This document shows positions 1 through 35,406 of a DNA stretch of 35,406 nt, in pieces (the stretch's first letter is position 1; each line of letters starts with the position of its first letter). This DNA is from Cystobacterineae bacterium. Its GTDB lineage: Bacteria; Myxococcota; Myxococcia; Myxococcales; Myxococcaceae. A program made the position numbers and the translations under genes. The notes under the pieces were generated by a model. It saw only the letters and a list, made by a program, of their open reading frames with translations. It did no database searches and was not told where the DNA came from. Where the stretch lies: NCBI GenBank assembly GCA_009782175.1, contig WRKR01000032.1, positions 1-35,406 on the forward strand, read 5' to 3'.

Positions 1-150
1 CTCAAAGCGCTTGAGGAAGCCAAAAAAAACAACACGGAAATACCCAAAGAGAAAATGGACGCCATGTGGGCCGAGCTCACAGAACGCTTGAGCAAATTTA
101 AGCCGTGGGGAGTGGCAGAAGTTTTTAGGCGCTCCCCTCACTGGAGTTGA
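1..150 (+). CDS. C-terminal end of an unidentified protein
   Basis: Frame 1 is open from the left edge to a TGA at 148-150, giving 49 residues of a gene that begins outside the window. The fragment is rich in Lys and Glu with an amphipathic look, and it ends in an Arg/His/Trp-containing tail. I recognise no domain. It lies 22 bp upstream of the next plus-strand gene, so the two are probably co-transcribed. The frame is chosen because it stays open to the edge and is followed by a ribosome site and start at normal spacing. Function unknown. Confidence 0.5.
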   Translation, partial: LKALEEAKKNNTEIPKEKMDAMWAELTERLSKFKPWGVAEVFRRSPHWS

Positions 151-172
151 AACTTTTTTTTCAGAGGGCGTC

Positions 173-643
173 ATGCACAAAACTGAGAATGAAAAAGTGG
201 AAGCCATCATAGGCATGTTAAGGCGCCTCCAAAATAGAGGCTTTGAGGGTGCTGCTTTGTTGAGAGAAAAGTTTGAAGCTTTGGCCGCAATATCCGGCGA
301 GCACTATGCAGAAAAAATAGGGAGGAAGTTGGAAGAAACCTTGCGCTTTGCAGACAGGGGACAACCTGAAGCAACGCTACACTTGATGGCGCTTGCCGAG
401 TTTGTAGACAACGCCATTGTTGAAAAAACGCAATATGCCAAAGAGTTGGGGTTGCTCCTCCAAAGTTTGTGGGAGCCAAAGGCAGCGCATGCTCAAGCTT
501 CAATGCTGGTTTCAACCACGGCTTCAGTTGAGGCTTCAGCTTCAGCTTCAACTTCCATTTCAACTTCCATTTCCCCCGCAAATACAGAAGAGCCCAGGCC
601 AAAAAAAACAACCCTTTTATATGGGAAAAGCCCACTGGAGTGA
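173..643 (+). CDS. small hypothetical protein with Ala/Ser/Thr-rich repeat tail
   Basis: This is a 156-residue protein with ATG at 173, preceded by AGAGGG about 6 bases upstream. Residues 1-105 look helical and charged, with no signal peptide or membrane segment. Residues about 106-135 are a low-complexity Ala/Ser/Thr stretch built from six-base (GCTTCA-like) and 12-base (ACTTCCATTTCA) direct repeats. The C-terminus is basic. I do not recognise the family. It follows the partial gene at the left edge and converges on the exporter gene ending at 706. The reverse strand is also open over much of this stretch, but there the repeats translate to an implausible Lys/Leu run, so the plus strand is preferred. 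Confidence 0.5.
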   Translation: MHKTENEKVEAIIGMLRRLQNRGFEGAALLREKFEALAAISGEHYAEKIGRKLEETLRFADRGQPEATLHLMALAEFVDNAIVEKTQYAKELGLLLQSLWEPKAAHAQASMLVSTTASVEASASASTSISTSISPANTEEPRPKKTTLLYGKSPLE

Positions 644-705
644 GGGGGGCGCAAAGGGAGAAAAACAAAACAGCATTTTAAACTTGTTGCTGGGTGAAAG
701 CGCTC

Positions 706-3174
706 TTATTCCTTCACGGACATGGCCCATATGAAGGCGGCACTCATTCCGGGGAAGACGGCCAAAGCCAGGAGGTATACGGGCACGAAGGAGCTGAACA
801 GCAGTGCTCCGAAGGAAATGGCTGTGGTTATATAGGAGAGGCTAACGGTTAAACTCGTCAAAAAGCCCTTGGGCCCGGACGCGGGGTGCTCTGTGAGATA
901 GAACATAAAATCCAAACTCAGCCCGAGGACGAGTATAAACCCTGAAACACTGAAAAAAGAGAGGGGCTGGCCCACAAGGGCATAAACAGTCAGGCTTGCC
1001 AGGGCTGCAAAGAGGGGGGTAGCCATTATTTTAAAAGTTTTCAGCAGGTGGCGATAATAGAGCGCCACCCCCAGCACCAGAAGGCCGAAGGCCACACCCA
1101 AAAGCCCCATAATGGTGGCTGTCAACTTGTCCAATTCCGCAGAAATATCCTCCGCCTTGTTAATGGCGGTGGCCCACTCATATTCAGCAACCAGGCCCTT
1201 GGGGGAAACACTCAGGCCGGCCTGTGTTTTGCCCAAAGGGAGCAGCATGGAATGCCAAGCTTTCCCCTCAGCCGTGGGCTGCAAAAGGAGGTTGGAAAGC
1301 AACTGGGCAACCCAGGGGGGCACAGCCGCAGAAGAAGCCGCCATGCCCTGGGGAGCGGCCAGGTTTTGGGGGAGCGCATGCTGAGTGGCCAGCGCGGCAT
1401 ATTCCTCCTCCAGCAGCTGGGCGTTTTGGGGCGAAAAGCCCAGCGCCTCATATTGGGCAGGGGCCAGGGGGAGCAGCGCCGCGGCAGCCGCATGGCGCGC
1501 CTTTTGGGTTTTTATGGACGGAATAAAACGAGAAACCCCCCAAAAGCCGCCTTCAAATGCGCCGCCTTCCAATGCTTTGTCCAACGCCGAGAGGAGCAAC
1601 TCCTCATTTTCCAACAACTCCTGCAGAGAGGCGCCGGAAACCAGAAAACCGTTGCCTGTACCATAAGCCATTATGGCGGAGGCAACCCTCTCGTGCTCCA
1701 ACAGCTTTGGCGGAATGGCATAGAGGTTGCGGATGTCATTTTTTATGTGGAGGCCAGGCCCCAAAGCATGGCTTGCCAGGAGGGCCACCCCACAAAAAAG
1801 GCCAAGCCCCAGGGGCAAAAGCTTTTTGGTTTTGGCTGAAAAATATTTTTTCCCGCCCGCATAAAAGCCCATGGGGAAGTGGGTTTGGGCTGTATTTGTT
1901 TTTTTGCCTTTGCGGAGGGAGGGAATGAGGCAGGGGAAGAGGCCTGTCGTCGTCAAGTAGGAGCTTAAAAGCCCTATGGCAGAAAAGAGGGCAAATTGCC
2001 GCAAAATGCCAAAAGGGGCAAAAAGGAAAAGCAAAAAGCAAATGCAGGAGGAGAGGAAGCAGAGGGAAACGCCCTTAAAGAGGAGGCGGCCTATGGCCGG
2101 GCTTTCCAGTCCGCTCCCATGCCTTTGGACAAAAAAATGCATGCTATAGTCCACACTCAGCCCAATGAGGGAAATGCCAAAACTCAGGCTCAGCAGGTGT
2201 ATACTCCCCAATAAGAGGAGGGACGCGCACAGCCCTGTGGCTATGGAGAGGGCGGCTGCAAAAACAATGGCCAAGGCCGGCAGGGGAGAGCGGAAAACCC
2301 ACAAAAACAACAGCAACAACAGCAGTGTTGTTATGGTGCTGAGCAGGCTTATTTCTCGTTGGGCTTTGTTGGCGCTTTCAAAACTGTGGAAGGGAATGCC
2401 TGAAAAAACAAAACGCACAGCCCCCTCTCCCTCTGGGGGCGCCTTCTCCAAGGCCTCTGTCTGGCGGTATATTTCTCGTACACCGCCGCCTTTGCTGATG
2501 GAGGCGCCTGCCTCGCTGAGCCTCCCTTTCAGCAATACGTGGTGCTTGCCCTCAAAGGTTGCACTCAAAACCCCCTCCCGCAGAGAGAGGCCTCCTGTCA
2601 ACAGCGAGGAGTTTAAAAAATGGCGCATCCCTCTCTCGGCCAGGAGGAATGGATCTGCCTCTATATGCTCCATGCCGGCAACATGGAAAGCACCATAGGC
2701 CCAGCCCAGGGCCTCCTCCGCAAGGCTTTGGGCTTTTCCCTGTTCAAGCAAGGCAAGGGTTTGAGCATCCAACAACGCATAGCGGTATTTGTGCAAAAAG
2801 GCCGAAAACTCCAGCAGGGTGTTTTCCTCTATAAACAGAGAAAGCTCTTCAAAAAGCGCTTCGCCTTCGGCAGCTTGGGGTGCTGAAGCTTGGGCCACAT
2901 GGGGTTTGAGGGCCTCATAGAGTTTTTCTGCCCCCTCTTTGGCCAAGCCAAACTCTCCACTGGCGGTGAGGATGATGAAGTTTCGGTTGTGGTGCTGGGC
3001 AAAAAGCTGCTCCGCCTCCACGGCCTCCTTTTGAGAGGAGGAGTGAGGCAACATGGCCATCAGGTTCGTATCTATGGAAGGGGAAAACCCCAGCCCAGCG
3101 GAAAGCAGAAAAGCCAGGGCAAGGCCTATATGGAGGAGAAGCCAAAAGCTAAGGAGCAAAGAGGGCTTTTTCAT
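706..3174 (-). CDS. MMPL/RND-family exporter of the APE-like cluster (ApeM-like)
   Basis: About 822 residues, matching the COG4258-type 'predicted exporter' family. There is an N-terminal membrane helix, a periplasmic loop of roughly 220 residues, a block of about five membrane helices, a second helix with another large loop, and a final block of helices: the duplicated layout of RND/MMPL permeases. Exporters of this family are usual members of aryl-polyene clusters and are thought to move the lipid product out of the inner membrane. I place the start at ATG 3174; upstream GTG and TTG codons keep the frame open to 3180. It overlaps the end of the LolA-like gene by 26 bases, as expected for the last gene of one transcript. 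The substrate is inferred from context. Confidence 0.85.
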   Translation of the reverse strand: MKKPSLLLSFWLLLHIGLALAFLLSAGLGFSPSIDTNLMAMLPHSSSQKEAVEAEQLFAQHHNRNFIILTASGEFGLAKEGAEKLYEALKPHVAQASAPQAAEGEALFEELSLFIEENTLLEFSAFLHKYRYALLDAQTLALLEQGKAQSLAEEALGWAYGAFHVAGMEHIEADPFLLAERGMRHFLNSSLLTGGLSLREGVLSATFEGKHHVLLKGRLSEAGASISKGGGVREIYRQTEALEKAPPEGEGAVRFVFSGIPFHSFESANKAQREISLLSTITTLLLLLLFLWVFRSPLPALAIVFAAALSIATGLCASLLLLGSIHLLSLSFGISLIGLSVDYSMHFFVQRHGSGLESPAIGRLLFKGVSLCFLSSCICFLLFLFAPFGILRQFALFSAIGLLSSYLTTTGLFPCLIPSLRKGKKTNTAQTHFPMGFYAGGKKYFSAKTKKLLPLGLGLFCGVALLASHALGPGLHIKNDIRNLYAIPPKLLEHERVASAIMAYGTGNGFLVSGASLQELLENEELLLSALDKALEGGAFEGGFWGVSRFIPSIKTQKARHAAAAALLPLAPAQYEALGFSPQNAQLLEEEYAALATQHALPQNLAAPQGMAASSAAVPPWVAQLLSNLLLQPTAEGKAWHSMLLPLGKTQAGLSVSPKGLVAEYEWATAINKAEDISAELDKLTATIMGLLGVAFGLLVLGVALYYRHLLKTFKIMATPLFAALASLTVYALVGQPLSFFSVSGFILVLGLSLDFMFYLTEHPASGPKGFLTSLTVSLSYITTAISFGALLFSSFVPVYLLALAVFPGMSAAFIWAMSVKE

Positions 3175-3964
3175 CAACACTCAACTCAGCGGGGAAGGAG
3201 TGGTTATATAACTCATACACAATGCTGTTGCCGTTATGCTCATAAAAAACCACTTGGCGCAAAACAGCATTGCCCCGCATAACAATGGCTTTGACGAAGG
3301 CCTTGAGGGTGCTCTCTTTGGGCAAAAGCCCCAAATGCCACATGCCGTCTTTTTCTATAAAATACAACTCAAAGCTTTGAGAGAGTATTTGGGCGTTTCC
3401 GCCAAAAAGCGTGCTCATGGTTTGGGAAATGCGGATGAAGGTTTCATTGCCTGAAGCATCCATTCTCGTCGTCCTCCCGCCGCTGCTTTGCACCACAAAG
3501 TCTTTCCCCACCGCCGTGAGGGAAGGAAAGGGTATACGCGTATCCCAAACCATTCCCCGCTGAATATCTATGGCAAAAAACCCCTGGGAAACCAGGGAGC
3601 GGCCCAGACGGCTTAAGTGGTTGGTTTGTACAAACGCTCCCTTAAGCACCTTGTGTTGGGCCATGGCCTGGCAAACCTGCAAAAAACGAGGCTGGGTTTG
3701 GGCACTCAAAGGGTGGCTGAATATTTCTTCCTTGGCTTGGAGAGGAGGCTCCACCTGAGCAGAGGGGGAGGCCTGAGTTTGAGTCCCTGTTGGAGTTTGA
3801 GTCCCTGCCTGGGCGGGTGGTTTGGGCTGAGCAGGCATGGTTGTTTGAGCCCACAGTGGCCCAGGGGAAATAAGGAGGAGGGTGCAGAGGGTTTTTATGG
3901 AGGTTTTTATGGAGGTTTTTATATATGGCGGGTGCCAAGGGTTTTTATGGAGGGGTTTTGTCAT
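3149..3964 (-). CDS. LolA-like outer-membrane lipid carrier (ApeL-like)
   Basis: 271 residues. A signal peptide is visible: an unusually long n-region (about 25 residues), then a hydrophobic core and an ALWAQ-like cleavage region near residue 40. A Pro/Thr/Gln-rich linker follows. The rest, from about residue 95, reads as a LolA fold: an early KGAFVQTNHLSRLGR-like strand, then alternating beta strands and a Phe/Tyr-rich end. LolA paralogues accompany MMPL exporters in aryl-polyene clusters and probably carry the lipid product across the periplasm. The n-region contains a 12-base tandem repeat encoding I-K-T-S units. ATG 3964 overlaps the thioesterase end by 20 bases. Confidence 0.75.
   Translation of the reverse strand: MTKPLHKNPWHPPYIKTSIKTSIKTLCTLLLISPGPLWAQTTMPAQPKPPAQAGTQTPTGTQTQASPSAQVEPPLQAKEEIFSHPLSAQTQPRFLQVCQAMAQHKVLKGAFVQTNHLSRLGRSLVSQGFFAIDIQRGMVWDTRIPFPSLTAVGKDFVVQSSGGRTTRMDASGNETFIRISQTMSTLFGGNAQILSQSFELYFIEKDGMWHLGLLPKESTLKAFVKAIVMRGNAVLRQVVFYEHNGNSIVYELYNHSFPAELSVDEKALFAP
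3888..3952. repeat. 12-bp tandem repeat in a signal-peptide n-region
   Basis: Units of AGGTTTTTATGG (plus strand) occur at about 3888-3900, 3901-3912 and 3913-3924, with a further copy at 3939-3950. On the coding strand they encode repeated Ile-Lys-Thr-Ser. They lengthen the basic n-region of the LolA-like protein without changing frame. Confidence 0.85.
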
Positions 3965-4502
3965 GTTCCGCCCTTTCTCCTGTTATATTTTGCCCTGTTA
4001 TATTTTGCCCTGTCGTATTGTGCCCTGTCGTATTGTGTCCTGTTTCTTCCCGGGGTGTTTTGAAGAGTTTTGCTTTTCGCGCTTCCACTTTTTGAATGAG
4101 GAGGGGGGGGCAGACAAAGCGGGACTCATTTTTTGAAAGCTCAAAGGCCATTTGCGTCGTAACCCCTTTGGCGGCGAGCTCTCCTTGGGCATTAAAAAGC
4201 TCATAGCTGATCCGCAGTCTGTTTTCATATTCTTCCAAAACGGCTTTGGCGCGCGCTTTGTCGCCAAAACGCAAGGGGCGGATAAATTTAAGGGAGAGGT
4301 TTGTTACTGGGAAGACGAAGCCTGAGTCCCGCATGGCCAAATAGCCATAGCCAATGTCATCCAAGAGTGCGCAGCGGACTTGCTCCAAATATTTGGCATA
4401 GTTTCCGTGCCACACAATTTCCATCATATCCACCTCATAAAACTCCACGCTGAATTCTATTTCAGCGCTCAGTTGAGGCTCCGCCGTTTCAGCCACAGGC
4501 AT
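3945..4502 (-). CDS. hotdog-fold acyl thioesterase (4HBT family, ApeK-like)
   Basis: About 185 residues. A 4-hydroxybenzoyl-CoA thioesterase-type hotdog domain covers the first 135 residues, with the motif YEVDMMEIVWHGNYAKYLE, where the Asp and HGNY region form the usual active site. In an aryl-polyene-like cluster it would hydrolyse or proof-read acyl-ACP/CoA intermediates. ATG 4502 has AAGGAA six bases upstream; a GTG at 4520 overlapping the previous stop (GTGA) is an alternative start. The C-terminal tail is lineage-specific: four pentapeptide repeats TGHNT/TGQNI followed by a charged end, from a 15-base tandem repeat. The tail is unlikely to be part of the hotdog fold. Confidence 0.8.
   Translation of the reverse strand: MPVAETAEPQLSAEIEFSVEFYEVDMMEIVWHGNYAKYLEQVRCALLDDIGYGYLAMRDSGFVFPVTNLSLKFIRPLRFGDKARAKAVLEEYENRLRISYELFNAQGELAAKGVTTQMAFELSKNESRFVCPPLLIQKVEARKAKLFKTPREETGHNTTGHNTTGQNITGQNITGERAEHDKTPP
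3979..4038. repeat. 15-bp tandem repeat, four units, in the thioesterase tail
   Basis: CCTGTTATATTTTGC occurs twice perfectly (3979-3993, 3994-4008) and CCTGTCGTATTGTGC/T twice (4009-4023, 4024-4038). The unit length is a multiple of three, so the repeat extends the protein by pentapeptides. Confidence 0.95.
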
Positions 4503-4516
4503 ATGCAATTCCTTTT

Positions 4517-5620
4517 TCACCCCCAAAAGTCATAAAAATTATACCATTGGTAGGGGTTTTCCAAGAGGTGGGCTTCCAGGAGGGCGGCATAGTGCCGGGC
4601 CCAGTTTTCCATGGTTTTGTTTCGCTCTTTGCGAGAAGCGGGGTGTATCCCCTCTATGCTGCCCAGCCTGTGCACGTGCATATTATATTCCGGCCTGGGG
4701 GAGAGGTTTTTTTGCCTTAAGGCGAAGACGGCATAAACGGGGGCTTCGAGGAGGGCGGCCAACAAGAAGGGGCCTTTGGGGAAGGGGGCCTGTGCGCCGA
4801 GGAAGGGCAGGGAGAAGCAGTTGTTTCTGTTTTGAGCTGAAGTCCTGTCGGCGGCGATGACGGCCAGGCCTCCGCGCTCTATTTCTTCTTTGAGGAGAAT
4901 AATGGAGTTGGGGCCGATGGATTGGGCGTGGATGAGTTTGAGGGAGGAGCGCGGGTTTAAGGTGCTTAACAGGCGGCTGAAGAAGGGGCTTACATTATCC
5001 AAGACGGAGCTTACGGCTATTTCCCTGGAGACGCCGGTATATTGGTGGTCGGCCAAAGCCCTCAGCAACTCCGCATTGCCCAGGTGAGAGCAAAGCAAAA
5101 CAGCTCCCCTCCCTTTTTCCAGCGCCGCCACCAGTGTGGCCACCTCCTCACCTTGGAAGTGGATGCGCCTCAAAGGAATTTTCCCCCCCCAGGCCTGGGT
5201 TTTTTCAATAACCGTCAAAGCAAAAGCCACCATGTGTTTGAGGGCTGACAGCTTGCCCACCTCCCTGGGGTGGGTGTTTTTTTTGCGGCCTTTGCTGCCA
5301 GAGGTGCCGCCACCCAGCATGGGGCCCAAGCCATGCTCAGTGGAGGCAGTGCCCCACTCAGCAGGAGGGTTGAGGCTTTTATGTTGGAGGGAGGAGGCAT
5401 AAGCCGCATAGCGTTGGAGGAAGCGTTTGGATTCAGCCTTTGCATTTTTGGAGAAGAGGAAATAGCAAAACCCTATGGGGTAGGCCATGAGGCGCAGCAG
5501 GAAAGAGGGGAGGGTTTTGAAGAGAAGAAAAAACAAAACCATGTGCCAGAGGCCGGCTTTCTCTTTGTGTTCCGACCAATGTTTTGTGGTTTGGGGGTTT
5601 TTCGCCTCAGTATTTTTCAT
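4517..5620 (-). CDS. LpxL/HtrB-like lipid acyltransferase (COG4261 type)
   Basis: 367 residues. There is an N-terminal hydrophobic region (residues about 25-58), then the LpxL-type catalytic motif H-x4-E at His179-Glu184 (SHLGNAE), and downstream conserved AADRTSAQN and FPKGPFLLAALLE-like blocks. It should transfer an acyl chain from ACP to a lipid or glycolipid acceptor at the inner membrane. In many aryl-polyene clusters this domain is fused behind a glycosyltransferase; here the two are separate genes joined by an ATGA overlap at 5617-5620. Residues about 80-123 are a Gly/Ser/Pro-rich insertion that I would not expect in the family core. ATG 5620 is the start. Confidence 0.8.
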   Translation of the reverse strand: MKNTEAKNPQTTKHWSEHKEKAGLWHMVLFFLLFKTLPSFLLRLMAYPIGFCYFLFSKNAKAESKRFLQRYAAYASSLQHKSLNPPAEWGTASTEHGLGPMLGGGTSGSKGRKKNTHPREVGKLSALKHMVAFALTVIEKTQAWGGKIPLRRIHFQGEEVATLVAALEKGRGAVLLCSHLGNAELLRALADHQYTGVSREIAVSSVLDNVSPFFSRLLSTLNPRSSLKLIHAQSIGPNSIILLKEEIERGGLAVIAADRTSAQNRNNCFSLPFLGAQAPFPKGPFLLAALLEAPVYAVFALRQKNLSPRPEYNMHVHRLGSIEGIHPASRKERNKTMENWARHYAALLEAHLLENPYQWYNFYDFWG

Positions 5621-6363
5621 TCCAGTGTTGGGGGTTTTATTTTTCTAAAGAGGAGCAGAGGGAGGCGAAGGAGCATGCCGCAGAAGAGGCGGCTGAACAT
5701 GAGGGAGATGCGGGCATTGTCTTTCACCAGGCGGAAGTGGGAAATGCCGTCCTGGGGATAGCGGACTTTCACCGGGTGGAAGATGAGGGGAATGCCGGCC
5801 CAGGAGAGGCGCACCAATATTTCCGGATCAAAAGCCATGCGGTTGTCAATATAGCTGTGCTGCATAATGCGGAGGGTTTCTTCCACGGGGTATACTCTGA
5901 AGCCGCACAGAGAGTCGACAATGGCACCCGACAAACTCACCACCTTCGCCCATGCATTGGAAATATTCCTCCCTTTTTTTCGGAGCAGGGGCGCACTCTG
6001 GTCAAACTCTGGAAACCCGCAGATGGCGGCCCTGGGCTGTTGTGCCGAAGCCTCCAGAAAAAACCCCGCCCGTGCAGTGTCATGCTGGCCGTCAGCATCC
6101 ACCTGCAGCACATGAGAGAGGCCCATTTCCCGGGCCCTTTTCAGCCCTGCCCGGAATGCCGCCCCCTTGCCACGGTTTTTGTGCAGCCTCAGCGCGGAGC
6201 TTTGGGGAAAGGCAGACAACACCTCTGCCAGGGCTTTTTGGGTGGGCTCGTCGCTCCCATCATCCACAATGAGGATGGGGAGCCCATGGGGCTGCAAGCT
6301 GGCCACGAGCGCGTGGAGGGGTTGTCCGTGGTTATAGAGGGGAATAAGGAAGCCCTGCCTCAC
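5617..6363 (-). CDS. family 2 glycosyltransferase (ApeJ-like N-terminal half)
   Basis: 248 residues of a GT2/GT-A fold. IPLYNHG near the start, LIVDDGSDEP at 31-40 and the metal-binding DADGQ at 89-93 are the standard nucleotide-sugar motifs. The C-terminal basic-hydrophobic segment could lie on the membrane. It probably adds a sugar to the cluster's lipid product. The start is GTG 6363, which overlaps the stop of the upstream fusion gene as GTGA, indicating translational coupling. No ATG lies close by in frame. Confidence 0.82.
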   Translation of the reverse strand: MRQGFLIPLYNHGQPLHALVASLQPHGLPILIVDDGSDEPTQKALAEVLSAFPQSSALRLHKNRGKGAAFRAGLKRAREMGLSHVLQVDADGQHDTARAGFFLEASAQQPRAAICGFPEFDQSAPLLRKKGRNISNAWAKVVSLSGAIVDSLCGFRVYPVEETLRIMQHSYIDNRMAFDPEILVRLSWAGIPLIFHPVKVRYPQDGISHFRLVKDNARISLMFSRLFCGMLLRLPLLLFRKIKPPTLE

Positions 6364-8768
6364 AAGCCTTTCCTTTCACAAGCCTCATAGCCAATGGCCC
6401 CCGTGGAATAGAAGGTATTCTGGTCAGGGGACTTCAGGGCAAAGCGCACAAAGCTCAAGTTTTGTTTGGCATTTTGGGCAGGTTTTTCAAGTTGCAACTC
6501 GAGGTGGAGCCTCATGTTGGGAGAAACCATGGTGCTGAATTTAAGGCGTCTGGCACTGTGCACGCTAGGTTGTACGCCAGGTTGTGCAAGGGGCATGTGG
6601 GGGCCAAAAAGCTGTTTTGCACAAGCCTCTATAAGCTCAAACTGGGCGACGGCGGGGAGGATTTGGAAACCGGAAAAATGCCCATCAAAATAGAGGGAGC
6701 TGTCAGGGACAGCCAAGGCCACCAGTGCCTCATTTTCTGTTTGCCTTAGCACCGTTGCAAAAATGCCCTGGGGCAGAAGAAGGGTTTTGAGCTTTTCGTC
6801 CTTGGCGGGAGGCAAGTCATTTTCAGAAGGCTGAAACAGCTGTTGCAGGGCTTGTTTCTGTTGTTTCCCCTGGGGGTTTTTGGGCAGCGCTTCCACATAG
6901 CGCCAGCGTTTGGGGATGAGGGTGTTTTCAACAAAGGGCTGCAAATATTCCCTGAAATATTGGTTAACCCGAAATTTTTCAGCTCCTTTAAAGTGGGCTT
7001 TTCCTTTTTCATTCAAAACCACGGCGGCGGCCAAAAACTGACGTTTGCCCTCCAGCGCCACCACGGCCGCCTCTGCCACCAGTGGGGAGTGCAGGAGCCG
7101 GTTTTCTATTTCTGTCAGGGAAATACGTTTTTCTTCAATTTTGACAACCATATCCGCCCGGCCTTCCAGGAGAAAGCGCCCATGAGGAAGCAATTGCACC
7201 TTGTCTCCGGTGGCAAAGCCCTTTGCATTCTGAATATAAGGGGATTTGACAAGCAGACAGCCCTCTGCGTTTTTCTCAAGGTGGACTTTCTCAAAAGGCC
7301 TCCACTCGGGGCCTTGCTTGGACTGGCGCCAGGCGATGCCGGCCGTTTCTGTGCTGCCATATATTTCCACGGGCCAAAAGCCCAAAACCTGCTCTGTTGC
7401 CGCTGCCGTTTCCACAGGCAGTGCCCCGCCGGAGCTAAAAACCCACGGGGAGCGAAGGCCAACCCCCCGCTTGTCGCTTTTTTCGCCGCCGCCAACGGGC
7501 GTTTGAGAGGGTGCTGCCTCCTGTGTCGGAGGCGCCAAGGCCTCCACCGCGCGTTTGAGCAGGGCCGGCACCGTCACAATGAGATAAGAGTCGTCGTTCA
7601 ACGTGGTGAAAGTTTCTGGAAATTCAATACGCTCCCTGCGGAAGGGTATACCCGCCACAAAGGGCAACATAACGGAAAAGAGGAGGCCATAAATGTGCTG
7701 GGGGCTTGTGGTAGAGCACACTTTGCGCTTCAAACATTCTTCTCCCCATTGAGAGAGGACAAAGGCATTGTCATTTTCCAGCTCCTTAAGCCTTTGTTTG
7801 ACAGGTTTAGGCTTTCCGGTGGTGCCAGAGGTATAAATAACAATGCATGCCTCCTCGGGGTGAATGGTGGGGAAAGCCAGCTTGGCGTCGGCAGTGCTGG
7901 GCTGAGCAGTGCTGGTCTCAACGGTGTGGGCTTCCACAATGCGCGGTACATGGAAGCTGCATTCCAGCAAAGCCAGGGCTTCTTCTGTGTCGCAGAGCAG
8001 CGCCAGGGAGGCTGAGGGCTTGTCCGGGGTGGCCGAGGTGGTCGAGGCATTGTCGGCGGCTATTTCCGCAATATAGGCTTTGGAAATGTTGGGGAGGAGG
8101 AGCACTTCTTTTTTGCATTGCAACAAAGCCGTATAAGCCAGGAGGAAATACCAATAGTCATTGCAATGGAGGATCCACCGTGTTTGGGGTGTGGCTTCAA
8201 TGGTTTTGCGGAGTGCTGCGGTTTGGGCCAAAAAGTCCTTCCAGGTTTTGTATTGTTTCTCGCTGAAGGTACCGGAGAAGCAGAGCACGGCATCGGCTTT
8301 TCTGGAGTTGGGGGTGAAGGCAGAAAGTGGAATGGCCTTGGGAAGGGTTTTGTCCGTCATTTTTCTTAGGGCGAGCTCAATAGCAAAAAATGTCCCTATG
8401 AGTATATAGGAAATTCCGCCATTATAGAGTGCCCAGGCCGCGTCCGAAAGCCAGAAAACGCTGAAGAGCGAAAAGCCGCCATTGCAGACAAAAAAGAGGC
8501 ACCATGCAATGGTCACCTTGCGGCAATAGATGGCGACACGTTTTTCTCCGAGGGAGCCTTGTAGGGTGGGCGTGGGTTTCATTTTGTCTGCAAGCAGAGC
8601 AAAACGAAAGGCCATGGAAGGGGGGAGCTTTGGGCGTGGTTTTCCTTTGGGCGGCACCAAGCTATAGGCAAAAACAGCCAGGAGGAGGGCATTAATGCAA
8701 AGAGGATAAAGCTTGAGGGCGAGGGGCGAATGGCTAAAAAAGCAAAAGGCGCCTATGCCCAAAAGCAA
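6360..8768 (-). CDS. ApeG (C-terminal part)-ApeH-ApeI fusion: membrane protein, acyl-ACP ligase, dehydratase
   Basis: 802 residues in one frame. Residues 1-136 are the rear two-thirds of a COG4648 membrane protein, including KVTIAWCLFFVCNG and ALYNGGISYILIG. Residues 137-650 are an AMP-forming acyl ligase: P-loop-like YTSGTTGKPK at 312-321, EIYGSTETAG at 468-477, LEGRADMVVKIEEKR at 534-548, and Lys635 in LPKNPQGK. Residues about 660-802 are a hotdog dehydratase with YFDGHFSG and candidate catalytic His697. By analogy with aryl-polyene pathways, the ligase loads a starter acid on ACP and the dehydratase acts on 3-hydroxyacyl-ACP. The open frame begins at TTG 8768, but the true N-terminus lies upstream in another frame (see the entry at 8753-8974). 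ATG 8360 could serve a separate ligase start, though no stop separates the segments. Confidence 0.82.
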   Translation of the reverse strand: MLLGIGAFCFFSHSPLALKLYPLCINALLLAVFAYSLVPPKGKPRPKLPPSMAFRFALLADKMKPTPTLQGSLGEKRVAIYCRKVTIAWCLFFVCNGGFSLFSVFWLSDAAWALYNGGISYILIGTFFAIELALRKMTDKTLPKAIPLSAFTPNSRKADAVLCFSGTFSEKQYKTWKDFLAQTAALRKTIEATPQTRWILHCNDYWYFLLAYTALLQCKKEVLLLPNISKAYIAEIAADNASTTSATPDKPSASLALLCDTEEALALLECSFHVPRIVEAHTVETSTAQPSTADAKLAFPTIHPEEACIVIYTSGTTGKPKPVKQRLKELENDNAFVLSQWGEECLKRKVCSTTSPQHIYGLLFSVMLPFVAGIPFRRERIEFPETFTTLNDDSYLIVTVPALLKRAVEALAPPTQEAAPSQTPVGGGEKSDKRGVGLRSPWVFSSGGALPVETAAATEQVLGFWPVEIYGSTETAGIAWRQSKQGPEWRPFEKVHLEKNAEGCLLVKSPYIQNAKGFATGDKVQLLPHGRFLLEGRADMVVKIEEKRISLTEIENRLLHSPLVAEAAVVALEGKRQFLAAAVVLNEKGKAHFKGAEKFRVNQYFREYLQPFVENTLIPKRWRYVEALPKNPQGKQQKQALQQLFQPSENDLPPAKDEKLKTLLLPQGIFATVLRQTENEALVALAVPDSSLYFDGHFSGFQILPAVAQFELIEACAKQLFGPHMPLAQPGVQPSVHSARRLKFSTMVSPNMRLHLELQLEKPAQNAKQNLSFVRFALKSPDQNTFYSTGAIGYEACERKGL

Positions 8769-8974
8769 CAGGGCCTGGAAGAGAGGAAAAGGAAAAACCT
8801 TCTCCTGGGCTTTGGCAGTGTTTTTTTTTTGCCGGCGGTGGCCTCCAGAAAAAAGACAAGGCCGAAGGCAAGCAAAACCAGGGAAAAAACCTTCAAGGGA
8901 ATTTCAAAGACGACAAGGCCGCAGAAAACCAGAAGGGGATATAGCGCCGCCGCTATGTAAAGAAAAAATTTCAC
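8753..8974 (-). CDS. ApeG N-terminal fragment, separated by a frameshift at an A10 tract
   Basis: The frame starts at GTG 8974, overlapping the stop of the second ACP gene as GTGA. It reads the typical opening of a COG4648 membrane protein (KFFLYIAAALYPLLVFCG, then a second hydrophobic segment). After the ten-A tract at 8821-8830 (coding strand) it turns into a basic, unrelated tail and stops at 8753. Shifting the frame at the tract, by gaining one A or losing two, joins it through NTAKAQEKVFPFPLFQALLLL to the membrane segment of the 6360-8768 frame and restores a full-length ApeG. It is therefore either a frameshift mutation, a sequencing error, or a gene read through by slippage. Confidence 0.7.
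   Translation of the reverse strand: MKFFLYIAAALYPLLVFCGLVVFEIPLKVFSLVLLAFGLVFFLEATAGKKKTLPKPRRRFFLFLSSRPCCFWA
8821..8830 (-). other. A10 homopolymer (coding strand): frameshift or slippage site in apeG
   Basis: Ten T on the plus strand are ten A in the apeG mRNA sense, exactly where conserved ApeG sequence jumps between frames. A tract of 8 or 11 A would keep the frame. Long A tracts are known sites of RNA-polymerase slippage and of homopolymer sequencing error. Confidence 0.8.
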
Positions 8975-9213
8975 GGGACGGGAGGACAAAGCACGTCCAC
9001 CACATTTTGAATGGTTTTCACATGCTTAAACTGCTCAGGCTCTATTTTGCCTGAAACATAAGGCTTCATTTTAACAATTAAATCCACCGCATCAATGGAA
9101 TCCAAATCCAAGTCCGAAGCAAGGTTTGCCTCTGGCCTAATATCGCTTTCTTCAAGCCCAAATTCCGAAACAAGCACTTCTTTGAGTTTAATAAAAACCC
9201 CATCCTTCGTCAT
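8971..9213 (-). CDS. acyl carrier protein (second of two, ApeF-like)
   Basis: 80 residues, the usual ACP length. The phosphopantetheine site is DLDSID with Ser39; acidic helices precede and follow it. It would carry acyl intermediates for the ligase, dehydratase and thioesterase of this cluster. ATG 9213 overlaps the stop of the first ACP as ATGA, and its own stop overlaps the GTG of apeG as GTGA, so the ACP pair and apeG are translationally coupled. Confidence 0.9.
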   Translation of the reverse strand: MTKDGVFIKLKEVLVSEFGLEESDIRPEANLASDLDLDSIDAVDLIVKMKPYVSGKIEPEQFKHVKTIQNVVDVLCPPVP

Positions 9214-9482
9214 TTTCCAGTCTCCGCTCCAGCCTGTGTCATAATATATGCTGCTAAGGCGTCCACTGAAGCAAAGTGTTTCCTGTTGTCTGCACTTTCC
9301 GTAGAAAATTTAATACCGAATTTTTTCCTGAGGGCAATCCCCAGCTCCAAAGCATCAATGGAATCCAACCCCAGCCCCTCGCCGAAAAGGGGATCAGCGT
9401 CCACAATGTTTTCAGGTTTAATATCCTCTAATTCCAAGGCACTGACAATGAGTTCCTTTATCTCCAGCTTCAACTCTTCCAT
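9210..9482 (-). CDS. acyl carrier protein (first of two, ApeE-like)
   Basis: 90 residues with the ACP motif GLGLDSIDALELG; Ser41 is the expected phosphopantetheine attachment site. It is more acidic and longer than the second ACP. As the first gene of the minus arm it starts at ATG 9482, about 200 bp from the divergent methyltransferase. The promoter must lie in the repeat-filled gap 9483-9688. Paired ACPs are typical of aryl-polyene clusters. Confidence 0.9.
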   Translation of the reverse strand: MEELKLEIKELIVSALELEDIKPENIVDADPLFGEGLGLDSIDALELGIALRKKFGIKFSTESADNRKHFASVDALAAYIMTQAGAETGK

Positions 9483-9491
9483 GCGGGGCCA

Positions 9492-9517
9492 TTCAATAGA
9501 TCAATTCAATAGATCAA
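9492..9517. repeat. perfect 13-bp tandem duplication upstream of the ACP genes
   Basis: TTCAATAGATCAA occurs at 9492-9504 and again at 9505-9517, immediately upstream of the first ACP start (9482). It is AT-rich compared with its surroundings and falls where the 5' leader or ribosome site of the minus-arm operon must be. Confidence 0.9.
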
Positions 9518-9541
9518 TCAACCCCCATCTCAACCTGTGCC

Positions 9542-9638
9542 CCGCAAAACCCAGGCCTCAAAAACCAAGCCTCAAAACCCAGGCCGCAAAACCCAAGCCT
9601 CAAAACCCAGGCGCAAAACCCAGGCCTCAAAAACCATA
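9542..9638. repeat. 14-bp tandem repeat, seven units, in the divergent promoter region
   Basis: The consensus CCTCAAAACCCAGG occurs in seven consecutive copies of 14, 14, 14, 14, 14, 13 and about 14 bp, with CCTC and CCGC variants at the head. It fills most of the gap between the two arms of the cluster (ACP at 9482, methyltransferase at 9689). There are no spacers, so it is not a CRISPR array. I see no clear -35/-10 boxes in the gap. Confidence 0.92.
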
Positions 9639-9688
9639 GCTTCCACTGGGTGCGGACAGGCCTTCAATTGTGTGCTAGCCCCCATAAC

Positions 9689-10912
9689 ATGGATGAGAGC
9701 GCCTATGAGAAAGACATTTCTGCCGTCGCCGCAAAATTTGAAGCCCAAAAAATTGCTTTTGCACCCCTGGCTTTTCAGGCCGTGCGGGCTTTGCGGGACT
9801 TAAATATACTTCGCGCTGTGGAAAAGGCTGGAAACTTAGGGCTCAGCCGGGAAGAGGTGGCACAGCAGGCAGGCATTTCCACCTATGGCGCCGGGGTGCT
9901 CCTCGAAATGGCATTGGGCCTAGGTGTAGTCAAATGGGCCAGCACCCCAGCTCATGTCTGTAACACCCATAGGGCTGGTGCGTCTACAATTCAACAGCCC
10001 ATGGAAGGCCCTGTGGAATGCCCTGTAGAACGCCCTGAAGAACGCCCTGAAGAAGGCCCTGAAGAAGGCCCTGAAGAACGCTTTGTAGAACGCTTTGTAT
10101 TGGGAAAAACCGGTTGGTTTCTTTTGGAAGATGAAATGACTGAGGTAAATTTCAATTTTGTCAACGACCTTTGCTATCAGGGAGCCTTTAGGCTTAAAGA
10201 GGCCATTCAAACGGGCAAACCTCAAGGGCTTGAGGTGTTTGGCTGTTGGCCGACCATTTATGATGCATTGGCCTCTTTGCCCAAAGAGGCCCAAAAAAGC
10301 TGGTTGGAGTTTGATCATTTTTATTCCAGCATTGCCTTCCCTGAAGCCCTGCCTTTGGTGTTTCGCCACCCCAAACCCTCCTCTCTGTTGGATATAGGCG
10401 GGAATACGGCCAAATGGGCGGTGCTGTGCTGCAAGTATGACAATACCATCCAAATAACCGTGGCGGATTTGCCTGGCCAAACAGCCATGGCAGAAAAAAA
10501 TGCGGCCGCCGCAGGCTTTGCAAAACGCATTTCCACATACCCTTGCAATGTGTTGGCTCCTGGCTCAGCCCTGCCCCAAGGCCATGAGGCCATTTGGATG
10601 AGCCAATTCCTCGATTGTTTTGCCCTGGAGGATGTGACAAAAATTTGCCAAAAAGTTGCCGCCGTGTGCACCGCCCAAACCAGGGTTTATGTGTTGGAGC
10701 CCCTTTGGGACAAACAGTGTTTTGAGGCGGCGGCTTTTTCCCTTCAGGCCACAAGCCTCTATTTTACGTGCATGGCCAACGGGCGCAGCAAAATGTACCG
10801 CTATGAGGAGTTGAAACAAGCCATAGAAGCAGGCGGCCTTTCCTTGACGGAAGAGTGGCACAACTTGGGCTCCAACTCTTATTCCCTCCTGGGCTTTAGG
10901 CTGGGCACATGA
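9689..10912 (+). CDS. SAM-dependent O-methyltransferase (ApeB-like)
   Basis: 407 residues from ATG 9689; a GTG at 9650 keeps the frame open upstream but its translation looks non-native. A winged-helix dimerisation domain comes first (RALRDLNILRAVEKAG, then EEVAQQAGISTYGAGVLLEM). The SAM-binding domain has LLDIGGNTAKWA and VADLPGQ. This is the plant-COMT/Methyltransf_2 arrangement. In aryl-polyene clusters a methyltransferase of this kind modifies the aryl head, which would be its likely role here. Between the two domains an insertion of eight 12-base units encodes E-x-P-x tetrapeptides. Its stop overlaps the next start as ATGA at 10909-10912. Confidence 0.75.
   Translation: MDESAYEKDISAVAAKFEAQKIAFAPLAFQAVRALRDLNILRAVEKAGNLGLSREEVAQQAGISTYGAGVLLEMALGLGVVKWASTPAHVCNTHRAGASTIQQPMEGPVECPVERPEERPEEGPEEGPEERFVERFVLGKTGWFLLEDEMTEVNFNFVNDLCYQGAFRLKEAIQTGKPQGLEVFGCWPTIYDALASLPKEAQKSWLEFDHFYSSIAFPEALPLVFRHPKPSSLLDIGGNTAKWAVLCCKYDNTIQITVADLPGQTAMAEKNAAAAGFAKRISTYPCNVLAPGSALPQGHEAIWMSQFLDCFALEDVTKICQKVAAVCTAQTRVYVLEPLWDKQCFEAAAFSLQATSLYFTCMANGRSKMYRYEELKQAIEAGGLSLTEEWHNLGSNSYSLLGFRLGT
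10001..10096. repeat. 12-bp tandem repeat, eight units, inside the methyltransferase
   Basis: Units such as GAAGAAGGCCCT and GTAGAACGCTTT run end to end from 10001 to 10096, encoding EGPV, ECPV, ERPE, ERPE, EGPE, EGPE, ERFV, ERFV. The frame is kept. The insert is acidic and Pro-rich, probably an exposed loop between the winged-helix and SAM domains. Confidence 0.95.
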
Positions 10913-11628
10913 GCTCCACAAAGTTTTTTGAAGGCTGCCAGGTTTTGCGCTATAGCGCCTGGCGCCCAACCCCCAAAGAGCCTCTGCCGGACATCAGCTT
11001 TGTGGACGCTCGCCTGCGCCGCCGGATGTCCATGCTTTCTCGCATGAGTGTGCGCGTGGCCCATGGCCTTGGGCCCTTAGGCAAAAATACCTCACTGTAT
11101 TTTATTTCATTCCGAGGAGAGCTGAACCAGCAGTTTGAGGTGAATAGAATGCTCATTGAAGAAGGAGAAATATCCCCCGCCGCCTTCTCCCTTTCCGTAT
11201 TCAACACACCCCCGGCACTCTCTTCCATGGCCCTGGGCCTTCATGCAGGCTATAGTGCAGTATACCCCGAGAGAAACCGCTTCTCTTCAGCCCTGCTGGG
11301 GGCCGCCTCTTTCCATGCCGCTTCCTCCCCCTCAAAACAACTGGTTTTGGTTTATGCCGACGAGGTGCCCCTGAAAGAATATGAGCGCCTTGAGGAAAAC
11401 CCCCACAGCCTGGCCTTCGCCCTGCTCTTGGGCGCCACCCCCACGGCCAAAGCGCAGAGCGCGGCAACACAGGCAGCGCCAGCGCATAGGCAAGAGGAGG
11501 CAAGCTTCTCCCTGTCCACACTCTCCTGGGAGGACTGCGAGAGCCCTCAGCGCTTTTTAAAAGCTTTGGAAGCGGCAAGCTTGGAAGCTGCACAACAAAG
11601 AGGGCAGAATGGAGCCTTGCATGTTTGA
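10909..11628 (+). CDS. ketosynthase-like protein (Ketoacyl-synt_2 family, ApeC-like)
   Basis: 239 residues resembling the short N-terminal-type beta-ketoacyl-synthase family seen beside APE genes. Conserved-looking blocks are YSAWRPTP near residue 15, PDISFVDARLRRRMSMLSRM and NTPPALSSMALGLHAGYSA; no ACxSG-type active-site Cys is seen. In characterised aryl-polyene systems ApeC is the non-catalytic partner of the ketosynthase ApeO. No ApeO is present in this window. The C-terminal 60 residues are Ala/Gln-rich. ATG 10909 overlaps the methyltransferase stop (ATGA), and the gene overlaps the next one by up to 20 bases, so the three plus-arm genes form one transcript. Confidence 0.7.
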   Translation: MSSTKFFEGCQVLRYSAWRPTPKEPLPDISFVDARLRRRMSMLSRMSVRVAHGLGPLGKNTSLYFISFRGELNQQFEVNRMLIEEGEISPAAFSLSVFNTPPALSSMALGLHAGYSAVYPERNRFSSALLGAASFHAASSPSKQLVLVYADEVPLKEYERLEENPHSLAFALLLGATPTAKAQSAATQAAPAHRQEEASFSLSTLSWEDCESPQRFLKALEAASLEAAQQRGQNGALHV

Positions 11629-12427
11629 GCGCATTTCCCCCAAGCGCAGTCCCTTTAAACGCAACCCTTTTCAGCGCATTGTCTATGCCTGGCGGGTTTT
11701 GGCCAAGTGGCTTTCTTTTGGTATTTTCGGCCTGGGTACGCTGGTGCTCGTGGTGGTTTTTTTTCCGCCCATGCGGCTTGTTTTTCACCCCAAAAAACGC
11801 TTTCAGAAAAATGCCCGCCTGCTGGTCTCGCTGAGCCTTCGTTTCTTCGTTAGGGTGATGACTTTTTTGGGAATTGTAAAGTTGGAAGCCGGAGACAAAA
11901 CCGCCTATAGAAACTTGAAGGGCAAAATTGTCGCCGCCAACCATCCCTCCCTCTTGGATGTTGTTATGCTTATTTCCCTCATCCCCAATGCGGACTGCAT
12001 TGTACGCAGCAGCCTGAGCAAAACCGTCGTTAATGGCATTATACGGCAGCTTTATATCCTCAATAACTTGAGTTTTGAGCAATTGCTGGCCGATTGCACC
12101 GCCTCCCTCAATGAGGGGAATTGCATTATTATTTTTCCCGAAGGCTCCAGGACGCTAAGGAATGCTCAGCCCCTTTTTAAAAAAGGAGCTGCCAGAATTT
12201 CCCTGGCCTCAGGTTGCAACATTGTGCCCGTGCACATTGGGGGTACGGACAAATATGGCATTGGAAAGAAAGATCCATGGACGGCTTTTAACCCGCAGGA
12301 AAAATATATTTATCAACTCCAGATGAAGGCAGAGCTGTCCCCCGAAAAATATTCCACAGAGCCTCATGCTTTGGGCGTTAAACACTATAACCAGGAATTA
12401 TATCGAACCTTGTTAAACCAGGGATAG
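11609..12427 (+). CDS. PlsC-like 1-acylglycerol-3-phosphate-type acyltransferase (ApeD-like)
   Basis: 272 residues. A basic N-terminus and a hydrophobic helix precede the PlsC motifs: NHPSLLD (NHx4D) near residue 110 and FPEGSR near residue 173, followed by VHIGG. It should transfer an acyl group to a glycerol- or sugar-lipid acceptor at the inner membrane, which fits anchoring of an aryl-polyene-type product. ATG 11609 has GAGGG four bases upstream; ATG 11621 with GGAG at a seven-base distance is an equally good start. Confidence 0.85.
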   Translation: MEPCMFERISPKRSPFKRNPFQRIVYAWRVLAKWLSFGIFGLGTLVLVVVFFPPMRLVFHPKKRFQKNARLLVSLSLRFFVRVMTFLGIVKLEAGDKTAYRNLKGKIVAANHPSLLDVVMLISLIPNADCIVRSSLSKTVVNGIIRQLYILNNLSFEQLLADCTASLNEGNCIIIFPEGSRTLRNAQPLFKKGAARISLASGCNIVPVHIGGTDKYGIGKKDPWTAFNPQEKYIYQLQMKAELSPEKYSTEPHALGVKHYNQELYRTLLNQG

Positions 12428-12433
12428 GGCATG

Positions 12434-12540
12434 AATGGGCGGATTTGGGAAATGCATGGGTGCAGTCAAACAATGAATAGGCAAAGCCAAACAATGAATG
12501 ATGGGCGGTTTAGGGCAATGCATGGGCGAAGTCAGACAAT
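12434..12540. repeat. 40-bp imperfect direct repeat between the PlsC-like and deacetylase genes
   Basis: Positions about 12434-12473 and 12500-12539 share 34 of 40 bases by my alignment (both begin ATGGGCGG and end GTCARACAAT). The stretch between them repeats CAATGAAT. A third partial copy (ATGGGTGG, ATGGGCGG) runs into the start of the following gene, making its start codon ambiguous. I see no terminator hairpin. Confidence 0.7.
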
Positions 12541-12545
12541 AGACA

Positions 12546-13562
12546 ATGGGTGGAGAAATGGGCGGCGTCAAAGTCATGGATAGAGCAGAAACCTTCCCTC
12601 AAAAAAACAAAGCACGCTGTTTTTTCCTCACCTTTGTTTCTCGCCTCTTCCTCGCCTTCTTCTGTTTGCTTGTTTTGGAAGGCTGCAAAACCATCGGCAC
12701 GGCCAACACCCGCGCGTTTCCCCCTGGGGTGGTCGTTTTTAGTTTTGATGATGGGCCCAATGCGCATGAGGATACTACCCTCAGGCTTTTGGAAGTGCTG
12801 GAAAAACACAACATCCGCGGCTGCTTCTCCCTCTTTGGCGTCAACGCTGAGCGCCACCCCCACCTGGTTAGACGCATCCTCGCCGGAGGCCACCGCATTA
12901 TCAACCACGGCTATGTGGAAACATGGGCCGTCTTCCTGGATGCGAAAGCCTTTAGGGCCAACCTCTGGGCAGGAGAAAGGGCCATTGACCATGCTCTCAA
13001 TGGCCTCAATGGCCTCAATGGCCTTGCACCCCAAAACAAGAGCCCCCCAATATCCCCGACCACAACACCGCTTGCACAAGGCCCTGCACAAGGCCCTGCA
13101 CAAAACTCTGTACAAAGCCCTGCACAAGGCCCTGCACACAGCTCTGCGCAAAACTCATTTGTTGAAATGCCGCGTGTTGAGGAAGCGTCGCTGCCTTTGG
13201 TTTATCGTCCTCATGGGGGGTTTTATACGGGGAAGCAGAGGCATATCTGGGAGCAACAGGGCTATAAAATGGCGCCTTGTACGGTTCGCATCTATGACGC
13301 TGTTATGGGTGTTGCTGACAGGGACAGAGCCATTGCGCAGGCTGTCAGCAAAATTGAAAAGCAAAGGGGGGGAATACTCCTGCTGCATGACAGCAAGGAT
13401 TCCTATGTGACGATGGAAGCACAAATGGCTTTAAACCCCCAGGGGCCTTTCAACCGCAGTTGGATTCCTGAGGCGGTGGAGGAGATGATCTCCATTTTGC
13501 AGGAAAAGGGCTATTCCATGAGCGGGTTTGATCCCTTCGAAATACCGGGGGTCCTCCAATAG
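12546..13562 (+). CDS. polysaccharide deacetylase (NodB family), probable lipoprotein, with altered metal motif
   Basis: 338 residues if started at ATG 12546; ATGs at 12558 and 12576 are alternatives and none has a convincing ribosome site. A hydrophobic segment ends at LVLEGC (Cys47), a plausible though non-standard lipobox (Glu at -2). NodB motifs follow: FSFDDGPN at 65-72, RPHGG at 221-225 and ILLLHD near 280. Motif 2, normally H-S/T-x-x-H, reads H-G-Y-V-E (121-125), so one metal-binding His appears to be Glu. Residues about 151-205 are an insertion of NGL tripeptides and AQGP-type tetrapeptides from tandem repeats. It likely acts on envelope polysaccharide, if active. Its link to the preceding cluster is only positional. 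Confidence 0.75.
   Translation: MGGEMGGVKVMDRAETFPQKNKARCFFLTFVSRLFLAFFCLLVLEGCKTIGTANTRAFPPGVVVFSFDDGPNAHEDTTLRLLEVLEKHNIRGCFSLFGVNAERHPHLVRRILAGGHRIINHGYVETWAVFLDAKAFRANLWAGERAIDHALNGLNGLNGLAPQNKSPPISPTTTPLAQGPAQGPAQNSVQSPAQGPAHSSAQNSFVEMPRVEEASLPLVYRPHGGFYTGKQRHIWEQQGYKMAPCTVRIYDAVMGVADRDRAIAQAVSKIEKQRGGILLLHDSKDSYVTMEAQMALNPQGPFNRSWIPEAVEEMISILQEKGYSMSGFDPFEIPGVLQ
12996..13154. repeat. 9-bp (x3) and 12-bp (x7) tandem repeats inside the deacetylase
   Basis: CTCAATGGC occurs three times at 12996-13022, encoding Asn-Gly-Leu repeats. CCTGCACAAGGC-like units occur seven times at 13071-13154, encoding AQGP/AQNS/VQSP tetrapeptides. Both keep the frame and fall between NodB motifs 2 and 3. Confidence 0.93.
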
Positions 13563-13632
13563 GCTTTTATCCCCTCCACGCTTCTCCCAGGGAAACCTTG
13601 TTTCCAGGAGGCAAGGCTTATAACCTTCCAGC

Positions 13633-14082
13633 ATGCTGACTCGCATAGGCATTTCACTTGAAAACGCGTTGCTCTCCCAATTTGATACGCTCATTGAGCG
13701 CCGAGGTTATGAGAATCGCTCCGAGGCCATTAGAGATCTACTGCGCAAAGCCCTGGTCAGCGATGCTTGGGAAGGCGGCGACGAAAACCAAGAGAGGGTG
13801 GCTGCCGTTCTCATGGTGTTTGAGCATGATGCCTCCAACTTGACTCAAAAACTCACGCACATTCAACACGGCCACCACGCCCACGTCGTCTGCAGCCTCC
13901 ACGTCCACTTGGATGAGCGCTTCTGCCTGGAAGTGCTGGTTCTGCGCGGCAGCGCCCATGAGGTGCTCTCCCTCGGAGAAAACCTCATTGCTACCAAAGG
14001 CGTCGTCTGGGGACGCTGCCTGCCAGCTACCACCGGAGAAGAGCTTCAGCCCAGGTATGAACACCCTCATGCCCACCCTTAA
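13633..14082 (+). CDS. nikR: NikR nickel-responsive transcriptional regulator
   Basis: 149 residues. The N-terminal ribbon-helix-helix (RIGISLENALLSQFDTLI, then GYENRSEAIRDLLR) binds DNA. The C-terminal ACT-like domain carries the high-affinity nickel ligands: by alignment with E. coli NikR these are His79, His90, His92 and Cys98 (LHVHLDERFCLEVLVLRG). It would repress nickel-uptake genes when nickel is bound. It is convergent with the CbiQO genes, whose ATPase ends 20 bp away, so a role in regulating that transporter is plausible. I found no clear NikR operator palindrome. The ribosome site is weak; AGGAGG lies about 20 bases upstream of ATG 13633. Confidence 0.9.
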   Translation: MLTRIGISLENALLSQFDTLIERRGYENRSEAIRDLLRKALVSDAWEGGDENQERVAAVLMVFEHDASNLTQKLTHIQHGHHAHVVCSLHVHLDERFCLEVLVLRGSAHEVLSLGENLIATKGVVWGRCLPATTGEELQPRYEHPHAHP

Positions 14083-14116
14083 GCTTTGTCTGAAGCTTTG
14101 TTTTAAGCTTTGTCTG
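14081..14116. repeat. 12-bp tandem repeat, three units, at the nikR/cbiO convergent junction
   Basis: AAGCTTTGTCTG, AAGCTTTGTTTT and AAGCTTTGTCTG are contiguous. The array spans the nikR stop and the last codons of the opposing ATPase gene, supplying the stop codon of both. Confidence 0.9.
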
Positions 14117-14783
14117 GCCCCCCACCATGGGTGTTGGGCCCGTTCCCAAGCCGCAAAAGCCCGCAATGCCCCTTCCAATGTTGCTGCCAAAAGGCAGGCT
14201 CATGTGTGGCTATAATGGAAGTGGCCGCATATTCCTCTAACACTTTCAACATGTGCAGGCGCATGGCCACATCCAAATGAGACAAAGGCTCATCCAACAA
14301 CAACAGGCGCGGAGAGCGTGCCAATATGCCGGCCAATGCCACCGCCTGTCTCTGCCCCAGAGAGAGGTTTTGTATAAGGCTGTCCCTCAAAGCCATCAGC
14401 CCTAATTTTTCAAGCCAATGCAAAGCCACCTCCTTCGCCTGTGGCCCAGAAAGGCCATCATTGCAAGGCCCCATGGCAATGTCCTCCCAAACCACCGGAA
14501 GCAACAGGCCATCCTCAGGGCTTGCCCACAAAAAACCCAGAGCAGCTCCAAACTTTTTAAAATTTTTGGGCCCACACTCCACACCCTCCATCCACAACTG
14601 GCCAGGGCCCCATACCAAACCCGAAAGCCTCAGCAAAAGGCTGGTTTTTCCAGAGCCATTGGGCCCTATAAGCATGCACAGGCCCCCCGCCGGTACCTCA
14701 AAATCCAAAGGGCCAAAACTGTTGCAAACCGCCCCCGGCCAACGGTGCGCAAGCCCCTTGGCTACCACCGGAATGCCTCTCAC
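14103..14783 (-). CDS. CbiO/NikO-like ATPase of an energy-coupling-factor metal transporter
   Basis: About 226 residues of an ABC ATPase: Walker A GPNGSGKTS, Q-loop region, signature LSLGQRQ, Walker B LLLLDEP, D-loop SHLD and switch His in ATHEP. The start is GTG 14783, overlapping the CbiQ stop as GTGA, with GGGAG four bases upstream. With CbiQ it forms the energy-coupling half of a nickel or cobalt transporter; the neighbouring nikR favours nickel. The membrane S/M component (CbiM or NikM) is not in this window. Confidence 0.85.
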   Translation of the reverse strand: MRGIPVVAKGLAHRWPGAVCNSFGPLDFEVPAGGLCMLIGPNGSGKTSLLLRLSGLVWGPGQLWMEGVECGPKNFKKFGAALGFLWASPEDGLLLPVVWEDIAMGPCNDGLSGPQAKEVALHWLEKLGLMALRDSLIQNLSLGQRQAVALAGILARSPRLLLLDEPLSHLDVAMRLHMLKVLEEYAATSIIATHEPAFWQQHWKGHCGLLRLGNGPNTHGGGPDKA

Positions 14784-15430
14784 TTTCTCCCCCAAAGGCC
14801 AAGCAAAAACGCGCCAAGCCCCAACAGCAATGCCGGACTGTCCCTCAAACCCAGCTTGGGCAACACAGGGCTAGCCAGCCTCCCTTGAAAGCCCCTCAAC
14901 TGCATGGCCCAGGCCAACTTGTCCGCCTTTTGGAATAACTCCGGTAAAAAACCCATAAACAACAACCGAAGCCCCCGCCAACGGCTTTGGGAAAACCCAC
15001 CCCTCAGTTTAACCGCCCAAAAACGTTGCTGCAGCCGGGCGGCCATGCCTTGCATGTGTTTGGCTGCAAAACTGAAAAAAACAACAAGAGGGCGCGCAAA
15101 GGGCAGACGGCTTAAAGGGGCAAGCAGAGCAGAAAGCGGAATAACAAAGGGAAGGGCCGTGGCAAAGGCGGCTATGGCAGCGCCCATGACGGCAAGCCGC
15201 AGGGCCTCCACAGGAGAGGAGAGTGCCAAAAGCGCCAAAAGCCCCAGGCCTGAGAGTGCCGGAAAAAAACGCAGCGCCCAACGCCGAAGAGGCAGCCTGA
15301 GCCACAAGGCCCACAGCGCAAACAAGCCAAGGCAACCCAGCGCCGGCTTTGTGCCCAACATGGAGGCCACAACCGCAGGCAACACAAATACCAACTGCGC
15401 ATAGGGGTGGTGGGGTGCACCGGCACTCAT
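14780..15430 (-). CDS. CbiQ/EcfT-family transmembrane coupling protein
   Basis: 216 residues from ATG 15430. Four to five hydrophobic segments span residues about 10-110. Two Ala-Arg-Gly-type coupling motifs follow (WAVKLRGG and WAMQLRGF), the EcfT signature that contacts the ATPases. Its ATG overlaps the stop of the upstream exporter gene (ATGA), and its stop overlaps the CbiO start (GTGA). It couples ATP hydrolysis to metal uptake through an S component that is not encoded nearby. Confidence 0.82.
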   Translation of the reverse strand: MSAGAPHHPYAQLVFVLPAVVASMLGTKPALGCLGLFALWALWLRLPLRRWALRFFPALSGLGLLALLALSSPVEALRLAVMGAAIAAFATALPFVIPLSALLAPLSRLPFARPLVVFFSFAAKHMQGMAARLQQRFWAVKLRGGFSQSRWRGLRLLFMGFLPELFQKADKLAWAMQLRGFQGRLASPVLPKLGLRDSPALLLGLGAFLLGLWGRK

Positions 15431-17229
15431 GCTCCGCCCCCCACCAAGGCTTGGGCTTTCCATAGCCCCGCATAGAGGCCCCCCGCTTGGAGCAGCTCCG
15501 CATGGCGACCCTCTTCTATTATTTGGCCCTCATCCATAACCACAATCCAATCCGCCTCCTTCACCGTGGACAAACGGTGCGCTACCATCAACACCGTGCA
15601 CTCCCTCATCAACGCCTCAAGCCCCTTTAATACCACCGCCTCACTCTCCACATCCAAACAACTCGTCACCTCGTCCAGCAAAAGCACTGAAGGCCTGCGC
15701 AACAAAGCACGCGCAATACACAAACGCTGACGCTGCCCCCCGGAAAGCAGTGCACCCCTCTCGCCTATTTCTGCATTGAGGCCCCCTTTCTCTCTTATAA
15801 ACGCCTCAGCCCCTGCAAGCCTTAAGGCCTCCCACAAAACCTCATCCGCTGCCTCCTCTTGCCCCAAACACAAATTCTCCCGCACAGTGCCGGACAACAA
15901 CAAGGCCTCCTGCGGTACCCAAGCCAACTGCCTGCGCAAACTCGGCAAAGCCAACGCGCCCAGCGGCCTCCCATCCCATAATACCCGCCCCTCTGTGGCC
16001 TCTGCAAAACCCAATAGCAGCGAGAGCACGGAGCTCTTGCCTGCGCCCGTGGGGCCTACAAGGGCGGTTTTTTGGCCCCGCGGCAGCTTCAGGGAAAAAC
16101 CCGCAAGGCCCATGCGACCGTCGGCAAAACGCAAGGAAACATTCTCAAACACCAGCGCATTTTGCAGGGGCAGCGCTTCTTCCCCTTCGGCAGAAGCTTG
16201 CGGCGCACACAAAAGCACCTCAAAACGCTCCCAGGCTATGCTCCCCATGGAGAGTTGGCCAAAAACCACGCTGAGTGCGCGCAACGGCTGGTATAACAAT
16301 AAAAAACTGGCCAAAAAGGACAAGAGGTGCACGGCCAAAGCCGGCTCCCTCGCTACGGCCGGGGCACCTACCCAAATGCAGAGGGCCGCCCCCAAAATAC
16401 CCAAATATTCCGTAAAGGGGCTGATGGCACCCCTCAAAAACAAAGAGTGCCGCATGGCCAACATAAAGCGAGCGTTTTCCACGCCAAAACGCTGTCTGAG
16501 CTGCGGCTGCATGCCATAGGCTTTTATAATGTTTAAATTGCAAAGCGTCTCCGCAAGCAAAGTGTTCAGCGCAGCCAAACTGCCCAAAGTGTTTTTGGCT
16601 ACCTTGCGTATGGAGCGCTTAAACCTCCCCAAAGGCAATACCACCAGGGGCAAAACAGCAAAGGCCAACAAAAACAAACGCCAATCCAAATAGGCACACA
16701 GGCCAAGCAAAACGGCCACCTGCGTCAAATCCTTGGAGAAAGAAGGCAATACCGCCGTCAATGTGGCCTCTATGTGCCCCAAATCCGCCAAAAAGTGTGA
16801 AACCACCTCCCCGGAGTGGCGTGCCTCTGCCCATGCGGGGGGAGCGCGCACAAGCCGCGCATAGCCGTGGACGCGCAAGCCATAAACAACACGTTGCACC
16901 AGGGTTTGTACCCACCCTGCACTCAAAAATTGGGCCACTGTGCGTGGAAGCGCAATGAGTATAAGCAAAAGCGGTATTTTCCACTTCATATCCGCGAGGG
17001 TTATTTCCCAGGGGCCCAAGGGTGTTGTTTTTCCCAAAAGTATGCTGCTCAGCAAGGGCCCCAACACCCAAGCCCAGGCCCCCGCGGCCAAGGCCGCCAC
17101 CAGCGAGGCCAATATTTGCATAAAAAGCAGGCCTTTATGAGGGGAAAGCCAGGGCCACAAGGCTTTGAGAAAGCCCAAGGGGCGGGCCCTGGCCGGTGGT
17201 GAGGCGGGAGGCATAGGGCTTTTTGCCAC
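15427..17229 (-). CDS. MsbA-like ABC exporter (fused membrane and ATPase domains)
   Basis: 600 residues. The membrane domain (about 25-335) has six hydrophobic helices in the type IV exporter pattern. The ATPase domain has Walker A GPTGAGKSS at 392-400, Q-loop WVPQEALLLSG, signature LSGGQRQR, Walker B VLLLDEVTS and the switch-His block MVAHRLSTV. The family flips lipid A or other lipids and also includes peptide and drug exporters. It is the first gene of an operon with CbiQ and CbiO, an unusual pairing. The start is taken as GTG 17229 (ATG 17214 is possible); it faces dnaJ across about 140 bp. Confidence 0.88.
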   Translation of the reverse strand: MAKSPMPPASPPARARPLGFLKALWPWLSPHKGLLFMQILASLVAALAAGAWAWVLGPLLSSILLGKTTPLGPWEITLADMKWKIPLLLILIALPRTVAQFLSAGWVQTLVQRVVYGLRVHGYARLVRAPPAWAEARHSGEVVSHFLADLGHIEATLTAVLPSFSKDLTQVAVLLGLCAYLDWRLFLLAFAVLPLVVLPLGRFKRSIRKVAKNTLGSLAALNTLLAETLCNLNIIKAYGMQPQLRQRFGVENARFMLAMRHSLFLRGAISPFTEYLGILGAALCIWVGAPAVAREPALAVHLLSFLASFLLLYQPLRALSVVFGQLSMGSIAWERFEVLLCAPQASAEGEEALPLQNALVFENVSLRFADGRMGLAGFSLKLPRGQKTALVGPTGAGKSSVLSLLLGFAEATEGRVLWDGRPLGALALPSLRRQLAWVPQEALLLSGTVRENLCLGQEEAADEVLWEALRLAGAEAFIREKGGLNAEIGERGALLSGGQRQRLCIARALLRRPSVLLLDEVTSCLDVESEAVVLKGLEALMRECTVLMVAHRLSTVKEADWIVVMDEGQIIEEGRHAELLQAGGLYAGLWKAQALVGGGA

Positions 17230-17365
17230 AACAGAAGCAAACTCTAAAGAGGTATTGCGGGCTTTGGGCCCGAGCGGGCATGGGGCAGGGGGAATGGGTG
17301 GAGGAAATGGGTGTCATCCATTTTTTTGTTGGCGGCTTTGTGCGCACACGGGTATGGGGCGAGGC

Positions 17366-18469
17366 ATGTCGTCACAAAAGCGAGACTATTATGAAGTGTT
17401 GGGCGTCCCCAAAACTGCGACGGAGCTTGAGTTAAAAACGGCCTTCCGAAAAATTGCCTTGGAGCACCACCCGGATAGAAACCCGGACAACCCCGCCTCT
17501 GAAGACATTTTTAAGGAGGCAGCTGAGGCCTATGAGGTGCTCTCCACCCCTGAAAAGCGCGCGCGCTATGACAGGATGGGGCACGCGGGGCTTGGCAGCA
17601 ACGGCGGTGGCTATGCCGCGGACTTTGGAAGCATGGCGGATATTTTCGCCGAAATTTTCGGTGATTTTTTTGGCACGCGCAGCCGCGGCCCCGCGCGCGG
17701 TGCGGATTTGCGCCTGGAGTTAAGCATCAGCTTTGAAGAGGCCGCCTTTGGGAAACAAACCGAAATAAAGGTGCCCAAAACACGCGCCTGCGCCGCTTGT
17801 GAAGGCAGTGGCAGCAAAAGCAAAAAACGCCAAAGCTGCCAGCAGTGCGGTGGCAGCGGCCACATACAATACCGGCAGGGCTTTTTTGCCTTAAGCAGGA
17901 CGTGCTCCATTTGCCATGGCAAAGGCACCTTTGCCCAGGATGCTTGCACCTCCTGCCAGGGCGAAGGGCAGGAGCCTTATGAGGCCAAACTCGACCTCAG
18001 TATACCCCCGGGTGTTGACCATGGCACACGCCTGCGCCTCCAAGGGGAAGGCGCTTCCTCTGAAGAGGGTGGCCCCCCGGGAGACCTTTATGTTTTCATC
18101 CACGTCAGAGAGCACCCCCTCTTCATCCGCAATGAGAGCGATGTGTGGTGTGAGTTGCCCATTTCCATTGTGCAGGCAGCCTTGGGCGCAGAGCTTGAGG
18201 TGCCTACCTTGGATGGGCCCGTTAAAATGAAAATTCCCGAGGGCACTCAAACCGGCACCATTTTTCGCCTGCGCGGCAAAGGCATTGTACGCCTGGGCAG
18301 CCAGTCCCGGGGAGATCAGCGCGTGCGTGTTATGCTCGAAACCCCCATGCGGCTTAGCCCCAAACAACGCGAGTTGCTGGCCCAGTTTGCCGCCGAGTGC
18401 GGTGAGGAAGTGAACCCTCAAAGCCGCAGCTTTTTCCAAAAGGTGAAAGATCTGTTCGACAACAAATGA
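17366..18469 (+). CDS. dnaJ: DnaJ (Hsp40) co-chaperone
   Basis: 367 residues. The J-domain has the HPD tripeptide at 35-37. A short Gly/Phe-like linker (GHAGLGSNGGG, then IFGDFFG) follows. The zinc domain has four CxxCxGxG repeats, beginning CAACEGSGS, CQQCGGSGH, CSICHGKGT and CTSCQGEGQ, at residues about 142-205. The C-terminal substrate-binding domains follow. It delivers unfolded clients to DnaK and stimulates its ATPase. ATG 17366 is chosen because it directly precedes SSQKRDYYEVLG and has GGGGCGAGG just upstream; the open frame extends to 17165 but that part is Gly-rich and non-native. Confidence 0.95.
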   Translation: MSSQKRDYYEVLGVPKTATELELKTAFRKIALEHHPDRNPDNPASEDIFKEAAEAYEVLSTPEKRARYDRMGHAGLGSNGGGYAADFGSMADIFAEIFGDFFGTRSRGPARGADLRLELSISFEEAAFGKQTEIKVPKTRACAACEGSGSKSKKRQSCQQCGGSGHIQYRQGFFALSRTCSICHGKGTFAQDACTSCQGEGQEPYEAKLDLSIPPGVDHGTRLRLQGEGASSEEGGPPGDLYVFIHVREHPLFIRNESDVWCELPISIVQAALGAELEVPTLDGPVKMKIPEGTQTGTIFRLRGKGIVRLGSQSRGDQRVRVMLETPMRLSPKQRELLAQFAAECGEEVNPQSRSFFQKVKDLFDNK

Positions 18470-18478
18470 GGAGCCCCT

Positions 18479-18624
18479 GTTTTTTTGAGGCTCGCTTGTT
18501 TTGAAACTTGCTTGTTTGGAAACTCGCTTTTTTTGAAACTCGCTTTTTTTGAAACTCGCTTTTTTTTAAAACTCGCTTTTTTTAAAACTCGCTTTTTTTT
18601 AAAACTCGCTTTGTGAGGCTCGCT
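18479..18624. repeat. approximately 16-bp tandem repeat, nine units, downstream of dnaJ
   Basis: Nine degenerate units of 14-19 bp, each ending in CTCGCT (or CTTGCT), with the consensus TTTTTTGAAACTCGCT; the T run varies from 2 to 8. They fill the space between the dnaJ stop and the tRNA. The poly-T could aid termination, but no GC-rich hairpin precedes it. Confidence 0.92.
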
Positions 18625-18668
18625 TCAGCGCGCCTCAATTCCCCCACCCGGAGGGCGAAAAACAAAAG

Positions 18669-18742
18669 TGGCCAAGGTCGGACTTGAACCGACGACCTGC
18701 GGATTATGAGACCGCCGCTCTAACCAGCTGAGCTACCTGGCC
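18669..18742 (-). tRNA. tRNA-Met (CAT anticodon), elongator type
   Basis: A 74-base cloverleaf on the minus strand. The acceptor stem GGCCAGG pairs with CTTGGCC (one G-T wobble); AGCTCAGCTGGTTAGAGC forms the D arm, the anticodon loop reads CTCATAA, and GGTTCAAGTCC is the T arm. Discriminator A; CCA is not encoded. The sequence resembles elongator tRNA-Met more than initiator (Watson-Crick first pair, no GGG/CCC anticodon stem). A C34-modified tRNA-Ile2 also has a CAT anticodon and is the alternative. Confidence 0.9.
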
Positions 18743-18910
18743 GAAACACCTGCTTAGGCCCCCAAAGCCTAAAACGCGTTTTGGCTTTTTAGCTGGAGTT
18801 GGTGCTTAGCGCAAGGTTTTTAAGTGGGAGCGCTTTTGGGAATGAAAATGGACTTCACTTATGCTCTGCTTTGTTTCGGTGTTATGAAGCTTCCTTAAAA
18901 GTTTTGTTTG

Positions 18911-20479
18911 ATGGAGATGCATTTGACGCCCCATTCTGTTGCAAGTCGGCTGTTGGTTGTAGGGGAGCAAGAAAACATTTTGCATGCGGTTTGCCGGGTG
19001 ATGCAGCCGGGGGGTTGGGTTGTGCATACGGCATTGAATGGGGAGGAGGGCCTGGAGCTGTTTAGGCAAGTAGAGCCTCAGGTTGTCATTTCCGCTTATC
19101 CCATGCCCGACATGGAGGGGATGGAGTTTTTGTTAAAAATAAGGGCGATGGATCCAAAGGTGCAATGCATTGTATTGGCAGCGCTGGGGGAGCAGTCCGT
19201 TAAAAGTGCGGTTTCCAAGGGACTGGTTTTTCGCTTCATCTTCAAACCATGGAATGAGACGCAGTTTTTTTTGACAGTGCAAAGTGCCTTCAAACAATAT
19301 GCGCTGGAGAAAGAAAATGAGCACCTCTTTGGTTTAACACACCAACAAAACGCTGATTTGAGAGCATTCAACCTCATGCTTGAGCAGAAAGTTTTGGAGA
19401 GGACGCAACAGCTGAGTGTTGCCAAGCGTGAATGGGAAAGCACCTTTGACTCCATTGAAACGCCCTTGGCCCTTGTGGACACCGACAGCTTGCGCCTGCG
19501 TCGAATTAACCGCGCTTATGCGCGACAGGCACAGCGCGCCGTGGGCGAGGTTTCAGAGCGCCAACGCTGTTTTGCCTTCCTTTTTGGCAGGGAGCTGCCT
19601 TGCCTCAACTGCCCCTTGCCGCAAAAGCAGAGCCTTGGCCTTGGACAGACATTGCAGGCAGAAATTCGGCATAACGATAGAATTATTAACCTTTATTTAT
19701 ATTCTATGGATGAGGGGAAGGTGGCTATTTGCTCTTATAGAGACATATCCGAGGAGCGCGCCATGTATAAGCGGCTGGCCGAAGCGGAGAAGATGGTGGC
19801 CGTAGGGCACCTTGCCGGTGGGGTTGCGCATGAAATTAACAACCCCCTTTCGGGGATTTTGGCCTTTGTGCAGTTGATGAAACGAGAGCGTGGGCGCAGC
19901 CAGAACGATCTGGAATTGTTTGGTTTAATTGAAGAAAGTGCCTTACGTTGCAAGAGGATTGTGGAGAGTTTGCTGCAATTGAGCCGCAAACCTCAGCTGG
20001 AGGACAAACGTCTTGTGGATTTTGGGCGTTGCGTAGAAGATGCTGTTGTATTGTTTCGTGCACAAGTGATCGATCTTCCCAAAGTGAAGGTGAGATCTGC
20101 TTGTGAAGCCAATCTCCCGAAAGTATATGGTGATTTTGGGCAGATTGGCCAAGTGGTGTTAAGTCTTTTGCAAAATGGGCTGCATTCCCTCAAGGACAAT
20201 GTTGGGGTTTTGGATGTGAAGGTTGGCCTGAAAGAGGATCAGTGCTTTTTCAGCATCAGTGACAATGGAGAGGGGATTTCAGAAAAACATTTGCCGCACA
20301 TTTTTGAGCCTCATTTTACGACGAAGCCCGTGGGCAAAGGAACAGGTTTGGGATTGTCTATTGCATACAGAATTGTCAACGACCATGGCGGAAAGTTTGA
20401 AGTGAAAAGCGAAGTAGGGATAGGGACAACATTTTGGGTTTTTTTTCCTGCGCAACTCCAAAGAGGCGATGAGAGATGA
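18911..20479 (+). CDS. sensor histidine kinase with degenerate N-terminal receiver domain and PAS
   Basis: About 522 residues, numbered from the TTG at 18908 that keeps the frame open. Order: receiver-like domain (12-125), coiled coil (130-175), PAS-like domain (178-285) with C221 and a Cys-Leu-Asn-Cys at 232-235, HisKA with H308 in AHEINNPLSG, and HATPase with DNGEG and GKGTGLGLS. No membrane segment, so it is cytoplasmic. In the receiver, the acidic pair is Gly19-Glu20 and the phospho-acceptor position is Ala63 (VVISAYPMPDMEG); only the Lys-Pro (113-114) survives. It overlaps the downstream NtrC-type gene by four bases (ATGATGA) and is surely its partner. The Cys residues could bind metal or sense redox. 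Confidence 0.88.
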   Translation: MEMHLTPHSVASRLLVVGEQENILHAVCRVMQPGGWVVHTALNGEEGLELFRQVEPQVVISAYPMPDMEGMEFLLKIRAMDPKVQCIVLAALGEQSVKSAVSKGLVFRFIFKPWNETQFFLTVQSAFKQYALEKENEHLFGLTHQQNADLRAFNLMLEQKVLERTQQLSVAKREWESTFDSIETPLALVDTDSLRLRRINRAYARQAQRAVGEVSERQRCFAFLFGRELPCLNCPLPQKQSLGLGQTLQAEIRHNDRIINLYLYSMDEGKVAICSYRDISEERAMYKRLAEAEKMVAVGHLAGGVAHEINNPLSGILAFVQLMKRERGRSQNDLELFGLIEESALRCKRIVESLLQLSRKPQLEDKRLVDFGRCVEDAVVLFRAQVIDLPKVKVRSACEANLPKVYGDFGQIGQVVLSLLQNGLHSLKDNVGVLDVKVGLKEDQCFFSISDNGEGISEKHLPHIFEPHFTTKPVGKGTGLGLSIAYRIVNDHGGKFEVKSEVGIGTTFWVFFPAQLQRGDER

Positions 20480-21951
20480 TGAGTTGGGGCAGCACAAAAG
20501 TGCTTGTGGTGGATGATGATAAGATTGTCCTTCGAGCCGTTAAGGAGGTTTTGCAGCAAGATGGCTACCAAGTGACGGCCATTGATGATGCTGTTGAAGC
20601 GCTTGCTGCCATAAAGGATCTGGGCATTGATGTGGCTGTGTTTGATATAAAAATGCCCAACCTCTCAGGGATGGATTTGCTCAAAGCCATAAAAAAGACT
20701 CGCCCTGATGTGGAGGTGTTGATGATGACGGCCTATGCCACCGTAGAGACGGCGGTTGAGGCTGTGAAGATGGGCGCTTATGACTATTTGACCAAGCCAT
20801 TTGAAAACATCGACCTGTTGTCGATGTCCGTTCGCCGCGCTGCGGAAAAGAAAGCACTTTATAACAGGACTTGCGAGCTAGAGAAGGCACTCAATGCGCG
20901 CAACCAATTTGAGAATTTGATTGGCCAGTCCAAACAAATGCGCCAGGTTTTCAAGTTGGTAGAAACGGTGAGCCACTCCACAGCCACAGTCCTCATTCAG
21001 GGCGAAAGTGGAACCGGCAAAGAGTTGGTGGCTCAGGCCATCCACTATAGGAGCCCTCGCAAGGACAAGCCCTTTGTTGCTGTTAACTGCTCAGCATTGA
21101 CAGATACGCTGCTGGAGAGTGAGTTGTTTGGGCATATTCGAGGTGCTTTTACGGGGGCCATTGGCAACAAGAAAGGCTTGTTTGAGGCTGCCGACGGGGG
21201 GACCATTTTTTTGGATGAGATTGGTGACATTCCTGTGACGACGCAGGTGCGTTTGTTGCGCGTGTTGCAAGAAGGAGAAGTGAAACGCGTAGGGGCCAAT
21301 GAGTCCACGCGTGTGGATGTGCGGGTTATTGCTGCTTCCAATGTGGACTTGCAGCGCGCCAAAGAGCAGGGAAAATTTCGAGAGGATTTATTCTACCGGT
21401 TGAATGTTATTGCCATTACTTTGCCTCCTTTGCGTGACAGGCCAGAAGATGTTCCCCTGTTGGCCCACCATTTTTTGAAGGTATATTCCGAGAAACTCAA
21501 AAAGAGGATGACAGGAATTTCCCCCAAAGCCATGGAGGCGTTGACTTGCAACCACTGGGCAGGGAATGTGCGTGAATTGGAGAATGTTATTGAGAGAGCC
21601 GTTGTGCTTTGCTCCAAGGAAGTGGTCGATATAGAAGACTTGCCCAGTGAAATTTTGCAGCCGCAGAAGATGGCCGGAGACTTTGAAATTTCCAGCTTGG
21701 CGCACCTGCCTTATGCACAAGCCAAGCGCCTTTCCAGGCGTACATTTGAGCGGCGCTATTTGTCTGCCTTGCTTGAGCGCAACAGCCATAACATTTCTTC
21801 AGCGGCCAGAGCTGCCGGGGTCGATCGCTCCAACTTCAGAAGGCTGCTCAAACGATATGACATATTAAGCAAACTCGACACGGAAACCTCAAAGGGTTTT
21901 GGACTCAAAGAAGAGCCTGAAGAGACAGATGTTGTCAGCCAAAGTTGGTGA
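20476..21951 (+). CDS. NtrC-family sigma54-dependent response regulator
   Basis: 491 residues. The receiver is intact: acidic cluster DDD at 13-15, phospho-acceptor Asp57, T/S and Lys107. The AAA+ domain has Walker A GESGTGKE at 176-183, the sigma54-contact loop GAFTGA at 223-228, Walker B TIFLDE and the arginine finger region REDLFYRLNV. A Fis-type helix-turn-helix lies at the end (NISSAARAAGVDRSNFRRLL). It activates RpoN-dependent promoters when phosphorylated by the upstream kinase. Target genes cannot be read from the sequence. ATG 20476 and ATG 20479 are both possible; AGAGGCG lies upstream. Confidence 0.95.
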   Translation: MMSWGSTKVLVVDDDKIVLRAVKEVLQQDGYQVTAIDDAVEALAAIKDLGIDVAVFDIKMPNLSGMDLLKAIKKTRPDVEVLMMTAYATVETAVEAVKMGAYDYLTKPFENIDLLSMSVRRAAEKKALYNRTCELEKALNARNQFENLIGQSKQMRQVFKLVETVSHSTATVLIQGESGTGKELVAQAIHYRSPRKDKPFVAVNCSALTDTLLESELFGHIRGAFTGAIGNKKGLFEAADGGTIFLDEIGDIPVTTQVRLLRVLQEGEVKRVGANESTRVDVRVIAASNVDLQRAKEQGKFREDLFYRLNVIAITLPPLRDRPEDVPLLAHHFLKVYSEKLKKRMTGISPKAMEALTCNHWAGNVRELENVIERAVVLCSKEVVDIEDLPSEILQPQKMAGDFEISSLAHLPYAQAKRLSRRTFERRYLSALLERNSHNISSAARAAGVDRSNFRRLLKRYDILSKLDTETSKGFGLKEEPEETDVVSQSW

Positions 21952-22150
21952 GCGTTTTGATCCAAAGAGAACAACTGTTGCGCCAGGGCCTTTGCGAATT
22001 TTTTTTGAAATTCATTTAAGGTGCACAACAGAAACCCACGCCAAAACCTCAAAAAAAAAAGCCCAAGGTGGTTTGCAGGAAAGTCCATTTTTAGGGACAT
22101 AATGCCAGACAAAAAATGAATATAACCATTAGAGTTTGCTGATATTTAAG

Positions 22151-22171
22151 GCTTATGGTTTGGCCATAAGC
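22151..22171. promoter_or_regulatory. perfect inverted repeat upstream of bioDA
   Basis: GCTTATGG, a five-base loop TTTGG, and CCATAAGC form an 8-bp perfect stem. It is not followed by a T run on the plus strand, so an operator or leader hairpin is more likely than a terminator. Confidence 0.4.
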
Positions 22172-22189
22172 GGGTGTGGCAAGTGACAT

Positions 22190-22215
22190 AGACAGGCTCC
22201 CTTTTTTTCCTGTCT
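22190..22215. promoter_or_regulatory. second inverted repeat upstream of bioDA
   Basis: AGACAGG and CCTGTCT pair over 7 bp around a 12-base loop that contains seven T. It lies 84 bp before the bioDA start. It could be an operator or part of a leader structure; no function is assigned. Confidence 0.35.
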
Positions 22216-22298
22216 GCCTCACTCAAATTCAGCAAGCTGAGGCGGTGTTTTGGCGCTGTATTTTGCTCTGGTGAAACCGCTCATCCACGCATATAGGG

Positions 22299-24500
22299 AT
22301 GCTCATGTTGCCAGACAATGCGCTGTGCCTTTCTATTGCGGGGACGGACACGGATGCCGGAAAAACGGTGGTGACTGCTGCATTGGCGCGCGCTGCCGTG
22401 GCTGCGGGTTTGCGCACACTCATTATAAAGCCTATACAAACCGGCAGCATTGTGGATGCCCAGGGCAAACTCCAGGCGCCAGACATTGCCCTATGCCGTG
22501 AAGCCGCGCCCGGGGCGGATACACATGCTCTGCTGCAGTTTGCGACGGCCTGCTCGCCTCAGCTTGCGGCCCAATTAGAAGCCTTGGATGAAAAACCTCT
22601 GAGGGCACACCCCCTGGCTGAGGAAATAGGGAAGGTGGTGCGAGAGTGGGCTTTGGCCACAACATTCTGCACAAACGCCCCCGGCCCTTGCCGCAACCTG
22701 GTTTTGCTGGAAGGCGCGGGGGGCCTGCTTACGCCCTTGAGCCACAGGGAAACTTTGGGTGAGCTGTTTGCCCTGCTGGGCTGGCCCGTTTTGCTGGTGG
22801 TTGCCAACAGGCTTGGCGCCATTAACCATGCCTTGTTGAGTTTGGAAGCGCTGCGCTCCCGCCATTTGCCCTGCCTGGGCTTTGTTATGAATGAGGTGCG
22901 GGAAGCGCAAAGCGAGTTAGAGCGGACCATCCGCGGAGAAAACCCGAAGGCTGTGGAAAGCCTTGGCCACAAGCCCTGTCTGGCGAAGCTGCCCCATGTG
23001 CCAGGCTTAAATGCACCCGAATTTTCGGCCCGGGAAGCGGCCTGGAATGGGGCCGCGCGAGCGCTGAGCCCAGTGCTCCACGCTGTAGGCACCTGGCAAG
23101 GCTTTGCACCTAAAACCACAACTCAGGAAAAGCGAAGCCAGGAAACCGTTAGCAAAGAAACCGCGGCCCAAGAAACCGCGGCCCAAGAAACCGCGGCCCA
23201 AGAAACCGTGGACCAGGAAGGTGTGGCGCTCCTGCGTTTTGACAGAGAGCACCTCTGGCACCCCTATACTTCGCCTCTGCGCCCTCTCCGCGCTTGGGAA
23301 GCTGTGGGCAGCAGTGGAGCGCGCATTCGGCTGAAGGGCGGTCGAGAGTTGGTTGACGGCATGGCTTCCTGGTGGTGCGCCATCCACGGCTATAACCACC
23401 CATGGCTTATGCGGGCACTGCAAACCCAGGCGCAAAGCATGCCGCACCTTATGTTTGGCGGTTTAACCCATGCGCCTGCCGTACGCCTGGGGCAAAGGCT
23501 TTTGGGGATGGCCCCGCCGGCGTTGAAACATGTTTTTTTTGCTGACTCTGGCTCTGTGGCCGTGGAAGTAGCTCTCAAAATGGCCCTGCAATATGGGCAG
23601 GCAAAAGGGGAGACGCGGCGCACCCAGGTGATGACGGTGCGGGGCGGCTACCATGGGGATACCCTGGGGGCCATGAGTGTTTGCGATCCGCAAGACGGCA
23701 TGCACGCGCTTTTTTCCGGCATCCTCCCTAAGCAGATTTTTGCCCCCCGCCCCGAGTGCCGTTTTGATGCACCCTATAACCCCGCTGCAGAGCAGGCTTT
23801 TGCGAAAATACTGGCCGCGCATGCCGATCTGGTGGCTGCGGTTATTTTGGAGCCCATTGTACAGGGCGCAGGTGGCATGTGGTTTTATCACCCGGCGTTT
23901 TTGCGCGGCGTGCATGCCTTGTGCAAACAGCATGGCTGCCTGCTTATTTTGGATGAAATTGCCACAGGCTTTGGCCGCACAGGCAAGCTGTTTGCCTGTG
24001 AGCATGCGGACGTGCAGCCGGACATTCTCTGCCTGGGCAAAGGGTTGAGCGGTGGTGTGATGACTTTGGCTGCAACCCTTGCCACACACGAGGTTGCCGA
24101 AGGCATTTCTCAAGGGGGCGGAATGCTCATGCATGGCTCAACCTTCATGGCCAATGCGCTGGCCTGCGCCGTATCAGAGGCCAGCCTGGAGTTGATTTCT
24201 GGTGGAGGCTGGCGGGCAGAGGTGGCCCGTCTGGAGAGGGTTTTGCGCCAAGGTTTATCTCCTTGCGCTTGTTTGCCCGGGGTGGTGGACGTGCGCATAC
24301 TCGGAGCCATTGGCGTGGTAGAAATGGAGTCAGAGGTGAATGTAGAGCGGCTGCAAGCCTTTTTTGTGGAGCAGGGCGTGTGGATACGCCCTTTTGGCAG
24401 GTTGGTTTATCTCATGCCGCCCTATATAATAACGGATGATGAGATAGCCACCCTCTGCACCGCCATCCACCGTGCCTTAACTCAAGAGGCATGGAGGTAG
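22299..24500 (+). CDS. bioDA: bifunctional BioD-BioA fusion: dethiobiotin synthetase and DAPA aminotransferase
   Basis: 733 residues. BioD (1-270): P-loop GTDTDAGKT at 15-23, KPIQTG with Lys44, LLEGAGG at 136-142. BioA (about 310-733): LWHPYTSP, HLMFGGLTHAP, GGYHGDT, LDEIATGFGRTG and the PLP lysine in LGKGLSGG. The two catalyse consecutive biotin steps, 7-keto-8-aminopelargonate to diaminopelargonate (BioA) and then to dethiobiotin (BioD). The domain order is the reverse of the reaction order but matches the eukaryotic BIO3-BIO1 fusion. The linker (about 281-305) consists of five pentapeptide ETAAQ-like repeats. ATG 22299 or 22305 may start. It overlaps the symporter's upstream region. Confidence 0.93.
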   Translation: MLMLPDNALCLSIAGTDTDAGKTVVTAALARAAVAAGLRTLIIKPIQTGSIVDAQGKLQAPDIALCREAAPGADTHALLQFATACSPQLAAQLEALDEKPLRAHPLAEEIGKVVREWALATTFCTNAPGPCRNLVLLEGAGGLLTPLSHRETLGELFALLGWPVLLVVANRLGAINHALLSLEALRSRHLPCLGFVMNEVREAQSELERTIRGENPKAVESLGHKPCLAKLPHVPGLNAPEFSAREAAWNGAARALSPVLHAVGTWQGFAPKTTTQEKRSQETVSKETAAQETAAQETAAQETVDQEGVALLRFDREHLWHPYTSPLRPLRAWEAVGSSGARIRLKGGRELVDGMASWWCAIHGYNHPWLMRALQTQAQSMPHLMFGGLTHAPAVRLGQRLLGMAPPALKHVFFADSGSVAVEVALKMALQYGQAKGETRRTQVMTVRGGYHGDTLGAMSVCDPQDGMHALFSGILPKQIFAPRPECRFDAPYNPAAEQAFAKILAAHADLVAAVILEPIVQGAGGMWFYHPAFLRGVHALCKQHGCLLILDEIATGFGRTGKLFACEHADVQPDILCLGKGLSGGVMTLAATLATHEVAEGISQGGGMLMHGSTFMANALACAVSEASLELISGGGWRAEVARLERVLRQGLSPCACLPGVVDVRILGAIGVVEMESEVNVERLQAFFVEQGVWIRPFGRLVYLMPPYIITDDEIATLCTAIHRALTQEAWR
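23142..23216. repeat. 15-bp tandem repeat, five units, forming the BioD-BioA linker
   Basis: GAAACCGCGGCCCAA occurs three times perfectly (23157-23201), flanked by a diverged unit on each side (23142-23156, 23202-23216). It encodes ETAAQ-type pentapeptides exactly at the junction of the two enzyme domains. Confidence 0.95.
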
Positions 24501-24508
24501 CCCAGGCC

Positions 24509-25900
24509 ATGGCATTTGCGCTTTTGCTCCTCTATGCTTTGCTCATCCTCGGGGTGGGCCTTGTTGCTGTCCGCCGCACGCCTGAAAGCTTCTACCTCAA
24601 CAACAGGGAGAGCGGAGCCCTAAGCGTGGGCTTTTCCATTTTCGTTTCCTGCATAGGTGCGTCCGCCACCATAAGCGTTATTGGTATGGCCTTTGCCGTG
24701 GGCACGCCGGCCTTTTGGTGGTTGGGCTCCGGGGCGGCCGGGTTGGTGCTGCTTTCCCTGGCGCTGGCCCGCAAAATACGCAGCAGTGGGGCTTATACGC
24801 TGCCGCATATGGTGGAGGCCTTTTTGGGGCCCTCGGTGCGGCCACTCATTTCCGTGGTTGTGGTGGTGGCCTGGTTGGCCATTTTGGCAGCGCAGTTTTC
24901 AGCCTTAAGCCGTGTATTTGCCTCGTTGACGGGCCTTTCCTCGCTGCCCTGTCTGCTGATTGGCCTGGTGCTGGTTTGCGGCCACACTTTTGGCGGTCAG
25001 TCAGCCATTATGCGCACAGATCGCATTCAGGCCCTGCTCATTATTTCTTCTCTGGTGCTTGTGCTGCTCTGGCTGAGCAGGCACAACCCCGGCTGGGTTG
25101 GAGCTGTTCAGCCGCAGGTGGTGAATGCGGGCTTCCCCCCGGAGAAGCTGCTCTATTATTTTGTGGTTGTGGGGGCCAACTATGTGGTGTGCCCCATGTT
25201 GTTTGGGCGTATACTTTCGGCCAAAAACGAGCGTAGTGCTCGGCTTGGCGGCCTCGTTGGTGCGGCGGGCATTGCTTTGTGCTCCGCTTTAATTGTTGCT
25301 GTGGGCCTCTCCTGCAAGGGGCTTATTCCGGAGCAAACCCCGCAGGATGAGGTGTTGACTTCGGTGTTGGGCACCGTCATGCCCTATTGGATGCACCTGG
25401 TGGTCTCCTTCGCCCTGATCAGCGCCATTGTTTCCTCGGCTGACTCTTGCCTTGTTACGGCGGCCACGGTGCTCAGCTTTGACTTGCTGGGGCAGTTGAG
25501 GCGCAAGGCGGATGGTGGAAAAGCCCTTGCACCCCTGGGGGCCGGCTTCCTGGGCGAAGTGGCTTTGGGCCCCAAGGCCGCGCCATTTTCTCTGCGCAGG
25601 GAGTGGGCTTGTGTTGTGTTGCTCGGTTTGGCGGGGGCGGCACTCAGCCTGTATGGAAAAAGCATTCTGGGTTTTTTGATGATGGCCTATGACATGTTTG
25701 CCTGCGGCGTGGCCATGCCCGTCAGCATAGGCTTGCTCCTGCATGGGAAGCGGCGCATTCTCCCGCGTTTTGCCCACGCTGCTGTGGTGGCAGGTGGCCT
25801 GCTCGGCCTGGTGGCTGCACTGAGTGAGGAGCCACTGTGGAGCTATGCAGGCATGGCCACATCCGCTCTGCTCACCCTGGGGGGTATACGAAAGAGATGA
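24509..25900 (+). CDS. sodium:solute symporter family (SSS) transporter
   Basis: About 463 residues with 12-13 hydrophobic helices. Typical SSS blocks are visible: the FYLNNRESGALSVGFS-like early loop, GASATISVIGMAFAVG, and ISAIVSSADSCLVTAATVLSFDLL, the conserved SSS segment with Ser-Ser-Asp. It imports a small organic solute with Na+. The start at ATG 24509 is favoured because GGAGGT lies ten bases upstream (24493-24498), overlapping the bioDA stop; ATG 24491 has its ribosome site too close. Coupling to bioDA hints at a biotin-pathway solute, but substrate cannot be read from the sequence. Confidence 0.85.
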   Translation: MAFALLLLYALLILGVGLVAVRRTPESFYLNNRESGALSVGFSIFVSCIGASATISVIGMAFAVGTPAFWWLGSGAAGLVLLSLALARKIRSSGAYTLPHMVEAFLGPSVRPLISVVVVVAWLAILAAQFSALSRVFASLTGLSSLPCLLIGLVLVCGHTFGGQSAIMRTDRIQALLIISSLVLVLLWLSRHNPGWVGAVQPQVVNAGFPPEKLLYYFVVVGANYVVCPMLFGRILSAKNERSARLGGLVGAAGIALCSALIVAVGLSCKGLIPEQTPQDEVLTSVLGTVMPYWMHLVVSFALISAIVSSADSCLVTAATVLSFDLLGQLRRKADGGKALAPLGAGFLGEVALGPKAAPFSLRREWACVVLLGLAGAALSLYGKSILGFLMMAYDMFACGVAMPVSIGLLLHGKRRILPRFAHAAVVAGGLLGLVAALSEEPLWSYAGMATSALLTLGGIRKR

Positions 25901-25984
25901 GGCCTAAAATGCCCCTATGAGGGAGCCACCTCTGTTTTCTTCTGTTTTCAAATGCAGGTGCTGTGCCCCCGGGCCCCTTTCCCT

Positions 25985-26569
25985 TCACCCCAACACACCT
26001 TTGGTAGAGGGGAGGTTTTGGGTACCATCGGGTTGAATGGCCTCCCTCAGGGCGCGCCCCAATGCCTTAAAAACAGCCTCCACCACATGGTGGTAGTCCT
26101 GCCCCCGCACAATGTCCACGTGAATGTTGGCCTTGGCCGCCCCCGCCAGGGCCCACAAAAACCCCTTCAGCACGGACAACTCAATGGTGGGGCTATAGAC
26201 GCCTTCAACCTCGCCATTCCATACCACATAAGTGCGACCACCCAAGTCCACGGAGACGCGCACCAGGGCCTCATCCATGGGCACATAACTGTGCCCCATG
26301 CGCTCTATGCCACGGCGCTCCCCCAGCGCCTCGTTAAGGGCCTGGCCTAATATAATGCCTACGTCCTCCACGGTGTGGTGGCTGTCCACCTCCAAGTCCC
26401 CCTTGCCTGAAAGCTGAAGCCCCATGCGGCCATGCTTGGCCATGGAGTGCAGAAGGTGCTCAAAAAACGGAAACCCCAGTTGCAGGGCAATGTCTCCCCC
26501 GTCAAGCGCCCAGGTGGCTGTGAGAGAAGTTTCTTGAGTTGTGCGTTGTGCAGTGCCAATTCGTTTCAT
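25985..26569 (-). CDS. hisB: imidazoleglycerol-phosphate dehydratase
   Basis: 194 residues, the normal size of a monofunctional HisB dehydratase. The signature blocks are FFEHLLHSMAKHG at 35-47, DSHHTVEDVG at 62-71 and the second His-rich block GQDYHHVVEAVFKALGRAL; the clustered His and Glu residues hold two Mn ions. It converts imidazoleglycerol phosphate to imidazoleacetol phosphate. It is the last gene of the his operon, 27 bp after the HAD gene, and faces the symporter gene tail to tail across 84 bp. Confidence 0.95.
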   Translation of the reverse strand: MKRIGTAQRTTQETSLTATWALDGGDIALQLGFPFFEHLLHSMAKHGRMGLQLSGKGDLEVDSHHTVEDVGIILGQALNEALGERRGIERMGHSYVPMDEALVRVSVDLGGRTYVVWNGEVEGVYSPTIELSVLKGFLWALAGAAKANIHVDIVRGQDYHHVVEAVFKALGRALREAIQPDGTQNLPSTKGVLG

Positions 26570-26596
26570 AGGTTTTTGGGGGGGAAAGCGAGAGGG

Positions 26597-27436
26597 TTAG
26601 GGTTGAAGAAGCTTCCATAACAAAGCCTCAAGGCCAATGCATGCGCCCTGCCCTCCGCGCCCAAGCCTTTGCTGTACCTCTGCGGCGGAGGCACCGGCAG
26701 GAAGGCACCAGAAGAAGTGCAATTGGGTGGAAGTGAGGGCCTGTGCATGCATAGAGGTGAGGCAGTCGTCCCAACTGTCGCCGACGAAGAGGGCGAAGCG
26801 GCTCCCTTCAAGCAGAGGGAGGAGGGCGTTGGGGTTGGGCTTTTTGACAGTTTCGCAGCTGACGAAGGCTTGGGGGGAAAGGCCAAAGGCGGCAAAGGCC
26901 GCAAGCGTTTGCTCCCTCGTGCGCCCCGTACAGGCATATAGGGGAAGGCGTGCGGCCACCTGCCCAAGCAGGGAAGCCTCCACGAGGGTTATTTCCTCAT
27001 GGGCAATGTGTGCATAGAGGCGCTCGCACTCGGCGCTTAAGTCACCCGGGTCGTCCCCGCCGACGAGTTGAAGCACACAGGGAAGTCCCGCGTCGGGGGT
27101 GAGGAGGGCGCTTAAGGGGCGCATGTCGCCACTGCGCTGGCGGTAGCGGAATACCCCCAGGGCCGCCCGCGCCAAATCCCAGTCGTCGTTGAAGCCGCCG
27201 GCCCATTTGAAAGCGGCAATGTCCTCGTCGCTTAAGGTGGCGCCCTCGCGCGACAGAAGCTTTCTCCCCACGGCATAATAGGAGGAGGAAGGGTCCACCA
27301 GCACGCCGTCTATGTCCAGAATGAGGCGATCCACCTGCCCAGGAAAGCTTCCAAAGAGTTTGCCCTCCTCGCTTTTTCGCCCCAAGCCATGCTGCGCGGG
27401 CGCGGTGGCGGCCTTCCCGTCTGCGACGTTCGGCAC
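26597..27436 (-). CDS. HAD-superfamily phosphatase, candidate histidinol-phosphate phosphatase
   Basis: 279 residues. HAD motif I is DIDGVLVD (nucleophile Asp41, acid/base Asp43). The downstream motifs are CTGRTREQ (II), SCETVKKPNP (III) and FVGDSWDDC (IV). The start resembles the HAD clade (TIGR01548-like) that is sometimes fused to HisC. It lies between hisDC and hisB, so dephosphorylation of histidinol phosphate, the step between HisC and HisD, is the natural proposal. The start is GTG 27436, overlapping the hisDC TAG by one base (TAGTG). The first 35 residues look poorly conserved. Function is inferred from position. Confidence 0.78.
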   Translation of the reverse strand: MPNVADGKAATAPAQHGLGRKSEEGKLFGSFPGQVDRLILDIDGVLVDPSSSYYAVGRKLLSREGATLSDEDIAAFKWAGGFNDDWDLARAALGVFRYRQRSGDMRPLSALLTPDAGLPCVLQLVGGDDPGDLSAECERLYAHIAHEEITLVEASLLGQVAARLPLYACTGRTREQTLAAFAAFGLSPQAFVSCETVKKPNPNALLPLLEGSRFALFVGDSWDDCLTSMHAQALTSTQLHFFWCLPAGASAAEVQQRLGRGGQGACIGLEALLWKLLQP

Positions 27437-29802
27437 TATAGCCTCCCCGGCTGCTTGGCATAGGCGCGCATGGCCGTGAGGAAGGCCTCGTTGTCGGCCT
27501 CATTGCCGATGGCCACGCGCAGGGCGTTGGGCCAGGAGCTGCTCATGTTGCGAAGCAGCACGCCGTGCGAGAGGAAATGCTGCATGGCCTCTTTGGCGTT
27601 TTTGAGTTGAATGAGAAGGAAGTTGGCCTGCGAGGGGACAAAGCATATGCCCAACTCAGCGAGTGCTTTGGAAACCCGTGCCCTCTCTCTCTTCACCAGG
27701 GCCACACGCTCCTCCACAAGTTTGGGTTGCTCCAAGAGTACGGCGGCGGCAGCGAGGGTAAGGGAGGAGACATTATAGGGGAGGGCCAGCTTCTGCATTT
27801 CCCTGCAAAAGGCTTCGGGCCCGAGGAGGTAGCCAAAGCGCAGCCCCGCAGCGGCCCAGGTTTTGGAGAAGGTGCGAAGCAGCACGAGGGGCACATTTTC
27901 TCCAAGGCACGGGGCGAAGTTATTGTCAGCAAACTCGACATAGGCCTCGTCGGCGACAATGAGGGCGCCGGAGCTAAGGAGGCCAAGCAGGGTGGCTTTT
28001 GAGACGACAGCCCCGGTGGGGTTATTGGGAGAAGTAAAAAGCACCATGCGTGCGCCCTGGGCGGCTTTGAGGAGGGCGGCCTCGTCAAAGAAGGCATTGG
28101 GGAGGGCGGGAATGCGGCATATGGCGGCGCCGGCGGCCTCAAGGTGGGGTGCATAGAGGGCGAAGCAGGGGGTGGGCAACACCACTTTGTCACCGGGGCG
28201 TACAACGGACTGAATGAGGAGGGCGAGCAACTCATTGGAGCCGTTGGCCAGCATAACGCCGTCGGCCTTCCATCCGGCATAGTGTGCCACGGCCTCGCGC
28301 AGGGCCTTGGCGTCATAGGGGGGGTAGCGGTTCCACGCCAGGGAGGCGAAGGTTTGGCAGAGGCTGTTTTTGAGGCCCTGGGGAATGTCGTCGGGGCTTT
28401 CGTTTTGGTTCAGCTTAACGGGGGCGGTGGTGGCCCCCTCAAGGCGATAGAGGGAAATTTGGCGTATTTCATCTCGAATAAAGCAGGCCACCGCGGCACC
28501 CTCTTCGGCGGCGGTGGGGGAGGGGCCTTCCGTCTCCAACCCCTCCATGCGTGCCTCAACGGCCTGGGCGTGGGCAATGAGGCCTTCGGCGCGGGCGAAG
28601 CGCGAGGCTTCGGGGCCTAAGGTGCGCAGGGCTGTTTCGTCCCAGTGGATGAAGTTGAGGCGTTTTTGAAAGTCCTGCACGCTTAAGGCGGACTGAAAGC
28701 GTGCGCAGCCCGAGGTGGGCAGCGTATGGTTGGGCCCCGCCACATAGTCCCCCGCGGCGGCTGGGGAGAGGTGGCCGACAAAAACGGCGCCGGCGGACTG
28801 AATGCGGTGCAGGTGGTTGGGGGCCTCATGCAGTGCCAGCTCCAGGTGCTCAGGGGCGAAGGCGTTGGCAAAGGCAAAAGCCTCGTCGAGGTTTTGGGTA
28901 ACAACCACAAAGCCGCGCTGCTTAAGGCACTGTTGGGCGACGGGGTTAGGGTATTTGGCCAGGTGGGCTTCAACGGCTTTGGGCAAGGTTTCGGCCAGTG
29001 CGGCGTGTGGGGTGACGCATATGGCGGTGGCGAGGGGGTCGTGCTCTGCCTGGGCCAGCATGTCGAGTGCGAGGAGCTCCACGTTGGCGGAGGCATCGGC
29101 AACAATGAGGACTTCGCTGGGGCCGGCGTCCATGTCCACGCCGACGAAGGGGGAGACGAGGCGTTTGGCGGCGGCCACCCAGGCGTTGCCGGGGCCGGCA
29201 ATTTTGGCGACGCGGGGGACGGGGCCGGCGCCGAAGGCGAAGGCAGCAACAGCCTGTGCGCCGCCCATGCGAAAAATGTCGGTAGCGCCGGCGAGTTTGG
29301 CGGCCAGTGCAATGGCGGGGGCAATGGTGCCGTCAGGCCGCGGGGGTGTAGCAATGCACAGGCGCTGCACGCCGGCAATGCTGGCGGGAATGGCCACCAT
29401 TAACACGGTGGAGGGGTAGGGCACCCGCCCCCCGGGGACATAGAGGCCGACGCAGTCCAAAGGCAGCACGCGCTGCTCGCAGTTGCCGACGCGGTAGTTG
29501 TGTATTTTTTGAGGCGTGTGGAATTGGCGAATATTGTCCGCGGCTTTTTGGAGGGTTTGTGCCAATGCGGGAGGGGTTTTTGCGGCAAGGGCCTCCCATG
29601 CTTTTTTGGAGAGGGGGAGGGTGTCCAACTTGGCCTTGTCGAATTTTTCGTTAAAGCGAAGCACGGCGGCCTCACCGTCTTTTTTCACCTCTTCCACAAT
29701 GGCTTTAACGGCGGCCTCGGAGGGGAGGGCTTGGGGCAGGGCTTCGCGCAGGGCGAGGAGTTGTTGTTTGTGCTGTGGGTTAGAGTAGTGGAAAATGTGC
29801 AT
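27436..29802 (-). CDS. hisDC: HisD-HisC fusion: histidinol dehydrogenase and histidinol-phosphate aminotransferase
   Basis: 788 residues from ATG 29802; the frame stays open to 29976 but that part overlaps hisG and looks non-native. HisD covers about 1-425: YVPGGRVPYPS, GPGNAWV, DMDAGPSEVLIVAD, APEHLEL at 316-322 and NHTLPTSGCARF at 358-369. HisC covers about 440-788: NQNESP, RYPPYDAKALREAVA, FTSPNNPTGAVV, and the PLP lysine in RTFSKTWAAAGLR. Both are full length, so this is a true bifunctional enzyme for the aminotransferase step and the last two oxidations of histidine synthesis. The phosphatase step between them is the neighbouring HAD gene. Overlaps hisG by 23 bases. Confidence 0.92.
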   Translation of the reverse strand: MHIFHYSNPQHKQQLLALREALPQALPSEAAVKAIVEEVKKDGEAAVLRFNEKFDKAKLDTLPLSKKAWEALAAKTPPALAQTLQKAADNIRQFHTPQKIHNYRVGNCEQRVLPLDCVGLYVPGGRVPYPSTVLMVAIPASIAGVQRLCIATPPRPDGTIAPAIALAAKLAGATDIFRMGGAQAVAAFAFGAGPVPRVAKIAGPGNAWVAAAKRLVSPFVGVDMDAGPSEVLIVADASANVELLALDMLAQAEHDPLATAICVTPHAALAETLPKAVEAHLAKYPNPVAQQCLKQRGFVVVTQNLDEAFAFANAFAPEHLELALHEAPNHLHRIQSAGAVFVGHLSPAAAGDYVAGPNHTLPTSGCARFQSALSVQDFQKRLNFIHWDETALRTLGPEASRFARAEGLIAHAQAVEARMEGLETEGPSPTAAEEGAAVACFIRDEIRQISLYRLEGATTAPVKLNQNESPDDIPQGLKNSLCQTFASLAWNRYPPYDAKALREAVAHYAGWKADGVMLANGSNELLALLIQSVVRPGDKVVLPTPCFALYAPHLEAAGAAICRIPALPNAFFDEAALLKAAQGARMVLFTSPNNPTGAVVSKATLLGLLSSGALIVADEAYVEFADNNFAPCLGENVPLVLLRTFSKTWAAAGLRFGYLLGPEAFCREMQKLALPYNVSSLTLAAAAVLLEQPKLVEERVALVKRERARVSKALAELGICFVPSQANFLLIQLKNAKEAMQHFLSHGVLLRNMSSSWPNALRVAIGNEADNEAFLTAMRAYAKQPGRL

Positions 29803-30427
29803 AGCCGGCCTCGTTGGCGCGCGTAGAAAGCAGTTGAAGGAAGGCGTCAACCTCATGGCGGCGCAGCCAGAAGGAGGCGCGGTTAGCAATGACGCGGGCG
29901 GAAATGGGGGCCACTTCTTCCAGCACCACGAGGCCATTCTCCTGAAGGGTGCGTCCTGTTTCCACCAAGTCCACAATGGCGGTAGCCATGCCTGTCAGCA
30001 AAGCCACCTCAATGGTGCCATAGAGGGGAATGAGGTCGCCCATGAGGCCGCGTTGTTGGAGTGCGCGCAAGGTAGTGCGGGGGAATTTGGTAGCCACGCG
30101 CAGTTGTCCTGAGGCGTGGAGGGCAGCGAGGGAGGTGTGGGGTTTGCCGCAAAACACCATTTTGCAAATGCCAAAGCCCAAGTCCAAAGGCTCGAGGACG
30201 TCGGCCTTGCTTTCGTTGAGCACATCGGAGCCGACAATGCCGACGTCGGCGCCGCCGCGCTCCACATAAATGGGAATGTCCGCGTCTTTAAGGGGCAGAA
30301 ACTCTAAGGGGCCTTGTGTGAGCAGGAGTTTGCGTGAAGAGAGTGCTTCGGCGTCGGGTGCTTGGGGGCCGAGCAGTTGCAGGACGGTTTTTTTAAGGCG
30401 CCCTTTAGGCAAGGCAATGCGCAGCAT
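29780..30427 (-). CDS. hisG: ATP phosphoribosyltransferase, short form
   Basis: 215 residues. It starts LRIALPKGRL from ATG 30427, which overlaps the hisZ stop by one base (TGATG). The PRPP-binding loop IVDLVETGRTLQENGL is clear, and the C-terminal regulatory domain of long-form HisG is absent. The short form is inactive without the HisZ subunit, which is encoded directly upstream. It catalyses the first, committed step: ATP plus PRPP to phosphoribosyl-ATP. Confidence 0.95.
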   Translation of the reverse strand: MLRIALPKGRLKKTVLQLLGPQAPDAEALSSRKLLLTQGPLEFLPLKDADIPIYVERGGADVGIVGSDVLNESKADVLEPLDLGFGICKMVFCGKPHTSLAALHASGQLRVATKFPRTTLRALQQRGLMGDLIPLYGTIEVALLTGMATAIVDLVETGRTLQENGLVVLEEVAPISARVIANRASFWLRRHEVDAFLQLLSTRANEAGYAHFPLL

Positions 30428-31377
30428 CAGCTGACTCCTGAGGGGCCGGGGGCTTGTGTGGGGCAAGGGGCTTCCAAGCTGCAGAGGGCTTCTAGATCGA
30501 AGGCGGCGCCCACGGCCACGCGTTGTGCGCCGAAGCGTTGGGTGAGGGCGTCATAGCGTCCGCCGCCGGCGACGGCTTTGGGGACGCCCTGAACGAAGAC
30601 GTCAAACACCAAGTCATTATAATAGGAGGGCGTACGCACGAGGGCCAAGTCCACGCCTACACATGGTTGAGGGAGGCGCGAGATGAGGGCTTTAAGGGCC
30701 AGAAGGGGCATTTTGCACGGTGGGGGGAGCATGTGCTCTGCGCGGGAGAGGACGTCGGCTGAGCCTGCGAGGGAGAGGAGGGCATGGAGGGCGGCGGCAA
30801 TATTTTCGGGGAGTTTATTGGTGGTACAATAGAGTTGGAGTTGGGAGTGGCTTTTGCGGGAGAGGGCGAGGCGCAGGGTTTCGTCGGCGTGAGGGAGGAG
30901 GGCATGGAGGATGGCGTTGCTGCCTAAGACGACGAAGGGGGAAAGCCCGAGGGCCTCCAGGGCATGGAGGGCGAGTTGTACCACCTGGAAGGAGGCCTCT
31001 TCCGGGGGTGCGTCAAAAAGCTCGACGCCTGCCTGATAAAACTCTCTAAAGCCGTTGCGATAGCGGAAGACGGGGCCCACATAGGAGAGTTTGAGGGGGT
31101 TTTCCTGTTTGGCATAGCGGGAGGCGGCCATGCGGGCGATGGGGCCGGTGAAGTCCGCGCGCAGGGCCAAAATTTGTCCGTCGGGGCCAATTATTTTGGG
31201 CAACTCTTCGCCGGCGAAGGCGAAGGCGAAAGCATCATCCACCAGAGGCGGGTGGACCTCTTCAAAGCCTGAAGCCTCAAAGCAGGTGAGGAGTTGCCTT
31301 TCAATGCGGCGAAACGCAGCCGTAGCGGAGGTGAGGCGATCGCTGCTGCCCGAAGGCGGGAAAGGAAAGCATTTCAT
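30427..31377 (-). CDS. hisZ: HisZ, regulatory subunit of ATP phosphoribosyltransferase
   Basis: 316 residues resembling histidyl-tRNA synthetase catalytic core without the anticodon domain. LALRADFTGPIARMAA is the class II motif 2 region, FREFYQAGVELFD a further conserved block, and AVAGGGRYDALTQRFG the motif 3-like segment. HisZ activates short-form HisG and gives histidine feedback. ATG 31377 is taken as start because the earlier codon at 31386 is TTG; the ribosome site is weak. First gene of the his operon, with no obvious histidine-rich leader peptide upstream. Confidence 0.9.
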   Translation of the reverse strand: MKCFPFPPSGSSDRLTSATAAFRRIERQLLTCFEASGFEEVHPPLVDDAFAFAFAGEELPKIIGPDGQILALRADFTGPIARMAASRYAKQENPLKLSYVGPVFRYRNGFREFYQAGVELFDAPPEEASFQVVQLALHALEALGLSPFVVLGSNAILHALLPHADETLRLALSRKSHSQLQLYCTTNKLPENIAAALHALLSLAGSADVLSRAEHMLPPPCKMPLLALKALISRLPQPCVGVDLALVRTPSYYNDLVFDVFVQGVPKAVAGGGRYDALTQRFGAQRVAVGAAFDLEALCSLEAPCPTQAPGPSGVS

Positions 31378-31480
31378 AACATTCAAAAAGGCAAAGGGCC
31401 TATTGGGGTGCTGAGGGCCTGTGGGCTAACACATTTATGTGGGCCAGAGAAGGGCCTTGTGCAGGGCTTTCTTTTATACA

Positions 31481-31504
31481 GGGCTATGCAGGGCTATGCA
31501 GGGC
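31481..31504. repeat. 10-bp tandem repeat in the hisZ upstream region
   Basis: GGGCTATGCA occurs at 31481-31490 and 31491-31500 and is followed by GGGC. It lies in the 270-bp divergent gap between hisZ and the secreted-protein gene, in the presumed hisZ leader. Otherwise the gap shows no feature I can name. Confidence 0.8.
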
Positions 31505-31647
31505 CTCCTTGTGCGGCCCTGGGGCCTCAAGAGGTTTTCTGCTCAACGCATATGTTTAGAGTGTGTTCTCCTTGCTAGGGCCCAAGGAAGGCAGCGTGCC
31601 CTTTTTTTGCAAATACATGGGCGCCAAAGTGTGCTAAAAAGCGGGCC

Positions 31648-32214
31648 ATGTTTGGAGGACTTTTTTTTGCGTTGAGTGCGACGCTTTTGTCTCAGCCCTA
31701 TGTGGAGAAGTTGGAGCGCATTGAGGTGAGTGCTGTTTCTTTTTTAAGGCCGGTCGACTGGGTAATGCCAGAAGCGCGGGAGGGGGCTGCGCGTTTTGAC
31801 ACACCGGAGGGGGATGCTTATATTGACATAAAAATAGTGGAGTTGGATCCCTTTGAAAGCCCGCATACGTGTTTGGCGGCGATGATTCAGGCGGTGACGT
31901 CCATAGACGTTAAAGGTTGGCAAAGCATTACCATACATAAATACCCTGCGGCGCGTTATGTAGAAACCAAGCCTGGAGACACAACAAGCATTCCCTCGGC
32001 CGAAGAAGCAGAGCGTCTGGCCAAAGGCCAAACCGTGGACATGCGTGTGACAGAAATTAACATTATGGGGTGCAACGGTGCCCGCAAGTGGTTTTTGGTT
32101 ATGTCAGCCAAAACGCGGGATGCGAGCAAATATGGCCCTATTTTCAGGCGGGTTATGGAGTCCTTCCAATACCACGTGCAAGCAAAATCCGGTGCAAAGC
32201 CCAGAGCCAAATAA
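31648..32214 (+). CDS. putative secreted protein of unknown function
   Basis: 188 residues. An N-terminal hydrophobic stretch (FGGLFFALSATLLS) suggests a signal peptide or anchor. The body has FLRPVDWVMPEA near residue 32, and a FRRVMESFQYHV end reminiscent of small PsbP/Mog1-like folds; I do not claim membership. The C-terminal tail is basic. It stands alone between the his operon and the HicAB genes. No recognisable ribosome site at ATG 31648. The frame and codon pattern look genuine. Confidence 0.6.
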   Translation: MFGGLFFALSATLLSQPYVEKLERIEVSAVSFLRPVDWVMPEAREGAARFDTPEGDAYIDIKIVELDPFESPHTCLAAMIQAVTSIDVKGWQSITIHKYPAARYVETKPGDTTSIPSAEEAERLAKGQTVDMRVTEINIMGCNGARKWFLVMSAKTRDASKYGPIFRRVMESFQYHVQAKSGAKPRAK

Positions 32215-32231
32215 CCTTGAAGTGTTTTTTT

Positions 32232-32265
32232 GCCTGCACGGCGGGCTATTAAAAATAGGTTTTTT
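32232..32265 (+). terminator. possible intrinsic terminator after the secreted-protein gene
   Basis: GCCTGC-ACG-GCGGGC can form a 6-bp stem (one T-G), followed by CTATT-AAA-AATAG and a run of six T at 32260-32265. The distance between the GC stem and the T run is longer than ideal, so this is tentative. Confidence 0.35.
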
Positions 32266-32296
32266 CTTCGCCCTCTGATTTTTCTTCGCCCTCTGA
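32261..32296. repeat. perfect 18-bp tandem duplication
   Basis: TTTTTCTTCGCCCTCTGA occurs at 32261-32278 and 32279-32296 without mismatch, in the gap between the secreted-protein gene and hicB. Confidence 0.95.
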
Positions 32297-32378
32297 AATA
32301 GTATTTTCACTTCGGGGGCCACCGAGTCCAAGCACCGTGGCCCTCAAAGGTGCCGTCTCCCCCAGGGGAGAAACCAAC

Positions 32379-32735
32379 CTAGCGCCGCTCTCGTTTGCCC
32401 AGGCCATCGGCAATAAAGGCCAGCACAAGCGAGTTAAGAGAGACGCCTTCGGACTTCGCGCGGGCAGAAAGCTGTGCGTGAATGGTTTTGGGCACGCGGG
32501 TGACAAACTTTCCGGAGGCGATGCCACCGCTGTTGGGTTTGGGCACAGGAAACCCCTCGGCCTTCAACGTCAAAAGGGTACCTTTGAGCGCGTCTCTGCC
32601 GTTGGCAATTGCCTCCTCCTCGGTGTCTCCGTCGGAAATGCACCCAGGAATGTCCGGGAAGGAGATGAGGAAACCTCCGCCGTCTTCTTCGCTCAGTGGC
32701 CGAATTTCAAATGGGTATTTTGTGAGTCCTCTCAT
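32379..32735 (-). CDS. hicB: HicB-family antitoxin
   Basis: 118 residues. The N-terminal HicB domain (partially degraded RNase-H-like fold) has the FLISFPDIPGCISDGDTEEEA signature region. The C-terminal ribbon-helix-helix (about 80-115, KTIHAQLSARAKSEGVSLNS) binds DNA. It neutralises HicA and represses the hicAB promoter. It starts at ATG 32735, three bases after the hicA stop. Confidence 0.92.
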   Translation of the reverse strand: MRGLTKYPFEIRPLSEEDGGGFLISFPDIPGCISDGDTEEEAIANGRDALKGTLLTLKAEGFPVPKPNSGGIASGKFVTRVPKTIHAQLSARAKSEGVSLNSLVLAFIADGLGKRERR

Positions 32736-32738
32736 GGC

Positions 32739-32966
32739 CTAGCTTCCTTCAATCAGCGCAACAAACATGTTCACATAAATGGGTTTAATGGGGCGACGCG
32801 CCGGCACTGGCAACACCTTTCCGTCTTCCCGGATGAACACGCAGTGGCTTGTCCCTTCTTGGCGCCACTTGACGCCATGCTGCTTGGCCACGCTTTGGAG
32901 CTGCGCAAGGCGCCAGTCTCGCGGGTTGTTCCGCATGGACTCAAGCAGCTTTTTGGCCGTGTTCAT
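32739..32966 (-). CDS. hicA: HicA-family mRNA interferase toxin
   Basis: 75 residues, the usual size with a double-stranded-RNA-binding-like fold. The active-site His is expected in EGTSHCVFIRE, and the rest (QSVAKQHGVKW; ARRPIKPIYVNMFV) fits the family. It cleaves mRNA when freed from HicB. Toxin first, antitoxin second is the standard HicAB order. The adjacent promoter region has a clear palindrome. Confidence 0.9.
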   Translation of the reverse strand: MNTAKKLLESMRNNPRDWRLAQLQSVAKQHGVKWRQEGTSHCVFIREDGKVLPVPARRPIKPIYVNMFVALIEGS

Positions 32967-32969
32967 ACT

Positions 32970-33002
32970 TCAATTAGTATCATATATGGTACTATCTGTC
33001 AA
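32970..33002 (-). promoter_or_regulatory. hicAB promoter and palindromic operator
   Basis: TAGTATCATATATGGTACTA at 32975-32994 is a 20-bp inverted repeat with 9 of 10 pairs matching. On the minus strand a perfect -35 TTGACA (32997-33002) lies just upstream, and ACTAAT at 18-bp spacing is a possible -10, so a repressor on the palindrome would cover the spacer. HicB is the obvious candidate. Confidence 0.7.
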
Positions 33003-33127
33003 TTTACTACGAAAGTCGAACATCCATCAACGTGAGCAGTGGACAATTGCCTCCGGGGTGGATTTAATGAAGGCAATAAATGGAGGGGGAAGTTGAGCGT
33101 GTGGGCCCTCACAGAAGGAATCCTCTA

Positions 33128-35044
33128 ATGAAACCGTTTGCCGTCAGCGCCTTATGCGCTCTCATGCTGGGTGTGGCCTTGGTTTCCTGCTCCTCTTCCA
33201 AGCCGGAGACGGAAATAACGCAACCCCCAGTCTCGCTTCCTGGCCCGGAAGACACAGCCTATCCCCCGGACGCCCCTCGCCTGAATGTGGATATTGTTTA
33301 TGAAAATTCAGCACTTACGCCCATGGCGGAAGGGGCATATGACGGGCGCGCCGGCGCTTTCACCGTCGTTGTCACCGGGTTTGAAAACAGCACCGACGCA
33401 GCCAACGCGGAGCTGAGCATAGGCACCCTGCATGGGCTGTGGTTCACCGTTGCAGACTTGCCTGTCTCGGAAAACAGCAGGGTTTTTCAGATTAATGTCC
33501 GCTATGACGGCACCACCACCTTCCCCGAGGGCTTCGCCAATGTCCGCCTCCACCTGACAAACATAGAAGGCTATGCCCTTGAGGACGGGACTCAAACTCT
33601 GCGCATTTCCATTCGCGACGGCCAGGCAAGAAACCGTCCCATCCCCGTCAGCCAGGACAGCCTCCGGGCCTTTAACAGCTATGCGAATACGGAAGAAGGG
33701 CTGAAAAAGCACTATAGGTTGGTAGAAAATGTCACCCTGCCCCCGCCTCCGGCCAATGAAAGCAACTGGACGATCATAGGCTCGGCTTCTGTCTATCCTC
33801 CCTTTTCTGCCTCCCCTTTCACCGGCAGCTTTGATGGCGGCGGCTTCTCCCTCTTCGGCCTCCGCGCCCAGGACTTCATCAACGACTATCAAGGCTTGTT
33901 CGGCTATATAGAAGGCGCTGTCATAGAAAACCTTGGGCTCATAGACGTATGGGTCGTTGGCAACAACTATGCCGGCGCCCTGGTGGGGGGGAGCGATGGT
34001 GGCACCGTGCGCAACTGCTATGCTGCGGGCGATGTCAACGGTTCTTCTGCCTTCAGCACCCTCGGCGGCCTGGTAGGAGAAAACCGGGGGAGGGTGCAAA
34101 ACGCCTATTTTTCAGGCAATGCCAGCAGTTTCAGCAGTGCCGGGGGCGCCGCCTCCGGTGGACTGGTAGGAATTAACCATGGCATGGTGCAAGACAGCCA
34201 CGCCACGGGCACTGCCAGCAGCGGCTATGCAGCCGGTGGCCTGGTGGGGATAAACCAGGGCACAGGCACGGTGCAAGGCAGCCATGCCACGGGCACGGTC
34301 ACCGCTCGACTATACTATGCCCATGTCGGTGGCCTGGTGGGGGAAAACTGGGGGAGAGTGCAAGACAGCCACGCCATGGGCGATGTCATTGGAGGCGAGC
34401 CTTATTATGGCAGCAACGGCTCTGCCGGCGGCCTGGTGGGGGTGAACCACGGCGGCACCGTGCAAAGCAGCTATGCCACGGGCCGCGTCAGCAGCGGCAC
34501 CGTTGTCGGCGGCCTGGTAGGGAACAACATCGGCACCCTACAAAACAGCTATGCCAGAGGCAGTGTCAGTGGCAGGGGGGAGTATATTGGCGGCCTGGTA
34601 GGAAGCAACAGTGGCACGGTGCAACACAGCTATGCCACAGGCAGTGTTGCCGGCCTCTATCGTTCCGTCGACGAGTATTATTATGCCTATTGTGCTATCG
34701 GTGGTCTTGTAGGGATGAATGTCGGCACGCTGCACAACTGCATGGCGCTGAACGCAACTGTCAACAGCACCGCCGGCACCAACATAGGCCGAGTGGTGGG
34801 AGCCGGCAATGGCCCTTTGTCGGACAACCGTGCGCTTGACAGGATAATAGACAGAGATGGCAACGCCCCATGGCTCAATATAGACGCAGCCGGCAAAGAC
34901 GGCGCAAACATAAGTGTCGAGGAGCTGCAAAGAGCGGGCGGCTTTTCCAGCGAATTCCATGAAGAGCCATGGACATATGTGGAAGGCCGCCTCCCGGGTT
35001 TGAGGCAGCCGGTGGATATGCCTTCGTACCTTGCTCCTCCATGA
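33128..35044 (+). CDS. GLUG-repeat surface lipoprotein
   Basis: 638 residues. Lipoprotein signal with LVSC at 18-21, then a Ser/Pro-rich spacer. Residues about 45-165 look like one or two beta-sandwich domains (VVVTGFENS; FQINVRYDGTTTFPEG). After a short loop, FTGSFDGGGFSLFGL leads into about ten GLUG repeats (GGLVGxNxGxVxxSYATGxV) at residues about 280-555. Such repeats form a right-handed beta helix in adhesin-like surface proteins. ATG 33128 has AAGGA eight bases upstream. It is likely on the outer membrane. The target is unknown. Confidence 0.88.
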   Translation: MKPFAVSALCALMLGVALVSCSSSKPETEITQPPVSLPGPEDTAYPPDAPRLNVDIVYENSALTPMAEGAYDGRAGAFTVVVTGFENSTDAANAELSIGTLHGLWFTVADLPVSENSRVFQINVRYDGTTTFPEGFANVRLHLTNIEGYALEDGTQTLRISIRDGQARNRPIPVSQDSLRAFNSYANTEEGLKKHYRLVENVTLPPPPANESNWTIIGSASVYPPFSASPFTGSFDGGGFSLFGLRAQDFINDYQGLFGYIEGAVIENLGLIDVWVVGNNYAGALVGGSDGGTVRNCYAAGDVNGSSAFSTLGGLVGENRGRVQNAYFSGNASSFSSAGGAASGGLVGINHGMVQDSHATGTASSGYAAGGLVGINQGTGTVQGSHATGTVTARLYYAHVGGLVGENWGRVQDSHAMGDVIGGEPYYGSNGSAGGLVGVNHGGTVQSSYATGRVSSGTVVGGLVGNNIGTLQNSYARGSVSGRGEYIGGLVGSNSGTVQHSYATGSVAGLYRSVDEYYYAYCAIGGLVGMNVGTLHNCMALNATVNSTAGTNIGRVVGAGNGPLSDNRALDRIIDRDGNAPWLNIDAAGKDGANISVEELQRAGGFSSEFHEEPWTYVEGRLPGLRQPVDMPSYLAPP

Positions 35045-35072
35045 AGGAACACAGCTCAAACCCATGCACTCA

Positions 35073-35137
35073 AATGTCAACAAAACCTGACATTGTGTCA
35101 TGTTTTAAACGACAAAATGTCAATATTTGCTGACATA
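35073..35137. promoter_or_regulatory. array of TGTCA/TGACA inverted repeats between two lipoprotein genes
   Basis: ATGTCA-N8-TGACAT occurs at 35074-35093 and again at 35117-35136 with different loop bases but the same spacing, 43 bp apart centre to centre (about four helical turns). A third, weaker element (TGTC-N11-GACA at 35097-35114) sits between them. This looks like tandem operator sites for one dimeric regulator. Confidence 0.55.
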
Positions 35138-35285
35138 ATATCAACAAAAGACTGCACTGTTGGGGAATGAAAAGCGCGCCCTTTCGCCCCAAAGCTAAAA
35201 AAATATTTTTTTGAAACTACGCTCAGCAATAAATGCTCTGTTGTATATAGGCCGAAACAGCCCCGACAGCCCCGGAAAAACAGGA

Positions 35286-35406
35286 ATGAAAACCACTCAA
35301 AATTTAAGCCCACAAAGGGAATTCCCCCTGAAACGCTTTTCCATTGGCACGCTTTATTTATTGCCGTGTGTATTGCTGAGTGCAGCCTTGAGTGCCTGCT
35401 CTTCTT
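35286..35406 (+). CDS. start of a second lipoprotein gene, cut by the window edge
   Basis: ATG 35286 opens a frame that stays open to the edge: 40 residues with a basic stretch, a hydrophobic core (about 21-36) and lipobox LSAC at 35-38, followed by Ser-Ser as in the preceding GLUG lipoprotein (SCSSS). It may be a paralogue or partner of that protein. Ribosome site is poor (AGGA lies directly next to ATG). Confidence 0.7.
   Translation, partial: MKTTQNLSPQREFPLKRFSIGTLYLLPCVLLSAALSACSS

Follow-up and report, generated by a model that had tools for sequence, protein, structure and literature searches.

Half of what is very probably a complete aryl-polyene (APE)-type lipid pathway is encoded in the window, that is, in the whole stretch of 35,406 nucleotides that was analysed, and the genes of the pathway are distributed over three places in one genome. 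The window is the entire contig C32 of an assembly of 2.70 Mb (65 contigs, 99.95% complete). The pathway itself is of a known kind and its arrangement is new; the more surprising result is a conserved junction at a run of ten adenines (A10), where the gene for the entry enzyme changes reading frame. On balance, we favour programmed transcriptional slippage at exactly A10, by which one gene would yield both a short ApeG and the full-length ApeGHI. This device would recur across gut Spirochaetota and would have been transferred horizontally to a lineage of another phylum with reduced genomes, in which the cluster was split later.

The aryl-polyene half-cluster of the window

The window contains a real APE half-cluster, in which apeE-F-G/H/I-J-K-L-M on the minus strand is divergent from apeB-C-D on the plus strand. 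Pfam and NCBIfam profile scans of the window bore out the genes and the divergent layout that had been listed in a first-pass annotation of this DNA. Both free acyl carrier proteins (ACPs) of APE systems are present, ApeE (ACP 1, 9210..9482) and ApeF (ACP 2, 8971..9213), and both matched PP-binding and scored above the cut-offs of their NCBIfam models (NF006617 and NF003757, respectively). They are followed by the 5' ORF of apeG (8753..8989), which encodes a membrane segment in the zero frame and corresponds by homology to the N-terminal part of the GHI ORF that is continuous in spirochaetes, and by a fusion of the C-terminal part of apeG with apeH (adenylation) and apeI (dehydratase) at 6360..8768. 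This fusion matched Pfam AMP-binding and AMP-binding_C; its top NCBIfam match, a 4-coumarate-CoA ligase, was below the cut-off, and a FabA match for ApeI was seen only in the homologous C-terminus of the protein of the spirochaete G060. The apeJ gene is present as two genes, a family 2 glycosyltransferase corresponding to its N-terminal half (5617..6363, Pfam Glycos_transf_2) and an LpxL-like acyltransferase corresponding to its C-terminal half (4517..5620, Pfam Lip_A_acyltrans), and both halves matched a single ORF in genome G023.

The minus arm continues with apeK, a hotdog thioesterase (3945..4526, Pfam 4HBT_2/4HBT) that matched the closest spirochaete clusters at 66-69%, and with apeL, a LolA-like lipid carrier (3149..3964) above the cut-off of Pfam LolA_3, whose top NCBIfam match was LolA2_flexi (58 bits, cut-off 125). 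The last gene, apeM (706..3180), is an MMPL/RND-type exporter with sub-cut-off NCBIfam matches of the HpnN/HAE3 RND type and no match in the Pfam scan; it matched the gene at the apeM position of spirochaete clusters at 28-54%. The plus arm consists of apeB, a SAM methyltransferase of the FlxJ type (9650..10912, Methyltransf_2) that scored below the cut-off of the FlxJ family (430 versus 560 bits), apeC, the chain length factor (CLF) that is the partner of ApeO (10909..11628, PF13723, 101.7 bits), and apeD, a PlsC-like acyltransferase (11609..12427, PF01553). A polysaccharide deacetylase gene on the same strand (12546..13562, PF01522) is a probable accessory gene of the cluster; homologues (47-51%) were found within or beside the spirochaete ape loci L064, L074, L076 and L136, mostly adjoining apeD.

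As the first-pass annotation had stated, no elongation ketosynthase (KS), ketoreductase (KR) or second dehydratase (ApeP) was found among the ape genes of the window, and the KS search across the genome listed no match on C32. The same annotation had ended the minus arm with the exporter at position 706, followed by two unrelated genes. Only one candidate gene was found beyond the exporter, a 156-aa ORF (173..643) in a multicopy repeat of about 650 bp at the contig edge (1..655, plus strand), outside the pathway, and the contig end is an assembly break. In the genome, the repeat has 12 places, and those listed are mainly at contig ends or close to them. The left edge of the window was tried as an assembly link and rejected, since positions 1-400 belong to the repeat with its 12 places and no unique neighbour can be named. 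The view to the left of the exporter thus stops at a break in the assembly, which need not be the end of the cluster.

Elongation genes on contig C2 and a lyase on contig C1

A search with PF00109 across the genome gave five KS matches, two of them on contig C2; another was a large PKS-type KS on contig C38 (open frame of 2319 aa), which was passed over as the elongation enzyme in favour of ApeO and ApeR. The genes apeN-O-P-Q-R are located on C2 at 43545-47818 (minus strand) in the canonical order, which from 47818 down is a DUF3261 lipoprotein (ApeN), a KS (ApeO), an ApeP-like dehydratase, a FabG-like reductase (ApeQ) and a KS (ApeR). This set is the exact complement of the window genes and, with ApeN, it completes the export and attachment set of ApeD, J, K, L, M and N. 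The elongation genes are therefore elsewhere in the genome, as the first-pass annotation had offered among its options, and its option of a loss is refuted by the C2 locus; the absence from the organism that it had implied is not borne out.

The top PDB match of the C2 ApeO was 6qsp_A and the sole PDB match of the window ApeC was chain B of the same entry (E 7e-4), which is the ApeO-ApeC complex of Xenorhabdus doucetiae (PMC8358021). The earlier description of ApeC as an ApeO partner was correct, but ApeO is not missing; the two proteins are predicted to form the KS-CLF heterodimer, with the partners encoded on different contigs. ApeR scored above the NF006587 cut-off (643 versus 470) and ApeQ above the cut-offs of the FabG/FabG2 equivalogs, while ApeP was assigned from its position in O-P-Q and from weak scores (22.2 with FabA, cut-off 23, and 20.1 with the ApeP-like model, cut-off 27). 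The Cys-His-His residues of the KSs, the Ser-Tyr-Lys residues of the KR and the DSID motifs of both ACPs are visible in the translations. The AMP-binding domains of the aryl-acid activating ApeH are present, and its full reading requires a frame change at A10.

For the aryl starter, the genome search found a tyrosine ammonia-lyase (TAL) of the FlxA type on contig C1 (180032-181561; 814 bits with the NF053541 FlxA TAL model, cut-off 700), standing alone beside Cas genes, and no chorismate lyase of the UbiC type. This TAL is also present in the congener G001 (57-58% identity). It had no match in the spirochaetes G060 and G063, and no FlxA-type lyase was found in the spirochaete genomes searched, four of which have homologues at 32-34%. 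The gene content of the APE pathway is thus complete at three loci, two ape loci and a lone lyase, and the pathway is presumably active; the single-cluster organisation, which is not a mechanistic criterion, is absent.

The frame break of GHI at a run of ten adenines

The ORFs 8753-8989 and 6360-8768 meet in different frames at an A10 homopolymer at 8821..8830 on the minus strand (T10 on the plus strand), and the 5' ORF of apeG stops at a TAG soon after the run. The first-pass annotation had missed this interruption (8830-8821, minus). Judged from the sequence, apeG and apeH/I constitute a single gene that is broken by the A10 run, and we propose this run as the slippage site joining the two frames: the full GHI would be readable only if the RNA polymerase (or the ribosome) slipped at A10, typically with one added A. 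Both the A10 and the offset of the window recur in the congeners G001 and G002, though their linker lengths differ, while GHI of the Treponema locus L076 reads straight through.

We surveyed this junction in 47 distinct sequences. The frame is continuous in 28 of them, with A runs of 1-11, and shifted in the other 19, every one of which has exactly A10. One added A repairs the frame in 18 of the 19 shifted junctions; the exception, L223 (G248), was checked by eye and has A10 with the opposite frame direction, that is, the other offset. On the tree, GHI passed between the two frame states at least 8 times. In the control, which consisted of the other 15 ape genes (314,568 coding bases), there was no run of 10 A and no frame break. 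Slippage is known to occur on runs of about nine A or longer (PMC1088944), and poly(A) slippage in coding regions is also treated in PMC3711429 and its references; our literature search gave no paper that connects aryl-polyene genes with slippage. A stimulator of ribosomal -1 frameshifting was considered and rejected, as the folding of the downstream RNA was not consistently better than that of shuffles in three congeners (z of -1.4, -2.4 and +0.2).

Programmed transcriptional slippage at A10 is the best explanation of these sequences, given the strict A10, the clean control in the other ape genes, the known slippage on A runs and the inconsistent downstream structure. The main rival is a phase-variation switch, in which the run would change length by replication slippage rather than be misread during expression. 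Homopolymer runs are hypermutable and one relative of a shifted clade (G156, L210) has an A11 that is in frame, but a switch of this kind should yield mixed run lengths among the shifted sequences, where a single length was found, and we consider it unlikely. That the short apeG and apeH/I are two overlapping genes with independent starts, as the separate apeG and apeH of E. coli might suggest, is quite improbable. In relatives that lack a long run, GHI is a single uninterrupted ORF. In G002, a TAA where the A run begins closes the HI frame, which then offers no ATG, GTG or TTG for about 200 nt, until past a conserved membrane segment translated in this frame; the segment can thus be obtained solely through a change of frame at the run. 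If transcriptional slippage is the correct reading, the strict A10 junction is a case, open to direct testing, in which slippage during expression controls the enzyme at the entry to a secondary-metabolite pathway.

The split between contigs C32 and C2

The apeN-R genes are internal to C2, a contig of 128 kb, with flanks of about 43 kb and 80 kb, and C2 is colinear over 19-39 kb with the congeners G001 and G002 (57-96%), which makes it native to this lineage. It is very improbable that C32 or C2 is misassembled or misbinned, for example by a chimeric join in C2, and that the cluster is physically contiguous. Such an artefact would be in keeping with position 1 of the window, a contig end inside a multicopy repeat, and with the short contigs (4.7-7.8 kb) that carry the ape genes of G001 and G002, but it has to contend with the depth of apeN-R in C2 and the colinearity, with the lack of any match on C2 to the repeat at the window edge, and with the recurrence of the break between apeM and apeN in two gut spirochaetes. 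In one of these, G060, about 8.4 kb of a single contig separates M from N; in the other, G063, the cluster halves are on different contigs. In the spirochaetes G069 and G071, J to R are contiguous.

Taking the split as real, its history is suggested by the neighbouring genes of the congeners. In G002, apeE-F-GHI-J adjoins an amidotransferase gene that is found at 57.2 kb of C2 in the source genome, and the gene after apeR in G001 is a kinase gene that lies at 64.2 kb of C2. The simplest reading of these neighbours is one ancestral contiguous cluster near 43-66 kb of C2, from which the B-to-M half may later have moved to the C32 tract. ApeC was not found in G002, which has GHI and whose assembly is only 88% complete. 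An empty apeN-R site beside ilvE was looked for in G002, where the flanking genes differ, so that the exact rearrangement cannot be reconstructed.

Relationship to the clusters of gut spirochaetes

The search of named genomes with ApeR showed that, after G001, the closest matches were mostly gut Treponema and Spirochaetaceae assemblies. G001 is the termite-gut MAG Co191P4bin16, from Cornitermes; four Polyangiaceae MAGs were reported in the termite MAG paper (PMC7024585), and on this ground the host family is putatively the Polyangiaceae. On the ApeO tree, the source genome and G001 are nested among the gut spirochaetes (SH-aLRT 99), and GHI likewise falls inside the spirochaete group. Vertical inheritance of ApeO from the host family was rejected, the AU test giving a p of 2e-76 for a clade with the family's own ApeO. 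Members of this family with genomes of 5-13 Mb have ape clusters of their own, and those of G023 and G032 are contiguous and have a different lyase. The best explanation of these placements is that termite-gut spirochaetes were the source of the cluster or recently acquired theirs from the same source, and this kinship points to an exchange of envelope pigments between phyla in a shared gut.

The termite-gut Treponema and Spirochaetaceae clusters, such as L079, L091, L061 and L065, are the nearest relatives (75-77% in ApeR and 58-64% in ApeO for these four). They have the GHI fusion as here, several of them have the A10 run and two also split M from N, but many are contiguous.

The proposed pathway and its comparison with known systems

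From the families of its enzymes, the pathway would start with the C1 lyase, which is expected to give 4-coumarate, so that the starter would be 4-coumarate rather than 4-hydroxybenzoate. The ApeH domain of GHI would load it onto ApeE, and ApeR and the ApeO-ApeC heterodimer would extend the chain with malonyl units on ApeF. Reduction by ApeQ and dehydration by ApeP and the ApeI domain would produce a conjugated polyene. The ring would be methylated by ApeB, the chain released by ApeK and attached to a lipid by ApeJ (two genes here) and ApeD, and the product exported to the outer membrane via ApeM-L-N. The proposal that the window genes are a degenerate or repurposed pathway in which housekeeping fatty-acid enzymes make a different aryl lipid could draw on the absence of KS, KR and ApeP from the window, on the fab genes of the genome (a separate fabF/G/D/H operon on C2, at a distance of about 10 kb from the dedicated ape genes) and on the broken frame of GHI, but it is hardly credible and we reject it because every dedicated partner exists elsewhere in the genome, ApeC was kept and makes sense only with ApeO, and a frame break with a strict A10 in 19 distinct sequences is not decay.

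By content, we read this as a normal pathway of the APE/flexirubin type with an unusual organisation. Its core functions are the same as those of the ape A-R clusters of E. coli CFT073, X. doucetiae and Acinetobacter, with which it shares the N-O-P-Q-R order of C2, and its ApeO and ApeC match both chains of 6QSP. In E. coli, all ape genes are in one orientation and in one cluster, with a 4-hydroxybenzoate start, whereas here the genes are at three loci, a TAL would supply the starter, GHI is a fusion whose frame is broken and ApeJ is made of two genes. A pathway at three loci would be scored as incomplete by cluster-based tools, and this dispersed arrangement indicates that the genes of KS and CLF partners need not be linked.

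Compared with the flexirubin (Flx/dar) clusters of Bacteroidota, the TAL passes the FlxA model, the only flexirubin model matched above its cut-off. The FlxB KR model was matched below its cut-off (276 versus 340), as were FlxJ and LolA2_flexi with the scores given above, and both ApeO-ApeC and the order of the genes belong to the APE type. The known cases of poly(A) slippage (dnaX of Thermus with A9, IS elements, Blochmannia) likewise combine a coding stretch of about nine A or longer with a frame change that selection maintains; here, in contrast, many species share a run fixed at exactly ten.

A probable accessory gene and other features of the locus

The polysaccharide deacetylase gene on the plus strand at positions 12546-13562 probably has an accessory role in aryl-polyene (ape) clusters of this type; its homologues were found within or adjoining ape loci in several gut spirochaetes. 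In the FlxJ-type methyltransferase encoded by apeB (9650-10912), a repetitive insertion rich in Pro and Glu (VERPEERPEEGPEE...) separates the two matched stretches. In the fused apeGHI gene, the two reading frames meet at a conserved A10 run (8821-8830, minus strand), which we propose to be a slippage site.

Elsewhere in the genome, Cas genes adjoin the isolated FlxA-type tyrosine ammonia-lyase gene on contig C1 of G000 (locus L059:10033-11562). Unlike this lyase, the in-cluster lyases of the family relatives G023 and G032 had BagA/FevW as their best-matching model.

The window edge (1-655) is occupied by a multicopy repeat of about 650 bp, which may have caused the assembly break there. It was found at 12 places in the G000 genome and, among the matches listed, mostly at or near contig ends. 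Its 156-aa ORF had no Pfam match, and the repeat may represent a gene family that is mobile or expanding.

The GLUG-motif protein (33080-35044) had no homologue in the other family members searched and several partial homologues in the congeners G001 and G002. Two further genes encode fusion proteins: a HisD-HisC-like protein of 846 aa (27436-29976), joining histidinol dehydrogenase to a class I/II aminotransferase, and a BioDA-like protein of 733 aa (22299-24500) with BioD-like and class III aminotransferase domains.
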